Shown: positions 1-64,000 of the stretch, in pieces | Layout: the number at the start of each line of letters is the position of its first letter | How positions within the stretch are numbered: the first letter of the stretch is position 1 | Assembly (NCBI RefSeq): GCF_001747085.1 | Contig: NZ_MDJD01000043.1 | Location: 62,001-126,000 of the forward strand | From: Flavivirga aquatica | GTDB lineage: Bacteria; Bacteroidota; Bacteroidia; Flavobacteriales; Flavobacteriaceae | DNA length: 64,000 nt | Reading direction: 5' to 3' | Position numbers and translations under genes: made by a program | The notes under the pieces: generated by a model | What the model was told of the DNA's origin: nothing | Databases searched by the model: none | The model's input: only the letters and a program-made list of their open reading frames with translations

Positions 1-592
1 TAATTTCGCCGTCCCATTTATCTAGCGAAGTTGGGTTTTCAGGAATATCAAATAAAGTCATAGCTACAGGGTCATGAACACCTTCTCCATATGGTTTGCA
101 ACCTACTACAGGGAGTGCCATGAGTTGTAGTTTGTCTGTTTTTGTAAAATGTCCTACTTGCAGGCGGTGTGCTGCCATTAAGTCGGTTATAAAATGTGAT
201 TTCCAGTGTTCATCATCTTCATAAGTTCCAGGGTTTTCTAACCATGAAATTTTACCATCTTCTGGTCTGCACCAAAACATACAATTTCCATAGTTATGTG
301 AAATTACTAAATCTTGAGTTCCATTTCCTGTAACATCTCCAACTTCTATGGCTACAGGTAATGGGAAGTCGGCTATTTCTCGTTTTTCCCAAGATGGATT
401 TTCGTACCATACGACTTTGCCTACTGCTAATCCAGAAGTTACAATGTCTAATTTTCCGTTCCCATTAATGTCTACAGCTTCTATCCAATAACCATCATCT
501 TGCTTATCTGCAAGAGTTACTTTTGTAAAAAAAGGTATTTTGATTTCGCCATCATTTAAATAACTTAATACGTCTTTTGGCTCGTTACTCAT
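1..592 (-). CDS. FG-GAP/VCBS-type beta-propeller protein (3' part outside window)
   Basis: An open frame starts at an ATG at 592-590 (MSNEPKDVLSYLND) and runs without a stop to base 1, giving about 197 residues of the N-terminal part. It contains two calcium-binding FG-GAP/VCBS type motifs, DINGNGKLDIV and DVTGNGTQDLV, each followed by a W-x-E-N-P blade element, which indicates a beta-propeller. There is no signal peptide at this start. It is the last visible gene of a minus-strand operon that begins with the GMC dehydrogenase, 35 bp after the small subunit gene. The propeller with repeated W.ENP is reminiscent of the propeller part of fungal aldos-2-ulose dehydratase, which would fit a sugar-oxidation operon, but that link is an inference from memory. 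The C-terminal half is needed to settle it. Confidence 0.75.
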   Translation of the reverse strand, partial: MSNEPKDVLSYLNDGEIKIPFFTKVTLADKQDDGYWIEAVDINGNGKLDIVTSGLAVGKVVWYENPSWEKREIADFPLPVAIEVGDVTGNGTQDLVISHNYGNCMFWCRPEDGKISWLENPGTYEDDEHWKSHFITDLMAAHRLQVGHFTKTDKLQLMALPVVGCKPYGEGVHDPVAMTLFDIPENPTSLDKWDGEI

Positions 593-627
593 AGTGTTGT
601 TGTATTGTTTAATTGTGTTAAACTCTT

Positions 628-1107
628 TTATACTTTTGAAATTTGAGGGGCATCTATCCATGTAGCGTAGCCTGGAGCTTTTGCTCCTGGGGGATGAGAG
701 CCAATAGTTGGCCATAGAAGACCTTCTGTATAAGCTATTGCGGATACCACGAAAGTTTCGTCCTTTTCATACGCTCCGTAGGTCTCTCTCCAGATATTGG
801 GAAGTTGATACCAATTACCAATGAACCACATTTTAATAATATTTCTGGTAATTGGCCCTAATTTATCATTACTTAATAATTGAATTCGTATTTGTTTTTC
901 GAGCTCGGTTTCATTGCCATTAGCATTTGTTTTTGCTAAAGTAAAAGCATCTAAAACTTCAACCATATTAGATTCTCCAATAACATCGATAATTGTACTA
1001 TAATAGGCTTCTAATTGGCCTGTTCCTTGTAATTCGTAGGAAGAAAAATCGGTAAGTACAACAGATAAGTCTAAAAAAACATTTAAATTTTCTTGATAAG
1101 TTTCCAT
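628..1107 (-). CDS. small subunit of a GMC-type dehydrogenase (FAD-SLDH / gluconate dehydrogenase subunit 3-like)
   Basis: This 159-residue protein has an N-terminal helix-rich part (FLDLSVVLTDFSSYELQGTG) and a C-terminal W/P/G-rich tail (GLLWPTIGSHPPGAKAPGY). That pattern resembles the small subunits of membrane FAD sorbitol dehydrogenases and FAD glucose dehydrogenases (PF12318 type). In those enzymes the small subunit is needed for maturation or export of the catalytic subunit and usually carries a Tat signal; none is visible here. It lies between the ferritin-like gene (21 bp upstream) and the propeller gene (35 bp downstream), and the GMC flavoprotein heads the same operon, so it is the expected partner. 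The assignment rests on the tail motif, operon context and length. Confidence 0.6.
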   Translation of the reverse strand: METYQENLNVFLDLSVVLTDFSSYELQGTGQLEAYYSTIIDVIGESNMVEVLDAFTLAKTNANGNETELEKQIRIQLLSNDKLGPITRNIIKMWFIGNWYQLPNIWRETYGAYEKDETFVVSAIAYTEGLLWPTIGSHPPGAKAPGYATWIDAPQISKV

Positions 1108-1128
1108 AATAATTAAGCCTTTTTGTGA

Positions 1129-2241
1129 TTATGATATTGCATCAATTTCAAAAGTTGGTGCGCCAGTGTTTTCATTGTCGTCTGAAATAGGATTTCTCAT
1201 TAATTGATAAGACATTTCTTTAATACGAAACATACCTCCAACAGCACTAATGAGTTGATCAGGTTGACCATTTAATGCTATTGTTAATTGTTCCAGAAAG
1301 TTTTTATAGAAGATATTGAAGTCCATAGCAGCAGTTTTTAATTCTGAACCTTCTGGATAATCTGTAATACGTGGATTACTTTGTATAGGATATACAGAAT
1401 CCCAATCTATGGCAAGTGGTCCTCCACTTGGAGCATTTGGCTCGTCCCCTTCGTGGTAATATTGACCAAGTTTTATTTGTTGAAATCTATAATAATGAGA
1501 AAGTTCTCCTTCGTAATCAAAAATACCACCGTCGTGACCTTCTCCTTGTTCAGAAATTAATCGAATTGCAGCTAATGCATCTTCTTCGTTATATATAGGA
1601 ATGATTTCGCCTCCGCCAGAATAATAATATTCTGGTGTTATTTGTTTGCTAGGGTCACCAGTAAATACGTTTTCTTCTCCCAATTCTTGGGTTAGTTTTG
1701 TGATACCATCACCAATTGCTCTATAAAATTCTCCAATACTATAAAAATGTAGCTCATCGCCATCTGCAGATTTAAAAGCTGGAATTAATAATTTTCTAGA
1801 CCTTTTTGTGTTGGTAAGTCCAAAGCTGTGTTTTGAACCTCCTTTTAGGGAATCGGTGGGTAGAGGAGGGCGTTCAATATTTAAAAAAGTATCAATGGTT
1901 TCTTCTGAAAATTTACCTAAACCTACTTTAAAATCGGTTTCTCCATTGGGTAAATATGTAGGGTATGATGGAACAAAGCCTTCTCCTGTAAGGTCAGGAA
2001 TTCCTCCTATAGCATTCATAAGGTTTGCAGCTAAGGTTAAATGGAGCATCTCTTCTACAACAACAACTCGTATTAAATCATAGACATCTTTGTTAGTACC
2101 TGGATGTATAGAATACATAGCTGTAAGATATGGGGGGATAGTTGCATGTTCTAGTTGTATAGCGGTATATAGATAAAATTTTAGATCATCTACTGTTTCT
2201 ATTGGATGTAAATGTTCTGTTTCTACTTGGTGTAATTGCAT
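1129..2241 (-). CDS. ferritin-like domain protein (VioB/RebD-type, PF12902-like)
   Basis: This is a 370-residue protein. Residues 20-80 carry the signature of the ferritin-like domain found in iminophenyl-pyruvate dimer synthases: AIQLEHATIPPYL (E31, H32), then VVVEEMLHLTLAANL (E63, E64, H67) and NAIGGIP. These Glu and His residues could form a di-iron or other metal site in a four-helix bundle. The rest has no domain I recognise. No signal peptide is seen. It starts 14 bp after the GMC flavoprotein and precedes the small subunit by 21 bp, so the three are very likely co-transcribed. A role in oxidative chemistry on the product of the GMC enzyme, or in metal handling, is possible but inferred. 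Confidence 0.75.
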   Translation of the reverse strand: MQLHQVETEHLHPIETVDDLKFYLYTAIQLEHATIPPYLTAMYSIHPGTNKDVYDLIRVVVVEEMLHLTLAANLMNAIGGIPDLTGEGFVPSYPTYLPNGETDFKVGLGKFSEETIDTFLNIERPPLPTDSLKGGSKHSFGLTNTKRSRKLLIPAFKSADGDELHFYSIGEFYRAIGDGITKLTQELGEENVFTGDPSKQITPEYYYSGGGEIIPIYNEEDALAAIRLISEQGEGHDGGIFDYEGELSHYYRFQQIKLGQYYHEGDEPNAPSGGPLAIDWDSVYPIQSNPRITDYPEGSELKTAAMDFNIFYKNFLEQLTIALNGQPDQLISAVGGMFRIKEMSYQLMRNPISDDNENTGAPTFEIDAIS

Positions 2242-2255
2242 TTTATTGTAATGTT

Positions 2256-4199
2256 TTAAAGTTGTTTACTTGTTTGTTTTGAGGCTTGTAATTCTTTCAA
2301 ATCATTAACCATGGCATCAATACTTTTAAAACAAAGAGCTGCCATTGTTAATGTTGTGTTAGATGAGCCTATAGTAGGCATGCTTCCTGCTCCTACAAGG
2401 TATAAGTTTGAGTGATCCCAAGATTTTTGATTAGCATCTACCACGGAATTACTGGGGTCTGTTCCCATGACATGGGTTCCTGCTAGATGGTTTCCTCCTC
2501 TAATGGCATAACCTTCTCCTTTATATTCTACATATCCATAATCTTCGGTGCTGTATGTTGAATAATCTTCGGCTCCTAACCTTTGAAAAATTTGTCTTGA
2601 CATTTGGCGAGCGAAAGCTATTCCTTTCATGGTGTATTCTGGAAGATGCATAGTGACTATTGGTCTTGGATTGCCTAGTCTATCAACGTATTTGGGGTCT
2701 ACAGTTATCCTATTACTAGGTTCTGGCATCATTTCGACCATATTAGCTAGCAAGAGTTGTTTAGAGATTTGGTGGACTAATTCATTACGTAGTTCTTTAC
2801 CGAATTTGTTTTTATTATCTACTATATCTTCGAGATTTGTATTTGGAGAGCCTGTTGCCCAACCCCAACCGTCATTATGTATGTCAACAGCGAAAGCAGC
2901 TTGTTCTTTTCTGAAATCTCCATTTCTAATATCACTGATTCCTGAGGTACAGATAGTGCCTCTTGTTGTTCCTGCTACTTCTGGTAAGAGCGCCCAAGTT
3001 AATATATATGGATGATCCATAAGATTCCGTCCCATAAGATCACTACTACCATTAAGACCAGAAGCTAGCATGAGTCTTGCATTCTCTACAGCATTTGCAG
3101 CAAGGATAAATAAGTTTGCAGTTATGGTACCTGTTGTGTGCTTTTCAGAATTTATATCTTCATAGGATTTATAGACAATAGCAGATACCTTTTGAGTAAC
3201 TGGGTCGATAACAACTCTAGATGCAACAGTTTGTGGTAGAATATCTACCCCTCCATTTTCTAATGCTTTGGCTAGTGTTTTACGAGCATCGTATTTTGCT
3301 TGTACAGGACAAATTGGTGTGCAATTGTTATTCCCTTGGCAGCGTTCTCCTTCTTCTGCTTGGTGTTCACTAACGGCACCAACAGGTTTAAAAAGCTCTC
3401 CATTATTGAATTTTTTATAGTCATTATTGGGTATACCATTTCTTCCTTGTGGAAAAGTGCGTATTTTTAATGTTTTGGTTTCTCCTGCAACATTAATTTC
3501 TGTTCCGTCAAGATCTTTGGCAACGCATTGATCTAAATATGAAGGAGGCATTTCTAGCATAGGGAATACGTAATCATCTTCATATGCTTTTTCATTAGAA
3601 AAAGTTTGAGAAGATACATCACCAGAAACTCCCATTTCAAATTCTGCTTTTCTGTAATAGGGCATTAAGTCTTCATATTCCATGGGCCAATCCAGACCAT
3701 GACCATATCTGGTAAGAATATTGAAATCCTCAGGAAGCATTCTAGGTGTTTTTGATTCGAAATGCATAGTCGTTCCGCCTACTACTCTGGAGTAAGTAAA
3801 ATCACTTATAAAAGGGCCGTTTTGAACCAAATAACTGTCTGTATTTGGTTTTCCTGGTTCAAGTTTTTTTACATCAACGCTTCTTGGCATTGGAGCGTTA
3901 GGATTTCTTTTGTAAGGAGCATTGTTGTCTTTGGATACGGCAGAGTAAAATTGATTTATGTACTTTTCGTAACCCGAGATAGTAAGATCTTTACCTGGAC
4001 CTGCTTCAAGAATAAGGACACTATATCCTTTTTGACTTAATTCTTTTGCAACTATGGATCCACTGATCCCTGAACCTACAATAACAGCATCATATTCTTT
4101 GTTTAATGCGGTTTTGTGGTCTACAACTTTTTGTTTGTGACGCATATTGTATATATGTTGGTTATTAGCTTCATTAAAATTAGTAAGAATTTTCTTCAT
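2256..4199 (-). CDS. GMC-family FAD dehydrogenase with probable iron-sulfur cysteine motif
   Basis: This 647-residue flavoprotein probably oxidises a sugar or polyol hydroxyl. Visible features are the Rossmann FAD motif GSGISGSIVAKEL (residues 42-54) followed by the ribose-binding acidic residue in LILEAG, the GMC motif VVGGTTMHFES (139-149), and the C-terminal catalytic pair H571 (GGNHLAGTHVMG) and N614 (GSSNTTLTMAA). Between them is a C-x5-C-x3-C motif (C287, C293, C297 in GNNNCTPICP). It closely resembles the cysteine cluster of FAD glucose dehydrogenase alpha subunits that binds a [3Fe-4S] centre for direct electron transfer. The start at 4199 has no Tat signal. A tentative hairpin overlaps the leader just upstream. 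It is the first gene of the operon with the ferritin-like and small-subunit genes. It could be glucose, sorbitol or pyranose-2 specific; the substrate is not readable. Confidence 0.85.
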   Translation of the reverse strand: MKKILTNFNEANNQHIYNMRHKQKVVDHKTALNKEYDAVIVGSGISGSIVAKELSQKGYSVLILEAGPGKDLTISGYEKYINQFYSAVSKDNNAPYKRNPNAPMPRSVDVKKLEPGKPNTDSYLVQNGPFISDFTYSRVVGGTTMHFESKTPRMLPEDFNILTRYGHGLDWPMEYEDLMPYYRKAEFEMGVSGDVSSQTFSNEKAYEDDYVFPMLEMPPSYLDQCVAKDLDGTEINVAGETKTLKIRTFPQGRNGIPNNDYKKFNNGELFKPVGAVSEHQAEEGERCQGNNNCTPICPVQAKYDARKTLAKALENGGVDILPQTVASRVVIDPVTQKVSAIVYKSYEDINSEKHTTGTITANLFILAANAVENARLMLASGLNGSSDLMGRNLMDHPYILTWALLPEVAGTTRGTICTSGISDIRNGDFRKEQAAFAVDIHNDGWGWATGSPNTNLEDIVDNKNKFGKELRNELVHQISKQLLLANMVEMMPEPSNRITVDPKYVDRLGNPRPIVTMHLPEYTMKGIAFARQMSRQIFQRLGAEDYSTYSTEDYGYVEYKGEGYAIRGGNHLAGTHVMGTDPSNSVVDANQKSWDHSNLYLVGAGSMPTIGSSNTTLTMAALCFKSIDAMVNDLKELQASKQTSKQL

Positions 4200-4202
4200 A
4201 AC

Positions 4203-4238
4203 AAGAAGAAAATTCTTTTTAATGTATTGAATTCTTCT
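4203..4238 (-). promoter_or_regulatory. inverted repeat in the leader of the GMC operon
   Basis: AAGAAGAA (4203-4210) is complementary to TTCTTCTT (4231-4238), with partial AATTC pairing inside the stem. The repeat ends 3 bp from the GMC start codon, so in the mRNA it would form a hairpin directly before the AUG. It could control translation, but AT-rich sequence makes such repeats fairly common. Confidence 0.3.
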
Positions 4239-4731
4239 TAATTAGTGAATAATTAAAATTGGGTATTTATAAATGAATATTTGACGGGGTTTTTGATAAA
4301 TTTTTGAAAAAAATTAAAAGGAGAGGGGTATGTCTTAATTTCAGAAGATGAAATTAAGAGCTGGCTAGACTTTACTTTTAAAAATGAAATTTTAAGGACA
4401 TCGTCTGTTTTTATTAGGACAGATTACTGATAAAGAATTTTGATGTTTACCTAGTAATATTAATAATTTGAAAGTAAGTACTTTACTACATTAATTTGTG
4501 CTGTGGGTACATTTACAGGAAATGTTTTTGAGTTGAGAGGTTTAGTAAGTATATGGAATACTGAAAAATTCGCTAATATTTATTTTTACTCTAATACTTT
4601 ATATAAATATTGAAGTATGATTTTTCCTAGAGGATATAAGGTGAAATGTTGTTCCTTAACAAAAAAGCTTTTTTATTTTTAAATTCTGTGATTGATAGGC
4701 TTTGCTGTATCATATTAAATTCATAATCTAC
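4239..4731. other. non-coding stretch upstream of the GMC operon
   Basis: No convincing gene is seen. The stretch contains a perfect 9-bp inverted repeat, CTTAATTTC (4334-4342) and GAAATTAAG (4350-4358), with a 7-base loop, and a self-complementary AAAAAAGCTTTTTT near 4662-4675 that may help stop transcription from the TPR gene ending at 4732. A clear TAnnTTTG element for the GMC operon was not found. Confidence 0.4.
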
Positions 4732-5586
4732 TTATAAACCGTTCTTAGATAATAGTTTTTTCAAAACCTTTTTAGCCTTGCTATAATTATAGTTTTTTTC
4801 ATCTTTGAGAATTAACATTAATTGTTCTTTAGCTTTCGGGGTATTCGATTTTTTAATATATAATAGAGCTTTATACCAATACGCTCTAGAATAATCAATA
4901 GTGCTACTTTGTTCTAATTGGTCAAAATATTTTAATGCCTCTTGATAATTTCCTAGTTCTAAATGTGAAATTCCCGTGTAAGAAACAACATATGGGTGAG
5001 TTTTAAAATTGCCAAGATTTTTTTGTTGCTCTAAAAATTGGATAAAGATGGAAATAGCATCATCATATTTTTGATCTTCAAATAATAATTCTCCTTTAGA
5101 CAATAATAGGTTTGTATGGCCTTGTACAATTAAAGAAGGAAGTGCATCCCAATCCTTATAATCATTATATAAATTCTGAGGTTCTTGGTTTCCTGTAAAT
5201 CTAATAGTTAAAAAAATAAGCAGTACGGCAGCGACTATACTTGCATAGTAAACTAGCTTATTTTTTATCGTCTTTTGTTTTGGGTCTGTTCTTTCAAAAT
5301 ATTGTTTGGCAGATTCTTCAATGGTTTTTTTAGCTTCAATAAATTCTGAACTATTGCGATATAATTTAATTTTAGAAACCTCTTCTTTTTCATATATATC
5401 AGGATTTATTTCTCTTTCTATATCATTGCTTATAGCTGATTTGAGTAACTTATTAATAGCGACTTCTTTTTTTAGCAAATCATTTGATTTCATCTTTTCT
5501 TCAAAAAGGAGTATATCATTTTTACCCATTACTCCTCGTAGATAATCATCTATCTGGTTATATGTTTCTTCGTTAAATTCCATCAT
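4732..5586 (-). CDS. membrane TPR protein, probable anti-sigma factor of the adjacent ECF sigma
   Basis: This is a 284-residue protein. The N-terminal cytoplasmic part (IDDYLRGVMGKNDILLFEEK) looks like the start of many Bacteroidota anti-sigma factors, which have a Y.ldG.l...E...FE pattern. A single membrane helix follows at about residues 111-130 (LVYYASIVAAVLLIFLTI). A C-terminal tetratricopeptide region then includes GELLFEDQKYDDAISIF and GNYQEALKYFDQLE and should lie in the periplasm. Its start overlaps the sigma factor stop by 14 bp (ATGATGG against the NNDGI stop), the usual translational coupling of sigma/anti-sigma pairs. The anti-sigma role is inferred from order, topology and N-terminal pattern; zinc-binding HxxxCxxC is absent. 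Periplasmic TPRs could sense an envelope ligand or be cut by the neighbouring proteases. Confidence 0.65.
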   Translation of the reverse strand: MMEFNEETYNQIDDYLRGVMGKNDILLFEEKMKSNDLLKKEVAINKLLKSAISNDIEREINPDIYEKEEVSKIKLYRNSSEFIEAKKTIEESAKQYFERTDPKQKTIKNKLVYYASIVAAVLLIFLTIRFTGNQEPQNLYNDYKDWDALPSLIVQGHTNLLLSKGELLFEDQKYDDAISIFIQFLEQQKNLGNFKTHPYVVSYTGISHLELGNYQEALKYFDQLEQSSTIDYSRAYWYKALLYIKKSNTPKAKEQLMLILKDEKNYNYSKAKKVLKKLLSKNGL

Positions 5587-6145
5587 TATTCGTCTTTATC
5601 TTATTAAATCGTGCATCGGATTTTATTATTTTTAAAAGTTTCCTTCTGCATTTAAAAATTCTTTGTCTGGCGGTATTTATATTGGCATATAATAACTCTT
5701 TTATTATGTCTTCATAGGAAACATCATTAAAAAAAAGAGAAAGAATCTCTTTGCAATTTTCAGACAAGAGATTAAACTTTTCCCTATATAATTCCATTTG
5801 TTCTTGCTCTAACATAAATATTGCAAAATTTACTTCTTTATCTACTAGTGTTTCTACTCGCTGATTCATTACCCTTTTTTTTTGTAGTTCTAGCTCTCTT
5901 CTCCACATATTTCTACTAATTGTAAATAAATAGGCTTCAAAACAGATGATTTTTAATCTTCTTTGTCGAACTCCTACTATAATATATAATAATGATTCTT
6001 GAAAAATGTCTTTAGCCTGATCTAGAGTCCCTTGATTTTGACTAACAAACTTCAATGTTTTCGGAAAAAAACGTTCATATATTTCAGAAATAATCTTATT
6101 ATCTTGTTCTAACAAAGCACTTATAAATTGCTCACTCGTATTCAT
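5573..6145 (-). CDS. ECF-type RNA polymerase sigma factor
   Basis: The frame is open up to 6301, but the N-terminal 52 residues are low-complexity Y/F-rich. The likely start is the ATG at 6145 (MNTSEQFISALLEQDN), giving 190 residues. Region 2 is visible as IYERFFPKTLKFVSQNQGT followed by AKDIFQESLLYI, and region 4 as LSENCKEILSLFFNDVSYED with the helix-turn-helix ending in RIFKCRRKLLKII. This is the usual length and order of an extracytoplasmic-function sigma factor. It is divergent from the lipoprotein subtilisin and overlaps the putative anti-sigma gene by 14 bp. A TAnnTTTG element lies at 6190-6197 and a perfect palindrome at 6167-6180, between that element and the start codon. Confidence 0.88.
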   Translation of the reverse strand: MNTSEQFISALLEQDNKIISEIYERFFPKTLKFVSQNQGTLDQAKDIFQESLLYIIVGVRQRRLKIICFEAYLFTISRNMWRRELELQKKRVMNQRVETLVDKEVNFAIFMLEQEQMELYREKFNLLSENCKEILSLFFNDVSYEDIIKELLYANINTARQRIFKCRRKLLKIIKSDARFNKIKTNNDGI

Positions 6146-6166
6146 TGATTTTTCGATGGTGTTATA

Positions 6167-6180
6167 ATACACATGTGTAT
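6167..6180. promoter_or_regulatory. 14-bp perfect palindrome, candidate operator for the sigma gene
   Basis: ATACACATGTGTAT is a perfect palindrome. It lies 9 bp downstream of the TAGATTTG element (on the minus strand) and 21 bp upstream of the sigma factor ATG, roughly where transcription would start. Binding by a dimeric repressor there would block the sigma promoter. Confidence 0.4.
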
Positions 6181-6189
6181 ATATGCTTA

Positions 6190-6197
6190 CAAATCTA
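6190..6197 (-). promoter_or_regulatory. -7 element TAGATTTG of the ECF sigma gene
   Basis: Read on the minus strand the sequence is TAGATTTG, an exact match to the Bacteroidota TAnnTTTG consensus, 44 bp upstream of the chosen start at 6145. No clear -33 TTTG is visible. Its position supports a start downstream of it rather than at 6301. Confidence 0.4.
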
Positions 6198-6329
6198 AAA
6201 AAATATAAGTGCGAAAAATATAAATAATAAGACAGTTTTTTCTTTAGTTCGTAAAATTGACATATAGAATTTGGGTAATAAATAATTAATTTATATACCA
6301 TTATATAAATAATATTAAAACCTGTTTAT

Positions 6330-7589
6330 ATGAAAAGTATTAAATTCTTTGTTAAACTTATTACGTTATTCTTTTTTATTATAAGTTGTAGTGAGGGTGA
6401 AGATGATCAAATTTTTTTAAAAAAAGAGGTATCTTCTTCAAAAGCTGTTTATGCAAAGGGAAAGAGTATAAAGTATCCAGAAAAATTAGATAATGAGCTA
6501 ATTATAGCATATAAAAAAGATATAGCAGAAGCGTATAAAAAATCTTTAAGAGTAAAATACGAGATAACTAGTTACAAAACATGTAATTGTAATAATACGC
6601 GTATAGAAAAATGGGTGTTCCCATCTGGAATTGATGTTGAAGGAAGAAAAGATGATATTGTGCAAGAAGGTGGTGTAGAAGGGGTAGATTATCAGTTTAT
6701 TTATCCTAATCAAAATACAACACCATCTAATACTATCATTAATCAATCAAATCGATTTATAGCTTCTTTTATCAAGCCTATTGGAGAGAGACTTGTGACG
6801 GTAGCAATAATAGATACAGGGATTAATCTTACATCATTAGGGCAAATACAACCTTTTTTATACAACAATACTCCTAATATGTCTTCATGTATTAAAGAGG
6901 TATCAGGATGGGATTTTGTAAATCATGATAATAATATATTTGATGATAATGGTCATGGAACTATTGTGACTAATATTATTATGAATAAACTAAAAAATGA
7001 AGGTATTGATAATTATCAAATACTCCCTGTAAAAGCGTTTAACAAATTTGGAGTGGGGACCACCTTTGATATTCTATGTAGTTATTTATATGTGATTAGC
7101 AAACCTGAAGTTTCTATTATTAATATGAGTTTTGGTTGGTACAAACACCCTAGTGACTTGCTTTCTATATTTATTTTAGAAAATTCACAAATCTTGCATC
7201 TTACTTCTGCAGGAAATGATGATAATAATAATGATGATTTGGAGCATTTTCCGTCATCAATTATTCATGAAAATATACTCTCTATAGGAAGTTATTATAA
7301 GAGTAATAATGATATAGTTAAATCTAAATTCTCTAATTATGGTAAATGTAGTGTTGATTTTTTATCGAATGGAGATCGTATTCCTTTTTATAACCATGCT
7401 ACTAATACTACTTATTTTGTAAGTGGGACATCTTATGCAACTCCATATGTGACAGCTTATGCTATGAAGTATTTTTTAAAGGGGCATAAAACCCCATCAC
7501 AGATACTTAATCAATTAGCTATTAATACTCGGGTTTTTAATTCGACGAATTTATTTCCAGTGGTATATAAAAATAGAATTATAAAATAG
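6330..7589 (+). CDS. lipoprotein S8 (subtilisin-type) serine protease
   Basis: This 419-residue protein has a lipoprotein signal peptide ending in FIISC (lipid-modified C20), so it is predicted to be anchored in the envelope. The subtilisin triad is complete: D162 in VTVAIIDTG, H209 in DDNGHGTIV and S368 in VSGTSYATP, with oxyanion N296 in TSAGND. A 130-residue N-terminal region with CNCNN and IEKWVFPSG precedes the catalytic domain and may act as a propeptide or inhibitor. It is divergent from the sigma/anti-sigma pair and followed after 108 bp by the TPR-CHAT protease in the same direction. Its pairing with CHAT suggests that one protease activates the other or that both act on one substrate. 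This is inference. Confidence 0.88.
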   Translation: MKSIKFFVKLITLFFFIISCSEGEDDQIFLKKEVSSSKAVYAKGKSIKYPEKLDNELIIAYKKDIAEAYKKSLRVKYEITSYKTCNCNNTRIEKWVFPSGIDVEGRKDDIVQEGGVEGVDYQFIYPNQNTTPSNTIINQSNRFIASFIKPIGERLVTVAIIDTGINLTSLGQIQPFLYNNTPNMSSCIKEVSGWDFVNHDNNIFDDNGHGTIVTNIIMNKLKNEGIDNYQILPVKAFNKFGVGTTFDILCSYLYVISKPEVSIINMSFGWYKHPSDLLSIFILENSQILHLTSAGNDDNNNDDLEHFPSSIIHENILSIGSYYKSNNDIVKSKFSNYGKCSVDFLSNGDRIPFYNHATNTTYFVSGTSYATPYVTAYAMKYFLKGHKTPSQILNQLAINTRVFNSTNLFPVVYKNRIIK

Positions 7590-7697
7590 TTTGTATGCAT
7601 ATGTTTTTAAGAAAAGTTATTTTAAACGATCTATGAATAGCTTTTTTAACTCCTATTAAAAGTTATACTTTTAGGTGGTCTCTAAGAATCATTTATA

Positions 7698-10475
7698 ATG
7701 AACAAAAGTTTAAACCTACAGCCAAAATTCTATTTTATTTTTGGTTTTTATTGTCTATTATTTTATTCCGGAAATGCACAAACCTTTAAATATTCTATAA
7801 AGGAGCGTTACGAGAAAATAGAAAAATCTATTGAATTATACTCGACTAAAATTAAAGAAATTAACAAACTTCTGGAATTAGAAAAATCAAGTATTGATAG
7901 TGTCCAGCTAAGTCATATCTATAGTTCTTATAGCAAACTAAATTATAAAAATAAAGATTATAAAAATGCTATTATTAATGGTTGTAAAGCCATTGAAATC
8001 CAAAAAGAATTTATTGATTCTTTGCCTCAATTAGTTAATAATACTTACCACAATCTTGCGTATTACTACGCCTCTTCTGGAGATAAAACCAATGCTATTA
8101 AATCTTTTGAAACCTTGATAAATCAACCTTTTAAGGGTAAATTTACGGTTAAAGCCTATACGGAAGGTTTGGCTCAGTTGTTTATCGAAAGAGGAGATTA
8201 TTACAAGTTGTTGGATTATTTGCGAGAAGCAGAATACATGATCATTAAACGAAATAATATAAGGCTCAATAAAGAACTGTACCGTGTCTATTTAAGTATT
8301 TCTGGAGTATATTCTAAAATTAATGAAACGGAAGACTACTATAAAGCTATCGAGTATCTAAAAAAAACTGAAAAAATAATAACCCATCTATCTGGTCAAG
8401 AATTAATAAAAACTAAAATCATTATTTACAACCGGTATGGTAGTATTTATGACGAATTAAAGGACTTTGATAAAGCCATCTGTCATTATAATAAAGCCTT
8501 GTATTTAAGCTTGAATTTAGAAAAAAGTGATTCTTTAAACATTGCAAAAATATACAATAATTTAGGGTACATACACATGCATGGCTACAAGCCTGAAATT
8601 GCATATAAATATTATCAAAAAGCGTTAGAATATGCTCCTTTTCATGCATCAGTATTTGATAATCTGGGAGATTATTTTTTACAGCAAAAAAAATATGTTC
8701 AAGCTTTAACGCACTATCAAAAAGCTATTAATTATAATATAGATTCAGACGCAAGTATTGACTACAAAAAACTGCCGTCCATTGAAGTTTTTCTCTCTTC
8801 AATAAATAAAATTGATTTAGTTAATGATTTAAAAGATAAAGCCAATGCTTGGTTACAGTTCTATCTCAAAACTAAAAACAAAGAATATTTAAAACATGCA
8901 CTAGCTACGACACAAAGAGCAGACGAACTAATCGATATTATTCGCTTTGAAAGCTATGAACAACAATCTAAGTTTTTTTGGCGTAAAAAGGGAGTCGATT
9001 TATATATTTTGGCTACAGCTATTTGCTATCATCTTAATGAATCTGAAAAAGCTTTTTATTTTATGGAAAAAAGCAAATCCTTATCATTACTCGAAAATCT
9101 GAATCATGAAGAAGCTAAAAAACTAGGCGGATTATCAGATACATTACAAGAACAAGAATATTCGATAAAGCATGATGTATTATTTGCTAGTCAAAAAATA
9201 CTAACTGACACTTTTACAAAAGAAGACAGGCGATCATTAATTTTTAGAAAAAAAAGGAAGTACGAGGAGTTCTTGAAATCTCTAGAAAAGGATTATCCTA
9301 GTTATTACAATTATAAAAAAGAAGTTAATCTAATCTCTTATAAAGAAGCTCAACAAAAAATTAAAGAAAGTAATATCTCTATGGTTCAATATATCCTCTC
9401 TGAAAACGAAGGATATGGCATGTACATGTCATTTAACACAAGCCACTTATTCCGAGTCCCTAATGTTGCAATTTTACAAAAAGAAATACGAACTCTAAAT
9501 AAACTTTTACATGAGCCCTTATTCTCTATCGAAGATCAGAATACATATAAAATAGTATCATTTAGTATATTTAAAAAATTATTCCCTTTTATAGAAGATC
9601 CTAAGGTGTATAAGAACAACAAAATGGTTATTATTCCAGATCATAAACTCCAGTATGTCCCGTTTGAAACTTTAGTGACTAGTCTTGATTCTATGACTCT
9701 TGAAGATAATAACCTTATTAATTATTTAGAAATTAGTTACCTTTATTCAATGTCATTATCCAAGAACATTGATGAGGTAGATCGATTTCCTTCTAAAAAT
9801 TTTATTGGTTTTGCTCCCATACATTTCAAGAAACATGAGCTTGTTGATTTAAAATTGAGCGAAAAAAAAATGATGAAAATCCGATCTTTATTTAATGGCA
9901 ATATGCTTACAGAAAAAAAGGCCTCCAAAAGCAATTTTATAAAAATATCAAGCGCCTACAAGACAATCCATTTATCTACACATGCTAATTCCATGAGTGA
10001 TCAAGATCCTTGGATCGCTTTTTATGATGAAAAATTATATCTCAATGAATTATACTTTATCAAAAACCAAGCAGAATTAGTCGTTTTGGATGCTTGTAAA
10101 ACGGGGATTGGGGTATTACGGGCAGGAGAAGGAATTATGAGTATTAATAGAGGTTTTTTTCATGCAGGCACCAAAAGTGTAGTTTCTTCACTATGGAATA
10201 CCAATGAGAAATCCAGCAATGAAATTATCCTTAATTTTTATAGTTATTTAAAAAAAGGGATATCTAAATCTTCGGCATTACGTAGAGCTAAGCTTGACTA
10301 TATGCGAAATCATCAAGGTTCGGAAACATCACCTTTTTTTTGGGGAGCTTTAGTGTTACATGGTAATACAGATTCAATACAGCTATCTGTCAATACTCAA
10401 ACGTCTTTATGGATATACATTCTTGTTGTTGGATTATTACTATTGGGAATAGCGTATATGAAAAAGAAACTTTGA
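7698..10475 (+). CDS. exported TPR-CHAT (caspase/separase-like) protease with C-terminal membrane anchor
   Basis: This 925-residue protein has an N-terminal signal peptide (about residues 1-28, ending in SGNAQ). TPR repeats follow between about residues 100 and 380, for example YNRYGSIYDELKDFDKAICH, YNNLGYIHMHGYKPEIA and FDNLGDYFLQQKKYVQALTH. A helical spacer leads to a C-terminal CHAT domain with the cysteine-protease dyad H762 (IHLSTHAN) and C800 (VLDACKTGIG), then the family motifs GEGIMSINRGFFHAGTKSVV, SLWNTNEKSS and PFFWGALVLHG. A membrane helix near residues 904-921 (YILVVGLLLLGIAYM) ends in KKKL. The topology puts both TPR and CHAT outside the cytoplasm, unlike defence CHAT proteins such as the CRISPR-linked one. 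It sits downstream of the subtilisin and the sigma/anti-sigma pair. Confidence 0.88.
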   Translation: MNKSLNLQPKFYFIFGFYCLLFYSGNAQTFKYSIKERYEKIEKSIELYSTKIKEINKLLELEKSSIDSVQLSHIYSSYSKLNYKNKDYKNAIINGCKAIEIQKEFIDSLPQLVNNTYHNLAYYYASSGDKTNAIKSFETLINQPFKGKFTVKAYTEGLAQLFIERGDYYKLLDYLREAEYMIIKRNNIRLNKELYRVYLSISGVYSKINETEDYYKAIEYLKKTEKIITHLSGQELIKTKIIIYNRYGSIYDELKDFDKAICHYNKALYLSLNLEKSDSLNIAKIYNNLGYIHMHGYKPEIAYKYYQKALEYAPFHASVFDNLGDYFLQQKKYVQALTHYQKAINYNIDSDASIDYKKLPSIEVFLSSINKIDLVNDLKDKANAWLQFYLKTKNKEYLKHALATTQRADELIDIIRFESYEQQSKFFWRKKGVDLYILATAICYHLNESEKAFYFMEKSKSLSLLENLNHEEAKKLGGLSDTLQEQEYSIKHDVLFASQKILTDTFTKEDRRSLIFRKKRKYEEFLKSLEKDYPSYYNYKKEVNLISYKEAQQKIKESNISMVQYILSENEGYGMYMSFNTSHLFRVPNVAILQKEIRTLNKLLHEPLFSIEDQNTYKIVSFSIFKKLFPFIEDPKVYKNNKMVIIPDHKLQYVPFETLVTSLDSMTLEDNNLINYLEISYLYSMSLSKNIDEVDRFPSKNFIGFAPIHFKKHELVDLKLSEKKMMKIRSLFNGNMLTEKKASKSNFIKISSAYKTIHLSTHANSMSDQDPWIAFYDEKLYLNELYFIKNQAELVVLDACKTGIGVLRAGEGIMSINRGFFHAGTKSVVSSLWNTNEKSSNEIILNFYSYLKKGISKSSALRRAKLDYMRNHQGSETSPFFWGALVLHGNTDSIQLSVNTQTSLWIYILVVGLLLLGIAYMKKKL

Positions 10476-10526
10476 ATAAGGTGTGCTTTTCTTGGGTGTA
10501 CAGCAAATTTCTCTTAAATAAGGTTT

Positions 10527-10623
10527 GGGCGTGACCACAAGGGTCAGGCTATCCGTTACAATTCCTCGCACTTCGCTTAAAAAAAAGCTCAGGCTGTGGG
10601 ATTTTCACTGCTATCCTTCACGC
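10527..10623 (+). repeat. structured dispersed repeat, copy A
   Basis: A 97-bp element starts with GGGCGTGACC, then GGCTATCCGTTACAATTC, and ends with GGGATTTTCACTGCTATCC and CACGC. A second copy lies at 44936-45019 on the other strand. The ends pair (GCGTGA with TCACGC), a small hairpin forms at ACC/GGT and another at GGAT/ATCC. It lies just after the CHAT gene. Similar G+C-rich elements are familiar between genes of Flavobacteriaceae; their function is not known to me. Confidence 0.7.
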
Positions 10624-10696
10624 TGAAACGATACATGAAAAAATGGGATAAAAAGAGAAAGTTGTCGTTTCTTCTGTAAGTGTTTTTGTTAGAAAT

Positions 10697-10740
10697 AAAA
10701 AAAGCCTATCCTTTTTATATCTAGGATAAGCTTTATTTTT
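10697..10740. terminator. bidirectional terminator between CHAT and T9SS cargo genes
   Basis: AAAAAGCCTATCC (10699-10711) pairs with GGATAAGCTTT (10724-10734), with an A-run before and a T-run after. It serves the convergent gene ends at 10475 and 10761. Confidence 0.75.
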
Positions 10741-10760
10741 ACTCGGAGATATTATCCGTT

Positions 10761-12101
10761 CTAAAAAAATATTTTCTGTATTTTTTGTTGAGTTCCATTA
10801 GATATTTTAACAAAATATAACCCTTTTGGGTATTTTGATAAATCAAGTTCAGATTGGTCGCTATTTATAGTTTTATTATCAATAAATTTTCCGTGATTAT
10901 TGTACACCTGAATCTTTTTGTTACCTTCTATACCTGTTACGTTTATATTGAATATACCCGTATTACTTGGGTTAGGGAATATGTCCACATTAAGTAAATC
11001 TGTTTTGGATTTACTTATCTCTTTTAGTGAATTACTAATATTATTGATGAAATTACATGGACCATAAGAAACATTAATCGAGGGAGTAGAGATTGGATTG
11101 GACCATGGGGCACATCCATTTCGGATCTGTAATGAGACTCTAATGCTTTTAACAGTGCTTGTTCCATAAAGATTTCCTGAGCCAAAATCTGGACGAACTT
11201 CATTCATTTCAAAACCTGTTTCCGAAGTTCGGTTACCATAAGATGAATTAAAATAGTAGCGTTCAATGGTCCATTTATACTCTGCTCCAGAGAAAAGGGG
11301 AGCCTTAAATACGTTAGATTTACCAGGGCAATATTTCGTTGGTTCTGTTATGTTTAGATTACTTATGTTAGGTGTAGATGCTGATGCAGGAGTTATCACT
11401 TTAGAATATGTAAGCCCATTTCCGCAAAGGTTATTAACTGGTGTAACAAAAATAGTTATAGGATCTGTACCAGAATACGCTTGTGGTACCTCAATCCATC
11501 CTGTGTTTATGGTTGAAGGCAGTGGTGTTGGAGAGGGTATTCCTCCAAAACTAATGTTCCAAATATAGCTGCTATGAGTACTAGAACCATGTAATGCTGT
11601 AAATTTTACTAATTCTGTCTTGCAAAAAGATCCTATAGATGTAATAGCGGTAATTGGAATAGCGCCGCGAATGACTTTAAAATCCCGTACACTCCAAGAT
11701 CCTCTTTGTCTAATAGTACCAAGCTTAGGTGAATAACTACAATTATAAATAACTGCTATTTTAAATTTAACCGCTTTAAATTCATTTATTGTGAACGTTT
11801 TGTATGATTGTGCAGCCTGTGTAATCTTTCCTTGCCCCATTATGTTTCCTTGTGCATCTAGTAATAGCCATTGGTAAGCGTAAAATTTGTAAGAATTATT
11901 AGGAGTCCAACTAAATGTAAATGTATTTTGGTTACTTAAACACATTATGCTCGATCCAGATAAACCATTTATACCAGGAGGGTTACAAGCGAGTATATTG
12001 TTCTCAATGTTCATTTTTAATGGAGGTTCGATATTTTTACTCAAGACTGTAAAAGAAATACAGGTAAAAAGAATTGTAAAAAGTAGTTTGTTTGTTTTCA
12101 T
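10761..12101 (-). CDS. secreted T9SS cargo protein with C-terminal sorting domain
   Basis: This 446-residue protein has a signal peptide (KLLFTILFTCISFTVLS) and a type A T9SS sorting domain over the last 75 residues (VDIFPNPSNTGIFNINVTG, then IQVYNNHGKFI, LDLSKYPKGLYFVKIS and the basic end KIQKIFF). The middle is made of PKD/Ig-like beta-sandwich stretches without a recognisable enzyme. It should be exported through the outer membrane by the type IX system and attached to the surface. Its leader region (12129-12217) can fold into a multi-helix structure. It is divergent from another T9SS cargo gene. The function is unknown, possibly adhesion. Confidence 0.85.
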   Translation of the reverse strand: MKTNKLLFTILFTCISFTVLSKNIEPPLKMNIENNILACNPPGINGLSGSSIMCLSNQNTFTFSWTPNNSYKFYAYQWLLLDAQGNIMGQGKITQAAQSYKTFTINEFKAVKFKIAVIYNCSYSPKLGTIRQRGSWSVRDFKVIRGAIPITAITSIGSFCKTELVKFTALHGSSTHSSYIWNISFGGIPSPTPLPSTINTGWIEVPQAYSGTDPITIFVTPVNNLCGNGLTYSKVITPASASTPNISNLNITEPTKYCPGKSNVFKAPLFSGAEYKWTIERYYFNSSYGNRTSETGFEMNEVRPDFGSGNLYGTSTVKSIRVSLQIRNGCAPWSNPISTPSINVSYGPCNFINNISNSLKEISKSKTDLLNVDIFPNPSNTGIFNINVTGIEGNKKIQVYNNHGKFIDNKTINSDQSELDLSKYPKGLYFVKISNGTQQKIQKIFF

Positions 12102-12128
12102 AATTAATTTGTTTTAAGAATACCTACT

Positions 12129-12217
12129 CTATTAAAAGGCTTTTCGGTTTCCGCCTCTTTAGTAGCTTTATACTAAAGGGGGGTGAAATTTTTTTTATTA
12201 CCCAGTTTTTTTAATAG
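12129..12217 (-). promoter_or_regulatory. multi-helix leader structure upstream of the T9SS cargo gene
   Basis: On the transcript of the minus-strand gene, an outer stem (CTATTAAAA with TTTTAATAG, 9 bp; arms at 12129-12137 and 12209-12217) encloses three possible hairpins: GGGT/ACCC, an 8-bp perfect CTTTAGTA/TACTAAAG stem extended by two or three pairs, and GGC/GCC. The structure ends 27 bases before the ATG at 12101. Its layout resembles a cis-regulatory RNA, but I do not match it to a named riboswitch class. Confidence 0.5.
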
Positions 12218-12262
12218 AATAAGTAATAGTGTCAATTATGAACTTTTTCAGGACTAGAGATG

Positions 12263-12279
12263 TTTTTTTTTTTTTTTTT
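12263..12279. repeat. 17-T homopolymer between divergent T9SS cargo genes
   Basis: Seventeen consecutive T residues lie in the shared upstream region of the genes at 10761-12101 and 12439-13437. Such tracts change length by slippage and can vary promoter activity; they are also prone to sequencing error. Confidence 0.9.
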
Positions 12280-12332
12280 GAGGATATTTTATTTTTTTAA
12301 TAATAATATTAATGAATAGTAATTGTTTGACC

Positions 12333-12361
12333 TTTGTTTTTGGTAATTATGTATAGGTTTG
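12333..12361 (+). promoter_or_regulatory. candidate Bacteroidota promoter for the 332-residue T9SS protein
   Basis: TTTG (12333-12336) and TAGGTTTG (12354-12361) match the -33 and -7 consensus elements of Bacteroidota promoters with a 17-bp spacer. The coding start at 12439 is 77 bp further on. Confidence 0.5.
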
Positions 12362-12438
12362 GGGTAATTTAGAATATGAATAGAAATTTAAAAAAAAATA
12401 CCTTTAAATAAAACTAATATTCTAATAAACATATAATT

Positions 12439-13437
12439 ATGAGAAAAACTTACTTTACTTTAATGATGGTGTTTGCTTTTGCTATAACTGCAAGTGCTCA
12501 GTTTTATTCAACAGATTTTAACAGTACAGATTTTCCGGCAGGAGACCCTGTAGGTAATAATGCAGATTGGAATAGTGACCCTTCTTGGGTAGGGAACGCT
12601 AATAACCAAATAAGACATGACAGAGCTAATTGGAAAAGAGCAGTATTAGATAGGGCTATTACAGCAAGTGATGGAGACTTTATATCCGCAAAAATGACGG
12701 TTGTATTTGGAAGAGATGGTCAAAATTTAGGTACTACAGCTGTAAATAATGGTTTAGTCTTTTTTGGATTTAAAAGTAATAATAATTTAACTAATTTTCA
12801 TGATAGAGAAGGTATTAGAGTAGTATATGATGGATCTGATTTTGTTATCAGTTCTCAATCTGATACAACTACACAGCCTAATAATGCAAATGGAAATGGA
12901 GCGAATGGTAGTGCGCCATTTTCTACTCCTATAACAGTTGCAGCAAACGTAAATACAGAGTATGAGTTTACCATTGAAATTGCAGTTAAATCAAGTGCAG
13001 CAACTTCTACTTTAAGTGCTAAAATAGATGGGAGTGCTGTTTCTACAACTACTGGTATTGATCCTGAATTGTATGCAGGAATAACAGGGAGTGGAATATA
13101 TTTCTGGACTTGGGGTTATCAAATGTTATCCCATGGAGATATTGACGCGATATTTATAAATAGTCTTACTGTAGATAATAGTGCTACTACACTATCAACA
13201 AGAAAAGCCAATGCTTTTGAATTTGGTATGTATCCTAACCCAACAAGTAATGTATTAAATATTAATACTAAAGAAGTTTTAGAAAAGGTAGAAATAATTG
13301 ATTTATTAGGAAAAACGGTATTGTCAGTTAGAAATGTTAAAGATCAATTAAATGTATCTTCTATAAATAAAGGGCTTTATATTATAAAGTTAAGATCTCC
13401 AAAAGGAATCTCAACTAAGAAGTTTGTTAAAGAATAA
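12439..13437 (+). CDS. secreted T9SS cargo protein, probable jelly-roll/lectin-like fold
   Basis: This is a 332-residue protein with a clear signal peptide (TYFTLMMVFAFAITASAQ, cut after Ala-Gln). A single beta-rich domain of about 220 residues follows, rich in G/N/T/S and with short repeats of the type FYSTDFNSTDFP. The C-terminal type A sorting domain begins at FGMYPNPTSNVLNINTK and ends in STKKFVKE. The middle resembles LamG/concanavalin-like sandwich domains in composition only; no catalytic motif was found. It is followed by two tandem terminators and so is probably monocistronic. Confidence 0.85.
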   Translation: MRKTYFTLMMVFAFAITASAQFYSTDFNSTDFPAGDPVGNNADWNSDPSWVGNANNQIRHDRANWKRAVLDRAITASDGDFISAKMTVVFGRDGQNLGTTAVNNGLVFFGFKSNNNLTNFHDREGIRVVYDGSDFVISSQSDTTTQPNNANGNGANGSAPFSTPITVAANVNTEYEFTIEIAVKSSAATSTLSAKIDGSAVSTTTGIDPELYAGITGSGIYFWTWGYQMLSHGDIDAIFINSLTVDNSATTLSTRKANAFEFGMYPNPTSNVLNINTKEVLEKVEIIDLLGKTVLSVRNVKDQLNVSSINKGLYIIKLRSPKGISTKKFVKE

Positions 13438-13460
13438 GTTAAATATAAATAAAATTAAAA

Positions 13461-13491
13461 GAGACTATTTCAAGAGATGGTCTTTTTTTTT
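13461..13491 (+). terminator. first of two tandem terminators
   Basis: AGACTAT pairs with ATGGTCT (one G-T pair) around an 8-base loop and runs into nine T residues, starting about 24 bp after the T9SS cargo gene. Confidence 0.65.
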
Positions 13492-13497
13492 GCAACT

Positions 13498-13534
13498 AAA
13501 AACGCCTTTTGTTAATAAAACAAAAGGCGTTTTT
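13498..13534. terminator. strong second terminator
   Basis: A perfect stem of AAAAACGCCTTTTGTT (13498-13513) and its complement (13519-13534) with a 5-base loop, flanked by A and T runs, so it can act in both directions. Confidence 0.85.
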
Positions 13535-13562
13535 GCTTTCAATAAAATTGTAGTAATATTTA

Positions 13563-13622
13563 GGTCTTGCGAAAAATTGAAAGAATTATATTATAAAGAC
13601 ATCTCATGTCTTTTATAGAAGA
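13563..13622. repeat. short dispersed repeat, copy 1
   Basis: This contains ATATTATAAA, CATC and TCATGTCTTTT in the same order as a second site at 35290-35352, with similar flanks (GTCTTG and AGAA). The core AAAGACAT/ATGTCTTT can form a hairpin with a 3-base loop. Both copies are intergenic. Confidence 0.35.
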
Positions 13623-13679
13623 CAATACTTAATTATTAAATTATTTGAATTTTAGTAAGCCCTAACAAGTTAAAGATTA

Positions 13680-13687
13680 TATATTTG
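13680..13687 (+). promoter_or_regulatory. -7 element TATATTTG upstream of transketolase
   Basis: Exact TAnnTTTG match 125 bp before the transketolase ATG. No -33 TTTG at the right spacing. The rest of 13623-13812 shows no gene. Confidence 0.3.
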
Positions 13688-13812
13688 CAAAAAATATTTT
13701 TCTAGATTCTTTAAAAGAATTTTTAGCTAAAAAAGCTTAAGTGATTCAGGCATATTTATTTAGAAATACATCATACATTAAAAAGGAGTTAAATATTAAC
13801 CATAATTAAAAA

Positions 13813-15855
13813 ATGAATAAAAAAATTGATCAGCAGTCGGCAGATAATATCAGAGCATTAGCTGTTGCCATGGTAGAAAAAGCAAATTCAGGTCACCCAG
13901 GTGGTCCTATGGGAGGTGCAGATTTTATGCACATCTTATACTCAGAGTTTTTTAATTATGATCCATCGGATATGACATGGCCTTTTAGAGACCGTTTTTT
14001 TATGGATGCAGGTCATTTATCTACTTTAATGTATGCTCAATATTACCTTTTAGGGAATTATGAGAAAAAAGATGTTGAAAACTTTAGACAATGGGGATCT
14101 ATAACTCCAGGTCATCCAGAAGTAGATGTTGCTAGAGGTATAGAAAATACATCTGGACCTTTAGGTCAAGGCCATACAATGGGTGTTGGAGCCGCAATTG
14201 CTACTAAATTTTTAGAAGCTAGATTTGGAGATTGGGTTAACCATAAAGTATATGGTTTTATTTCAGATGGAGGTATTCAAGAAGAGATTTCTCAAGGAGC
14301 AGGTAGAATAGCAGGTCACTTAGGGTTGAGTAATTTTATAATGTTTTTCGATTCTAATGATATTCAGTTATCTACATCAACAGATGAGGTGACTAGTGAA
14401 GATACAGCTGCGAAATATGAAGCATGGGGATGGAAAGTAGTTACTATTGATGCACACAACCATAATGAAATTAGACAAGCACTAACAGATGCAAACAATG
14501 AGACTGAAAAACCAACATTAATAATAGGTAAAACTATTATGGGTAAAGGTTGTGTAGCAGCAGATGGAAGTATGTTTGAAGGATACTGTGAGTTGCACGG
14601 TCAGCCTATTGGAGCTACAGGTGCAGATTACGAAAAAACCTTGTTAAATTTAGGAGCTAGCATTGAAAATCCATTTGATATTTATGAAGATGTAAGCGAT
14701 TTTTATAAAAATTTAATAGAAGAGAAAATAGCAAAAGCAGCTGAAAAGAAAGCAATAATAGATGTTTGGAAAAAAGAAAATAAAGCACTTTCAGATAAAT
14801 TAGATTTCTTCTTATCTGGAGAGCTTCCAGAATTAGATTTTGAATCTATTCAACATAAACTAGGTTTAGCAACAAGAGTTGCTTCATCTAACGTATTAGC
14901 GTATTTAGCTGAAAATGTAGAGAACATGATTGTGTCTTCTGCAGATTTATCAAATAGTGATAAAACAGATGGATTCTTAAAAAAATCATCAGCATTACAA
15001 AAAGGTGATTTTAGCGGATCATTTTTACAAGCAGGAGTTGCAGAATTAACAATGGCTTGTATCGCAAATGGTATTGCTTTACATGGAGGTATTATTCCAG
15101 TTGTAGCAACGTTCTTTGTCTTTTCAGATTATATGAAACCAGCTATCCGTTTAAGTGGTATACAAGAGTTGCCAGTTAAATATGTGTGGACACACGATGC
15201 CTTTAGAGTAGGAGAAGATGGACCAACACACCAACCAATAGAACAAGAAGCACAAATACGTTTATTAGAGAAACTTAAAAACCACAGTGGTAAAAATAGT
15301 TTCTTAGCAATGCGTCCTGCTGATTCTGCTGAAACTAGCGTGGCTTGGAAAATGGCATTAGAGAACACAAATACACCATCTGGATTAATTTTATCTAGAC
15401 AAGGTATTAAAGATGTTCCTGCTCAAGGAGAATCAAGATATAAGGAAGCTTTAGCTGCCGAAAAAGGAGGGTATTTAGTAAAAGAAGTTGAAAATCCAGA
15501 TGTGGTATTAGTAGCGAATGGATCTGAGGTATCAACATTAATAGAAGCAGCTAAATTACTTGAAGAAAAAGAAAACTTAAAAGTAAATATAGCATCCATA
15601 ATTTCAGAAGGTGTATTTAGACTTCAATCTAAAGCATACCAAGATAGTGTTATTCCTAAAAATAAACCTTTATACGGTTTAACAGCAGGGTTACCAGTAA
15701 ATTTAGAAGGACTTGTTGGTGATAACGGAAAAGTATTTGGAGTAGATCATTTTGGATATTCTGCACCTGCAGGAGTACTAGACGATAAGTTTGGTTTTAC
15801 AGGAGAAAAAGTATGCCAAAACGTATTGGAATATTTAAAAGAACAAAACGCTTAA
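13813..15855 (+). CDS. tkt: transketolase
   Basis: This is a full-length 680-residue transketolase of the pentose phosphate pathway, moving two-carbon units between sugar phosphates using thiamine diphosphate. Visible motifs are the N-terminal [30 protein letters not shown], the cofactor and metal loop [14 protein letters not shown] with [10 protein letters not shown], and the C-terminal catalytic glutamate in [11 protein letters not shown] with RPADS. All three domains (two thiamine-binding and a C-terminal one) are in one chain; some bacteria split them. The transaldolase gene follows after 13 bp, so both non-oxidative branch enzymes are co-transcribed. Confidence 0.95.
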
Positions 15856-15868
15856 TAAAAATAAACAA

Positions 15869-16525
15869 ATGAAATTTTTTATAGATACAGCAAACCTAGA
15901 TGACATAGCGGAGGCTCAAGCATTAGGTGTTTTAGATGGTGTAACAACAAACCCATCATTAATGGCAAAAGAAGGTATTACTGGAACAGATAATATTTTA
16001 GCGCATTATAAGAAAATTTGTGATTTAGTAGAAGGAGATGTTAGTGCAGAAGTTATCTCTACAGATTTTGAAGGTATGGTTGGAGAAGGTGAAAAATTAG
16101 CCGCTTTGCATCCTCAAATTGTTGTAAAATTACCACTTATTGCTGATGGTATTAAAGCGTGTAAATATTTTTCAGATAAAGGTATTAGAACAAATGTAAC
16201 TCTAGTATTTTCTGCAGGTCAAGCTTTATTGGCAGCAAAAGCAGGAGCAACATATGTGTCTCCATTTATAGGAAGATTAGATGATATTTCTACTGATGGT
16301 TTAAATCTAATTGCTGAAATTAGACAGATTTATGATAATTATGCTTTTGATACTCAAATTTTAGCAGCATCTGTTCGTCATACAATGCATGTTATTGATT
16401 GTGCTAAATTAGGGTCGGATGTGATGACAGGACCATTATCATCAATAAAAGGATTATTAAAACACCCTTTAACAGATATAGGCTTAGCAAAGTTTTTAGA
16501 AGATTATAAAAAAGGAAATCAATAG
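15869..16525 (+). CDS. tal: transaldolase / fructose-6-phosphate aldolase family (short type)
   Basis: This 218-residue protein is the usual length of the short TalC/Fsa type. The start [20 protein letters not shown] and [14 protein letters not shown] are diagnostic. The Schiff-base lysine lies in IVVKLPLI, and [19 protein letters not shown] and [10 protein letters not shown] complete the barrel. Its close linkage to transketolase argues for transaldolase activity in vivo, although Fsa-type aldolase cannot be excluded from sequence alone. A strong terminator follows. Confidence 0.93.
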
Positions 16526-16548
16526 TCTTTTTTAATCTCATAAATAAT

Positions 16549-16583
16549 AAAAAAAGCTTCTCTGTTTTAGAGAAGCTTTTTTG
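16549..16583. terminator. terminator after tkt-tal
   Basis: A-run, then GCTTCTCT/AGAGAAGC stem with a short loop, then TTTTTT. Near-perfect 14-bp arms. Confidence 0.88.
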
Positions 16584-16698
16584 TTTAGTTAAAGTTTTAA
16601 AGTGATTGTTATAATAATAAGGAAAAAAAATAACTTTCTTCAATGTAACAATTTCGTTGTTAGATAGTCTAGTTTATATCGACTTAATCAATAATTTG

Positions 16699-16706
16699 TA
16701 ACTTTG
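16699..16706 (+). promoter_or_regulatory. -7 element TAACTTTG upstream of the GAF protein
   Basis: Exact TAnnTTTG match 22 bp before the start at 16729. Confidence 0.4.
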
Positions 16707-16728
16707 TTATTCTAAGAAATTTAATGTC

Positions 16729-19101
16729 ATGGATATTAATGAGAATTTTGAATCGCCCTTTAAACTTAAAATTGGTTTTAATAAGTTGCTCAAACATTAT
16801 GAGGAATTGTCTAAGGGTGGAGATGAATTCATATCTGCTAAAGCTAACCTTGTATTAAAAATAGCTTCTGAATATCCAGAGTTAAGAGAAGGTTTTAGTG
16901 ATGTTTCTATATTAAAAGAAAGAGAAAAGGAAATACATGCTATTCTCCAAGATTCATTTAGTCCTATATTAACTAAAAATGAAATAAAAACTGCTTCTGT
17001 GCCTTTTCGTGATTTGAATTTTAATTGTTCGGAGCGCTTTAAAAATATAATTAGAATAGCAGGAGATGATTTTCAATTGAATATAAAAAACATGCCTGAA
17101 GATGATGGCTATATTATTGCATGTACTGTTATTTTAAGTTTTTGCTATGGTTATAATATAAACCTTAATAGACCCTTTTATTATGAAATACCAGATGCTA
17201 ATGGGATAATGCGCTTTTATAAAATATTATACAATGCAGATTTTTGTGAAATTATTCCAAATAAAAATGCTCCAAAAATAACACAGAAAGATTATAATGA
17301 GTTATTGGATAATTTTGAAAATGTAGACCTTTGGAAAAAAAAATTTCCACCTCATAGCTATACATTTAATGGTTTTGTAGTTTCAAATATTTTTGATGTT
17401 ACAGATGATCAATCTATATCTAATATTAAGTCTAACCTAATTGGAGAAGATAAGCGAAAGGATGAGAATTTTATGGATGGCTTTCATGAAGTTTTTAGAT
17501 CTCTTTTTGGGATTAACGATTTAAGAGTCGGATTTTCCATATATAATGAAGAAGATGGTACTTTTGAGCGTGTTTATGGTGTTGGAATGAATAGTTTTCT
17601 TCTAGGTGATTTAGAAAAAGCAGATTGCAGGGATTCTTTATGTTGTTGGTCTTATGATAGATTACTAAAAGAACATAAGTTCTTTTCTATTTCAGATGTA
17701 GATAGCGCACTTAAAGAATCAAAAGAACAAGCACCACATATTACTAATTTACATAAGCAAGGAATTAAAAGTGCTATTTTTGCGCCCATTGCAAATGATG
17801 ATGGGGTAATGGGAGTTATAGAAATAGTATCCAATAAAATGCAAGTGCTTAATAGTATCAATGCTAATAAGTTGGTAGATGTTATGCCTTTTATTGTATC
17901 AGCAGTAGAGCGATCTAAAAATGAAGAGGAAAATTTAATAGAAGCCATCATTCAAAAAGAATGTACTTCCATTCACCCAAGTGTAAAATGGCGATTTGAA
18001 AAAGAAGCTAGGAAATATATTAAAGCAGAATTTAATGGAGAAAAAGCAGTTTTCAAAAAAATAGATTTTGAAAACATTTATCCTTTATATGGGCAAATAG
18101 ATATTAAAGGATCTTCCGAAGCTAGAAATAAAGCAACTCAATTAGATTTAACGCTTCAATTAAAAGCAGTTAAAAGTATTTTTGAAAAAGCTTCAGAAGT
18201 AGAGGTTTTACCAATTTATGAACAATATATATATCAAATTAAGAATTATTTAAAAGATTTAAAAACCAATTTTCAAGTAGATAGCGAGCAGCATATAGCT
18301 GAATTTTTTAAGCAAGATATAGAGCCCGTACTTAAACATCTTTACTCTACAGATAGCTTAAGGCCTCATATTGATTCTTATTTTAGTAGTATTGATGATA
18401 AAGTAAATATTTTGTACAATCATAGAAAACAGTACGATGATACTATTGTTATGATTAACAAAGAAATGGCTTCGCTTTTAGATAAAAAGCAGCTAGAGGC
18501 TCAGGCTATGTATCCACATTATTTTGAGCGTTTTAAAACTGATGGTGTAGAACACAATATGTACATAGGTGAATCTATTACAAAAGAAGAGTCATTCAAT
18601 CCTATTTATCTTTATAATTTAAGACTATGGCAATTACAAGTGATGTGCGAAATGGAAAATGCTTATTATCAAATGCAGCATAATTTTCCTGTAGCTTTAG
18701 ATGTGGCTTCAATGGTTTTAGTTTTTAATCAACCATTATCTATAAGTTTTAGAATGGATGAAAAACAATTTGATGTAGATGGCACTTACAATGCTAGATA
18801 TGAAATTGTAAAGAAACGCGTAGATAAGGCTTACATAAAGGGGACAAAAAAACGTATTACAGAAAAGGGTAAAATAACGATTGTATATTCTCAAAAACAA
18901 GATGAACGTGAATATTTAAGGTATATTAAGTTTCTGCAATCTAAGCATTATTTAGATACAGATGTAGAGATTTTAGAGTTACAGGATTTACAAGCGGTAA
19001 CTGGTCTTAAAGCTTTAAGAGTAAGTGTTTTATATCATAAAAATGAAAAAGATAAAGCATTTTATACTTACGATGATTTAATGAAAGAGATTAAGGCGTA
19101 G
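16729..19101 (+). CDS. GAF-domain protein of unknown function
   Basis: This 790-residue cytoplasmic protein has no signal or membrane helix. A GAF-like sensor domain is suggested around residues 240-400 (DDLRVGFSIYNEED..., SAIFAPIANDDGVMGVIEIVS), the typical last strand and helix of a GAF fold. The N-terminal 230 residues and the long helical C-terminal half (residues 400-790), with several K/E-rich helices, match no family I recognise. No kinase, cyclase, HD or receiver motif was found, so it is not a standard signal transducer. It has its own TAnnTTTG element and is followed after 2 bp by a very small Cys-pair protein. Confidence 0.75.
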   Translation: MDINENFESPFKLKIGFNKLLKHYEELSKGGDEFISAKANLVLKIASEYPELREGFSDVSILKEREKEIHAILQDSFSPILTKNEIKTASVPFRDLNFNCSERFKNIIRIAGDDFQLNIKNMPEDDGYIIACTVILSFCYGYNINLNRPFYYEIPDANGIMRFYKILYNADFCEIIPNKNAPKITQKDYNELLDNFENVDLWKKKFPPHSYTFNGFVVSNIFDVTDDQSISNIKSNLIGEDKRKDENFMDGFHEVFRSLFGINDLRVGFSIYNEEDGTFERVYGVGMNSFLLGDLEKADCRDSLCCWSYDRLLKEHKFFSISDVDSALKESKEQAPHITNLHKQGIKSAIFAPIANDDGVMGVIEIVSNKMQVLNSINANKLVDVMPFIVSAVERSKNEEENLIEAIIQKECTSIHPSVKWRFEKEARKYIKAEFNGEKAVFKKIDFENIYPLYGQIDIKGSSEARNKATQLDLTLQLKAVKSIFEKASEVEVLPIYEQYIYQIKNYLKDLKTNFQVDSEQHIAEFFKQDIEPVLKHLYSTDSLRPHIDSYFSSIDDKVNILYNHRKQYDDTIVMINKEMASLLDKKQLEAQAMYPHYFERFKTDGVEHNMYIGESITKEESFNPIYLYNLRLWQLQVMCEMENAYYQMQHNFPVALDVASMVLVFNQPLSISFRMDEKQFDVDGTYNARYEIVKKRVDKAYIKGTKKRITEKGKITIVYSQKQDEREYLRYIKFLQSKHYLDTDVEILELQDLQAVTGLKALRVSVLYHKNEKDKAFYTYDDLMKEIKA

Positions 19102-19103
19102 TT

Positions 19104-19292
19104 ATGAAAGGGTTTTTAAAAGAAAAAGATGAAAATGAAGTGAAATTTGTTTGTTCGAATTGTGGAATGAATAAATATTATTCAGAAACTCTAGCCGATA
19201 AATTTCAAATGGAAAAAAGTTTAAAAACATATAAAACACGAAATTTAATAGTTGGAGGTAATTTTAAAGACTTTATAAAAAGATGCTATTAG
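19104..19292 (+). CDS. small protein with a Cys-x2-Cys pair
   Basis: This 62-residue open frame starts 2 bp after the GAF gene stop and is probably translationally coupled. It has one CSNCG knuckle near residue 17 and a single terminal cysteine. Half a zinc ribbon is the best description. It may be a shortened relic of a longer protein, since decayed sequence begins soon after it. Confidence 0.45.
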   Translation: MKGFLKEKDENEVKFVCSNCGMNKYYSETLADKFQMEKSLKTYKTRNLIVGGNFKDFIKRCY

Positions 19293-19320
19293 TGGAAATG
19301 AACGCTAATATATTCAACTT

Positions 19321-19477
19321 CCCAAATACTGAAAAGCACCAGTAATAAAATTCGTAATAATACTTCTCATAAAAAGAGAGTAAATTAATTCTTTGTTTTT
19401 TTATCTAAAACTAATCTTAGAAAATATGAGTCCTTTTTCGTAGAAGAATAAAGATGTTTTCTGTATAGCATGATTTC
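19321..19477 (-). pseudogene. decayed C-terminal fragment of an HD-PycTM-type membrane protein
   Basis: Read on the minus strand, 19477-19400 gives EIMLYRKHLYSSTKKDSYFL then RLVLDKK. This closely follows the intact gene at 21316-22521 (EMMQDREYLYSSMKKDLYFL, GLVLDKK). The frame then meets a stop, and the shifted frame ends in VLFSIWE, comparable with IAFQYSGA. It is a broken paralogue of the last 60 residues, about 2 kb from the intact gene and in the same orientation. Confidence 0.8.
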
Positions 19478-19948
19478 TTATGTGCTTACACATTTTTTAG
19501 TTATAAATGATACTATTCAGTTTAATTGCATCTCTTTTTTTATTTAAAAATAATATTGAATCTAGTGCGTTATATTTATTCGAAAATTGGATAAGAAGGT
19601 TGTTTTATGGTAATTAAATCCTCTATTATAGGATTTATCTTAAAATATTTAGTAGAAAAAAGACTTTTTTATATATTTTTTCGTATTTTAACGTAAATAA
19701 TAAGCGTTTTGTCGAATAATCAAGTGTTTGGAACTTGAGTTTTGTTAAGTGTAATTTAATATATGGTTATATCGGCATAAAATTTATAAGCTATAAATTG
19801 AACTTAGTTTTTAAATTAATAAATGCTTATTATTCATATATAGTTAAGTACATAAACAGTTAAAGTAATTGTTTATGGCACAGATGTTGTTTACTTACAG
19901 AAGTAAGTGGCTATAATAAAAATTAATTTTTAATAATAACATATTTCT
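19478..19948. other. non-coding stretch and leader of the beta-helix gene
   Basis: No gene is seen. The last 100 bp hold two consecutive perfect hairpins: CATAAACA (19851-19858) with TGTTTATG (19870-19877), and ACTTAC (19893-19898) with GTAAGT (19903-19908). They could form a structured leader for the gene starting at 19949. Confidence 0.4.
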
Positions 19949-21265
19949 ATGAAAGAGATAACTAAAATAATAGGACTGTTAATGTTAATGTTTGGTACGG
20001 TTAGTGCGCAACAAAGGGGTATAGAAGGTGATAATTGGCTTAATAACTGGACACAGTTTAATCCTAAAACTGTAGATTATGGAGAAAGTAGTCATATATT
20101 AACAGGCAATATAACAGAAGATACTAAGCTGTTAAAAAAGAATGTTTACCAGCTGTTAGGAGATGTTTTTGTTACGAATAATGCGAAACTTAGTATTGAG
20201 CCAGGAACAGTAATTATGGCAGATGCAGAAACGAGAGCATCTTTGACTATTACTAAGGGAGCAAAGATAGTAGCAGAAGGTTTGTTAACAGATCCAATAG
20301 TTTTTACATCTAATAAAAGTTACAAAAAAGCAGGAGATTGGCGAGGTATAATATTATTAGGTGATGCCCCTACAAATAAATTAGGGAATACAAGTTCTAT
20401 ATCTTCTTTTTATTCAAATATGAAACCAGAGAACTATGAAAACACAAATTTTGGAGGCTCAAATCCAAAAAGTAACTCAGGTATTTTAAAATATGTAAGA
20501 ATAGAATATGCAGGAGCGGTGAAGAAGGTGAAAAATCCAGACGCTTCAAATGCTATATTATTAGCAGGCATAGGAAACGAAACTATAATAAATAATGTTA
20601 TGGTAAGTTATTCTGCAGGTAACTCTTTTAATGTAATAGGGGGAGAAGTTAATTTAGAGAAAATAGTTTCTTTCAAATCGGCAGGTACTGACTATAAATT
20701 TAATTATGGAGCGCAATGTAATTTAAGTAATGGATTAGCTATTAGGTCTCCGTATACCTCAAATGGAGTAGATTCTAGGTGTATGAAGGTTGTTTCATAT
20801 GATAAGAAGGGAGATGTAGATTTCTCTAAAAAAGGAACAGCAATAATAGCAAATAATGTAACATTCTTGACAGATACAGAAACCTTAGATTCAGACATTA
20901 AGCTAGGATTGGTAAAGGAGTCTATTTATATAGGAGAAAATACATTGTTCGAAATTGGTAAAAGTGTAATATCTGGTTTTAGCCCTGCAGTACTACTTAA
21001 TGAGAATATATTAATTAATGGAGAGAATTTAGCGAAACTTCAGTTTAGTAAGATGTATTTTAATAATTGTAACGGAAATATTTTTAGAGATTATAATAGT
21101 AATAATGAAGATTTAGAAAATTGGTACGGGAATGATGCTTTTTTTAATGTTTACTCTAAAAGTGAGCATTCAGAAATATTTGTTGATATAAAAAATAGAA
21201 AAAAACCAGATTATAGATTACGTATAAATGAAATAGTTGCGATGAATAATCTTGGTGGAAATTAA
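19949..21265 (+). CDS. secreted right-handed beta-helix-like protein
   Basis: This 438-residue protein has a signal peptide (IIGLLMLMFGTVSAQ). The middle has the look of flavobacterial surface beta-helix proteins: NNAKLSIEPGTVIMADAET, then LTITKGAKIVAEG, PIVFTSNKSYKKAGDWRGI and ILKYVRIEYAGAV. The series of TITKGAKI and P-I-V-F-TS turns is characteristic of these solenoid repeats. There is no T9SS sorting domain and no lipobox. The function is unknown. It is convergent with the HD-PycTM gene and shares a terminator with it. Confidence 0.7.
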   Translation: MKEITKIIGLLMLMFGTVSAQQRGIEGDNWLNNWTQFNPKTVDYGESSHILTGNITEDTKLLKKNVYQLLGDVFVTNNAKLSIEPGTVIMADAETRASLTITKGAKIVAEGLLTDPIVFTSNKSYKKAGDWRGIILLGDAPTNKLGNTSSISSFYSNMKPENYENTNFGGSNPKSNSGILKYVRIEYAGAVKKVKNPDASNAILLAGIGNETIINNVMVSYSAGNSFNVIGGEVNLEKIVSFKSAGTDYKFNYGAQCNLSNGLAIRSPYTSNGVDSRCMKVVSYDKKGDVDFSKKGTAIIANNVTFLTDTETLDSDIKLGLVKESIYIGENTLFEIGKSVISGFSPAVLLNENILINGENLAKLQFSKMYFNNCNGNIFRDYNSNNEDLENWYGNDAFFNVYSKSEHSEIFVDIKNRKKPDYRLRINEIVAMNNLGGN

Positions 21266-21274
21266 AAATAAATG

Positions 21275-21317
21275 AACAAATAGAGCCATGAAATGTTGTT
21301 TCATGGCTTTATTTGTT
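21275..21317. terminator. bidirectional terminator
   Basis: Nineteen-base arms (21275-21293 and 21299-21317) with one wobble pair and a 5-base loop around GAGCCATGAAA/TTTCATGGCTTT. It sits between the convergent stops at 21265 and 21316. Confidence 0.88.
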
Positions 21318-22521
21318 AAAGAACATTTGCTCCCGAATACTGAAAAGCAATAGCAAAAGCAATAACACTTACGATAATGCCTGCCATAAAAACAGAGTAA
21401 GTAAGTCTTAGTATTTTGTATTTTTTATCTAAAACTAGACCAAGAAAATATAAATCTTTTTTCATAGAAGAATAAAGGTATTCTCTGTCCTGCATCATTT
21501 CTCCCATGGCCCATTCAAAATCTTTGAGTTCCATTTTATGAAAGTTTCCAAAGAATAGTAAATTCACTTTCTTGTTCGCAACATCTTCTTTTGTAAACTT
21601 GCCGCTAGTCACATTTGGACGTGTCGCTAAAACAGATAAAATAATGGAGGCTACTGTAACCGTTACAAAAATAACAGTTGGGTAAATAAGGTAAGCATTA
21701 GAGGGATTATCTAGTTTAGGGATTAAATTAGCTAAGACTAAAGAGACTATAATTGCATTTACAGAAAGCAAAATGTTTGCTTTAGTATCGGCAATGTTAC
21801 TTAAGGTAATATGATTTTTTAAAGTAACACGGAACATGGTTTCAATACCGCGTTCTGGCAGTTCAACCTTATTTTTTTTAAAATTTAATTCTTCTTTTTT
21901 CTGTTTAAGTTTTTTACTTTCAATATCAAGCTTTTTTTTAGCCTTAAGTAATTCAGATAAATTTTTACCTTTTCTTTTTTCCCAATTAAGAGCAGCTTCA
22001 TTAGTGTGAAAACGATGCTGTGTGGATAAGAAGTTTATGTTTTCATCTAACCATTCGCTTTCAGAGAATACTTGGTTACAAACAAGTTCCCATTCTTTTC
22101 TTAATAGTTCGGAAACTTCAAAGTAATTTTTACTGCCAATGTGTGAGCAATCTGCATCTCTTATTATTTTTTCTAATTTGTTTTTTGGCTTATGTCCAAT
22201 TTTGGTGGCCAAAATTAAATGACATACTGTATCAATATCTTTTTCAGCATAATTCTCAGAATTCAAAAACTCTTTAGCTATAACAATACTTTCATCTTCA
22301 TGGTTTTTAGCATCTTTGGTAAAACCAGTATCATGAAGCCAGGCGGTTAATGTTAAAATGGTTTTTTCAGAATCTGTTAAGCCACATTGTTCGGTTAGTT
22401 CTTTTACTTTTTCAACAACACGTTGCGTATGGGTTAAATTATGATATAAAAAAGCAGTATCTAACTTTTCGTTTAAAAGATTAGTTGTGAAAATTTCAGC
22501 TTTTGTTATTATATTATCCAT
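21316..22521 (-). CDS. HD phosphohydrolase fused to a PycTM (Pycsar effector-like) transmembrane domain
   Basis: This is a 401-residue protein. The N-terminal half is an HD domain with LYHNLTHTQRVVEKV, LTAWLHDTGF (the HD pair), the distal histidine region and IIRDADCSHIG. A lysine-rich helix follows at about residues 190-220. The C-terminal domain has SNIADTKANILLSVNAIIVS, two further membrane helices (IYPTVIFVTVTVASIIL, FMAGIIVSVIAFAIAF) and LLFFGNFHKM. This matches the membrane domain of Pycsar effectors (formerly DUF5706). Such effectors respond to cyclic nucleotides in phage defence, but no cyclase is encoded nearby, so a housekeeping nucleotide role is equally possible. A decayed partial copy lies at 19321-19477. 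Confidence 0.85.
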   Translation of the reverse strand: MDNIITKAEIFTTNLLNEKLDTAFLYHNLTHTQRVVEKVKELTEQCGLTDSEKTILTLTAWLHDTGFTKDAKNHEDESIVIAKEFLNSENYAEKDIDTVCHLILATKIGHKPKNKLEKIIRDADCSHIGSKNYFEVSELLRKEWELVCNQVFSESEWLDENINFLSTQHRFHTNEAALNWEKRKGKNLSELLKAKKKLDIESKKLKQKKEELNFKKNKVELPERGIETMFRVTLKNHITLSNIADTKANILLSVNAIIVSLVLANLIPKLDNPSNAYLIYPTVIFVTVTVASIILSVLATRPNVTSGKFTKEDVANKKVNLLFFGNFHKMELKDFEWAMGEMMQDREYLYSSMKKDLYFLGLVLDKKYKILRLTYSVFMAGIIVSVIAFAIAFQYSGANVL

Positions 22522-22837
22522 AGATATTCAATAGTTTGTTTAGTAAAAATACTAAACTTTATTTAACAAGACTTTAAGGCGGTAAAACGTAATTATTTGT
22601 CGTAAATTATATTAATACCTTTTGTTGATTAAAATTTATTTCAAAATAGAAAAGAAAAAAGGAGCTTTATCATGATCAATTTAATAGGTGAATGATATTC
22701 ATATTTTCAAATCTTTCAAAAAGATAAGCATAGTAAGTTCCTGAATAAAATTTCGACTATCTTTATGTTGAAAAAGCATATCATAATTGAACTTGTTTAA
22801 ATGAGTTCACTAACTAAAAAAAGAAAGGAAATCTATT
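22522..22837. other. divergent intergenic region between HD-PycTM and msrB
   Basis: No gene is seen. It must hold promoters for both directions, but no exact TAnnTTTG was found; TATCTTTA near 22760 is the nearest on the plus strand. A purine-rich AAAGAAAGGAAA lies just before the msrB start. Confidence 0.4.
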
Positions 22838-23293
22838 ATGCTAACTTGGAAAGAAGTTATAAGCTTTTCCGTAAAAGGGAATCCAACTCCAGACAAACGA
22901 GTTGAAAAGACAGAAGTAGAATGGCGTACTCAATTAACTTCAGAGCAATTTAGAATTACAAGACAAAAAGGAACAGAACGACCACATAGTGGAGCGCTTT
23001 GTAGAACCCACGATGAAGGAAAGTATAATTGTGTATGTTGTGATGCGGCATTGTTCGACTCTACAATTAAATTTAGTTCAGGTACAGGATGGCCCAGTTT
23101 TACGCAACCTATTAAAGAAAATGCAATTAAGTACGAAAGAGACACAGCTTTTGGTATGGTACGTGTTGAGGTAATGTGTAATACATGTGATGCCCATTTA
23201 GGACATGTATTTCCAGATGGACCAAAACCAAGCGGATTACGGTATTGTATTAACTCAGAATCTATGGTTATAGAAAGAGGTGCAGATGAATAA
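22838..23293 (+). CDS. msrB: peptide methionine-(R)-S-oxide reductase MsrB
   Basis: This 151-residue enzyme reduces the R-form of methionine sulfoxide in proteins. The zinc site is complete (C65-x2-C68 and C114-x2-C117), the substrate loop is SGTGWPSF, and the catalytic cysteine is C137 in GLRYCINS, with a likely resolving cysteine C55. There is no signal peptide, so it is cytoplasmic. It is the first gene of an eight-gene redox-repair operon and overlaps msrA by 14 bp. Confidence 0.95.
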   Translation: MLTWKEVISFSVKGNPTPDKRVEKTEVEWRTQLTSEQFRITRQKGTERPHSGALCRTHDEGKYNCVCCDAALFDSTIKFSSGTGWPSFTQPIKENAIKYERDTAFGMVRVEVMCNTCDAHLGHVFPDGPKPSGLRYCINSESMVIERGADE

Positions 23294-23825
23294 TGAAAAT
23301 TTACAATTAGCCACTTTTGGAGGCGGCTGTTTTTGGTGTACAGAAGCTGTATTCCAAGAAGTAAAAGGGGTCGAAAAAATAGTATCTGGATACTCTGGAG
23401 GAACTGTTCCTGGACATCCAACCTATAGAGAGATATGTTCTGGATTAACAGGACATGCAGAGGTTGTACAGGTGACTTTTGATTCAAGTGTGATTTCGTA
23501 TCAAGATATTTTAATCATTTTTATGACAACGCATGATCCTACAACTTTAAACAAGCAAGGCGCAGATCGAGGTACGCAATACCGCTCGGTAATATATTAT
23601 CACGATACTGCTCAAAAAGAAATAGCAGAAGTGGTGTTAAAAGAAGTCGCTCCATATTATGAAAACGCTATAGTTACTGAAATTACAGCGTTAGATGTTT
23701 TTTATAAAGCAGAAGAAGAACATCAGGATTATTACAGGAATAACGAAACACAAGGCTATTGCAGTTTTGTTATAACACCTAAATTGGTTAAACTACGTGA
23801 GCTCCATGCGGATAAGTTAAAGTAG
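23280..23825 (+). CDS. msrA: peptide methionine-(S)-S-oxide reductase MsrA
   Basis: This is a 181-residue enzyme (or 179 from the ATG at 23286). The hallmark FGGGCFWCTEAVFQ holds the catalytic cysteine. DPTTLNKQGADRGTQYRSVI and the AEEEHQDYY motif that anchors the substrate are intact. It reduces the S-form of methionine sulfoxide, complementing MsrB. Its start overlaps the msrB stop by 14 bp, which points to translational coupling. Confidence 0.96.
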   Translation: MQMNNENLQLATFGGGCFWCTEAVFQEVKGVEKIVSGYSGGTVPGHPTYREICSGLTGHAEVVQVTFDSSVISYQDILIIFMTTHDPTTLNKQGADRGTQYRSVIYYHDTAQKEIAEVVLKEVAPYYENAIVTEITALDVFYKAEEEHQDYYRNNETQGYCSFVITPKLVKLRELHADKLK

Positions 23826-23831
23826 TATCAA

Positions 23832-24353
23832 ATGAAAATTAAATTTAAAGATAGAAATAGCTATATGTCAAACCAATTGGAACATATAAATGTATTTAAT
23901 GCGCCAGAGTTTAATGTAAATCAATGGATTGATGCAGAGGGGAATAAAACAGAATCAATAAAACTATCAGATTTTAAAGGGAAGTTTAAGGTGGTGTATT
24001 GTTTTCAAAGTTGGTGTCCAGGGTGTCATAGTAAAGGCTTACCAGATTTAAAAAAAATGGTAGAAGCATTAAAAGGCAACGATAATGTTGAGTTTTTAGC
24101 CATACAAACTGTTTTTGAAGGTCATGAAGAGAATACTTATGAGAAAATAATAGAGACTCAAAAGCAATACGACTTAAAAATACCTTTTGGACATGATGCA
24201 GGAGACGATGGAAAATCGATATCGAATGTTATGAGAAATTATCAAACAGGCGGGACACCATGGTTTCTATTTATTGATAAAAAAGATAATGTTGTGTTTT
24301 CAGATTTTCATTTAAATCCAGATGCAGCCATTGAATTATTAAAAACGATGTAG
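23832..24353 (+). CDS. thioredoxin-like (TlpA/AhpC-TSA type) protein
   Basis: This is a 173-residue protein, or 162 if translation starts at the internal ATG at 23865 (MSNQLEHINVFNAPEF), which suits the fold better. The redox motif is SWCPGC, preceded by FKVVYCFQ, and the cis-proline loop is TGGTPWFLFID. There is no signal peptide or lipobox, so it probably acts in the cytoplasm, perhaps as electron donor to the methionine sulfoxide reductases beside it. That partnership is inferred from the operon. Confidence 0.85.
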   Translation: MKIKFKDRNSYMSNQLEHINVFNAPEFNVNQWIDAEGNKTESIKLSDFKGKFKVVYCFQSWCPGCHSKGLPDLKKMVEALKGNDNVEFLAIQTVFEGHEENTYEKIIETQKQYDLKIPFGHDAGDDGKSISNVMRNYQTGGTPWFLFIDKKDNVVFSDFHLNPDAAIELLKTM

Positions 24354-24356
24354 TTT

Positions 24357-24617
24357 ATGAAACCAAAGGTTAACATAAAGCTTTATGGAGCCGAAAGATG
24401 TCATAAAACACAATACTATAAAACATTTTTAGAAACACGTGATTTAGATTACGTGTTTTTGGATGTTGAAGTTAATGATGATTATGCTGAAAAATTAAGG
24501 CAGCTTTATGATAATGGAAAACTAAACTTTCCAACAATAACCATTGGAGGTAAACGATTAAGAAATCCGTCTGATAAAGATTTAGGGAAATGGTTAAGCA
24601 AATTAACAACAAGCTGA
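24357..24617 (+). CDS. glutaredoxin-like protein
   Basis: This 86-residue protein has the size of a small glutaredoxin. The active site is a single cysteine in GAERCHKTQYY (C-x2-T, monothiol arrangement) and the cis-proline glutathione loop is NFPTITIGG. It starts 3 bp after the thioredoxin-like gene and precedes selO. In E. coli a glutaredoxin is a known AMPylation target of SelO, so the adjacency is suggestive. Confidence 0.8.
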   Translation: MKPKVNIKLYGAERCHKTQYYKTFLETRDLDYVFLDVEVNDDYAEKLRQLYDNGKLNFPTITIGGKRLRNPSDKDLGKWLSKLTTS

Positions 24618-24640
24618 TTGTTGTTTAAGAAATGTAATAT

Positions 24641-26203
24641 ATGAAACTAAACATAAAAGATAAATTCACAAAAGCATTACCAGCAGATCCTGTACAGGGA
24701 AGTGCTAGACGACAAGTTTCGGGAGCCTGTTTTTCTTATGTATCACCTAAAAAAACAACAAATCCAGAATTGATACATGTGTCTCCAGAAATGCTTAATG
24801 ATTTAGGTTTGTTTGAAAGTGATAGTAAAAGCGATGTGTTTTTAAACGTTTTTACAGGAAACGACGTGTTACCCAATACCAAGCCTTATGCTATGTGCTA
24901 TGGAGGGCATCAATTTGGAAATTGGGCAGGACAATTGGGAGACGGTAGAGCTATTAATTTATTTGAAATTGAACATAAAAATAAGAGTTGGGTTTTACAA
25001 CTAAAAGGAGCTGGAGAAACCCCATATTCTAGAACAGCAGATGGTTTAGCTGTATTACGTTCCTCTATTCGCGAATATTTATGCAGCGAAGCTATGCATC
25101 ATTTAGGCGTACCTACAACACGCGCATTGTCTTTAGCATTGTCTGGAGATAAAGTGCTTAGAGATGTGATGTACGATGGCAATCCCGCTTATGAAAAAGG
25201 CGCTATAGTTTGCCGAACAGCACCATCCTTTTTACGTTTTGGGAACTATCAAATTTTCGCATCAAGACAAGACAATAAAAACCTAAAAGCCTTGGTGGAT
25301 TATACTATAAAACATCATTTTTCGCATTTAGGTAAGCCTTCAAAAGAAACCTATATTCAGTTTTTTAAAGCAGTATCAGAACACACTTTAAAAATGATTA
25401 TCCATTGGCAACGCGTAGGGTTTGTACATGGTGTAATGAATACAGATAACATGTCTATTTTGGGACTAACCATAGATTATGGTCCTTATGGTTGGTTAGA
25501 AGGTTTCGATTTTGGCTGGACACCAAACACAACAGATAGGCAAAATAAACGATACCGTTATGGAAATCAGCCCAATATTGGATTATGGAATTTGCTTCAA
25601 TTAGCAAATGCTATTTTTCCTTTAATTGAAGATGCACCAGCATTAGAAGCAATACTAAATCAATATAAAACCGATTTTGACGATCAATCTTTAAAAATGA
25701 TGCGGGTTAAATTAGGCTTACAATCTGAAATTGAAAACGATAAGTTATTAATTCAAGATTTAGAAGATGCTCTGCAAATGACGGAAACAGATATGACTAT
25801 TTTCTTTAGAAATTTAAGTCACTTTGAAAAAGAAAACCATTCAGAAGGATTAGAAGTTGTAAGAGACGCATTTTACATTTCAGAAGAAATAACAGGAAGC
25901 ATTAAAGAACAATGGAATAATTGGTTTGAGCGCTATGCATCTCGATTGAAAGAAGAAACACTTTTAGATAAAGAAAGGAAAGAAAAAATGAATGCCATGA
26001 ACCCTAAATATGTGCTGCGAAATTATATGGCACAGTTAGCAATTGATGATGGAGATAAAGGAAACTATAATTTAATAGATGAATTATTTCAACTTTTAAA
26101 ACAACCCTATAGCGAACAACCAGAATACGAAAAATGGTTTGCAAAACGACCAGATTGGGCAAGAGACAAAGTAGGCTGTTCTATGTTGTCCTGTAGTTCG
26201 TAA
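24641..26203 (+). CDS. selO: SelO protein adenylyltransferase (pseudokinase AMPylator)
   Basis: This is a 520-residue SelO/YdiU family protein of normal length. Diagnostic motifs are CYGGHQFGNWAGQLGDGRA (nucleotide loop), LKGAGETPYSRTADG, RSSIREYLCSEAM, and the catalytic segment HGVMNTDNMSILGLTIDYGP. The C-terminus ends in GCSMLSCSS (C513 and C518), the position of the redox-active pair that includes selenocysteine in eukaryotes; here both are ordinary cysteines. The family transfers AMP to redox proteins under oxidative stress, which fits the surrounding methionine-sulfoxide and thiol genes. Confidence 0.96.
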   Translation: MKLNIKDKFTKALPADPVQGSARRQVSGACFSYVSPKKTTNPELIHVSPEMLNDLGLFESDSKSDVFLNVFTGNDVLPNTKPYAMCYGGHQFGNWAGQLGDGRAINLFEIEHKNKSWVLQLKGAGETPYSRTADGLAVLRSSIREYLCSEAMHHLGVPTTRALSLALSGDKVLRDVMYDGNPAYEKGAIVCRTAPSFLRFGNYQIFASRQDNKNLKALVDYTIKHHFSHLGKPSKETYIQFFKAVSEHTLKMIIHWQRVGFVHGVMNTDNMSILGLTIDYGPYGWLEGFDFGWTPNTTDRQNKRYRYGNQPNIGLWNLLQLANAIFPLIEDAPALEAILNQYKTDFDDQSLKMMRVKLGLQSEIENDKLLIQDLEDALQMTETDMTIFFRNLSHFEKENHSEGLEVVRDAFYISEEITGSIKEQWNNWFERYASRLKEETLLDKERKEKMNAMNPKYVLRNYMAQLAIDDGDKGNYNLIDELFQLLKQPYSEQPEYEKWFAKRPDWARDKVGCSMLSCSS

Positions 26204-26210
26204 TTATAAA

Positions 26211-26720
26211 ATGTCTCAAAAAATAGCATTAGGAGGAGGATGCCATTGGTGTACAGAAGCCGTATACCAATCATTAAAAGGTGTCACAAAAGTAGAACAA
26301 GGTTATGTCGCATCAGTAAATGATAACAATACGTTTTCAGAAGCCGTTATTGTACATTTTAATGTTAAAGAAATATCATTAAAAACACTTATAAAAGTTC
26401 ATTTATATACGCATAAAAGTACAAGCAGTCATTCTATGCGAGATAAATATCGATCGGCCATATATACGTTTTCAGAAAAACAAAAAGAAGATGTTAGTAT
26501 TATTTTAGAAGGATTTCAAAATTTATTTGAAAATAAATTAATAATTAAAGTGTTGCTATTTAATACGTTTAAAGCCTCGCGAGAACAAATTGCAAACTAT
26601 TATTATAAAAACCCTAATAAACCATTTTGTAAAACCTTTATCAATCCAAAATTAAAATTAGTATTAAATAGGTTTTCAAAACATGCAGATAAAGCAAAAC
26701 TAAATCATTTAATAGAATGA
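26211..26720 (+). CDS. msrA: divergent MsrA-family protein
   Basis: This 169-residue paralogue of MsrA keeps the N-terminal [18 protein letters not shown] with the catalytic cysteine (C11) but differs elsewhere. GCFWC has become GCHWC, the acidic E-x2-H-Q substrate motif of the first copy is replaced by SREQIANYY, and the RGTQYRS region reads [10 protein letters not shown]. It may have changed substrate or lost reductase activity. It starts 7 bp after selO and overlaps the next gene by 4 bp. Confidence 0.85.
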
Positions 26721-27937
26721 AAAGTTCAAAATTATATATAGAAAACAATAAAGGATTAAAACTTCAAGCATATTTGGAATTGCCAGCAAATCAAAAACCA
26801 AATAATTACGCTGTTTTTGCACATTGTTTTACATGTTCAAGTGCATTAGGAGCCGTTAAAAATATTAGTAGGGTATTAACTCAATACGGTTTTGGAGTAG
26901 TGCGGTTTGATTTTACAGGACTAGGACGTAGCGAAGGCGAATTTGCTAACAGTCATTTTTCAGCGAATGTTGAAGATTTAATTGCTGTAAGTCAATATAT
27001 GGAAGCTAATTACGAAGCACCATCATTATTAGTAGGACATTCTCTTGGTGGAGCAGCAGTATTATCGGCAGCCTATCAATTAAAAAACATTAAAGCTGTA
27101 GCTACAGTTGGAGCTCCCGCAACAGTAAGCCATGTTACTCATTTATTTTCGCATGGTATAGAAGAAGTAAAACAAAAAGGCGAAGTAGAAGTCAATATAG
27201 GAGGACGTCCTTTTAAAATTAATAATGAATTTGTTGAAGATTTTGGAAAAACAGATTTACCAACTATCGTAAAAAAATTACGAAAGCCTTTACTCATTTT
27301 ACATGCTCCAAGCGATACCGTTGTAGGTATAGAAAATGCTGAAAAATTATACCATAACGCAAAGCACCCTAAAAGCTTTATAACATTAGATAATGCAGAC
27401 CATTTATTAACGAGTCCTAGAGATAGTAAATATGTAGGCAATGTTATTGGAGCGTGGGTACAACGTTATTTCGAACCCCAAGACAATGACATGTTGGAAA
27501 CCAATGGCGAGCAATTAGTAGGGCATTTAAATTTGGTAGAAGATAACTTTACTACAACCATTCAAACCAAAAAGCATACAATAGTTGCAGATGAACCAGA
27601 GTCTATTGGAGGAGACGATTTTGGGCCATCTCCATACGAATACCTTAATGCAGGACTAGTAGCATGTACGGCAATGACTTTAAAAATGTATGCGCAACGT
27701 AAAAACTGGGATTTACAAGAAGTATTTGTATATGTTACACATTCCAGAAAGCATAGTGACGATTTGGGACTTGAAGTTGAAACACCATTATATTTGGATC
27801 ATATTAATAAAAAATTGAAGTTTGTTGGGAATTTGGATGATAAACAAATTAAAAGATTAAAAGAAATAGCTTCTAAATGTCCAGTACACAAAACATTACA
27901 AAGTGAAGTGATTATTGAAACTGAAATTATAAGTTAA
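26717..27937 (+). CDS. alpha/beta hydrolase fused to an OsmC-family domain
   Basis: This is a 406-residue fusion. Residues 1-250 are an alpha/beta hydrolase with [14 protein letters not shown] (nucleophile serine), [13 protein letters not shown] (acid) and LDNADHLLT (histidine). Residues 270-406 are an OsmC/Ohr-like domain with [18 protein letters not shown], where the first peroxidatic cysteine lies, and the second in SKCPVHKTL. OsmC proteins remove organic hydroperoxides. The fusion is recurrent in Bacteroidota. The ATG overlaps the previous stop by 4 bp (ATGA). Confidence 0.9.
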
Positions 27938-27962
27938 TGACTCTAAATAGGGTAGGTTTAAT

Positions 27963-28931
27963 ATGAGTACCAATAAAACAATAACTAAAATAGGATTAGG
28001 GCTTGCTGCTTTGGGTAGGCCAGAATATATTAATATTAGATCTGGTAGCATTGTAGATAAATCTGAAGAAGCTTTTAAAAGTAACGCATTATCTGTACTG
28101 GATGAAGCCTATAATTTTGGTGTTCGATATTTTGATTCAGCGCCATCATATGGTAAGGGTGAAGCTTTTTTAGAAGCTTGGAATACAGCAAGAAAACATA
28201 AGGATGTTATTTTGGGAACAAAATGGGGCTATACCTATTTGGCTAATTGGAAGTTAGGTTTTAAAGGGCAGCATGAAGTAAAAGAACATTCGTTAACTAA
28301 ATTGTTAGAGCAGTGGGGAACATCTAAAAATATGTTTCCAGAGCTAAAAATCTATCAAGTGCATTCAGCTACTTTTGAAAGTGGTATATTAGAAAATAAG
28401 GAAGTACTAAAACGACTTTATAGTATTAAAAAAGAAATAGGTTTACAAATTGGTATTACGACTAGTGGAGCAAATCAAAAAGAGGTTATTGAAACAGCAT
28501 TAAAAGTTCAAGTTGATGGAGAACTACTGTTTGATAGTTTTCAAGTAACTTATAATATTTTTGAGCAATCTACTTTATTAGTATTAAAAAAAGTACTTCA
28601 GCAAGGTAAATCAGTTATTATTAAAGAAGCTTTAGCAAATGGACGTGTCTTTAAAAATGAAAACTTTCAGCACTACGGAGTATTTTATAAAAAACTGAGT
28701 GAATTATCCCAGAAGTATCAAGTTGGAGAAGATGCTATTGCATTGCGATTTATAATAGATAGTTTGCAACCAACCTATGTGTTAAGCGGTGCTTCAAATA
28801 CAAACCAGTTAAAATTGAATTTAAAGGCTTTAGACTTTAATCTAACAGAGCAGGAATTAGATTTTTTTAAATCAATAAAAGAATCTCCTAAAAAATATTG
28901 GGAGGAGCGGAGCTTGTTGAGCTGGAATTAA
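27963..28931 (+). CDS. aldo/keto reductase family protein
   Basis: This is a 322-residue TIM-barrel oxidoreductase. Catalytic residues are visible as YFDSAPSYGKGE (Asp and Tyr), GTKWGY (Lys) and YQVHSA (His). NAD(P)-binding strands lie near the C-terminus (YVLSGASNTNQL). It probably reduces a carbonyl compound, consistent with clearing oxidation by-products. It lies 25 bp after the hydrolase-OsmC gene and seems to close the operon. Confidence 0.85.
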   Translation: MSTNKTITKIGLGLAALGRPEYINIRSGSIVDKSEEAFKSNALSVLDEAYNFGVRYFDSAPSYGKGEAFLEAWNTARKHKDVILGTKWGYTYLANWKLGFKGQHEVKEHSLTKLLEQWGTSKNMFPELKIYQVHSATFESGILENKEVLKRLYSIKKEIGLQIGITTSGANQKEVIETALKVQVDGELLFDSFQVTYNIFEQSTLLVLKKVLQQGKSVIIKEALANGRVFKNENFQHYGVFYKKLSELSQKYQVGEDAIALRFIIDSLQPTYVLSGASNTNQLKLNLKALDFNLTEQELDFFKSIKESPKKYWEERSLLSWN

Positions 28932-29091
28932 ATAATTTTACATAAATTTAAACTTAAATTCTATATTAAGATTTTGTAATGAAGCTTGAGTTTATAATAA
29001 AGTATAGAAAATCGTTATGTTTTACAATAATTTCAAGCTGGAATAGATTTTATAATATAGAAGAAGAGACAACTAATCCATTATAAACAAT

Positions 29092-32000
29092 ATGAAAGTA
29101 AGCACTAAAATTAGTTCTGCTTTTTTTGTTATTTTATTATTGAATGCCTGTGCAACTTATAACCCTCATTATAAGGAAGCAAATATCAATAGTGACTTTC
29201 CAGAAAAGGAGATTGTACATTCTTTTTACTTAATAGGTGATGCGGGAAATTCGCCATTAAGAACACCTTCTAATGCATTAAAAGCATTTAAAAAAGAACT
29301 TAATAAAGCTTCAAAACACAGTACTGTACTTTTTTTAGGCGATAATATTTATCCAAAAGGGCTTCCTAATAAAAGTGACGAAGGACGTGCTTTTGCAGAA
29401 CATCAACTTAACGAACAAGTAGGAGTTGTAAAAGATTTTAAAGGCAAAACCATATTTATTCCTGGTAATCATGATTGGTACAATGGTGGTTTAAAAGGTT
29501 TAAAAAGGCAAGAGAAATATGTTGAAAATAAGTTAGGAAAAAATACTTTTCTACCAGAAAACGGTTGCCCTATTGAAAGGGTGAAAATTTCCGATGATAT
29601 TGTTTTGATTGTTATAGACTCAGAATGGTATTTAACAGACTGGAATAAACATCCAACCATAAATGATGATTGTGAAATTAAAACAAGAACCAAGTTTTTT
29701 GATGAATTAGAGGGCGAAATTAAAAAAGCTAGAGGCAAGACAACGTTAATAGCCATTCATCATCCTATGTTTTCTAATGGATCTCATGGTGGTCAATACT
29801 CATTTGAAAGTCATATGAAGCCTTTACCTGTTTTAGGAACATTAAAAAATGTAATTCGTAAAGCAGGAGGTGTAACCATAGTAGATATTCAGAATAAATT
29901 ATATAATACCTTTAGAAAACGTATTATTACACTTGCTCAAGAAAATGATAAAACTATTTTTGTATCTGGTCATGATCATAATCTTCAATACATCGTTCAG
30001 GATAATTTACCACAAATAGTAAGTGGAGCAGGCTCAAAAGAAACACCAACTCGTAATGTTGGAGGCGGTCAATTTTCTTATGGAGCATCAGGTTATGCAC
30101 GTTTAGATATTTTTAAGGATGGCTCATCTTATGTTCGGTTTTATTCAAATAATGAAGTTATTTTTCAAACAGAAGTTCTTTCGAAGGATAAAAAAGAGAT
30201 TCCTGGAAATTATAAATCAACATTTCCAGACACTCAAGTAGCATCTATTTATGCCCAAGAAGAAATAACTAAAAGCGGGTTTTATAAATCGCTTTGGGGA
30301 AATCGTTACAGAGAAGATTTTGGAACACAAGTTAAAGCGCCAACAGTAAATTTAGATACTTTGTTGGGCGGTTTAAAACCTATGAGAAAAGGAGGTGGAC
30401 ACCAATCGAAATCATTACGATTAAAAGATAAGCAAGGGCGCCAATATGTTATGCGAGCGCTACGTAAAAATGCCATTCAATATTTACAAGCTGTAGGGTT
30501 TAAAGATCAATACATAGAAGGACAATTTAACGATACTTTTACCGAAGACTTATTGCTTGATGTGTTTACAGGATCCCATCCATATGCACCATTTACTATA
30601 GGTAAACTATCGGACGCTGTAGGTGTTTATCATACCAATCCTGTATTGTATTATGTGCCAAAACAAAAGGCATTAGGGCAATATAATAACGAATTTGGTA
30701 ACGAGCTGTATATGATAGAGGAGCGTACAGACTCTGGACATGGAGATAAAGCAAGTTTTGGGTTTTCTAATACATTAATAAGTACAGACGATGTTTTAAA
30801 AAAACTGAATAAAGATGAAGACTTTCTTCTTGATGAAGCCGCTTATATAAGAGCCCGTTTATTCGATATGCTTATTGGAGATTGGGATAGACATGAAGAC
30901 CAATGGCGTTGGGCAGTATTTAAAGAAAAAGGAAAAACGGTATATCGCCCTGTACCAAGAGACCGGGATCAGGCATTTTCAATTATGGCAGATGGAGCTT
31001 TATTAAATGTAACCACTACCATTGTACCTGCTTTACGATTAATGAGAAGTTTTGATGAAGAATTAAAGAGCCCAAAATGGTTTAATTTAGAACCCTATCC
31101 TTTAGATATGGCTTTAATTAATCAGTCAGGGAAATCAGTTTGGGATGCACAAGTCACGCGTATTGTAAATAATTTAACCGATGCTGTTATTTATGAAGCT
31201 TTTAAAAGCTTTCCACCAGAAGTTAATCAAAGTACAATTAAAACCATCAGAGAAAAACTAATAGGAAGACGTGCTAATCTTCAGAAAATATCAGATAGCT
31301 ATTATAAGCATATTAATAAATACGCTGTTATAAAAGGAACTAATAAAGACGATTGGTTTGATATTGAGCGTTTACCAGAGGGACAAACTAAAGTAACGGC
31401 ATATAGAATAAAGAAAGGTAAAAAAGATGGTATGTTCCATCAGCGTACATATACTTCAACAGATACCAGAGAAATTTGGATTTATGGATTAGATGATGAT
31501 GACAGGTTTGAGGTTTTTGGAACAGGTAACCAACTTATTAGAGTAAAATTAATAGGAGGTCAAAATAAAGATGTTTACAATATAACTAATGGAAAGAAAC
31601 TTAAAGTTTACGATCATAAAACTAAAAACAATGAGTTTTTAACCAGTAATGGTGCTAAAAAGTTAACAGACGATTATGAAACGAATGTTTACGATTATAA
31701 GAAGTTAAAGAATAATTCAAATCAATTTATACCTTCATTAGGAGCAAATCCAGATGATGGTTTTAGAGTTGGGTTTGTAAATACTGTTACACGTTATGGG
31801 TTTGAGCGTAATCCATTTACAGTGCAACATATTATTTCTGGAGGATATTATTTTGCAACCCAAGGTTTCGATTTTGGTTATAAAGGTGAATTTGCAAATG
31901 TTATAGGGCATATGAATTTAGAAATAGACGCTAAGTTTACAAGCCCGAATTATTCAATGAATTTTTTTGGTTTTGGTAACAGTACACCAAACCCAGAAGC

Positions 32001-32790
32001 AGATGAAAATGATGGACTAGATGTCGATTTAGATTATAATCGAGTTAAGTTAAGCACCTTAAAGTTTGCACCATCTTTAATATGGAGAGGTCGTATAGGC
32101 GCAAGTTTTGAAATAGGGTTATCTTATGAATCTATTGAAGTAGAAGAAACTGAAGGGCGTTTTATTAACGATCAATTTATTGGTGACGATGTTGAGGTTA
32201 ATGATGATTTTTATGGAATTCATGCAAAATATCAATTTAAAAACTCAAATAATGAAGCATTTCCAACACTAGGGATGTTATTTGCTATTGAGACTGGATA
32301 TAAAAATAATACAGATGAATCTAGAGGGTTTGGGTATTTAATTCCAGAACTTGGGATTGATTATAAATTGGTGTCAAGTGGACAATTAGTTTTAGCAACA
32401 AAACTTAAAGGACATATTAATTTTGGAGATGATTTTGAGTTTTATCAAGCTGCAAACATTGGTGCAAACAATGGCCTGCGTGGTTTTAGAAACGAACGAT
32501 TTACAGGGAAGAACGCTTTTGTGCAAAGTACAGATTTACGTTTAAATTTACATAAGATGAAAACCAGTTTATTGCCATTAAATATAGGGCTTTACGGTGG
32601 TATGGATTATGGACGAGTATGGGTAGACAATGCCTTATTATTAGATGCTAATCATAATTCTAATGGTTGGAATACATCAATAGGTGGTGGTGTTTATGCC
32701 AATGCAGCAGATATGATGACATTTAATCTGTCTGCATTTTCTAGTGATGACGGCGTACGTTTAGCGTTTAGATTAGGATTTGGGTTTTAA
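29092..32790 (+). CDS. lipoprotein metallophosphoesterase fused to an outer-membrane beta-barrel
   Basis: This is a 1232-residue protein. A lipobox signal peptide ends in LLNAC. A calcineurin-like phosphoesterase domain (residues 35-330) has LIGDAGNSP, FLGDNIYPKG, FIPGNHDWYNGG, AIHHPMFSNGSHGG and VSGHDHNLQY, with all metal ligands in place. A linker domain (400-830) follows, then a C-terminal beta-barrel of the BamA/surface-antigen type (about residues 880-1232) with GANNGLRGFRNERFTGKNA and an aromatic C-terminus (RLGFGF). The phosphoesterase should therefore be held at the outer membrane. The substrate is not known. A potassium channel gene follows after 13 bp. Confidence 0.85.
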   Translation: MKVSTKISSAFFVILLLNACATYNPHYKEANINSDFPEKEIVHSFYLIGDAGNSPLRTPSNALKAFKKELNKASKHSTVLFLGDNIYPKGLPNKSDEGRAFAEHQLNEQVGVVKDFKGKTIFIPGNHDWYNGGLKGLKRQEKYVENKLGKNTFLPENGCPIERVKISDDIVLIVIDSEWYLTDWNKHPTINDDCEIKTRTKFFDELEGEIKKARGKTTLIAIHHPMFSNGSHGGQYSFESHMKPLPVLGTLKNVIRKAGGVTIVDIQNKLYNTFRKRIITLAQENDKTIFVSGHDHNLQYIVQDNLPQIVSGAGSKETPTRNVGGGQFSYGASGYARLDIFKDGSSYVRFYSNNEVIFQTEVLSKDKKEIPGNYKSTFPDTQVASIYAQEEITKSGFYKSLWGNRYREDFGTQVKAPTVNLDTLLGGLKPMRKGGGHQSKSLRLKDKQGRQYVMRALRKNAIQYLQAVGFKDQYIEGQFNDTFTEDLLLDVFTGSHPYAPFTIGKLSDAVGVYHTNPVLYYVPKQKALGQYNNEFGNELYMIEERTDSGHGDKASFGFSNTLISTDDVLKKLNKDEDFLLDEAAYIRARLFDMLIGDWDRHEDQWRWAVFKEKGKTVYRPVPRDRDQAFSIMADGALLNVTTTIVPALRLMRSFDEELKSPKWFNLEPYPLDMALINQSGKSVWDAQVTRIVNNLTDAVIYEAFKSFPPEVNQSTIKTIREKLIGRRANLQKISDSYYKHINKYAVIKGTNKDDWFDIERLPEGQTKVTAYRIKKGKKDGMFHQRTYTSTDTREIWIYGLDDDDRFEVFGTGNQLIRVKLIGGQNKDVYNITNGKKLKVYDHKTKNNEFLTSNGAKKLTDDYETNVYDYKKLKNNSNQFIPSLGANPDDGFRVGFVNTVTRYGFERNPFTVQHIISGGYYFATQGFDFGYKGEFANVIGHMNLEIDAKFTSPNYSMNFFGFGNSTPNPEADENDGLDVDLDYNRVKLSTLKFAPSLIWRGRIGASFEIGLSYESIEVEETEGRFINDQFIGDDVEVNDDFYGIHAKYQFKNSNNEAFPTLGMLFAIETGYKNNTDESRGFGYLIPELGIDYKLVSSGQLVLATKLKGHINFGDDFEFYQAANIGANNGLRGFRNERFTGKNAFVQSTDLRLNLHKMKTSLLPLNIGLYGGMDYGRVWVDNALLLDANHNSNGWNTSIGGGVYANAADMMTFNLSAFSSDDGVRLAFRLGFGF

Positions 32791-32803
32791 TATTAAGATT
32801 AGT

Positions 32804-33478
32804 ATGGTTAAAGAATTGTATAAACATAGGTTTGAGATTTTCTTTTTAACACAGCTTTTTATTTTGTTTGGATCATTACTTTTTCCAAACGATTTTTTTG
32901 AAGACATATTAACGCCAACGTTGTTTTTAATTAATACTATGGCAGGCATATTGTTGATTTCAAAAAAGAAAAAACTAATGTGGTTTTTAATAGGTCTTTT
33001 TGCGGTTTCATTACTTGTTTTTGGAAGTAGTATGTTGAAGAAAGATACCGATTTTCAAGAGAATTTTTTAATCCGTTTAAGTGTTTATTTTATTTTTTAC
33101 ATCTTCGTTACACATCAAATAATATTGCAAATATGGAGAGCTAAACGTGTTAATAATACTGTGGTTATTGGTTTAATGTGTGGTTATATATCATTAGGTT
33201 TTATTGCGTTTTTCTTATTTACAACGATAGCTCTTTTAGAGCCAAACTCGTTTAAAGGTGTTATTATACAAAGTAGTAATATTGATATGGGCTTAGATAG
33301 TATTATGTATTATTCATACATAACCTTAATGACTATTGGTTATGGAGATATTGTTCCAGTAACGCCTTTAGCTCAAAAGGCAGCTATTATTACAGGGCTT
33401 ATGGGACAATTCTATTTAGTAATTGTAACCGCTATTATTGTTGGTAAATATATTCAGCATAATACAAGTTTGGATTAA
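32804..33478 (+). CDS. potassium channel family protein
   Basis: The frame is open from a TTG at 32780, but the ATG at 32804 (MVKELYKHRFEIFF) is the better start and gives 224 residues. Four to six hydrophobic helices are visible, and the pore loop ends in the selectivity filter TIGYGDIVPVTP, followed by the last membrane helix. There is no cytoplasmic regulatory domain. It follows the phosphoesterase-barrel gene by 13 bp and may be co-transcribed. Confidence 0.88.
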   Translation: MVKELYKHRFEIFFLTQLFILFGSLLFPNDFFEDILTPTLFLINTMAGILLISKKKKLMWFLIGLFAVSLLVFGSSMLKKDTDFQENFLIRLSVYFIFYIFVTHQIILQIWRAKRVNNTVVIGLMCGYISLGFIAFFLFTTIALLEPNSFKGVIIQSSNIDMGLDSIMYYSYITLMTIGYGDIVPVTPLAQKAAIITGLMGQFYLVIVTAIIVGKYIQHNTSLD

Positions 33479-33507
33479 CGATAAAATACATCTGAGATAA
33501 TCAAAAT

Positions 33508-34347
33508 ATGCAAATAATTAATTTACCAGAAGATTTAAAAACTGGAGGCTCTAGTGTTTTCAAGGTTTTTGATTATCAAACATCTAAAGAAAGTTTGAAA
33601 CAAATGGTATCTCTAGGGCAGAATACATTTAGTTTTTTAATGGAAGGTCATAAAGAAGTGTTTGCTGATAAGACCTCTGTTTCTATAGAAAATTCAAACT
33701 TCTTATTGATGAAATCTGGCCATTGTTTGATGACTGAAAAACTTTCTAATACCATTGATAATTATAGGAGTATTTTATTTTTCTTTACAGATGAATCTCT
33801 TCTAAAATTTATTCAAAAACATAAAATATCCATTAAAAAGTATAGTAATCGAGCATCTGTTCATACTTTTAAATACGACGATTATTTAAAGGTATTTGTT
33901 AATGGACTTATAGATATAAGTAAATTTAAATTAGAACTTCAAACAAAGTTATTAGAGTTAAAATTTGAAGAGCTTATGTTGTATTTAATAGAGACTAAAG
34001 GTGTAGAATTCATTTTTTCTTTAATACCGCATGTAGGCAGTCAACTTCAACATTTTATAGAGATTGTAGAGTCTAATAAATTAAACAAATTATCGTTAAA
34101 AGAGCTTGCTTTTTTATCGAATATGAGTGTGTCTACATTTAAACGAGAATTTGAAAAACATTTTCATAATTCACCAAGTAAGTGGTTTCAAGAAAAAAGA
34201 CTGGAACATGCCGCTTTTTTATTAAAAGAAAAGTTAGAAAGACCATCAGATATATTTGAAGATATGGGGTATGAAAACTTATCTAACTTTATACAAGCGT
34301 TTAAAACAAAGTATGGCGTTACTCCAAAACAATACCAATTAAATTGA
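33508..34347 (+). CDS. AraC-family transcriptional regulator
   Basis: This is a 279-residue protein. Residues 1-165 are a cupin-like effector domain without clear ligand residues. The C-terminal 100 residues hold the two helix-turn-helix motifs: LSLKELAFLSNMSVSTFKRE, then FHNSPSKWFQEKRLEHAAFL and the conserved second part FEDMGYENLSNFIQAFKTKY with GVTPKQYQLN. It may regulate the PEBP gene 88 bp downstream, but it could also act on the channel operon before it. Confidence 0.92.
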   Translation: MQIINLPEDLKTGGSSVFKVFDYQTSKESLKQMVSLGQNTFSFLMEGHKEVFADKTSVSIENSNFLLMKSGHCLMTEKLSNTIDNYRSILFFFTDESLLKFIQKHKISIKKYSNRASVHTFKYDDYLKVFVNGLIDISKFKLELQTKLLELKFEELMLYLIETKGVEFIFSLIPHVGSQLQHFIEIVESNKLNKLSLKELAFLSNMSVSTFKREFEKHFHNSPSKWFQEKRLEHAAFLLKEKLERPSDIFEDMGYENLSNFIQAFKTKYGVTPKQYQLN

Positions 34348-34403
34348 GCTTTTAGCAATACTTTTTGAGCGGAATCAAATACATCATATTCTTATTTGAC
34401 TCA

Positions 34404-34411
34404 TAAATTTG
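34404..34411 (+). promoter_or_regulatory. -7 element TAAATTTG upstream of the PEBP gene
   Basis: Exact TAnnTTTG match 24 bp before the start at 34436, suggesting the PEBP gene has its own promoter. Confidence 0.35.
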
Positions 34412-34435
34412 TATTTATAATTAAATACGAATATT

Positions 34436-34993
34436 ATGAAGAGAACAAATTTTATTTTAGGAATATTATTAATGGTGTCAAGTGCGTTATTTGCTCAAAA
34501 CACGTTTACATTGTCTAGCAGTAGCTTAGGTGGAGAGTCTACAATTAATGAAGAGTTTAATGGTTTTGGTTGTACAGGAAAAAATCAATCTCCTCAGTTA
34601 TCTTGGAAGAACGCTCCGAAGGGTACTAAAAGTTTTGCAGTAACAATGTACGACCCAGATGCGCCAACTGGTAGCGGATGGTGGCATTGGCTTGTGTTTG
34701 ATATTCCGTCTAAGGTAAACGAATTGGTAGCTAATGCAGGTAATGTCAAACTTAATTTAACACCAAAAGGAACTATTCAAAGTATAACAGATTATGGAGC
34801 AAATGGATATGGAGGTCCTTGTCCACCAGAAGGACATGGCTTACATCAATATATTATTACAGTTTATGCCTTGAAAACAGATAAACTTGGGTTAAATGAA
34901 ACGACTAATCCAGCTGTGGTAGGTTATTATCTTTGGAATAATACGTTGGCAAAAGCGAGCATAGTAACATATTATAAGAGAGAAGAGAAATAA
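34436..34993 (+). CDS. exported YbhB/YbcL-type PEBP-family protein
   Basis: This is a 185-residue protein with a signal peptide (FILGILLMVSSALFAQ). The phosphatidylethanolamine-binding fold is shown by FTLSSSSLGGESTINEEFN, NQSPQLSWKNAPKGTKSFAV, the ligand loop YDPDAPTGSGWWHW and YGGPCPPEGHGLHQYIITVYAL. The family binds small anionic ligands; the physiological role in bacteria is not settled. A terminator follows. Confidence 0.92.
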   Translation: MKRTNFILGILLMVSSALFAQNTFTLSSSSLGGESTINEEFNGFGCTGKNQSPQLSWKNAPKGTKSFAVTMYDPDAPTGSGWWHWLVFDIPSKVNELVANAGNVKLNLTPKGTIQSITDYGANGYGGPCPPEGHGLHQYIITVYALKTDKLGLNETTNPAVVGYYLWNNTLAKASIVTYYKREEK

Positions 34994-35010
34994 GTATTTA
35001 TACAATGTTA

Positions 35011-35046
35011 AAAAAGGGTGTATGGTTTTAATCCATACACCCTTTT
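35011..35046 (+). terminator. terminator after the PEBP gene
   Basis: AAAAAGGGTGTATGG pairs with CCATACACCCTTTT around a short loop; a T-rich run follows. Confidence 0.88.
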
Positions 35047-35456
35047 GTTGTTTTTTGAATAGTATATTAATTGTTATTTTGTTTGAAAGAATTTATTTTA
35101 GCAGAATAAAGATTTTATTTCAAATTGTTGAGCAACCATTTTATAAAACATGTATCTTAATGTCAGTATTGTATATACTTATAAATAAAAAATGATAAAA
35201 AACTATATTCTAAATAATCATGTCAAGTATAGTGTTGTTAGAAAGTTCCTAATAATATCACCAACTATATAATAGAAATTAGCAAAAAATATTAAGACTT
35301 GACAGAGTAATGAAATATTATAAACATCAGTTCATGTCTTTTTTAAGAATTAATAGGTTGGTAGTCATTATGTTTTGATGAGTTTAATAATGAATAAATT
35401 AAAAATATATTTCAATAAGATTTCCTACTTAATTTTAATTAAATACCCCCAGTATT
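35047..35456. other. non-coding stretch with second copy of a short repeat
   Basis: No gene is seen. The segment at 35290-35352 resembles 13563-13622 (ATATTATAAA, CATC, TCATGTCTTTT, AGAA in order). No promoter element with both boxes was found before the lipoprotein gene at 35457. Confidence 0.4.
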
Positions 35457-36008
35457 ATGTCAAAACTAGTAATCATTATTTCATTATCCCTTTTAGTTTT
35501 CTTTAGTTGTAATTTTTCAACAAATTCTAAAAATACAATACGAATTAAACGACCAGAAGCCCTTATTGTTTTACTTGAAACAATAAACAGTGATCCTTCA
35601 AATATTAAATATGCTCAACATAAGGTTTTAGGTAGGCTATTGTATCGTTTAATGGAATATAAATTTGATTCTAGTTGTAATAGCACTGCCATACATAGTG
35701 ATTTAGAAAAATCAGCATTAGTTGTTTTAGATAATGGAATTAAGAAACCTAGAGATTATTATGAAATACTTTCATATATGCTTCAAATAGAAAATGCTAA
35801 TATATGCTGTGAACTTTATAAAGATGAAAAAACAGGATTATACAAAACTAGAGATATAGCAATGAACCCAAACTATATAATAGATAATGAAATTAAGTTG
35901 CGAGAATGGTTAATTTCAGATGAGAAAAATCAAATTCGTTTAAATCAAATTTTATCTAATAAAAACATAAATAATCGAGAAGATTGGTATGAAACGGAAT
36001 CTATATAG
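35457..36008 (+). CDS. small lipoprotein of unknown function
   Basis: This 183-residue protein starts with a lipoprotein signal (IIISLSLLVFFSC). The mature part is mostly helical, with a repeated pattern of a 25-residue helix pair and three cysteines (SSCNS, NICCEL). No family is recognised. Low G+C content and isolation from other genes suggest a lineage-specific gene. It converges with the lipoprotein gene at 36086. Confidence 0.6.
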   Translation: MSKLVIIISLSLLVFFSCNFSTNSKNTIRIKRPEALIVLLETINSDPSNIKYAQHKVLGRLLYRLMEYKFDSSCNSTAIHSDLEKSALVVLDNGIKKPRDYYEILSYMLQIENANICCELYKDEKTGLYKTRDIAMNPNYIIDNEIKLREWLISDEKNQIRLNQILSNKNINNREDWYETESI

Positions 36009-36085
36009 TTTATGTTTTAAATGAATCTTTAATATTTTTTTGTATCTATATGATTAAATAATAAAAATAGGATTGACTTAGTGGA

Positions 36086-36925
36086 TTATAGCCCAAATTC
36101 ATACAAATTTCCGCCATCACCATGTGCTTTTTCATCAGTAATGTATACTGTTTTAGCATTTTTAAAACAAATACCTTCTTTTTGTGTGTCAGAATGAAAA
36201 TTGTAGGTTTTAACCGTTCCGTTAAAGAAATTGTCTGAAACAAAATTGGTAAAAACAAATATGGACTTTTGAGTAAGTAGAGCTACTTGTTTACCGTCGT
36301 TACTAATATCTGCTGATGTTACCCAACATTGTAAATCGCTACAGGAGTTAAATGAACCTATAAATTTTGCAATGTGCTTGCCTTTTTTAGCAGGAATTTT
36401 ATATAAATATGTTTTTCCATAATTGTTTTTTACACGACTTTTAGTAAACAGATATAAGTTATTGTTAAAATGAAAAAAAGCTTCGCAGTCGAAGTGCATA
36501 TTTTTCTTTTTGGGAGGGAATTTTTTTTGATTTGGATATTTAAAAGAAATACGTTTAATGTCAACTTTATCAGAACTATATAAATCATCATTATTAACTT
36601 TTAATATAGCTAGATTTTTTCTTTTATTGGTGTTATTGCCAAAATCCCCAATGTAGAGATTGCCTTTTTTATCTGAAGTTAAATCTTCCCAATCGTTGTT
36701 TTTGGCGTCAATTTTTAGTTTTTGAATGATTTCTCCTTGGTTGTTTAATCCGAATAGTTTAGGAGCATTGCCACTATCATTCAGCATCCAAATAAAATCA
36801 GAATTTATTGTAGTTTCTATACCAGAAACTTCATTTAAAGCTTTTGGAAGATCTGCAATAATGTTTGAATTCGTAGTTTGACAACTAAAAATTAATAATA
36901 AAGTTAATAAGAGTAATTTATTCAT
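36086..36925 (-). CDS. lipoprotein with beta-propeller-like repeats
   Basis: This is a 279-residue protein with a lipoprotein signal (LLLTLLLIFSC). Repeats of the type NDSGNAPKLFGLNNQGEI, then WEDLTSDKKGNLYIGDFGNN, WVTSADISNDGKQVALLT and KEGICFKNAKTVYITDE resemble the blades of six-bladed NHL/SdiA-regulated type propellers. The end (GDGGNLYEFGL) is also typical. There are no catalytic residues, so it is likely a surface-anchored binding protein. It is divergent from the GDPD gene. Confidence 0.7.
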   Translation of the reverse strand: MNKLLLLTLLLIFSCQTTNSNIIADLPKALNEVSGIETTINSDFIWMLNDSGNAPKLFGLNNQGEIIQKLKIDAKNNDWEDLTSDKKGNLYIGDFGNNTNKRKNLAILKVNNDDLYSSDKVDIKRISFKYPNQKKFPPKKKNMHFDCEAFFHFNNNLYLFTKSRVKNNYGKTYLYKIPAKKGKHIAKFIGSFNSCSDLQCWVTSADISNDGKQVALLTQKSIFVFTNFVSDNFFNGTVKTYNFHSDTQKEGICFKNAKTVYITDEKAHGDGGNLYEFGL

Positions 36926-36975
36926 TTGACCAAAATAATAAATATTAAATTTACATTTTTTGAATTTAAAATTAA

Positions 36976-37662
36976 ATGAATAGAAACTGTTTGTCTATAG
37001 GGCACAGAGGAGCCAAAGGACATATTACAGAAAACACTTTAGAGTCTATACAGTGGGCTTTAGATTTTGGAGTTGATGGTATTGAAATAGATGTACATTT
37101 ATGTGCTTCTGGTGAGTTAGTGGTATTTCATGATTTCACATTAGATAGAATTACAAATGGTACAGGTGAAATTTCAAAAAAGACACTTACTGAATTAAAA
37201 AAAATTAAAGTAGAGGATAAATATAGTATACCTACGCTAGAAGAGGTCTTAAATGTTGTTAATAGAAAATGTTTTATAAATATTGAGCTAAAGGGGGAGG
37301 AGACTTTTAAAGAGATCTGTAGAATAATTGATCGTTATGTCGCAGAAAAAGGTTGGAAGTATCAAGATTTTATAGTGTCTAGTTTTCAAGAAGCTTTACT
37401 TTTGTCTGTATACAATATTAATAAAAAAGTACCTTTAGGAGTACTTACAGATATAAATTTAGAACAGTCGGCTGTTTTTGGTAAGACTATAAATGCGATC
37501 GCGATTCATCCAGACTATACGATGCTAACTAAAGAAAATATAGCAAAATTAAAGCAAGGTTATAAAGTGTTTACTTGGACGGTAAATAATAAACAAACCA
37601 TAGAAAGAGTAAAGAGCTATGGTGTAGATGGTATCATTTCAGATTTCCCAGATAGTATATGA
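36976..37662 (+). CDS. glycerophosphodiester phosphodiesterase
   Basis: This is a 228-residue cytoplasmic GDPD-family enzyme that hydrolyses glycerophosphodiesters to glycerol-3-phosphate and an alcohol. Conserved active-site residues are visible: GHRGAKGHITENTL (H10, R11), DGIEIDVHL (E37, D39) and VVFHDFTLDRITNG (H52). The barrel ends in VDGIISDFPD. It overlaps the next gene by 4 bp. Confidence 0.92.
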   Translation: MNRNCLSIGHRGAKGHITENTLESIQWALDFGVDGIEIDVHLCASGELVVFHDFTLDRITNGTGEISKKTLTELKKIKVEDKYSIPTLEEVLNVVNRKCFINIELKGEETFKEICRIIDRYVAEKGWKYQDFIVSSFQEALLLSVYNINKKVPLGVLTDINLEQSAVFGKTINAIAIHPDYTMLTKENIAKLKQGYKVFTWTVNNKQTIERVKSYGVDGIISDFPDSI

Positions 37663-38870
37663 TTGAAAAAGACGTAATAATTGTAGGAGGTGGAGCGGCA
37701 GGTTTTTTTGCAGCCATTAATATTGCGGAGCAAAATCCGAAATTAAAAGTAGCTATTTTAGAACGTGGAAAAGAAGGGCTCCAAAAGGTGAAAGTTTCAG
37801 GAGGAGGTAGATGTAATGTCACACATGCAGAATTTATCCCTTCAGAATTGGTACAGAGTTATCCACGTGGTGAAAAAGAACTTTTAGGACCATTTCATCA
37901 ATTCATGACGGGCGATACTATAGAATGGTTTGAAAAAAGAGGTGTTGAACTTAAGATAGAAGATGATGGACGCATGTTTCCTGTAACTAATAGTTCGCAA
38001 ACGATTATAGATTGTTTTTTAAGTGAAGCCAAAAAACATAAGGTTGATATATTATACAATCATTCAGTACAATCTATAAAAAAACATAATGACAGGTTTT
38101 CTCTAGAAACTTCCCAAGGTGAATTTTCATCAGAAAAATTATTAATTGCAACAGGAAGTAATACTAAAATATGGAAGCTTATAGAAGGCTTTGGGCATAC
38201 TGTTTCTCAGCCTGTTCCCTCATTATTTACGTTTAATATAAAAGACGAACGTATAACCGATGTTCCTGGAGTGGTCGCTTTACATGTAGAGGTGAAAGTT
38301 ATAAATACAGATTTATGGAGTGAAGGCCCTTTGTTGATTACGCATTGGGGAATGAGTGCTCCAGCAATTTTAAAACTATCTGCTTTTGGAGCTTTGGAAC
38401 TTGCTAAACGTGATTATAAATTTCAAATAGAAATTAATTTTATAAGACAGTCTTTTAACGATTGTTTGGAGGTTTTAAAAATTTTAAAACAAGACTTAGC
38501 AAAAAAAACAGTGTATAAATCGACGCAATTTGATTTGCCTAAACGCCTTTGGCATAAGTTAGTTTTAGCATCAAATATGAATGAAGAAACCCGATGGGCA
38601 GATTTAAATAAATCACAATTAGAAAATTTATCAAGCCAATTAACAACAGCTATTTTTAATGTTGATGGAAAAAGTACGTTTAAGGAAGAATTTGTAACTG
38701 CAGGAGGAATCAATTTAAAAGAAGTTAATTTTAAGACCTTTGAAAGTAAATTACATAAAAATTTATATTTTGCTGGAGAAGTGATAAATGTAGATGCAAT
38801 TACTGGTGGGTTTAACTTTCAAAATGCTTGGACTGGTGGTTATATTGTTGCTAAATCAATTTCAAAATGA
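37659..38870 (+). CDS. HI0933/YhiN-family FAD-dependent oxidoreductase
   Basis: This is a 403-residue flavoprotein. The FAD motif is VIIVGGGAAGFFAAINIAEQ, followed by KVSGGGRCNVTH, the family signature of the HI0933-like group. The C-terminus has TAGGINLKEVNF and FAGEVINVDAITGGFNFQNA, which close the FAD site. Members have been described as BaiN or aminoacetone-oxidase-like, but the natural substrate is unclear. ATGA overlaps join it to both neighbours. Confidence 0.92.
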   Translation: MIEKDVIIVGGGAAGFFAAINIAEQNPKLKVAILERGKEGLQKVKVSGGGRCNVTHAEFIPSELVQSYPRGEKELLGPFHQFMTGDTIEWFEKRGVELKIEDDGRMFPVTNSSQTIIDCFLSEAKKHKVDILYNHSVQSIKKHNDRFSLETSQGEFSSEKLLIATGSNTKIWKLIEGFGHTVSQPVPSLFTFNIKDERITDVPGVVALHVEVKVINTDLWSEGPLLITHWGMSAPAILKLSAFGALELAKRDYKFQIEINFIRQSFNDCLEVLKILKQDLAKKTVYKSTQFDLPKRLWHKLVLASNMNEETRWADLNKSQLENLSSQLTTAIFNVDGKSTFKEEFVTAGGINLKEVNFKTFESKLHKNLYFAGEVINVDAITGGFNFQNAWTGGYIVAKSISK

Positions 38871-39397
38871 TGAAAAAATACATAGCATTACTAAGGGGGA
38901 TAAATGTTAGCGGATGTAAAAAAGTTCCTATGGCAGAATTACGAGAATTACTTTCTAAGGTAGGGTTTAGAAACGTTCAAACCTATATTCAAAGTGGGAA
39001 TGTGGTATTTCAATCTTCAGAAGGTAATAAACAGGCCTTAGAAGAAATAATTCAAAATGAAATCCAACAGTGTTTTGGATTTGAAGTTCCTGTTTTAGTG
39101 CTAACTTCATCAGAAATAAAAGAAATCTTTGATAGTTGTCCTTTTTCAGAAGAAAAAAAAGAAAAAAGTTATTTTACATTATTACATACAACTCCAAGTC
39201 AAGAATTGGTTATTTCTACATTAAAAGAGGATTATCCAAACGAAACATTTTATATTAAAGATCAATGCGTCTATTTCTATTCTTTAAACGGATATGGAAA
39301 GGCAAAGTGCAACAATAATTTTTTTGAACGAAAATTAAAAGTTTCAGCAACAACAAGAAATTATAAAACTATGGTAAAGTTGATAGCAATGTCATGA
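38867..39397 (+). CDS. DUF1697-family protein
   Basis: This 176-residue protein starts YIALLRGINVSGCKKVPMAE, followed by LLSKVGFRNVQTYIQSGNVV, which are the hallmarks of DUF1697. The function is unknown. It overlaps the flavoprotein stop by 4 bp and ends the three-gene GDPD operon. Confidence 0.92.
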   Translation: MMKKYIALLRGINVSGCKKVPMAELRELLSKVGFRNVQTYIQSGNVVFQSSEGNKQALEEIIQNEIQQCFGFEVPVLVLTSSEIKEIFDSCPFSEEKKEKSYFTLLHTTPSQELVISTLKEDYPNETFYIKDQCVYFYSLNGYGKAKCNNNFFERKLKVSATTRNYKTMVKLIAMS

Positions 39398-39426
39398 GTT
39401 ATCGAGTAAGACCATTAGATATTTCC

Positions 39427-39434
39427 TATTTTTG
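39427..39434 (+). promoter_or_regulatory. -7 element TATTTTTG upstream of mvaD
   Basis: Exact TAnnTTTG match 35 bp before the mvaD start. Confidence 0.4.
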
Positions 39435-39469
39435 CCAAAAATTAATCATTGATTTCTGATATTTAATAT

Positions 39470-40588
39470 ATGACAGAGCAACAATTTATCCCGCAACCTT
39501 ACACGAATTCAGTTGAAAACGGAAGTTTTACTTGGTCGTCTCCAAGTAATATTGCTTTGGTGAAATATTGGGGAAAAAAGAAAGATCAAATCCCAGAAAA
39601 CCCATCTATTAGTTTTACTCTAGATCATTGTAAAACCACAACAATATTAAGCTTTTCTAAAAAAGAAAATCAAGATAGTTTTTCTTTTGAAGTCTTTTTA
39701 GATGGAGAAAAGAAAGATGATTTTAAACCTAAAATCGAGACGTTTTTTAAACGAATTGAGGTGTATTTGCCTTTTTTAAAAACGTATCATTTTAAAATAG
39801 AAACATCTAACACATTTCCGCATAGTTCTGGTATAGCCTCATCGGCATCTGGTATGAGTGCTTTGGCATTATGTTTAATGAGTATGGAAAAAGAGCTTGT
39901 GTTAAACAGTGCTCTAAGCAAAGTTGAAGGGGGTAAAGAAAATTTTGAAGATTTTTTTACTCAAAAAGCATCCTTTTTAGCAAGATTAGGTTCGGGAAGT
40001 GCATGTAGAAGTCTTGAAGGTGATTTGGTTGTCTGGGGAGAACATGAAAATGTTGTAGGAAGTTCAGATTTATTTGGAGTTAAGTATCCGTTTGAGGTAC
40101 ATCAAAATTTTAAAAATTATCATGATACAATTTTATTAGTAGATAAAGGTGAAAAGCAAGTAAGTAGTACTGTTGGGCATAATTTAATGCATGGTCATGC
40201 ATTTGCGGGAGAACGTTTTAAACAGGCTCGCACTAACTTATCTCACCTAATTAATGTTTTAAAAGAAGGTGATTTAGATGCTTTTATAGCTCTAGTTGAA
40301 AGTGAAGCATTAACGCTTCATGCGATGATGATGACGAGCATGCCATATTTTATTTTAATGAAACCAAATACTTTGGAAATTATAAATAAGATTTGGGCGT
40401 ATAGACAAGAGTCTGGTTCTAAAGTATGCTTTACTTTAGATGCAGGAGCAAATGTACATGTGTTGTATCCAGAAAAAGAATCGGGAAAAGTACTCGAATT
40501 TATTAAGAACGAGTTAGTTGGATATTGTCAAAATGGTCATTATATTAGTGATAAAATTGGTTTTGGAGCAAAATTAATTAATAATTAA
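39470..40588 (+). CDS. mvaD: diphosphomevalonate decarboxylase
   Basis: This 372-residue GHMP-fold enzyme converts mevalonate diphosphate to isopentenyl diphosphate. Diagnostic segments are SPSNIALVKYWGKKKDQIPE with NPSISFTLD, the phosphate loop PHSSGIASSASGMSALALC, GSGSACRSLEGDLVVWG and the C-terminal CFTLDAGANVHVLYP. With the mevalonate kinase homologue downstream it shows that this organism uses the mevalonate route, as is usual in Flavobacteriaceae. Confidence 0.95.
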   Translation: MTEQQFIPQPYTNSVENGSFTWSSPSNIALVKYWGKKKDQIPENPSISFTLDHCKTTTILSFSKKENQDSFSFEVFLDGEKKDDFKPKIETFFKRIEVYLPFLKTYHFKIETSNTFPHSSGIASSASGMSALALCLMSMEKELVLNSALSKVEGGKENFEDFFTQKASFLARLGSGSACRSLEGDLVVWGEHENVVGSSDLFGVKYPFEVHQNFKNYHDTILLVDKGEKQVSSTVGHNLMHGHAFAGERFKQARTNLSHLINVLKEGDLDAFIALVESEALTLHAMMMTSMPYFILMKPNTLEIINKIWAYRQESGSKVCFTLDAGANVHVLYPEKESGKVLEFIKNELVGYCQNGHYISDKIGFGAKLINN

Positions 40589-40646
40589 ATAGATAATAGT
40601 GAATAATTAAAATGTATGTTTATCGCTGATTTTAATTCAAATTATT

Positions 40647-40993
40647 ATGAAACAAAATGTTATTAAAGATAAAAGCTTTAGTTTTGCAGTAGATATTATA
40701 AATTTATATAAGGAATTGGCATACAATAAGAAAGAATATGTAATGTCAAGACAATTATTAAAATCAGGAACATTAATAGGTGCAAATATGAGAGAAACAG
40801 AATTTGCCCAAAGTAAACCGGATTTTGTAAGTAAGGTCAATAAGTCTTAAAGAAACAAATGAAAACCGATTATTGGTTAGATTTACTTGATGAAACTAAA
40901 TTTATTGATGAAGATGAATTTAAAGTATTTAAACCCAAATCAATCGAGATGTTGAGATTATTAGTGAATATAGTTAAATCATCTAAGCATTGA
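40647..40993 (+). pseudogene. frameshifted four-helix-bundle protein (23S rRNA IVP family)
   Basis: The first 62 residues (FSFAVDIINLYKELAYNKKE, LKSGTLIGANMRETEFAQSK) belong to the S23/IVP four-helix-bundle family. A stop occurs at 40848-40850, but the family sequence resumes in another frame as ISLKETNE and in a third as TDYWLDLLDETKFIDEDEF, ending IVKSSKH at 40993. Two single-base changes explain this, so the gene is broken unless the sequence has errors. It separates mvaD from the mevalonate kinase gene. Confidence 0.85.
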
Positions 40994-41029
40994 TTATTAA
41001 TTTTACATTATTAATTTTTAATTAATTTT

Positions 41030-41965
41030 ATGAAAGGACCGCTTTTTTACTCGAAAATATTACTCTTTGGAGAATATGGAATTATTAAAGATTCTAAAGG
41101 TTTATCTATCCCCTATAGTTTTTATAATGGCGCTTTAAAGGCAGATGAAAATCTTTCTGAAAATGAAAGTGCTAAAACATCTAACGAAAGTTTAAAGCGA
41201 TATATTGATTATTTAGAAAAGATTAATCCTGAATTAGTTCTTTTTGATATTGAGCTATTAAAGCGTCATGTAAATACAGGCATGTATTTCGATTCGTCTA
41301 TACCTCAGGGTTATGGAGTAGGGAGTAGTGGCGCCCTTGTAGCTGCTATTTACGATAAATACGCTCAAGATAAGATTACGGTTCTAGAAAATTTAACAAG
41401 AGAAAAGCTTTTAAAGCTTAAAGCTATTTTTTCTGAAATGGAATCATTTTTTCATGGTAAATCTTCAGGGTTAGACCCTTTAAATAGCTATTTAAGCATT
41501 CCAATACTTATAAATTCTAAAGATAATATTGAAGCAACAGGAATTCCTTCTCAAAAAACAGAAGGTAAGAATGCTGTATTCTTATTAGATAGTGGTATTA
41601 TAGGAGAAACAGCACCTATGGTAAGTTTGTTTATGGAAAACATGAAGCAAGAAGGTTTCCGTAGTATGCTTAAAAATCAATTTATTAAACATACAGATGC
41701 TTGTGTTGACGATTTTTTAAATGGAGATATAAAGTCTTTATTTAGAAATACAAAACAATTATCGAAAGTGGTTTTAAGTCATTTTAAGCCTATGATTCCA
41801 CAGCAATTTCACGAATTGTGGAAAAAGGGTATAGAAACAAATGAATATTACCTAAAGCTTTGTGGTTCTGGTGGTGGTGGATATATTCTAGGATTTACTG
41901 AGGATATAGATAAAGCAAAACAATCTCTTGCAGCTTATAAATTGGAAGTTGTTTATAATTTCTAA
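41030..41965 (+). CDS. mvk: mevalonate kinase-like GHMP kinase
   Basis: This is a 311-residue GHMP kinase. Its motifs are the N-terminal YSKILLFGEYGIIKDSKGL, the phosphate loop IPQGYGVGSSGALVAAIYD, HGKSSGLDPLNSYLSIP, and the C-terminal GSGGGGYILGF. It is linked to mvaD and to a prenyltransferase, so mevalonate is the most likely substrate; phosphomevalonate cannot be fully excluded from sequence. Confidence 0.88.
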   Translation: MKGPLFYSKILLFGEYGIIKDSKGLSIPYSFYNGALKADENLSENESAKTSNESLKRYIDYLEKINPELVLFDIELLKRHVNTGMYFDSSIPQGYGVGSSGALVAAIYDKYAQDKITVLENLTREKLLKLKAIFSEMESFFHGKSSGLDPLNSYLSIPILINSKDNIEATGIPSQKTEGKNAVFLLDSGIIGETAPMVSLFMENMKQEGFRSMLKNQFIKHTDACVDDFLNGDIKSLFRNTKQLSKVVLSHFKPMIPQQFHELWKKGIETNEYYLKLCGSGGGGYILGFTEDIDKAKQSLAAYKLEVVYNF

Positions 41966-42021
41966 GTGTTTGTCATCGTTAATGTTATAGTTGATGAACT
42001 CTTAATTAAATTACTTCTTTT

Positions 42022-42924
42022 ATGTTAACCCGAAGACAGAAACACATTTTACTTAAGTTTTTTAGTATGTTTTCTGTAGTTAGAGGCTATAATATATTAG
42101 TTATAGTAGTTGCTCAATATTTAACTTCTATTTACATTTTAGCACACGATAAAGCTTTAAAGGAAGTTGTTTTTGATGTTAATTTACTCATATTGGTTTT
42201 AGCTTCGGCGGCAACTATAGCTGGAGGTTATATTATTAATAATTTTTATGATTCTGAAAAAGATTTAATAAACAGACCTATTAAATCTAGGTTAGATAGA
42301 TTGGTAAGTCAAAATACAAAACTGTCTTTTTATTTTGTGCTTAACTTTCTAGCGGTTGTAATGGTAAGCTATGTGTCTTTTAGTGCCGTAATTTTCTTTG
42401 CTGTTTATATTTTTGCTATTTGGTTTTATTCACACAAATTAAAGAAAATGCCTTTTGTAGGTAATATAACTTCTGCAATTTTAACTATAACACCATTTTT
42501 TGCCATTTTTATATATTATAAAAACTTTGAAACAGTCATTTTTGTTCATGCGATGTTTTTATTTTTAATAATTTCGATGCGAGAATTAACTAAAGATTTA
42601 GAAAATATAAAAGGTGATTTAGCTCATAATTATAAAACGATTCCTGTAGTTTATGGGGAGAAAGCCTCAAAAACAATGCTGACTATATTGTTTTTATTAG
42701 CATTAGTTCCTGTATATTTTTTGCTTTATAAGTATGAAGTAGGACATATGTATTTCTTTTTTTATCTGAGTGTTTTATTATTGTTAGTGTTTCTTTTATT
42801 ACTTTGGAAATCTAAAACAAAAACACAATATTTAGTGCTTCATAATATTTTGAAATTTATAGTTCTTGCAGGTGTTTTTAGCATCTTATTAATTGATGTT
42901 AGTGTTATTTTAAATCGAATTTAG
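42022..42924 (+). CDS. UbiA-family prenyltransferase, probable geranylgeranylglycerol-phosphate type
   Basis: This 300-residue membrane protein has about eight hydrophobic helices. The first aspartate motif is NNFYDSEKDLINRP (N-x3-D-x3-D) and the second is TKDLENIKGDLAHNYKTIPV. These bind magnesium and the prenyl diphosphate. In Bacteroidota, homologues of this subgroup are named after the archaeal ether-lipid enzyme, but the acceptor here is not certain. It lies 56 bp after the mevalonate kinase gene and 1 bp before the nitrilase. Confidence 0.85.
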   Translation: MLTRRQKHILLKFFSMFSVVRGYNILVIVVAQYLTSIYILAHDKALKEVVFDVNLLILVLASAATIAGGYIINNFYDSEKDLINRPIKSRLDRLVSQNTKLSFYFVLNFLAVVMVSYVSFSAVIFFAVYIFAIWFYSHKLKKMPFVGNITSAILTITPFFAIFIYYKNFETVIFVHAMFLFLIISMRELTKDLENIKGDLAHNYKTIPVVYGEKASKTMLTILFLLALVPVYFLLYKYEVGHMYFFFYLSVLLLLVFLLLLWKSKTKTQYLVLHNILKFIVLAGVFSILLIDVSVILNRI

Positions 42925-42925
42925 T

Positions 42926-43876
42926 ATGATGAATAATTTATTAAAAGTTGTGCTTGCACAAATTTCACCAGTATGGTTAAATAAAAAAGAGACTTTAAAG
43001 AAAGTTGAAAATTCTATTATTGAAGCCTCAAAAGAAGCTTGTGAATTAATTATTTTTGGAGAAGGGTTAATTCCTGGATATCCTTTTTGGTTAGCATTAA
43101 CGGGAGGAGCAGAATGGGATAAAAAGGTAAATAAAGAGATACATGCGCATTACGTTAGAAACTCAATTACTATTGAAAATGGTGATTTGGATACTGTTTG
43201 TAAGCTGGCTAAAGAGCATAATATAGCAATTTATTTAGGTGTTATTGAACGTCCTCTAGATAGAGGAGGACATAGTGTATATGCATCTTTAGTGTATGTT
43301 AATCAAGAAGGTGAGATTCAATCTGTTCATAGAAAATTACAGCCTACTTACGATGAGCGTTTAACTTGGGCTCCTGGTGATGGGAATGGTTTGCAAGTTC
43401 ATCCCTTAAAAGATTTTACGGTAGGTGGTTTAAATTGCTGGGAAAATTGGATGCCGCTACCTAGGGCAGCATTATATGGTTTGGGAGAAAATTTACATAT
43501 TGCCGTATGGCCAGGTAGTGAATATAATACCAAAGATATTACACGTTTTATAGCGAGGGAGTCTCGTTCGTTTGTAATTTCGGTATCTAGTTTAATGAAT
43601 AAAAATGATTTTCCAAAAGATACACCTCATTTAGGTGAAATTCTAGAAAATGCCCCAGACGTTTTAGCTAATGGCGGAAGTTGTATCGCAGGACCAGATG
43701 GCGAATGGGTTACAGAGCCTGTTTTACATAAAGAAGGTTTAATTATTGAAACTATTGACTTTAATCGTGTATTGGAAGAACGTCAAAACTTTGATCCTGT
43801 TGGACATTATTCAAGACCAGATGTAACAAAACTTAATGTTAATAGAGAACGTCAATCTACTGTTGAATTTAAATGA
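42926..43876 (+). CDS. carbon-nitrogen hydrolase (nitrilase superfamily)
   Basis: This is a 316-residue protein. The Glu-Lys-Cys triad is visible as E46 (IIFGEGLIPGYPFW), the lysine in VHRKLQPTYDER and the cysteine in GGLNCWENWMPL. The GLIPGYPFW and CWENWMPL forms match true nitrilase or cyanide-type subgroups rather than amidases, so a nitrile or cyano compound may be the substrate. It starts 1 bp after the prenyltransferase stop. Confidence 0.88.
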   Translation: MMNNLLKVVLAQISPVWLNKKETLKKVENSIIEASKEACELIIFGEGLIPGYPFWLALTGGAEWDKKVNKEIHAHYVRNSITIENGDLDTVCKLAKEHNIAIYLGVIERPLDRGGHSVYASLVYVNQEGEIQSVHRKLQPTYDERLTWAPGDGNGLQVHPLKDFTVGGLNCWENWMPLPRAALYGLGENLHIAVWPGSEYNTKDITRFIARESRSFVISVSSLMNKNDFPKDTPHLGEILENAPDVLANGGSCIAGPDGEWVTEPVLHKEGLIIETIDFNRVLEERQNFDPVGHYSRPDVTKLNVNRERQSTVEFK

Positions 43877-43910
43877 TTATAAACTAGTAAAGGTTATTTA
43901 GCTTTTGATG

Positions 43911-43940
43911 TTTGAAAGCCAATGTCTTTACTTACCTTTG
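43911..43940 (+). promoter_or_regulatory. Bacteroidota promoter for the pseudouridine-synthase homologue
   Basis: TTTG (43911-43914) and TACCTTTG (43933-43940) match the -33 and -7 consensus with an 18-bp spacer. Transcription would start only a few bases before the ATG at 43956, which supports that start over the TTG at 43905. Confidence 0.6.
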
Positions 43941-43955
43941 CAAAAAATTAAAATT

Positions 43956-44813
43956 ATGAGTAAGCAACGTAATAACAAGAGTAAGGGGAAACCATCTGGT
44001 AGAGGGCATGAGACAAGTAGGAATACAAGTTATGCTCGAGGTAATGCACCTATAAAACCAAATAAAGGAGGTTCTAAACCTTCTACTCCTGCAAAAAAAT
44101 CGAATCCAGATGAGATTAGATTGAATAAATACGTTGCTAATGCAGGAATATGTTCGCGTAGAGATGCAGATGTACATATTGCTACAGGTCTTGTTTCTGT
44201 AAACGGTAAAGTAATTACAGAAATGGGATATAAGGTAAAGATTGGTGATGAGGTAAGATATGATGGAGCTCGAATTAATCCAGAGAAAAAAGCTTATGTA
44301 TTGCTTAACAAGCCAAAAGGTTTTGCTACAACTACTAGTGAAGGTAAAGGTAGAACAGTTATGGATTTAGTTGCTAATGCTACAAATTCAAGAATAAAAC
44401 CTATAGGGCGCTTAGGGCGTAACTCGAAGGGCTTACTTTTGTTTACTAATGATGAAAGTATTGTAAGTAAATTTACTAATTCTAAACACGGGATAGCGCG
44501 TTTATTCCATATAGAATTAGATAGAAACTTAAAACTAGAAGATTTAAAAAAGATCCAAGAAGGCTTTAAGATAGAAGGTAAACTTTTTAGTGTTGAAGAG
44601 ATTAGTTATATAGATAGCGCTTCAAAAAAAGAGATTGGTTTAAAAATTAAAAATACAGGGAATATACTAATACGAACTATTTTTGATTATTTAAAATACG
44701 AGATCGTAAATTTAGATTGTGTTGCTATTGGGCATCTTACTAAAAAGGATATTCCACGTGGTAGCTGGAAACACTTAACCGAGCAAGAATTGAATACGCT
44801 TAAGATGCTATAA
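43956..44813 (+). CDS. RsuA/RluB-type pseudouridine synthase homologue lacking the catalytic Asp
   Basis: From the ATG at 43956 the product is 285 residues. A basic, G/S/K/P-rich tail (1-50) leads to an S4 RNA-binding domain (LNKYVANAGICSRRDADVHI, VSVNGKVI), then a pseudouridine synthase domain (YVLLNKPKGFATTTSEGKGR). The family active site GRLDxxTxGLLLFTND reads GRLGRNSKGLLLFTND here, with G154 (codon GGG) in place of the catalytic aspartate. The rest (RLFHIELDRNL, IRTIFDYLKYEI) is intact. It is therefore probably an RNA-binding pseudoenzyme, unless this base is a sequencing error. Confidence 0.88.
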   Translation: MSKQRNNKSKGKPSGRGHETSRNTSYARGNAPIKPNKGGSKPSTPAKKSNPDEIRLNKYVANAGICSRRDADVHIATGLVSVNGKVITEMGYKVKIGDEVRYDGARINPEKKAYVLLNKPKGFATTTSEGKGRTVMDLVANATNSRIKPIGRLGRNSKGLLLFTNDESIVSKFTNSKHGIARLFHIELDRNLKLEDLKKIQEGFKIEGKLFSVEEISYIDSASKKEIGLKIKNTGNILIRTIFDYLKYEIVNLDCVAIGHLTKKDIPRGSWKHLTEQELNTLKML

Positions 44814-44935
44814 AACAGATATTCTCTTCATTACTAATTTATTAATTTGCCATGTTAAAGATTATGAGCCATGGTATTACTTTTGTTATTTCTTAATATA
44901 AAATAGCTTAGGCCTTTGTGCTTGCTATAGTTTTT

Positions 44936-45019
44936 GCGTAAGGGATAGTAGTGAAAATCCTTTTTGTGAGGAACGAGCAAAAAGATTGTAACGTATAGCC
45001 CGACCTTTAGGTTACGCCC
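44936..45019 (-). repeat. structured dispersed repeat, copy B
   Basis: Read on the minus strand, this 84-bp element begins GGGCGTAACC, then GGCTATACGTTACAATC, and ends GGATTTTCACTACTATCC and TTACGC. It matches copy A at 10527-10623. The closing stem is GCGTAA/TTACGC, against GCGTGA/TCACGC in copy A, a G-C to A-T pair exchange. It lies between the pseudouridine-synthase homologue and speA. A 67-codon open frame across it is an artefact. Confidence 0.7.
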
Positions 45020-45356
45020 TAATAAATTTTTAAAGTTTCCGAAAAATTTTTCTTTCAAAAAAGTTAATATTTCAAATTTTTATATTTCATTTGTAATATT
45101 ATTAGCTGAACAGATTGAAACATGTTTCTTTGTTCGGGCTTTTGGAAATTAGGAAGTCATATTCAAAAGCAGCTTATGGGATAAGTAACCGAATTTTAAA
45201 GCTAACTTCCGTTTTATCCATTAATGCTAACCAGCATAGTTATAACTTTGTACCTACTACACGAAGACAAATTCGTATTTGATATCATTTATTTTTCATT
45301 GGCTTAACTCTAAGTTAACCTGTCGTTTACATCTTTAACTTTTTTTTGAAAAATAA
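45020..45356. other. leader region of the speA operon
   Basis: No gene is seen. GGATAA and TTATCC occur about 35 bp apart near 45179-45220, with CCG/CGG inside, and could pair. TAACTTTG at 45243-45250 is an exact -7 element, 106 bp before speA, implying a fairly long leader. Confidence 0.4.
45243..45250 (+). promoter_or_regulatory. -7 element TAACTTTG of the speA operon
   Basis: Exact TAnnTTTG match 106 bp upstream of the speA start codon. Confidence 0.35.
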
Positions 45357-46754
45357 ATGAATACTAAATATATTGATTTAATCAATCAAACTTTTGATTT
45401 CCCACAAGAGGAATTTAAATTAAAAAATAGGGCATTGGAATTTCATGGAGTCAACCTTATGGATTTGGTTGAAACTTATGGTGCACCCTTAAAATTTACA
45501 TATTTACCGCAAATATCTAATAATATTAATAAAGCTAAGCAATGGTTTGCAGATGCAATTAAAAAGAACAATTACAAGGCTAATTATAGCTATTGTTATT
45601 GTACAAAAAGTTCTCATTTTAAGCATGTGCTGAATGAGGCATTAAAGAATGATATTCATATAGAAACATCATCTGCTTTTGATATTGATATTGTTGAAAA
45701 CCTGAAAGTTCAAGGGAAAATAACAGATGAAACATTTGTAATATGTAATGGTTTTAAACGAGCACAATACATTACTAATATTTCAAGATTGATAAATGAG
45801 GGACATAAAAATTGCATTCCTATTATTGATAATTATGAGGAGATAGATTTACTGTCTCAGGAAATTGATGGTGAATTTAATGTAGGTATTCGTATAGCGT
45901 CTGAAGAAGAACCTAAATTTGAATTTTATACTTCCAGATTAGGAATAGGCTATAAAAATATAGTGCCTTTTTATGAGAGTCAATTGAAAGAAAACAATAA
46001 GATTAATCTTAAAATGCTTCATTTTTTTATTAATACGGGTATTCGTGATAATGCTTATTATTGGAATGAATTAGCGAAGTGTTTAAAGGTGTATACGCGC
46101 TTAAAAAAGATTTGTCCATCTTTAGATAGTTTGAATATTGGAGGTGGGTTTCCTATTAAAAACTCATTAGCTTTTGATTTTGATTATGCATATATGGTTG
46201 ATGAAATTATCAATCAAATAAAAGCAGTTTGCGAGGAAGAAGATGTAGATGTGCCAAATATATTTACCGAGTTTGGAAGCTTTACGGTAGGAGAGAGTGG
46301 AGGTGGAATATATGAGGTGTTGTACCAGAAACAACAAAATGACCGCGAAAAGTGGAATATGATTAATTCGTCATTTATAACCACTTTACCAGATACTTGG
46401 GCTATAAATAAACGTTTTGTTATGTTGCCAATAAATAGGTGGGATGATAGCTATGAGCGTGTTTTACTTGGTGGTTTAACATGCGATAGCGATGATTATT
46501 ACAATAGTGAGCAGCATATGAATGCGATATACTTACCAAAATACAATAAAAAGAAACCATTATATATTGGATTTTTTAATACAGGAGCTTACCAAGAAAC
46601 CATAGGTGGTTATGGAGGTTTGCAACATTGTTTAATACCGTCGCCCAAACATATTTTAATAGATAAAGATGAAGATGGAAATACTACAACACAATTATTT
46701 AGCGAACAACAAAAAAGTGAAGACTTACTTAAAATTTTAGGTTATGCAAACTAA
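45357..46754 (+). CDS. speA: arginine decarboxylase (biosynthetic, PLP-dependent)
   Basis: This 465-residue protein has the alanine-racemase-type barrel of fold III decarboxylases. The pyridoxal-phosphate lysine lies in SYCYCTKSSHFKHV. GGGFPIKNS and the glutamate of FTEFGSFTVGE bind the cofactor, and GGLTCDSDDYY supplies the second active-site cysteine and aspartate. It is shorter than the E. coli enzyme (about 650), which is usual for the Bacteroidota form. It makes agmatine, which the next gene product hydrolyses. The stop overlaps speB by 11 bp. Confidence 0.92.
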   Translation: MNTKYIDLINQTFDFPQEEFKLKNRALEFHGVNLMDLVETYGAPLKFTYLPQISNNINKAKQWFADAIKKNNYKANYSYCYCTKSSHFKHVLNEALKNDIHIETSSAFDIDIVENLKVQGKITDETFVICNGFKRAQYITNISRLINEGHKNCIPIIDNYEEIDLLSQEIDGEFNVGIRIASEEEPKFEFYTSRLGIGYKNIVPFYESQLKENNKINLKMLHFFINTGIRDNAYYWNELAKCLKVYTRLKKICPSLDSLNIGGGFPIKNSLAFDFDYAYMVDEIINQIKAVCEEEDVDVPNIFTEFGSFTVGESGGGIYEVLYQKQQNDREKWNMINSSFITTLPDTWAINKRFVMLPINRWDDSYERVLLGGLTCDSDDYYNSEQHMNAIYLPKYNKKKPLYIGFFNTGAYQETIGGYGGLQHCLIPSPKHILIDKDEDGNTTTQLFSEQQKSEDLLKILGYAN

Positions 46755-47688
46755 AACTTATGCTGGAATTCCAGAAGAATATGCGAAATTAGAAAGTGCA
46801 AAAATTGTTTTAATACCTGTGCCTTATGATGGTACAAGTACATGGCAAAAAGGTGCCGATAAAGGTCCAGATGCATTTTTAGATGCATCGGAAAATATGG
46901 AACTTTATGATATTGAAACAGATACTGAGGTATATAAACAAGGCGTGCATTTAGTAGATGCTGTTACAGAAGCTACATCTCCAGAGGCTATGGTGGATGC
47001 AGTACACCATATTACAAAAAAACATATTAAAAAAAATAAATTCGTTACCATTTTTGGAGGAGAGCATTCCGTGTCTATAGGAACCATTCGTGCTTTTAAT
47101 GAAATGTATCCAAACCTAACTGTTTTACATATTGATGCGCATGCAGATTTACGAGCAGAATATGAAGGTTCTACATGTAATCACGCTTGTGCCGTTTATG
47201 AAGCGAGTCAAACTACAAATTTAATTCAGGTAGGAATTCGTTCTATGGATATTATTGAAAAAACAATAATGGACGAAGAAAAAACCTATTTTGCTCATGA
47301 AATGGCTGTTGATGATACTTGGATGGATTCGGCAATAGATCAAATGACAGATAATGTATTTATTACTTTTGATTTAGATGCGTTAGACCCTTCAATTATG
47401 CCAAGCACAGGTACTCCAGAACCAGGAGGTTTGTTTTGGTACGAAACTTTAGGATTTTTAAAACAAGTATTTTCTGAAAAAAATGTTGTTGGATTTGATA
47501 TTGTAGAGCTTTGTCCTAATGAGAAAGAAAAATCTTCAGATTTTTTAGCTGCAAAATTGTATTATAAGATGTTAAGTTATAAATTTATAGGTGAAGTTTC
47601 TGGAGATTATTATTATGATAATAATACTTACGATAATATAAAACAAAAGAGTAATATTTCTAAATTTAGTGATGATGATGAATACTAA
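46744..47688 (+). CDS. speB: agmatinase
   Basis: This is a 314-residue ureohydrolase. The manganese-binding motifs are FGGEHSVSIG, LHIDAHADLR and FDLDALDPSIMP. It hydrolyses agmatine to putrescine and urea, and the speA overlap supports agmatine over arginine as substrate. The C-terminal 30 residues (YYYDNNTYDNIKQ) extend past the usual end and overlap the start of the next gene. Confidence 0.93.
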   Translation: MQTKTYAGIPEEYAKLESAKIVLIPVPYDGTSTWQKGADKGPDAFLDASENMELYDIETDTEVYKQGVHLVDAVTEATSPEAMVDAVHHITKKHIKKNKFVTIFGGEHSVSIGTIRAFNEMYPNLTVLHIDAHADLRAEYEGSTCNHACAVYEASQTTNLIQVGIRSMDIIEKTIMDEEKTYFAHEMAVDDTWMDSAIDQMTDNVFITFDLDALDPSIMPSTGTPEPGGLFWYETLGFLKQVFSEKNVVGFDIVELCPNEKEKSSDFLAAKLYYKMLSYKFIGEVSGDYYYDNNTYDNIKQKSNISKFSDDDEY

Positions 47689-48652
47689 AGGGCCTATTTC
47701 TCAATTTATAGAAAAACATTATTTGCATTTCAATGCTGCAGCCTTAGTAGATGCCGCAAAAGGCTATGAAGACCAATTGAATTCTGGTGCAAAAATGTTA
47801 GTTTCTCTGGCAGGAGCAATGAGTACAGCAGAATTAGGTAAAAGTTTTGCGGAAATGATTAGACAAGATAAAGTACAAATTATTTCTTGTACTGGTGCTA
47901 ATTTAGAAGAAGATATTATGAATTTGGTAGCACATTCTCACTATAAACGTGTGCCAAATTATCGAGATTTAACTCCGAAGGAAGAATGGGATTTGTTGGA
48001 AAAAGGGTTAAATAGAGTTACAGATACTTGTATTCCAGAAGAAGAAGCATTTAGACGTTTGCAGGAACATATTTTTAAAATATGGAAAGAAGCTGATGAT
48101 AAAGGTGGGCGTTATTTACCACATGAATTTATGTATGAAATGTTATTGTCTGGCGTGCTTGAGCAATATTATGAAATAGATTTAAAAGATTCATGGATGT
48201 ACGCTGCAGCAGAAAAAAACTTACCCATAGTTGTCCCTGGTTGGGAAGATAGTACTATGGGGAATATTTTTGCTAGTTATGTTTTAAAAGGAGAACTAAA
48301 AGCAAGTACGGTAAAATCTGGGATAGAATATATGACCTTTTTAGCAGACTGGTATACCGAAAATTCTAAAAATGGTATTGGCTTTTTTCAAATTGGAGGA
48401 GGTATAGCTGGAGATTTTCCTATATGTGTGGTTCCAATGTTGTATCAGGATATGGAACGTACAGGTACGCCGTTTTGGAGTTATTTTTGTCAGATAAGTG
48501 ATTCCACAACTAGCTATGGATCGTATTCCGGAGCAGTACCGAATGAGAAAATTACTTGGGGAAAATTGGATATTGAAACCCCAAAATATATTATAGAAAG
48601 TGATGCTACTATTGTAGCTCCATTAATTTTTGCATACTTATTAGACCTATAA
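47678..48652 (+). CDS. deoxyhypusine-synthase-family protein, probable homospermidine synthase
   Basis: The frame opens at GTG 47669, followed by three ATGs; the last (MNTKGPISQFIEKHY) gives 324 residues and overlaps speB by 11 bp. Family features include LVSLAGAMSTAELGKSFAEM, CTGANLEEDIMN, the NAD-binding GGGIAGDFPICVVPML, and the C-terminal ITWGKLDIET, where the catalytic lysine is conserved. Bacteria lack eIF5A, so such proteins are thought to use putrescine as acceptor and make homospermidine. Position after speA-speB strongly supports a polyamine role. Confidence 0.88.
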   Translation: MNTKGPISQFIEKHYLHFNAAALVDAAKGYEDQLNSGAKMLVSLAGAMSTAELGKSFAEMIRQDKVQIISCTGANLEEDIMNLVAHSHYKRVPNYRDLTPKEEWDLLEKGLNRVTDTCIPEEEAFRRLQEHIFKIWKEADDKGGRYLPHEFMYEMLLSGVLEQYYEIDLKDSWMYAAAEKNLPIVVPGWEDSTMGNIFASYVLKGELKASTVKSGIEYMTFLADWYTENSKNGIGFFQIGGGIAGDFPICVVPMLYQDMERTGTPFWSYFCQISDSTTSYGSYSGAVPNEKITWGKLDIETPKYIIESDATIVAPLIFAYLLDL

Positions 48653-48663
48653 AACCAAATAAT

Positions 48664-48921
48664 ATGTTACGTAAAATTGTAGATTACAAAAAATTAAATG
48701 AAGATATATTAAACCTTCTTGTTGAAAAATTTCCAGATGGATACGATGACGACGATATTGTTTCTTTTAGAAATATTAAGAATGAAGTTATTGAAGCTGT
48801 CGAGGTAAAGACCGAAGATACTATTTATTTAGTTAAAGTTGGTAAAAGACTTGTTCAAGCAATGGCAGATTTTGGTGATGACATTGAAACATCTGATGAT
48901 GTAGATTTTGAAAAGGAGTAA
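48664..48921 (+). CDS. small acidic protein of the polyamine operon
   Basis: This 85-residue protein starts 11 bp after the deoxyhypusine-synthase-like gene. It has many acidic residues (YDDDDIVSF, DFGDDIETSDDVDFEKE) and no cysteine, signal or membrane helix. No family is named. Its linkage suggests a regulator or a partner that binds polycations, which is inference only. Confidence 0.7.
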   Translation: MLRKIVDYKKLNEDILNLLVEKFPDGYDDDDIVSFRNIKNEVIEAVEVKTEDTIYLVKVGKRLVQAMADFGDDIETSDDVDFEKE

Positions 48922-49046
48922 TGAACCTACTAATTATATAAATTTGTATGCTGTAATCTCTTTTTTGTAAGTGTGCTAGTTTCTTTTAATTAACAGCTAG
49001 ATAGTTGCGTAACTTAATATAAATACTATTTGATAAAATATTTAAG

Positions 49047-49084
49047 CCATGCCCATAAATAATGATACATGTTTATGGACATGG
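49047..49084. terminator. long inverted repeat between convergent genes
   Basis: CCATGCCCATAAA (49047-49059) pairs with TTTATGGACATGG (49072-49084), with 12 of 13 bases matching and a 12-base loop. It lies between the convergent gene ends at 48921 and 49184 and may act as a bidirectional terminator, although the following T-run is weak. Confidence 0.5.
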
Positions 49085-49183
49085 TGTCTTTAATAGAAGT
49101 AGTGTTGACTACAAATACAAGTACCAAAAAATACTTCCTACTTAAAGAAAGCACTTAATTTATATATATTTTAATGTGATTGA

Positions 49184-49480
49184 TTAAATGTTTAATATAC
49201 CGTTTTCCGATGCTGCATAATCGTTCCATGTATAAGCATCTGCCTCTGCATCGTTAACATAAACACCATCAACAATATACTTAAATTCGTAAGACTTATC
49301 CTTGTCTAAGTCTAATGTTCCTTTAAACGTTCCATTTTTTAGCTTCTTTAAAGGAGTTACATTAGTATTCCATTCATTAAAAGTACCTACAACAGCTACT
49401 TCGTTAGCCTCTTCAGCAGGCAATGAGAATGTTACTTTACAGATAGGTTTACTTTTTAAATATTGTTTTGTGATAGCCAT
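49184..49480 (-). CDS. stand-alone CBM48/AMPK-type glycogen-binding domain protein
   Basis: This 98-residue protein is a single early-set domain: CKVTFSLPAEEANEVAVVG, then TFNEWNTNVTPLKKLKNGTF and YEFKYIVDGVYVNDAEADAY. The W and K residues of the carbohydrate face are conserved. It is expected to bind alpha-glucans such as glycogen in the cytoplasm. No partner enzyme is adjacent. A TAnnTTTG element lies 27 bp upstream. Confidence 0.9.
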   Translation of the reverse strand: MAITKQYLKSKPICKVTFSLPAEEANEVAVVGTFNEWNTNVTPLKKLKNGTFKGTLDLDKDKSYEFKYIVDGVYVNDAEADAYTWNDYAASENGILNI

Positions 49481-49507
49481 AATTATTTATTTGTGTTATT
49501 TGTACTA

Positions 49508-49515
49508 CAAATATA
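49508..49515 (-). promoter_or_regulatory. -7 element TATATTTG of the CBM48 gene
   Basis: On the minus strand the sequence is TATATTTG, 27 bp before the ATG at 49480. Confidence 0.4.
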
Positions 49516-49766
49516 CAAAAGAAATTTATACATTGCATTGTTATAAAGGTATTTAGGTTAAGAATTATCAATTTGTTAATATGAGTTTACATAAAATTAA
49601 AGTATGATAAAAAATGATGATACATTTATGTTATTTCTAAAAGGTTTAATATATTAAACCTAATTTTAAAAGGCTTTTAAGGAAAAGATTAAGCATTTGT
49701 TGCTTTTTAGATGAAACAGTAACTCAGTAAAATGTTTTAACTTTACAGTAATTATTTATAGCATAT

Positions 49767-50693
49767 ATGTTTAGTAAAAAGAAACCTACACCACAAATAG
49801 ATAAAGATCAGTTAGAATTAATTGAAAATGCTCAAAATCGTATCAAACAAAAAAAACGTTTATATATTCATTTTGTTTTCTTTTTAATAGGTGCAGTTTT
49901 TTTAATAGTAGCAAATACAGTTTTAGGCATAGGGAAAGATTTTAAAATATTAGGTAAAGAATGGTTTTTGTTTGCAATTTTAGCGTGGCTATTCCTTTTT
50001 GTTTATCATTTATTTAATGTTTTTGTTACTTATAAATTTATGGGTAAAGCATGGGAAAAAAAACAGTTAGATAAACTAGTTGCTAAACAACAGTTGCGTA
50101 TTGAAAAATTAAAAAAAGGATTTGTAAAAGAAGAAACCTTAATAGCTCAAAGTGAGGTTTATAATGAGCCAAAACCTCAAAAAGAAAAGACGAATAGTCC
50201 AAAACAGGAACTTACTATTATTGTTGCAGCTGCAGAGAATGATGCTATTGGTAAGGATAATAAATTGATTTGGCATTTAAGTGACGATTTAAAACGATTT
50301 AAAAATTTAACGAATGGGCATCATATCATTATGGGGCGAAAAACGTTTGAAAGTTTTCCTAAGCCATTGCCAAATAGAACTCACGTTGTTATAACAAGAC
50401 AAGATAACTATAAGGTACCAGAAGGTGTTATTGTTGTTAATAGTTTAGAAGATGCTATTGATGCCTCGAAAAAAGATTTGAATCCATTTATTATTGGTGG
50501 TGGAGAAATTTATAAGCAAGCGTTGTTAGTGGCTAATAAAATTGAATTAACACGAGTACATGACAGTTTTGAAGCTGATACATTTTTCCCTAAAATTGAT
50601 GCTTCCATATGGGAAGAAACTTCAAATGTTTCACACTCAAGAGACGAAAAACATGATTATGATTTTTCATTTTTAACTTATATAAGGAAATAG
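49767..50693 (+). CDS. folA: membrane-anchored dihydrofolate reductase (2TM domain-DHFR fusion)
   Basis: This is a 308-residue fusion. Residues 1-100 form a 2TM domain: two hydrophobic helices (YIHFVFFLIGAVFLIVA and FLFAILAWLFLFVYHLF) preceded by a basic helix. After a coiled linker of about 50 residues, residues 148-308 are a complete dihydrofolate reductase: IIVAAAENDAIGKDNKLIWH, the active-site acid in LSDDLKRFKNLT, HHIIMGRKTFESF, the NADPH loop HVVITRQDN and FIIGGGEIYKQAL. The enzyme should sit on the inner face of the membrane. The reductase end shows normal length and no lost residue. The anchor is not typical of folA outside Bacteroidota. Confidence 0.9.
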   Translation: MFSKKKPTPQIDKDQLELIENAQNRIKQKKRLYIHFVFFLIGAVFLIVANTVLGIGKDFKILGKEWFLFAILAWLFLFVYHLFNVFVTYKFMGKAWEKKQLDKLVAKQQLRIEKLKKGFVKEETLIAQSEVYNEPKPQKEKTNSPKQELTIIVAAAENDAIGKDNKLIWHLSDDLKRFKNLTNGHHIIMGRKTFESFPKPLPNRTHVVITRQDNYKVPEGVIVVNSLEDAIDASKKDLNPFIIGGGEIYKQALLVANKIELTRVHDSFEADTFFPKIDASIWEETSNVSHSRDEKHDYDFSFLTYIRK

Positions 50694-51077
50694 TTTTTGT
50701 GAAATAAACAGTGTGGATTTATAAAATAAACAGAAATCTATTCCATAAGATTTAAGTTATAGTCTGCACAAAATTAGATAACTACGATTTTAAAAGTAAT
50801 ATTAAAAGTCAGGCTAAAATAAAGCACCAAAAAAATTGGCTTTTAGCAAGTTGTTTTTGTAGAGAAGTTGTAGGAGTTATAGGGCTTTTAAAACTAATAA
50901 ATGGCCAAAAAAAATATCAGACACACTAGCCAGTTGTATATAAACAAAAATAACTATTTTGTTTGTATATGTTATTTATATAATTGATTTTAAGTATTAT
51001 AAGTCGGGTTTTATGCGTATAAAATTTATTTATTTATAAAAACTTACATTTGGTGTTTAAAAGTAAAAAATACTTCT
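50694..51077. other. non-coding stretch between folA and the DUF2339 gene
   Basis: No gene is seen. A weak hairpin (AAAGC, CCAA with TTGGCTTTT near 50820-50840) may terminate folA. A second one around 50937-50970 pairs AAACAAAA with TTTTGTTT. Stops are frequent in all frames. Confidence 0.4.
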
Positions 51078-53561
51078 ATGACAGGATTTTTATTTGTTGT
51101 ACTTATTGTGTTTCTATTTATTGTAAATAATAATATAAATACAAAATTCAAGAAATTAGGTAATACCATTGATGGTTTAAATGAAAGAATAAAACATCTA
51201 CAAAATAAAATAGTTTCTCAAGAGCGAATTATCGAAAAGAAAAAAGAAACTAGTGTAGAACAACCTAAAATATCTAAACCATTAGAAGATATTATAAAGC
51301 CTGTTGTAGAAAAGCCTCAAGTTATTATGCCTAAAGAGGAAAAAATAAGAAAACCTATTCCAGATAGTACTACGAAAATCTACTCTCCTGTAAAGGAAAA
51401 ATCAATACAAAGTAGACCGAAAGTAAAACAGAGACCTAAAAAATCGTGGATAGAAACCTTTAAGGAGAAGAATCCTGATTTAGAAAAATTTATAGGTGAA
51501 AACCTAATAAATAAAATAGGAATCCTAATATTAGTATTAGGGATAAGTTTTTTTGTAAAATATGCTATCGATAAAGACTGGATAAATGAACCAGCAAGAG
51601 TGGGTATTGGTATTTTATGTGGTGCATTGGTTATGGGAATAGCCCATAAACTAAAGAAAAACTATGCGGCATTTAGTTCTGTTTTAGTGGCTGGAGCTAT
51701 TAGTATATTTTATTTTACCATTTATATAGCGTTTCATGAATACCAGTTGTTTAGTCAAACGGTAGCTTTTATTATTATGGCTATTATTACTGCATTTAGT
51801 GCATTGGTCTCTGTCTCTTATAGCCGTCAAGAGCTTGCTGTTTTATCATTAATAGGTGGTTTTGCAGCGCCTTTTATGTTAAGTACAGGTGAAGGAAACT
51901 ATGTGGTGTTATTCTCATATATAGCTATTCTAAATATAGGTATGTTAGCTATCTCTTATTTTAAGAAATGGAAAATAGCAACGATACTAGCATTTGTTTT
52001 TACCATGGTATTATTTAATAGCTGGTGTTTAATAGAAATTGGAAAATCTATATTTTCTTATGCAGGAGCGTTAACTTTCGCAACCTTATTCTACTTTATA
52101 TTTAGTATCACCATTGTTTTAAACAACCTTAGAAATAAAGGTGTGTTTTCAACTATTGAGTATTTTATTTTGGTAGCAAACACCTTCTTTTTCTTTGGTA
52201 TAGGAATGACTATTCTTAAAAGTTGGGATTCCAATTTTACAGGATTGTTTACGCTATTATTGGCGGTTTACAATATTGTATATGCAGCTATTCTTTATAA
52301 GAAATTTGGATTAGATAAAAATGCGATATACCTTTTAATAGGTTTAGCGTTAACTTTTGTTACACTTACAATTCCTATCCAGTTTGAAGGCAATCAAATT
52401 ACTTTATTTTGGGCAGCAGAAGCTGTATTATTACTTTGGTTGTCTCAAAAATCGAAGATTAGTGCTTTTAAATTAGGTGCTGTTATTGTGCAAGTATTGA
52501 CGCTTGTTAGTTTGGTATTAGATTGGAGAGTATATAATGCTAGTGAAGCACTTTCTATAATCTTAAATCCTGTATATATTGCTGGGTTAATTGTTAGTAT
52601 TTCTTTATTTATTACCTATTGGTTGTTAAAAAAGGAAGGAAATATTAAAACGAAGTTTTTTACATTAGGTATCAACCTTTATAAGGTTGCTGTTTTAATA
52701 AGTGCTATTATTATAACATATGTTACAGGAATCTTAGAGGTGAACTATCAAGCCTTCCAGTTTTTAGAAAATCATATTTCTGCTTTATCTTTTTCTGTAA
52801 CTTATCATTTTATATTTATTGCTATTTTATTGTTTTTATCTTCAAGATTTAAGTATGCTTTTATTACCAAGGGTTTATTACTAATTAGCAGTATTTCAAT
52901 ATTACTATATATTATTAAATTCTACGCATTTCCAAATAATGAAATGATAGAGAATTTTGTAAATAGTACAACTACCAAATATGCTTTTTATTTTCATTAT
53001 ATTATTTTAGGTTGCTTAATTTATTTTGGATATCAATTATTCCGTAATGCAAGTTTGTTATTCAAAACAAATCAAAATAAATGGTTAGCCTGGGTTTTCG
53101 CTTTTGCTATTGTGTATGTATTAAGTAATGAAATCATGGTACATGGTTTACATTTTACAAATGCCTCTATAAATATAGCAGAACTAGGAGAAAAGTTCCC
53201 AAGTTCAGATAAGGACTCATATTCTAAAACTTACTTTATAGAAGGAGAAGTCGATAATATGCAAGCTCAAATTTCAAAAATAGGGTATCCTATACTTTGG
53301 GGCATATTTTCATTTGTATTCCTAATTATAGGTATAAAAAAACAATGGAAAGACCTTAGAGTTATTGCGCTCTCATTATTAGGACTAACCATAGTAAAAT
53401 TATTTGTGTACGATATTAAAAATGTTTCTGAAACAGGAAAGATTATAGCCTTCATTCTTCTTGGTGTTTTAATACTGGTTATTTCCTTTGTATACCAAAA
53501 AATTAAAAAATTAATCATTGATGAAACACCCGAAAATGAAAATGACCATGAAAATATATAA
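51078..53561 (+). CDS. DUF2339 multi-spanning membrane protein
   Basis: This 827-residue protein has an N-terminal membrane helix, a coiled-coil and proline/lysine-rich stretch (residues 20-135), then about 20 hydrophobic helices. The family block IGENLINKIGILILVLGISF, then FVKYAIDKDW and EPARVGIG, is clear. SYSRQELAVLSLIGGFAAPF is the second conserved stretch. The function is unknown. It overlaps the next gene, which is a DUF3999-like protein; these two are paired in other phyla. Confidence 0.9.
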   Translation: MTGFLFVVLIVFLFIVNNNINTKFKKLGNTIDGLNERIKHLQNKIVSQERIIEKKKETSVEQPKISKPLEDIIKPVVEKPQVIMPKEEKIRKPIPDSTTKIYSPVKEKSIQSRPKVKQRPKKSWIETFKEKNPDLEKFIGENLINKIGILILVLGISFFVKYAIDKDWINEPARVGIGILCGALVMGIAHKLKKNYAAFSSVLVAGAISIFYFTIYIAFHEYQLFSQTVAFIIMAIITAFSALVSVSYSRQELAVLSLIGGFAAPFMLSTGEGNYVVLFSYIAILNIGMLAISYFKKWKIATILAFVFTMVLFNSWCLIEIGKSIFSYAGALTFATLFYFIFSITIVLNNLRNKGVFSTIEYFILVANTFFFFGIGMTILKSWDSNFTGLFTLLLAVYNIVYAAILYKKFGLDKNAIYLLIGLALTFVTLTIPIQFEGNQITLFWAAEAVLLLWLSQKSKISAFKLGAVIVQVLTLVSLVLDWRVYNASEALSIILNPVYIAGLIVSISLFITYWLLKKEGNIKTKFFTLGINLYKVAVLISAIIITYVTGILEVNYQAFQFLENHISALSFSVTYHFIFIAILLFLSSRFKYAFITKGLLLISSISILLYIIKFYAFPNNEMIENFVNSTTTKYAFYFHYIILGCLIYFGYQLFRNASLLFKTNQNKWLAWVFAFAIVYVLSNEIMVHGLHFTNASINIAELGEKFPSSDKDSYSKTYFIEGEVDNMQAQISKIGYPILWGIFSFVFLIIGIKKQWKDLRVIALSLLGLTIVKLFVYDIKNVSETGKIIAFILLGVLILVISFVYQKIKKLIIDETPENENDHENI

Positions 53562-54774
53562 TCTTTTAATTGTTTTATTTACAGTTTCAGCTAGTTTTAG
53601 TCAAAATTATAAAGGAACAATAAGCGTCATAGAACAAGATGGTTTACATAAAATCATGCTTACACCAGAAGTGCGTTCTGCAAGTCATGACAATTTCAAC
53701 TTTTTAAGAGTTAATACTTTTGATAAAAGAGAAGTGCCTTATGTTTTATTTTATAATACGGATAAAACGTTTTCAACATTTTCACCTATTGAAATTGCAT
53801 CAAAAAAAGTTATTAAAGATTCTGTAAGTTCTTTTATCATAGAAAATATAAAAGGACAAAAGCAAGATCATATAACATTACAGATAGTTAATACAAAGGT
53901 TAGTAAAAGTTACGATGTTTATGGTAGCGATAATGGGAATGATTGGTTTGGATTAGCCGCTAATAAAAGGTTAACCTCTATAAATTCACCAAACAAGACA
54001 ACTGTAGAGAAAACAATTTATTTTCCTCTAAACGCTTATAAGTTTTTACGGATTAATTTTAACGATAAAAATTCGTTACCTATCAATGTTCTTGGAGCTG
54101 GTACTTATAAAAGTAAGTTCTTTATTCAAGATGCTATTGAGATAGAATTCTTTAAACAAGAGGTTGTTTTTTTAAAAGAAAAAAAAGTAACACAAATTAG
54201 GTTTACAGCTCCTAATACTCATAAAATCAATGCGATTTCATTTAAAGTTAATACTCAGTTTTTTCTACGTGATGCCAAAATCGTTGTAGAAAAAACACGT
54301 AAAATCAAAAAACGAATAGAGACTTATAACCAGGTGTTAACATCTTTTCAATTAAATTCAAAAAATAAAAACAGCTTTGTATTTAATAATTTAAATGAAA
54401 AAGAATTCATTATTGAAATTGATAATCAAGATAACCCGCCTTTAGATATAGATAATATCGCTTTATTACAAAAACCGGTATATCTTGTTTCTAATCTAAA
54501 AAAGGAAGAAGCCTACAAGATTTTAATAGACTCAACATTATCTAAACCCTCTTACGATTTAGGTAATTTTATTTCTAACAAAACGGCTAATATAGAAGAG
54601 GCTTCTATTTCTAATTTTTTAAAGGTTAAAAAGGAAATAGTAGTTTCAAAAGGCAAAATATTTTGGCAAACGCCTCTTTTTATGTGGATTTGTATTGCTT
54701 TAGGTGGAATTATTGTGGTTTATTTTGCTATTGGATTGCTAAGGGATATTGGAAATCAAGAGAAAAATCTTTGA
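53548..54774 (+). CDS. DUF3999-like exported protein with C-terminal membrane anchor
   Basis: The frame is open from 53518 (a TTG) with ATGs at 53521, 53536, 53542 and 53548. The last gives the best signal peptide (KIYNLLIVLFTVSASFSQ) and 408 residues. Two to three beta-rich domains follow (SYDVYGSDNGNDWFGLAANK resembles a discoidin-type loop), then a single membrane helix near the end (FMWICIALGGIIVVYFAIGL). It should be periplasmic and anchored. It overlaps the DUF2339 gene and probably works with it. Confidence 0.8.
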   Translation: MKIYNLLIVLFTVSASFSQNYKGTISVIEQDGLHKIMLTPEVRSASHDNFNFLRVNTFDKREVPYVLFYNTDKTFSTFSPIEIASKKVIKDSVSSFIIENIKGQKQDHITLQIVNTKVSKSYDVYGSDNGNDWFGLAANKRLTSINSPNKTTVEKTIYFPLNAYKFLRINFNDKNSLPINVLGAGTYKSKFFIQDAIEIEFFKQEVVFLKEKKVTQIRFTAPNTHKINAISFKVNTQFFLRDAKIVVEKTRKIKKRIETYNQVLTSFQLNSKNKNSFVFNNLNEKEFIIEIDNQDNPPLDIDNIALLQKPVYLVSNLKKEEAYKILIDSTLSKPSYDLGNFISNKTANIEEASISNFLKVKKEIVVSKGKIFWQTPLFMWICIALGGIIVVYFAIGLLRDIGNQEKNL

Positions 54775-54831
54775 TGTATTGTGATTAACCTTCTTAAAAT
54801 TCTTTTTTCAAATCTCTTGCTACATTTTCAG

Positions 54832-54839
54832 TAATTTTG
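54832..54839 (+). promoter_or_regulatory. -7 element TAATTTTG just before a flavoprotein gene
   Basis: Exact TAnnTTTG match 4 bp before the start at 54844, implying a nearly leaderless transcript if used. Confidence 0.4.
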
Positions 54840-54843
54840 CGTT

Positions 54844-56400
54844 ATGATAAAAGAGATACAACTTCGAGTTACACTTAAAGAGGAAGAACGTAGTGATATA
54901 TTAGTTTTAAAATCGGCAATAGCTTTAGACATAGATAAAGAAGATATTACTGGTGTTAAGGTACTTCGTAAATCTATTGATGCCAGGAAACCTAAAATTA
55001 TATTAAACTATAAGGTTGCTGTTTATATACGAGAAGTTTTACCTAAAAACTCAGAATACCAATTTGATTATAAAGACGTTTCAAAAGCCAAACCGATCCA
55101 TATTATAGGTTTTGGCCCTGCAGGTATGTATGCTGCATTACGTTGTATAGAACTTGGTTTTAAACCTATCGTTTTGGAACGCGGAAAAAATGTACAAGAC
55201 CGTAGACGCGATTTAAAAGCCATTAATCAAGATCATTTTGTTAATGAAGATTCTAACTATTGTTTTGGTGAAGGCGGAGCAGGTACTTATAGTGATGGTA
55301 AACTATATACTCGTAGTTTAAAACGTGGTGATGTACGTAGAATATTTGAAAACCTTGTTTTCCATGGAGCTACAGATCAAATTTTAGTTGATGCGCATCC
55401 ACATATTGGGACAAACAAACTGCCTAAAGTTGTACAAAACATTCGTGAAACTATTCTAAATTATGGTGGTGAAATTCATTTTGAAACACGGGTTACAGAT
55501 TTTAGTATAAAGGATAATAAAATACAAGCCATTCAATTACAAAACGGTAATGAAATGATTGCTGAAAAAGTCATTTTAGCAACAGGTCATTCTGCTAGAG
55601 ATTTATTTTATTTGTTACATAAAAAGAATATTGCTTTAGAAGCTAAATCTTTTGCAATGGGTGTGCGTGTAGAACACCCACAATATATTATTGATTCAAT
55701 ACAATATCATTGTAGTGGTGAACGCCATGAATTACTTCCTGCTGCTTCTTATGGTTTAGTACAGCAAGTAAAAGAACGTGGTGTATATTCATTTTGTATG
55801 TGCCCAGGCGGGTTTATTGTGCCTGCGGCAACAGCAAATGATGAAGTGGTTGTAAATGGCATGTCGCCTTCAAAAAGGAATAACTTATTTGCTAATTCGG
55901 GTATTGTAGTAGAGATTAATGTAGATACCGATTTACATAAATATGAGAAATTTGGTGTTTTAAAAGGTTTGGAATATCAGAAAAGCCTTGAACGTTTAGC
56001 ATTCACTGCTGGAGGAAGAAGTCAAGTAGCTCCTGCGCAGCGATTAACCGATTTTGTAGAAGGAAAGCTGTCTGCAGATTTAAATCCTAGTTCTTATCAG
56101 CCAGGGTTGAAATCGGCACCATTGCATTCCTTATTACCTAAGTTTATAGGAGGAAGATTACGAAAAGGATTTGAAGCTTTCGGAAAAAAAATGAATGGCT
56201 ATTATACCGAAGAAGCTAATATCGTTGGTGTAGAATCTAGAACGTCTTCACCAGTATCTATTCCTAGAAATGAACAATTAGAACACCCACAAATATCAAA
56301 CTTATATCCTTGTGGAGAAGGTGGTGGTTATGCTGGAGGAATTATTTCGGCAGCTATGGATGGAGAACGATGTGCAGAAGCGGCAATTGTTGGATTATAA
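54844..56400 (+). CDS. COG2509-type FAD-dependent oxidoreductase
   Basis: This is a 518-residue flavoprotein. An N-terminal 85-residue domain (IQLRVTLKEEERSDILVLK) precedes the FAD motif IIGFGPAGMYAALRCIELGF. The signature CFGEGGAGTYSDGKLYTRS is characteristic of this family, with MCPGGFIVPAATANDEVVVN and the closing PCGEGGGYAGGIISAAMDG. The substrate is unknown. It shows the closest similarity to uncharacterised dehydrogenases near tRNA or lipid genes in other bacteria. Confidence 0.92.
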   Translation: MIKEIQLRVTLKEEERSDILVLKSAIALDIDKEDITGVKVLRKSIDARKPKIILNYKVAVYIREVLPKNSEYQFDYKDVSKAKPIHIIGFGPAGMYAALRCIELGFKPIVLERGKNVQDRRRDLKAINQDHFVNEDSNYCFGEGGAGTYSDGKLYTRSLKRGDVRRIFENLVFHGATDQILVDAHPHIGTNKLPKVVQNIRETILNYGGEIHFETRVTDFSIKDNKIQAIQLQNGNEMIAEKVILATGHSARDLFYLLHKKNIALEAKSFAMGVRVEHPQYIIDSIQYHCSGERHELLPAASYGLVQQVKERGVYSFCMCPGGFIVPAATANDEVVVNGMSPSKRNNLFANSGIVVEINVDTDLHKYEKFGVLKGLEYQKSLERLAFTAGGRSQVAPAQRLTDFVEGKLSADLNPSSYQPGLKSAPLHSLLPKFIGGRLRKGFEAFGKKMNGYYTEEANIVGVESRTSSPVSIPRNEQLEHPQISNLYPCGEGGGYAGGIISAAMDGERCAEAAIVGL

Positions 56401-56486
56401 ATGGAAGATTAAAGAAAATTATTCTACAATGTTTTTTAAAGTTTGATCCCTTAAACCTAAGTAATCCACCTTCTAAAAAATATTCC

Positions 56487-56494
56487 TATTTTTG
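56487..56494 (+). promoter_or_regulatory. -7 element TATTTTTG upstream of fabD
   Basis: Exact TAnnTTTG match 21 bp before the fabD start. Confidence 0.4.
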
Positions 56495-56515
56495 CTCCAC
56501 TAAAAACTAATCAAC

Positions 56516-57397
56516 ATGAACGCATATATATTTCCTGGCCAGGGGGCTCAATTTTCAGGAATGGGTTTAGATCTTTATGAAAACTCACCTCTAGCTCAAG
56601 AACTATTTGAAAAAGCTAATAGTATTCTTGGGTTTAACATTACAGATACAATGTTTGAAGGTTCTGCAGAAGACCTCAAAGAAACCAAAGTTACGCAACC
56701 TGCTATATTTTTACATTCTGTAATTTTAGCTAAAACTTTAGGGGATACATTTAAATCTGATATGGTTGCAGGACACTCGCTTGGGGAGTTTTCGGCATTA
56801 GTAGCAAATGGTGCTTTAAATTTTGAAGACGGTTTAAAATTAGTATCTCAACGTGCTTTAGCTATGCAAAAAGCATGCGAAATACAGCCAAGTACTATGG
56901 CTGCTGTTTTAGGCTTAGATGATAACATTGTTGAAAAAGTATGCGCTAAAATACAAGGTGTTGTGGTTGCTGCAAATTATAACTGTCCTAGTCAATTAGT
57001 GATTTCTGGAGAAGTTGAAGCTATAAACAAAGCTTGTGAAGCTTTAAAAGAAGCAGGTGCTCGTCGTGCCTTAGTATTGCCAGTTGGAGGTGCATTCCAT
57101 TCGCCTTTAATGGAGCCTGCTCGTGAAGAATTAGCAGCAGCTATTGAAAACACGATATTTAGCAAACCTAATTGCCCTATTTATCAAAATGTAACAGCTA
57201 ATGCAGTGATTGATGAAAGCGCTATAAAAGCAAATTTAATTTCTCAATTAACAGCACCAGTACGTTGGACACAATCTGTACAACAAATGATTACAGATGG
57301 TGCCACTTTATTCACAGAAGTTGGTCCAGGAAAAGTACTTCAAGGTTTAGTAAAGAAAATTAATAGAGAAGCACAAACTGCTTCTGCAACTTTATAA
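56516..57397 (+). CDS. fabD: malonyl-CoA:ACP transacylase
   Basis: This 293-residue enzyme loads malonyl groups on acyl carrier protein for fatty acid synthesis. Motifs are IFPGQGAQFSGMG, the nucleophile S88 in VAGHSLGEFSAL, the catalytic histidine in GGAFHSPLMEPA and FTEVGPGKVLQGLV near the end. Its length is typical. lspA follows after 8 bp. Confidence 0.96.
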   Translation: MNAYIFPGQGAQFSGMGLDLYENSPLAQELFEKANSILGFNITDTMFEGSAEDLKETKVTQPAIFLHSVILAKTLGDTFKSDMVAGHSLGEFSALVANGALNFEDGLKLVSQRALAMQKACEIQPSTMAAVLGLDDNIVEKVCAKIQGVVVAANYNCPSQLVISGEVEAINKACEALKEAGARRALVLPVGGAFHSPLMEPAREELAAAIENTIFSKPNCPIYQNVTANAVIDESAIKANLISQLTAPVRWTQSVQQMITDGATLFTEVGPGKVLQGLVKKINREAQTASATL

Positions 57398-57405
57398 GTC
57401 TAATT

Positions 57406-57912
57406 ATGAAATCATTAAAAAGAACTATTTATATTATACTAGTTATTGTTTTAACAATTGCTGTCGATCAAATTTCAAAAGTACTTGTTAGAGCAAATAT
57501 AAACGGTAGAACGGATATTAGTCCAAGTGAACGCATTCCTATAATTGGTGATTTTTTTACTATGATGAATGTAGAGAATACAGGTGCTTTTCTTGGTATG
57601 GGTAATGATTTAAATCCTACTTTAAGAATTATCTTGTTACTTATTTTACCTATTGTAGTTCTTGGGTTGGTATTGCGTCATATATTAAAAGATAAAACCC
57701 TAGATAATTTATCACTTTTTGCTTTTGCTAGTATTATAGGTGGAGGTATAGCTAATGTTTATGATAGAATAGTATATGGCTCTGTAACAGATTTTTTATT
57801 TATAGATTTAGGAGGCGTTTTTAAAACAGGTATTTTTAACATGGCAGATTTGTCTGTTACCATTGGAATGATAATACTAGTTATTATGAGTTTTAAAAAA
57901 AGAAAACAGTAG
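57406..57912 (+). CDS. lspA: lipoprotein signal peptidase
   Basis: This is a 168-residue inner-membrane aspartic protease with four membrane helices. The two catalytic aspartates are in NVYDRIVYGSVTDF and FNMADLSVTIG; DQISKVLVRANI and NTGAFLGMG are also conserved. It would process the many lipoproteins encoded here (subtilisin, SusD, phosphoesterase). A bidirectional terminator follows. Confidence 0.95.
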   Translation: MKSLKRTIYIILVIVLTIAVDQISKVLVRANINGRTDISPSERIPIIGDFFTMMNVENTGAFLGMGNDLNPTLRIILLLILPIVVLGLVLRHILKDKTLDNLSLFAFASIIGGGIANVYDRIVYGSVTDFLFIDLGGVFKTGIFNMADLSVTIGMIILVIMSFKKRKQ

Positions 57913-57922
57913 TATAAAACAT

Positions 57923-57960
57923 TAAAAAAAACAGAGAAAATCAAGCTTCTCTGTTTTTTT
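57923..57960. terminator. bidirectional terminator between lspA and susD
   Basis: AAAAAACAGAGAA pairs with TTCTCTGTTTTTT around a short loop, flanked by A and T runs. It lies between the convergent stops at 57912 and 57973. Confidence 0.88.
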
Positions 57961-57972
57961 AATATTCACTTA

Positions 57973-59433
57973 TTATTGATTTAAGCTTTCATCCATATTT
58001 GGGTTAGCATCAATTTCAGATTGTGGTATATTTAAATAAAATAATTCACTATCTGCTGGAACACTAATAGGAACTCTATGTTCTGGATCTCTATTAATTG
58101 ACCTTCTTAATCTTTTAGAATCAAACCATTCTATTCCAGTTTCTCCGTACAATTCTTTTCTTCGTTCTAATAAAATTTCGTCCATTAGAGCATTTCCTGT
58201 ATTTGTAGATAATACTGCATTGGGATCTCTTTCTTTTTGTAATGTGAAGAGTAAGTCTTTAGCTTCTGTTTCATTCCCTAAGTTGTATTGTGCTTCAGCA
58301 TCAATAAGTACCATTTCAGACTTTCTCATTAATGGAGCGTCTGAAGCAAATGTAAACTCAAATTTGGTTGTTACAAATTCTCTATATGGTGTTGTAGAAT
58401 TATAAATATTAGAGAATAACTTTCTAACATCTGTATCGGAAAACGTATCTCTAAAATTAGTGTTTATATAGGTGGCTTGAAATGATAATGTTAAATGATC
58501 TATAAAAACATGTGGCGCCATCCAAAAGAAATTGGTTTCGTTGGAGCCATCTTGAAACATAGCCCATAACCAATCTTGATCTGTTAAGTCTGAAAATCCT
58601 TCTCCCCAATTTGATGATACAACCGCAGATGAAGCATTACCGCCATAAGCAGCTTTTGCTGAAGATGAAGCTAAATCCCAATCATCCTGAGTAACTAATA
58701 AAACCCTAGCTAGCATACCATTGGCAACCGATTTGTTAATATAACTCTTACCTAGTCTTTCTTCTGGTAAATCTAGAATCGCAGATTTGAGATCTGAAAG
58801 TATTAAAGCATAAACATCGTTTAATGAACTAGGCGGGTTCCCTTCTGATACAGCTGTAGCAGGTTCTGTGTAAATAGGGATTCTAGTACTGTTCTTATCG
58901 CTATTATAATTAGGAGCAAATTCTAAAGCTATTTGAAAATAATGAAATGCTCTTATAGCTTTACCTACAGCTGTAAATTCTTTTTTTGTTGCATCATCGA
59001 GATCACTTTTGGCTAAACCGTTAATTAAAGTATTGGCATAGTTTATTATTTCATAATTAAAAGTCCATGTAAAATTTGTTCTTCTAAATGAAGGACCTCT
59101 ATTATCGTGAGCATAATCAAATCTGTAAAATGTTGGGGCTTGAATTAAATCATTTCCTTTAATGGTTCTGGCAAAATACATAGCGTATAATCCACCTGTA
59201 TCTGGATCCGAATTATTTTCACCATCTGCTATATCATTGTCCCATTGCCCTTTATATCTATTATATATTCCAGTTATAAAAGCTTGTACTATGTCTCTAT
59301 CTGTAAAAACGAATGATTCTGATATACCTCCAGTATTTTTAGGTTCGTCTAAGAACTCTTTAGAGCAGCTAGACAAAATAACGACTGCTATAATTAACAG
59401 AAAGCTTTTGTTTAATATATTATATGTTTTCAT
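57973..59433 (-). CDS. susD: SusD/RagB-family nutrient-binding lipoprotein
   Basis: This is a 486-residue protein with a lipobox signal (LLIIAVVILSSC). SKEFLDEPKNTGG, the N-terminal SusD-like stretch (YKGQWDNDIADG, FNYEIINYANTLINGL) and the C-terminal RagB helix block (EILLERRKELYGETGIEWFD, KRLRRSIN) are clear. It caps the SusC channel and binds the imported glycan or other nutrient. It is 13 bp downstream of susC. No glycoside hydrolase lies beside it in the window, so the substrate is open. Confidence 0.95.
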   Translation of the reverse strand: MKTYNILNKSFLLIIAVVILSSCSKEFLDEPKNTGGISESFVFTDRDIVQAFITGIYNRYKGQWDNDIADGENNSDPDTGGLYAMYFARTIKGNDLIQAPTFYRFDYAHDNRGPSFRRTNFTWTFNYEIINYANTLINGLAKSDLDDATKKEFTAVGKAIRAFHYFQIALEFAPNYNSDKNSTRIPIYTEPATAVSEGNPPSSLNDVYALILSDLKSAILDLPEERLGKSYINKSVANGMLARVLLVTQDDWDLASSSAKAAYGGNASSAVVSSNWGEGFSDLTDQDWLWAMFQDGSNETNFFWMAPHVFIDHLTLSFQATYINTNFRDTFSDTDVRKLFSNIYNSTTPYREFVTTKFEFTFASDAPLMRKSEMVLIDAEAQYNLGNETEAKDLLFTLQKERDPNAVLSTNTGNALMDEILLERRKELYGETGIEWFDSKRLRRSINRDPEHRVPISVPADSELFYLNIPQSEIDANPNMDESLNQ

Positions 59434-59446
59434 CTTCTTATATGTT

Positions 59447-62400
59447 TTAAAATTCTAAAAGGACTCCTGAAGTAATAGTTTTAGATAATGGTGACCTATT
59501 ATTAGAGACGCCATTAAACGCTTGTTCTGGATCTATCCCTTTATGAGATTGCCATGTTAAAATATTATCGGCCTGCAGAAATATGCGAAATTTATTTAAA
59601 CCTATTTTTTCAATTGTAGATTGTGGTAAGTTATAACCAAGGGTTAAACTTTTTAATCTAACATAATCGTTTTTAAATAAGAAACGTGTCGATCTAGATG
59701 CATGATCATTATTACTAGCAAGTAATAAAGGGACATCTGTAACATCTCCTGGGTTTTTCCATGCATTAAAATTATCTGGGTGAGCGCTTGCTCCTGGGTT
59801 TTCAAAAGGGTTTATAAGTGATGAATAATCGGTATCTAATAAATAAGCACCAAAGCTAAAATTGAATAGTAAATTTAAATCAAATTGTTTATACTTAACA
59901 AAAGATGTAAAACCGCCTTCAATGTCTGGTAAAGATGATTTTCCTATATCATACCTTGTAGCTTCTGCATAATTTTTTGTTGTTGCCTTATCACTAATGT
60001 TACCATCAGTATCAATTACATCCATATACCACATGCCACGACCATCTGTAGAATCTACTCCAGCCCATTCTCTTATAAAGAAATCGAAAATAGAACCACC
60101 AACAATATAACGCTTAGATCCTACTAAGGTTTCTTCTTGAGGTAGCTTAGTCCATTTATTTTTATTTAGAGAAAAATTGATGCCTGTAGTCCAGGTAAAA
60201 TCATTAGTATTAAAGTTAATAGATCTTAAAGAAGTTTCCCAACCGTAATTTCTAATAGATCCAATGTTGGTAAGAACTTTATTTACGCCTAAAGAACTAG
60301 GCTTTGGTTTTTCTAAAATTAAATCAACAGATTCTTTATTATAATATTCTACTGTACCCGAAATAACACCATCAAATAATTCAAAATCAGTACCAATATT
60401 AAGAGATTCTACTTTTTCCCATCTTAAGTCGGCATCAGATATACCTTCTAGTAGTACCCCTGGATTTTCTTGGTTAACAAAACCAGTTTGAAATATAGAC
60501 TGAAAAGGAAAGCGGCTTGTTGTTCTATTATTACCTAGTTCTCCATAAGAAGCTCTAAGCTTTAAGAATGTTAAAGTATTATTTTTACTTAAAAAAACCT
60601 CTTTGGATACAACCCAACTGGCTCCTCCTGCTAAAAAATCACCCCATCTTTTATTTTTATTAAAACGAGTGGATCCATCTCTTCTCCATGATAATTCGCC
60701 ATAATATTTTTGATTAAAGTTATAGCCAACCCTACCTAAATAACTATTAATTCTAGAAGTAATTACGTTTCCTCCAATAGTTTCTGGTACTGTGCTGCCG
60801 TTTAAATCTTGAATACCAGGTAAAAACCCAGAGCCTTGGGATAGTAAATCATCCTGAGTATTAGTATATGCTTCTGTAATGGCATCTATAGAAATATTAT
60901 GATTGCCAAAACTATTTGTATAATTTAATGTTTGAGTGGCATTTAATGTGGTTGTTAAATCTCTATTTTGAGAAACACGCCCTTGTACCCCTGATGCAGA
61001 ACCAATTTTATCATCCTCAAAACTAAAAGAATCAAGAAGGTAGTTTTCAAAACTAAAACGTGTTTTAAATGTTAATCCATCAAAAAGTTTTATTTCGGCA
61101 AAAGCATTAGCTAAGTAGTTTGTTCTAACTCTTCTTTCTTTCCCTAATATTATAGTAGCTAAAAGATTTTCGCCACTAAAAACAGGTCTTGTGTTATTTA
61201 CGGCTTGTCCAGTTACTAAACCATTACCTAAATCAAAAATCTGATTCCCTGAGGCATCCCTAATTAATTCGCCATTGGCATTTCGAGCATAAATGGGATA
61301 AATACTAGATAGTCCATAAATCCATGAAATTACTTGTGTTGTACTGCCACTTGTTTGGTCTGGATTACTTGAGTTAGAGCGCGAAAAACTTGAGTTAAGA
61401 CCTACTTTAAGCCAATCATTTACTTGTGTTTCTAAATTTAGTCTTGACGATACTCTTTCAAAGTTTGAGGTGGTAACTGGACCATCTTCATTCAAATAAT
61501 CGAAAGACATAAAATATCTGGTTTTTTCGCTACCTCCAGACATGCTAATATTATGATTTATTCTCAAATAATCTTCTCTAATAATTTCTTCCTCCCAATT
61601 TGAATTCCATAATAAGTTAGAGCCAGAGACCAAATTTCCATTTGTATCAATTGGATTGGTTGTATTGTATGGATTATAGCCTAAATAGTCAACTAATTGA
61701 TTTGAAGCACTTGAAGCGGCTTCAGTTTCTGATTGTCCGTTTTCATACTGATTGGTGTTTTTTAAGGCTTGCCATGTTAATTTTAAATAGTCCTCTGGAG
61801 CATTTAAATCGTGAATTCCAACGGTTGGGTTAGACAGCCCTATTTGTGACTTGAACGTGATTCTTGGAGAGCCGTTTTTATGTCCTTTTTTTGTTGTAAT
61901 TAATATAACTCCTCCAGACGCTCTTGATCCATATAATGCTGATGAAGAAGCATCTTTTAATACTGAAATTGATTCAATTTGGTCTTGACTTATAGTGCTA
62001 AGATTGGCATTAAAAGGCGCTCCATCTACTACAATTAAAGGACCTCTTTCTAAAATTTCGCTAGATATTCCTCTAATTCTAATAGTTGGATTATTTCCAG
62101 GTTGACCTCCTGCTGTTATTAAGCTTACTCCTGGAACAGCGCCCTGTAATGCTCTTAAGGGGGAAGTGACTTGTTGTGTTTCAATGTTCTTACTTGAAAC
62201 AACGCCTACAGATCCCACTATAGATTCTCTTGTTTGCGATCCATAAGCTACAACGATAACTTCCTCAAGTGTTGTTGTGTCCTCATGCATTATAACATTA
62301 ATTGTATTTGATGATTGAACAGTAATTTCTTGATTTGTATATCCCACAAAACTAAATACAAGTATTGCTCCTTGATTTACTTTGATTGAATATTTTCCAT

Positions 62401-62572
62401 CAAAATCTGTTGAAGTTCCAATGTTTGAATTTTTAATTAGAACTGTTGCTCCCGGTAGTGGCAAGTTGTCTTTGTCTACAATCTTACCATAAATAGTTTT
62501 GTCTTGTGCAGACAATGATATTATGCAAAATACTATAAATACTAGAGTTAAATAGTAGTTTTTTACTTTCAT
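59447..62572 (-). CDS. susC: SusC/RagA-family TonB-dependent outer-membrane transporter
   Basis: This 1041-residue protein has a signal peptide (YYLTLVFIVFCIISLSAQ), a carboxypeptidase-D-like domain (GKIVDKDNLPLPGATVLIK), a TonB box region (LEEVIVVAYGSQ), the plug (GVSLITAGGQPGNNPTIRIR, DQIESISVLKDASSSALYGS) and a beta-barrel ending in GVLLEF. It forms the channel of a SusCD pair. The upstream region carries two nested inverted repeats, and an AraC-type regulator is encoded further upstream in the same direction. Confidence 0.95.
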   Translation of the reverse strand: MKVKNYYLTLVFIVFCIISLSAQDKTIYGKIVDKDNLPLPGATVLIKNSNIGTSTDFDGKYSIKVNQGAILVFSFVGYTNQEITVQSSNTINVIMHEDTTTLEEVIVVAYGSQTRESIVGSVGVVSSKNIETQQVTSPLRALQGAVPGVSLITAGGQPGNNPTIRIRGISSEILERGPLIVVDGAPFNANLSTISQDQIESISVLKDASSSALYGSRASGGVILITTKKGHKNGSPRITFKSQIGLSNPTVGIHDLNAPEDYLKLTWQALKNTNQYENGQSETEAASSASNQLVDYLGYNPYNTTNPIDTNGNLVSGSNLLWNSNWEEEIIREDYLRINHNISMSGGSEKTRYFMSFDYLNEDGPVTTSNFERVSSRLNLETQVNDWLKVGLNSSFSRSNSSNPDQTSGSTTQVISWIYGLSSIYPIYARNANGELIRDASGNQIFDLGNGLVTGQAVNNTRPVFSGENLLATIILGKERRVRTNYLANAFAEIKLFDGLTFKTRFSFENYLLDSFSFEDDKIGSASGVQGRVSQNRDLTTTLNATQTLNYTNSFGNHNISIDAITEAYTNTQDDLLSQGSGFLPGIQDLNGSTVPETIGGNVITSRINSYLGRVGYNFNQKYYGELSWRRDGSTRFNKNKRWGDFLAGGASWVVSKEVFLSKNNTLTFLKLRASYGELGNNRTTSRFPFQSIFQTGFVNQENPGVLLEGISDADLRWEKVESLNIGTDFELFDGVISGTVEYYNKESVDLILEKPKPSSLGVNKVLTNIGSIRNYGWETSLRSINFNTNDFTWTTGINFSLNKNKWTKLPQEETLVGSKRYIVGGSIFDFFIREWAGVDSTDGRGMWYMDVIDTDGNISDKATTKNYAEATRYDIGKSSLPDIEGGFTSFVKYKQFDLNLLFNFSFGAYLLDTDYSSLINPFENPGASAHPDNFNAWKNPGDVTDVPLLLASNNDHASRSTRFLFKNDYVRLKSLTLGYNLPQSTIEKIGLNKFRIFLQADNILTWQSHKGIDPEQAFNGVSNNRSPLSKTITSGVLLEF

Positions 62573-62581
62573 AAGTAGATG

Positions 62582-62649
62582 TTTTTGAATTAGTCAATGC
62601 AGATTGAAAAAAGGTAGGAGGCGTATTTTTTAAGTGACTAATTCAAAAA
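62582..62649 (-). promoter_or_regulatory. perfect 15-bp inverted repeat in the susC leader
   Basis: TTTTTGAATTAGTCA (62582-62596) and its exact complement TGACTAATTCAAAAA (62635-62649) are separated by 38 bp. The nearer arm is 9 bp from the susC start codon, so the transcript could fold a long hairpin before the AUG. It could also be a split protein-binding site. Confidence 0.6.
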
Positions 62650-62728
62650 AATCATACTTTATAAAAAGAAATTAAAGTTTAGTGGAATTTAAAACATTAC
62701 ATATAAAGTTTTATCCGTCCTACCTTTT
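62609..62728 (-). promoter_or_regulatory. 11-bp inverted repeat overlapping the first
   Basis: AAAAGGTAGGA (62609-62619) and TCCTACCTTTT (62718-62728) are exactly complementary, 98 bp apart. One arm lies inside the loop of the 15-bp repeat, so only a pseudoknot-like or alternative structure could use both. Confidence 0.45.
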
Positions 62729-62818
62729 ACAATTGCAGAGATAAAAGAAAGGATAAAGAGGTGGTTTAGGGGTAATCCCCATAATACTTTACCTATTTTG
62801 GTATAGATTATTTGTTAT

Positions 62819-64000
62819 TTATTCGTAGGTAATACTTTGGTTATGAGATTCTATATACTCAGAAGGTGTAAGAGAAATTTCTTTTTTAAAAGCTTTATTA
62901 AAAGTAACTTTATTATTGTATCCTACCTCGTAAGCAACATCAATAATATTTAAATTACCACAAACATCTTCTTTAAGTAAATGAGCAGCCTCTTTAATTC
63001 TGAATTTGTTGATTAGCTCAAAAAAGTTCATGTTAAAATGTTCATTTATTATTTGTGAAGTATTGTGTCTTGTTGTGTTTAATTTTTTTGATAGAATCTC
63101 AAGATTGATATTATTTTCCTTATATATTTTTTCTTCTACAAGTAATGTTATTAGGTTTTCTTTAAGCTCTTTTGATAAAGCCTCAGTTAGTCCTGATTTT
63201 TTATATTTTTCCAGAAATAATTTATTTTTAAAGGGAATGGTTTCACTTTTAAGCATTTGAGGTTGTACATATGCTAAATATGCTATGTAGATAACCATAA
63301 TAGACATTATTCCTATTTGTATATGATAAACTAAACTAGAAATAAAGCCTAAAGCCCCATATGCAAATAAGCCATAAATTAAATAAGAAATAACATATGA
63401 AATGTGTATTCTATATATAGTTTTTTTCCATAAAGTAATGTTGTTGCTAGAAGTATTGTTTTTTTCTTTTACTAAGAATAGCTTGCCAATAAAATATGCG
63501 TAAATAATTAAAGATGTTATTTTGGAAATGAAAATCACTAAATCATAATTTTTATAATCTGTGTTTATTTCTAGCATCATTTTAATTTTCTCTGAAGGGG
63601 ATAATAAGTAAATAGGTGATAGAAATGCTAATAAGATTAAGGTAGGTAGAAAGTGTAATAAGTATACATTTTTAAATTTAAAATCTTGAGTAATACTCTT
63701 AAAATAAAAATATAATAAAGGCCCATATAATAGTGCAATTATAGATGATATTCTATAGGTATATGGTAATTCATATTGTATATTAGACATGTACAGTACA
63801 AATTCAAGAATGAAAAGAGAATGCGCACCAACAAAAGCTCCAATAAATACTTTTGCATATTTATTTGCTTGCTTAGTGAAATTAATAACTAATGCGAAGA
63901 AAAAGCCAATTAACGAAGCATAAAGATATAAGAATGTTAATGGTGTAATGTGTATTAAATATTTGTCATTTAGGCTTTTGTATTCTTCAGTTTTATTAAT
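62819..64000 (-). CDS. membrane-bound AraC-family regulator (N-terminus outside window)
   Basis: The frame is open from the stop at 62819 through base 64000 without interruption (394 codons), so the ATG at 63790 is internal and the true start lies beyond the window. The N-terminal 260 visible residues have about seven hydrophobic helices, for example FLYLYASLIGFFFALVI, IALLYGPLLYFYF and YLLHFLPTLILLAFL. The last 110 residues are an AraC-type helix-turn-helix pair (LSKKLNTTRHNTSQIINEHF, VAYEVGYNNKVTFNKAFKKE, LTPSEYIES). It probably controls the SusCD pair that follows. Confidence 0.88.
   Translation of the reverse strand: MNKTEEYKSLNDKYLIHITPLTFLYLYASLIGFFFALVINFTKQANKYAKVFIGAFVGAHSLFILEFVLYMSNIQYELPYTYRISSIIALLYGPLLYFYFKSITQDFKFKNVYLLHFLPTLILLAFLSPIYLLSPSEKIKMMLEINTDYKNYDLVIFISKITSLIIYAYFIGKLFLVKEKNNTSSNNITLWKKTIYRIHISYVISYLIYGLFAYGALGFISSLVYHIQIGIMSIMVIYIAYLAYVQPQMLKSETIPFKNKLFLEKYKKSGLTEALSKELKENLITLLVEEKIYKENNINLEILSKKLNTTRHNTSQIINEHFNMNFFELINKFRIKEAAHLLKEDVCGNLNIIDVAYEVGYNNKVTFNKAFKKEISLTPSEYIESHNQSITYE

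Follow-up and report, generated by a model that had tools for sequence, protein, structure and literature searches.

Genetic composition of the island

The analyzed stretch of DNA, here referred to as the window, comprises 64,000 nucleotides of the Flavobacteriaceae member Flavivirga aquatica (assembly GCF_001747085.1, contig NZ_MDJD01000043.1, positions 62,001-126,000). Positions 4732-10475 of the window carry an island of two divergent operons separated by 184 bp. A sigma factor and an anti-sigma candidate, whose reading frames overlap by 14 bp, are located on the minus strand, and a subtilisin and a TPR-CHAT protease on the plus strand. All four genes claimed by the initial annotation, which was made from the sequence alone, were present, and both proteases retained their catalytic residues. 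The features of the island are as follows:

4732..5586, minus strand: TPR anti-sigma candidate (284 aa) with an N-terminal helical cytoplasmic part, one transmembrane (TM) helix and a TPR part predicted outside; AF2 model with mean pLDDT 86.8
5119..5124, minus strand: anti-sigma codons Q155-G156, predicted CHAT cleavage point (P1-P1') in the motif LY..Y...LPSLxx[R/K/Q]G
5197..5265, minus strand: predicted TM helix of the anti-sigma candidate, residues ~108-130
5573..6145, minus strand: ECF-type sigma factor (190 aa), likely start at 6145, ORF open to 6301
6272..6301, plus strand: ECF-like promoter TGGGTAAT-N16-TACCAT toward the subtilisin-CHAT operon, kept in relatives, genome-wide not above control
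6330..7589, plus strand: S8 subtilisin lipoprotein (cargo) with triad D162/H209/S368
6480..6704, plus strand: subtilisin prodomain (residues 51-125, beta-alpha-beta-beta-alpha-beta), which other modules encode by itself, as a lipoprotein
7698..10475, plus strand: TPR-CHAT cysteine protease (925 aa), predicted to be exported, with C-terminal membrane anchor
9867..9869, plus strand: CHAT K724, predicted S1-pocket position, E in 138/138 Arg-type modules
9981..9983, plus strand: CHAT catalytic His762
10095..10097, plus strand: CHAT catalytic Cys800; position 798, two residues upstream, is a further predicted S1 position
10206..10208, plus strand: CHAT E837 within SSLWNTNE, predicted P1-recognising residue
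10404..10460, plus strand: C-terminal TM helix of the CHAT protease

In the profile search the sigma factor was best matched by TIGR02937 (2.4e-9, 37.0 bits, curated cut-off 42.9), and Pfam Sigma70_r2 scored 18.4 bits (cut-off 24). Judged by these profiles the similarity to ECF sigma factors is clear, though the scores remain formally under the curated thresholds. The AF2 model of the anti-sigma candidate places helices at residues 6-17, 22-34 and 36-52 ahead of the TM helix at 108-130, and a Foldseek search with this protein gave only TPR-type proteins among the 50 matches listed. A TM helix was predicted in 125 of 127 relatives, all 125 of them with an excess of K/R on its N-terminal side. 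Gene order, topology and model together suggest that the TPR protein keeps the sigma factor at the inner membrane.

The CHAT domain was recognised by PF12770 (6.7e-39, 134.5 bits, curated cut-off 24). The His-Cys dyad, described as intact by the initial annotation, is present as H762/C800 and is conserved in all 186 paired CHATs. The window CHAT has a signal-like N-terminus and a C-terminal TM helix followed by KKK. Topology prediction placed a C-terminal TM helix in 135 of 136 CHATs, with a positive tail in 131, and 119 of the 136 combined it with an N-terminal signal-like segment. Searched against solved structures, the CHAT profile had four matches at E<=10, none of them labelled Csx29 or separase; 8rot ("CHAT domain-containing protein"), presumably a gasdermin-system protein, matched at 1.3e-05.

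The subtilisin (PF00082, 1.2e-27, 97.4 bits, curated cut-off 21.8) carries a lipobox Cys20 and, as read off its sequence, the complete triad D162/H209/S368 that had been claimed for it. The 50 Foldseek matches listed for this protein were subtilases and kin, with SUB1 first and pro-subtilisins included. A single compartment had been proposed for all non-cytoplasmic parts of the system. This agrees with the CHAT protease and the anti-sigma TPR part, both predicted to be non-cytoplasmic, but is unproven for the subtilisin, where an acidic stretch after the lipobox Cys resembles surface-export signals (weak enrichment). At least two acidic residues followed this Cys in 29 of 48 lipobox subtilisins compared to 98 of 232 other lipobox proteins, with the export-signal consensus taken from PMC5080379. 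Surface export of the subtilisin is suggestive only.

Distribution and pairing of the module

The first 60 regions compared consisted of the 40 best CHAT matches and 20 taken from lower in the list, and 40 regions outside the host family were chosen by hand from the match list. Some loci came from the same organism; exact duplicates were removed before tree and covariation analysis and near-duplicates were retained.

The neighbourhood recurs in relatives more often than expected by chance: of 62 loci of ~18 kb around CHAT, 57 had a sigma profile match and 57 an anti-sigma match. Counted within five genes of CHAT, a sigma was present in 71 and an anti-sigma in 70 of 77 loci from named genomes, some of which end at contig edges. 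Of the 68 anti-sigmas of this family in 30 genomes, 67 were located at most 15 kb from an exported CHAT, where random placement would give ~2% for a 22-kb span; since these genomes were selected for close CHAT relatives, the count tests pairing within such genomes and not prevalence. The sigma/TPR pair, initially annotated as a coupled unit, hence has a dedicated partner in the exported CHAT. In the same genomes an anti-sigma was found near 68 of 77 CHATs. CHAT may have other roles as well, since 9/77 have no anti-sigma nearby and 35 of 42 CHATs without anti-sigma, some of them at contig ends, retain both E724 and D837.

Sigma-anti-sigma-CHAT operons lacking the subtilisin were present in the host family (L082, L088) and in other families (L212, L214, L217), and a single genome may carry up to nine modules. 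Among 299 genomes sampled from the host family, 124 had a CHAT relative (E<=1e-30), as did 82 of 198 genomes of the phylum sample (E<=1e-20). A module with a core of ECF sigma factor, single-pass TPR anti-sigma and exported, membrane-anchored TPR-CHAT is thus widespread, and the island represents one instance of it.

Cargo genes, promoter motif and flanking regions

The slot of the subtilisin is less conserved. In other modules it is occupied by small lipoproteins, some of which correspond to the subtilisin prodomain alone, or it is empty. All 59 subtilisin-linked CHATs fall within one tree branch of 70 rows, and 65 of 135 CHATs are located outside this branch, with other cargo or none. The subtilisin is mainly a passenger of one branch. 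The view of the island as in essence a two-protease system is not supported, because many modules fill the subtilisin slot with small lipoproteins or nothing.

The motif GGGTAAY was present in 52 of 73 divergent cargo upstream regions compared to 1 of 126 facing sigma. The check suggested by the initial annotation, whether the sigma's promoter motif extends to the protease genes, thus yields a promoter-like motif that recurs before the subtilisin-CHAT operon and not before the sigma gene. Genome-wide, the strict pattern had 2 matches (one in the island) and the reversed-pattern control 3; with 2 mismatches allowed there were 185 and 192 matches, respectively. As these numbers are not above control, no regulon could be named.

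Among the four island proteins scanned, the subtilisin alone was matched by defence models (subtilase/IetS, best 9.8e-07), and none matched the sigma, the anti-sigma or the CHAT. The PADLOC model BovA matched 10 of 17 CHAT domains of relatives (best 1.6e-09), the window CHAT not among them. Of the eight close relatives whose flanks were scanned, seven were Aquimarina contigs and one was from Flavobacteriaceae. In the 48 of 78 flank proteins scanned, ten PADLOC models were each matched by one protein only, and the 25 Pfam families listed were mainly metabolic. For these flanks the idea of a defence island was dropped; a defence or self-destruct role of the module may still apply.

Covariation of anti-sigma residue 155 with the CHAT active site

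Between the TM helix and the TPR part the anti-sigma has a conserved position, residue 155, which is R, K, Q or M (Q155 in the window). For the covariation analysis an anti-sigma had to adjoin a profile-recognised sigma; 50 of 60 new loci had CHAT, sigma and anti-sigma, and in total 186 module pairs were used. The pair 155 x CHAT 837 ranked 1 of 95,580 at two weightings and 2 at the third. Its binary correlation of 0.944 was the strongest of 157,896 column pairs, counting only those whose rarer state occurred in 10 rows or more, followed by 155 x 724 (0.802), the best sigma x CHAT control (0.762) and, in fifth place, 155 x 798 (0.737). Six of the eight best CHAT partners of residue 155 were among 23 of 405 columns taken as active site, a set drawn up after seeing the covariation ranking; the mean over 236 anti-sigma columns was 0.38. 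This covariation of residue 155 with CHAT 837, 724 and 798 is the new observation of our sequence comparison.

All 138 Arg-type modules carried E724 and D837; their Arg was followed by G in 88 cases and by S in 35. In 15 genomes with both types of modules 46 of 47 modules were matched, compared to a shuffled mean of 25.7, and none of 20,000 shuffles was as high. The module of the island is of the derived type (Q155, K724, D798, E837), which makes its specificity the least certain of all. Exceptions carrying D837 were L067 with K and L219 with H at position 155, L262 and L303 with an Arg close beside this position but not at it, and L268 with R in the plain alignment and L in a shifted reading.

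The covariation is partly due to descent. Switches of the P1/S1 pair are few (about three lineages by tree reading, 4-6 changes counted), and a sign test on independent pairs is unable to reach 0.05. Additionally, sigma x CHAT covariation reached z 9.0, and the cytoplasmic anti-sigma column 86 had five active-site partners too. The 30 best pairs by sigma x anti-sigma mutual information included none at the expected cytoplasmic interface. When only the 66 subtilisin-type modules were considered, the signal was weaker (z 8.1, with an S8 x CHAT background of up to 7.0), and column 155 was absent from the best 8 by active-site partners.

By its place in the SLWxxND loop, a separase motif, CHAT 837 would correspond to separase D2151, an equivalence of loop position and not of superposed structures. 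According to PMC9729208, D2151 reads the P1 Arg, and its equivalent in the Craspase TPR-CHAT is K670. PMC4626109 and PMC4357240 describe P1 reading in clan CD via alpha1 (MALT1 D365, separase model E917), at the end of beta4 (MALT1 D462, caspase-3 Q161) and at or just after loop L5 (MALT1 E500, caspase-3 R207, separase model D1082). By analogy, CHAT 724, 798 and 837 are predicted to lie at positions used in clan CD to recognise the residue that precedes the cleaved bond. Proteolysis of the anti-sigma followed by sigma release, as put forward in the initial annotation, has gained specific evidence from this linker residue and its apparent active-site partners.

Proposed mechanism and alternatives

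Taken as a whole, the island is probably an envelope signalling switch in which site-1 cleavage of the anti-sigma, after its residue 155, would fall to CHAT as a dedicated protease. The ECF sigma factor would be kept at the inner membrane by its single-pass partner. After export of CHAT, the C-terminal helix would anchor the catalytic domain on the outer face together with the anti-sigma TPR part. A signal may be sensed by the TPR repeats of CHAT itself, by the neighbouring lipoprotein or by both. As the covariation suggests, CHAT would then cut between TM helix and TPR part. The remaining stub could be cleared by a general M50 site-2 protease; the genome has one PF02163 gene, away from the island, and as this family was found in all 14 control genomes its presence alone is uninformative. 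The freed sigma would transcribe the lipoprotein-CHAT operon from the GGGTAAY promoter and thereby give positive feedback. In the branch of the window the subtilisin may act as output or sensor, and multiple modules in one genome would be kept separate because the cut-site residue of each is matched to its own protease pocket.

In other anti-sigmas the site-1 cut falls immediately outside the membrane helix, and the loop around residue 155 has the same placement. This argues against an alternative in which the juxtamembrane loop is a pseudosubstrate that blocks the CHAT active site, so that CHAT would become available for other targets once the anti-sigma is released or lost. Covariation indicates contact with the active site and not turnover, and would look the same with an inhibitory loop. 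Precedents are the gingipain prodomain loop, which places an Arg in the S1 pocket in a way unfavourable for cleavage (PMC4357240), and separase, kept inactive in its complex with securin (PMC9729208). However, an Arg followed by small residues suits cleavage, and we regard the inhibitory loop as unlikely.

Still more doubtful is a role of CHAT and the subtilisin as nothing but outputs of the sigma factor, serving envelope proteolysis, defence or self-destruction, with another protease in control of the anti-sigma. The promoter-like motif before the cargo-CHAT operon and the BovA matches of relatives would fit such a role, but anti-sigma and CHAT pair almost one to one even where the cargo differs between subtypes or is missing, and neither this nor the P1/S1 match would be expected of a mere regulon member. 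A cascade in which the subtilisin, activated by CHAT, is the site-1 protease would explain the adjoining genes of one operon and the confinement of subtilisin-linked CHATs to a single branch. Nearly half of the CHATs lie outside that branch, however, and in the subtilisin-type modules no subtilisin column obeys the P1/S1 (R/D) rule; this cascade was rejected and is given very little credence.

Preferring CHAT as the site-1 protease, we lean slightly towards a broader reading of the data. The modules may form a class, widespread in Bacteroidota, in which each ECF anti-sigma has a separase/caspase-like CHAT as a site-1 protease of its own. Up to nine of them per genome would be insulated by matched cut-site/pocket keys, namely R with E724 and D837, K or Q with E837, and M with E837. 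The neighbouring lipoproteins, some on the subtilisin prodomain fold, would be interchangeable sensors that switch CHAT on.

Comparison with known systems

Regulated proteolysis of anti-sigmas is established for RseA-DegS-RseP and RsiW, where the site-1 protease is a shared serine or membrane protease. The site-1 protease proposed here would in contrast be a cysteine protease of clan CD, with a separate gene for it beside each sigma/anti-sigma pair. Many copies of ECF sigma factor and membrane anti-sigma per genome are found for FecI/FecR/FecA. The modules compared here share this multiplicity, but their partner is a protease plus lipoprotein instead of a TonB-dependent receptor.

RseA-DegS-RseP and RsiW also resemble the proposed switch in the stepwise destruction of a membrane anti-sigma that frees an ECF sigma (PMC10028731). 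The same paper describes type III-E Craspase (Csx29 TPR-CHAT, Csx30, CASP-sigma), in which a TPR-CHAT likewise cuts an inhibitor holding an ECF sigma. Craspase is RNA-guided and bound to Cas7-11, whereas the CHAT of the island is predicted to be exported and membrane-anchored and its inhibitor candidate is a TM TPR protein; the C-terminal TM helix in nearly all CHATs (135/136) differs from a cytoplasmic TPR-CHAT complexed with Cas7-11. Separase shares clan CD, the His-Cys dyad and an acidic residue reading the P1 Arg (PMC4626109, PMC9729208). It differs in being eukaryotic and in cutting cohesin. EACC2-caspase systems combine a caspase domain, an ECF sigma and a TPR (DUF1822) protein in one neighbourhood; PMC8195603 describes them as conflict systems that include EACC2 and TRADD-N components. 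The island has instead a predicted exported CHAT and a TM anti-sigma.

Among the matches listed from the open-access literature, no description of such modules was found. If the proposed mechanism is true, it would provide function, substrate and cut site for a large family of exported CHAT proteases. The logic of Craspase, a TPR-CHAT freeing an ECF sigma, would then have an envelope counterpart common in environmental bacteria. The modules would also constitute a natural set of orthogonal protease/substrate/sigma combinations, in which specificity should track one or two residue changes on each side.

Composition of the island

The island at 4732-10475 of the window consists of two divergent operons with four genes, as described in the initial annotation, and carries a promoter-like element:

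Within 4732-10475, - strand: ECF-type sigma factor, in one operon with the anti-sigma
Within 4732-10475, - strand: anti-sigma-like TPR membrane protein, in one operon with the sigma factor
Within 4732-10475, + strand: lipoprotein subtilisin, upstream of TPR-CHAT
Within 4732-10475, + strand: exported TPR-CHAT protease, downstream of the subtilisin
6272-6301: copy of the promoter-like motif of GGGTAAY type

For the sigma factor a start at 6145 is more likely than one at 6301. The complete triad of the subtilisin and the intact His-Cys dyad of CHAT, both reported before, were found again, and the subtilisin has a lipobox. The CHAT protein starts with a signal-like segment, and its C-terminus is formed by a membrane helix ending in a KKK tail. 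In the anti-sigma's AF2 model (mean pLDDT 86.8) the cytoplasmic part is helical; it is followed by a TM helix (108-130) and, from 160 onward, by TPR helices. In the subtilisin model (mean pLDDT 86.3) a prodomain of the beta-alpha-beta-beta-alpha-beta type (51-125) precedes the subtilisin body; Foldseek placed Plasmodium SUB1 and other subtilases on top of the best 50 matches listed, which included pro-subtilisins.

Beside the island (628-4199, - strand), a GMC oxidoreductase gene is accompanied by genes for a ferritin-like protein (PF12902) and for a small uncharacterised protein. T9SS sorting-tail proteins (PF18962) adjoin it at 10761-12101 (- strand) and 12439-13437 (+ strand).

Distribution of the module

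The island is a single instance of a common module. A CHAT relative (E<=1e-30) was present in 124 of 299 sampled genomes of the Flavobacteriaceae. The conserved neighbourhood implied by the initial annotation held for the core, since 57 of the 62 CHAT loci read contained a sigma and the same number an anti-sigma, but not for the subtilisin, which accompanied 59 of 135 CHATs, all in one branch of their tree. A sigma factor lay at most five genes from CHAT in 71, and an anti-sigma in 70, of the 77 loci whose genomes are named (Aquimarina, Kordia, Tenacibaculum, Flavobacterium, Lacinutrix, Maribacter, Zobellia and others, including a few from outside the family), and all three genes occurred together in 50 of 60 additional loci. 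By the same profiles, both partners were detected in 13 of 20 CHAT loci when the genome belonged to another family of the class, but in just 2 of 20 when it belonged to another class.

Stronger evidence than these locus counts was obtained by the reverse test, a search of 30 whole genomes yielding 68 anti-sigmas of the module's family and 77 CHATs. All anti-sigmas except one (67/68) were located within 15 kb of a CHAT, and 68 of the 77 CHATs within 15 kb of an anti-sigma; about 2% would be expected by chance for a 22-kb span.

The genome of the window carries a second module on another contig (L003, C7:177000-196000, locus positions 2785-11383) in the order anti-sigma, sigma, lipoprotein, PKD/DUF7619/DUF7849 protein, TPR-CHAT, retropepsin-like aspartyl protease (PF13650, 1.1e-12) and LuxR-type response regulator. 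Genes of similar size and order, as a complete or partial set, were seen in loci L092-L095. Two or three TPR-CHAT genes stand in (near) tandem in L150, L166, L169 and L086, each preceded by its own small gene in L150 and L166. In locus L106 there are two TPR-CHAT genes, both encoding Leu at the 837 position, and neither sigma nor anti-sigma was detected nearby.

The gene preceding CHAT

The subtilisin is a cargo of the module. The slot, defined as the gene just before CHAT with a gap of <500 bases, was scored for the 135 CHATs of a tree. The 59 full subtilisins all fell inside a single branch of 70 rows (support 93). The other slots held small proteins (17 prodomain-like, 35 of other kinds), larger proteins (7) or none by the gap rule (17), and some modules are bare sigma-anti-sigma-CHAT operons. 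A subtilisin also precedes CHAT in one locus from outside the family, L219.

At E<=1e-3, a profile built from subtilisin prodomains only, with signal peptides cut off, matched 12 of the 59 small proteins in the slot, and 18 once iterated; the background was 1 match among up to 841 other small proteins and 1 among 590 shuffles. Prodomain-like slot proteins without a protease domain are about 125-150 aa long, mostly with a lipobox. Prodomain-only proteins matching the profile occupy the slot in the following loci:

L057, L062, L068, L074, L143, L149, L155, L156, L162, L164, L165, L168

Some modules thus have the prodomain by itself, usually as a lipoprotein; this suggests that the prodomain and not the protease is the part which the system retains.

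Promoter-like motif

GGGTAAY was found in 52 of 73 divergent upstream regions of the cargo-CHAT operon, in 4 of 53 non-divergent ones and in 1 of 126 regions facing sigma. In total, 34 of 56 sites begin 50-75 bases 5' of the start codon. By eye, close relatives of the window share a 16-base spacer after GGGTAAY followed by YACYAT or a near match, and other subtypes carry different sequences 3' of it, e.g. GAAC. The check proposed for the sigma's targets yielded this recurring motif before the protease genes; a genome-wide excess was not seen: the strict motif gave 2 matches (one of them in the island) against a control count of 3, and with relaxed forms the control level was not exceeded. We infer that the window's sigma uses this motif.

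Upstream of other genes in CHAT loci the motif occurred in 85 of 1242 cases, compared with 30 on the opposite strand, and the promoter may therefore also serve other genes close to the modules. A copy with two mismatches, at chance level genome-wide, precedes the gene at 10761-12101 (12175-12204, - strand).

Topology and covariation of anti-sigma and CHAT

Topology was called by our own simple hydropathy rules for 136 CHATs and 127 anti-sigmas. A C-terminal TM was present in 135 CHATs, a positive tail in 131 and an additional N-terminal hydrophobic segment in 119. A TM was found in 125 anti-sigmas, and K/R content was higher before than after it in 125/125. The CHAT domain and the anti-sigma TPR part would therefore both reside on the outer face of the inner membrane, which agrees with the common compartment predicted initially for these two.

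The anti-sigmas share the motif LY..Y....LPSLxx[R]G between TM helix and TPR part. Among 124 proteins, position 155 in this motif carries R (88), K (23) or Q (13). When anti-sigmas were compared with the C-terminal part of CHAT, 155 and CHAT 837 were the top covarying pair (R-D 88, K-E 22, Q-E 11, Q-Q 2, K-D 1). In 186 pairs from more families it ranked first among 95,580 under two of the sequence weightings, and second under the strictest. By binary correlation over 157,896 column pairs, with sigma x CHAT pairs as control, 155-837 was first (0.944), 155-724 second (0.802) and 155-798 fifth (0.737); the top control pair reached 0.762. Of the eight top CHAT partners of 155, six belong to a set of 23 columns (out of 405) surrounding H762, C800 and the 833-841 loop (mean 0.38 over 236 anti-sigma columns, next-best column 5, sigma columns <=3), a count that is descriptive because the column set was drawn up after the ranking had been seen.

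Both E724 and D837 were present in all 138 modules with R at 155, and in the plain alignment D837 occurred in 4 of 48 modules without R. With P1 assigned by a profile omitting position 155, R with D was counted 137 times, R without D 0, other residues with D 5 and without D 44.

MALT1 D462 and caspase-3 Q161 stand two residues before the catalytic Cys. In clan CD enzymes P1 is read from helix alpha1 (MALT1 D365, separase E917 as modelled), from the end of beta4 (MALT1 D462, caspase-3 Q161) and from within or just after loop L5 (MALT1 E500, caspase-3 R207, separase D1082 as modelled), according to PMC4626109 and PMC4357240. Separase D2151 reads P1 Arg and is replaced by K670 in the TPR-CHAT of Craspase (PMC9729208). 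Judged by position in sequence, CHAT 724, 798 and 837 occupy such P1-reading places, so the covarying residues probably form the S1 pocket.

Proposed mechanism and related systems

Based on the gene pairing, the predicted topology, the recurring promoter-like element and the covariation focused on the active site, all established here, CHAT is likely a dedicated site-1 protease of the anti-sigma, cutting after residue 155. We do not rate this higher because independent switches are few, the signal is weaker in subtilisin-type modules alone, and the sigma/anti-sigma contact was not recovered by the covariation method. By our reading of the tree, departures from R/D go back to about three lineages: the K/Q sequences of the subtilisin branch, among them that of the window; a group with M (L214, L263, L302 and related loci); and L227. 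Independent contrasts showed the same direction or no difference, yet were too few for significance. In 15 genomes with both module kinds, P1 and pocket matched in 46 of 47 modules; pockets shuffled within genomes gave a mean of 25.7 matches and reached 46 in 0 of 20,000 shuffles, a test not free of descent because modules are inherited as units.

The main rival explanation is that the anti-sigma loop inhibits CHAT rather than being its substrate. Under either reading, CHAT and anti-sigma would be direct partners. If CHAT is the site-1 protease, the sigma factor would be held by the anti-sigma until a signal triggers the system, CHAT would cleave after 155 (Q155-G156 in the window), and site-2 cleavage and feedback would follow.

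We file the module as a variant beside Craspase and RseA/DegS control. It would work like Craspase but is not a member, as its CHAT is predicted to be exported and membrane-bound; from the similarly working RseA/DegS control it differs in the class of its protease and in that each sigma has a private one. A defence role is possible for some CHATs: the PADLOC model BovA matched 10 of the 17 CHAT domains in one alignment (best 1.6e-09), the window's CHAT not among them.

Elsewhere in the window (22838-26720, + strand), a gene row resembles MsrB, MsrA, a thiol-disulfide protein, SelO and a second MsrA-like protein, named from reading the translations alone.
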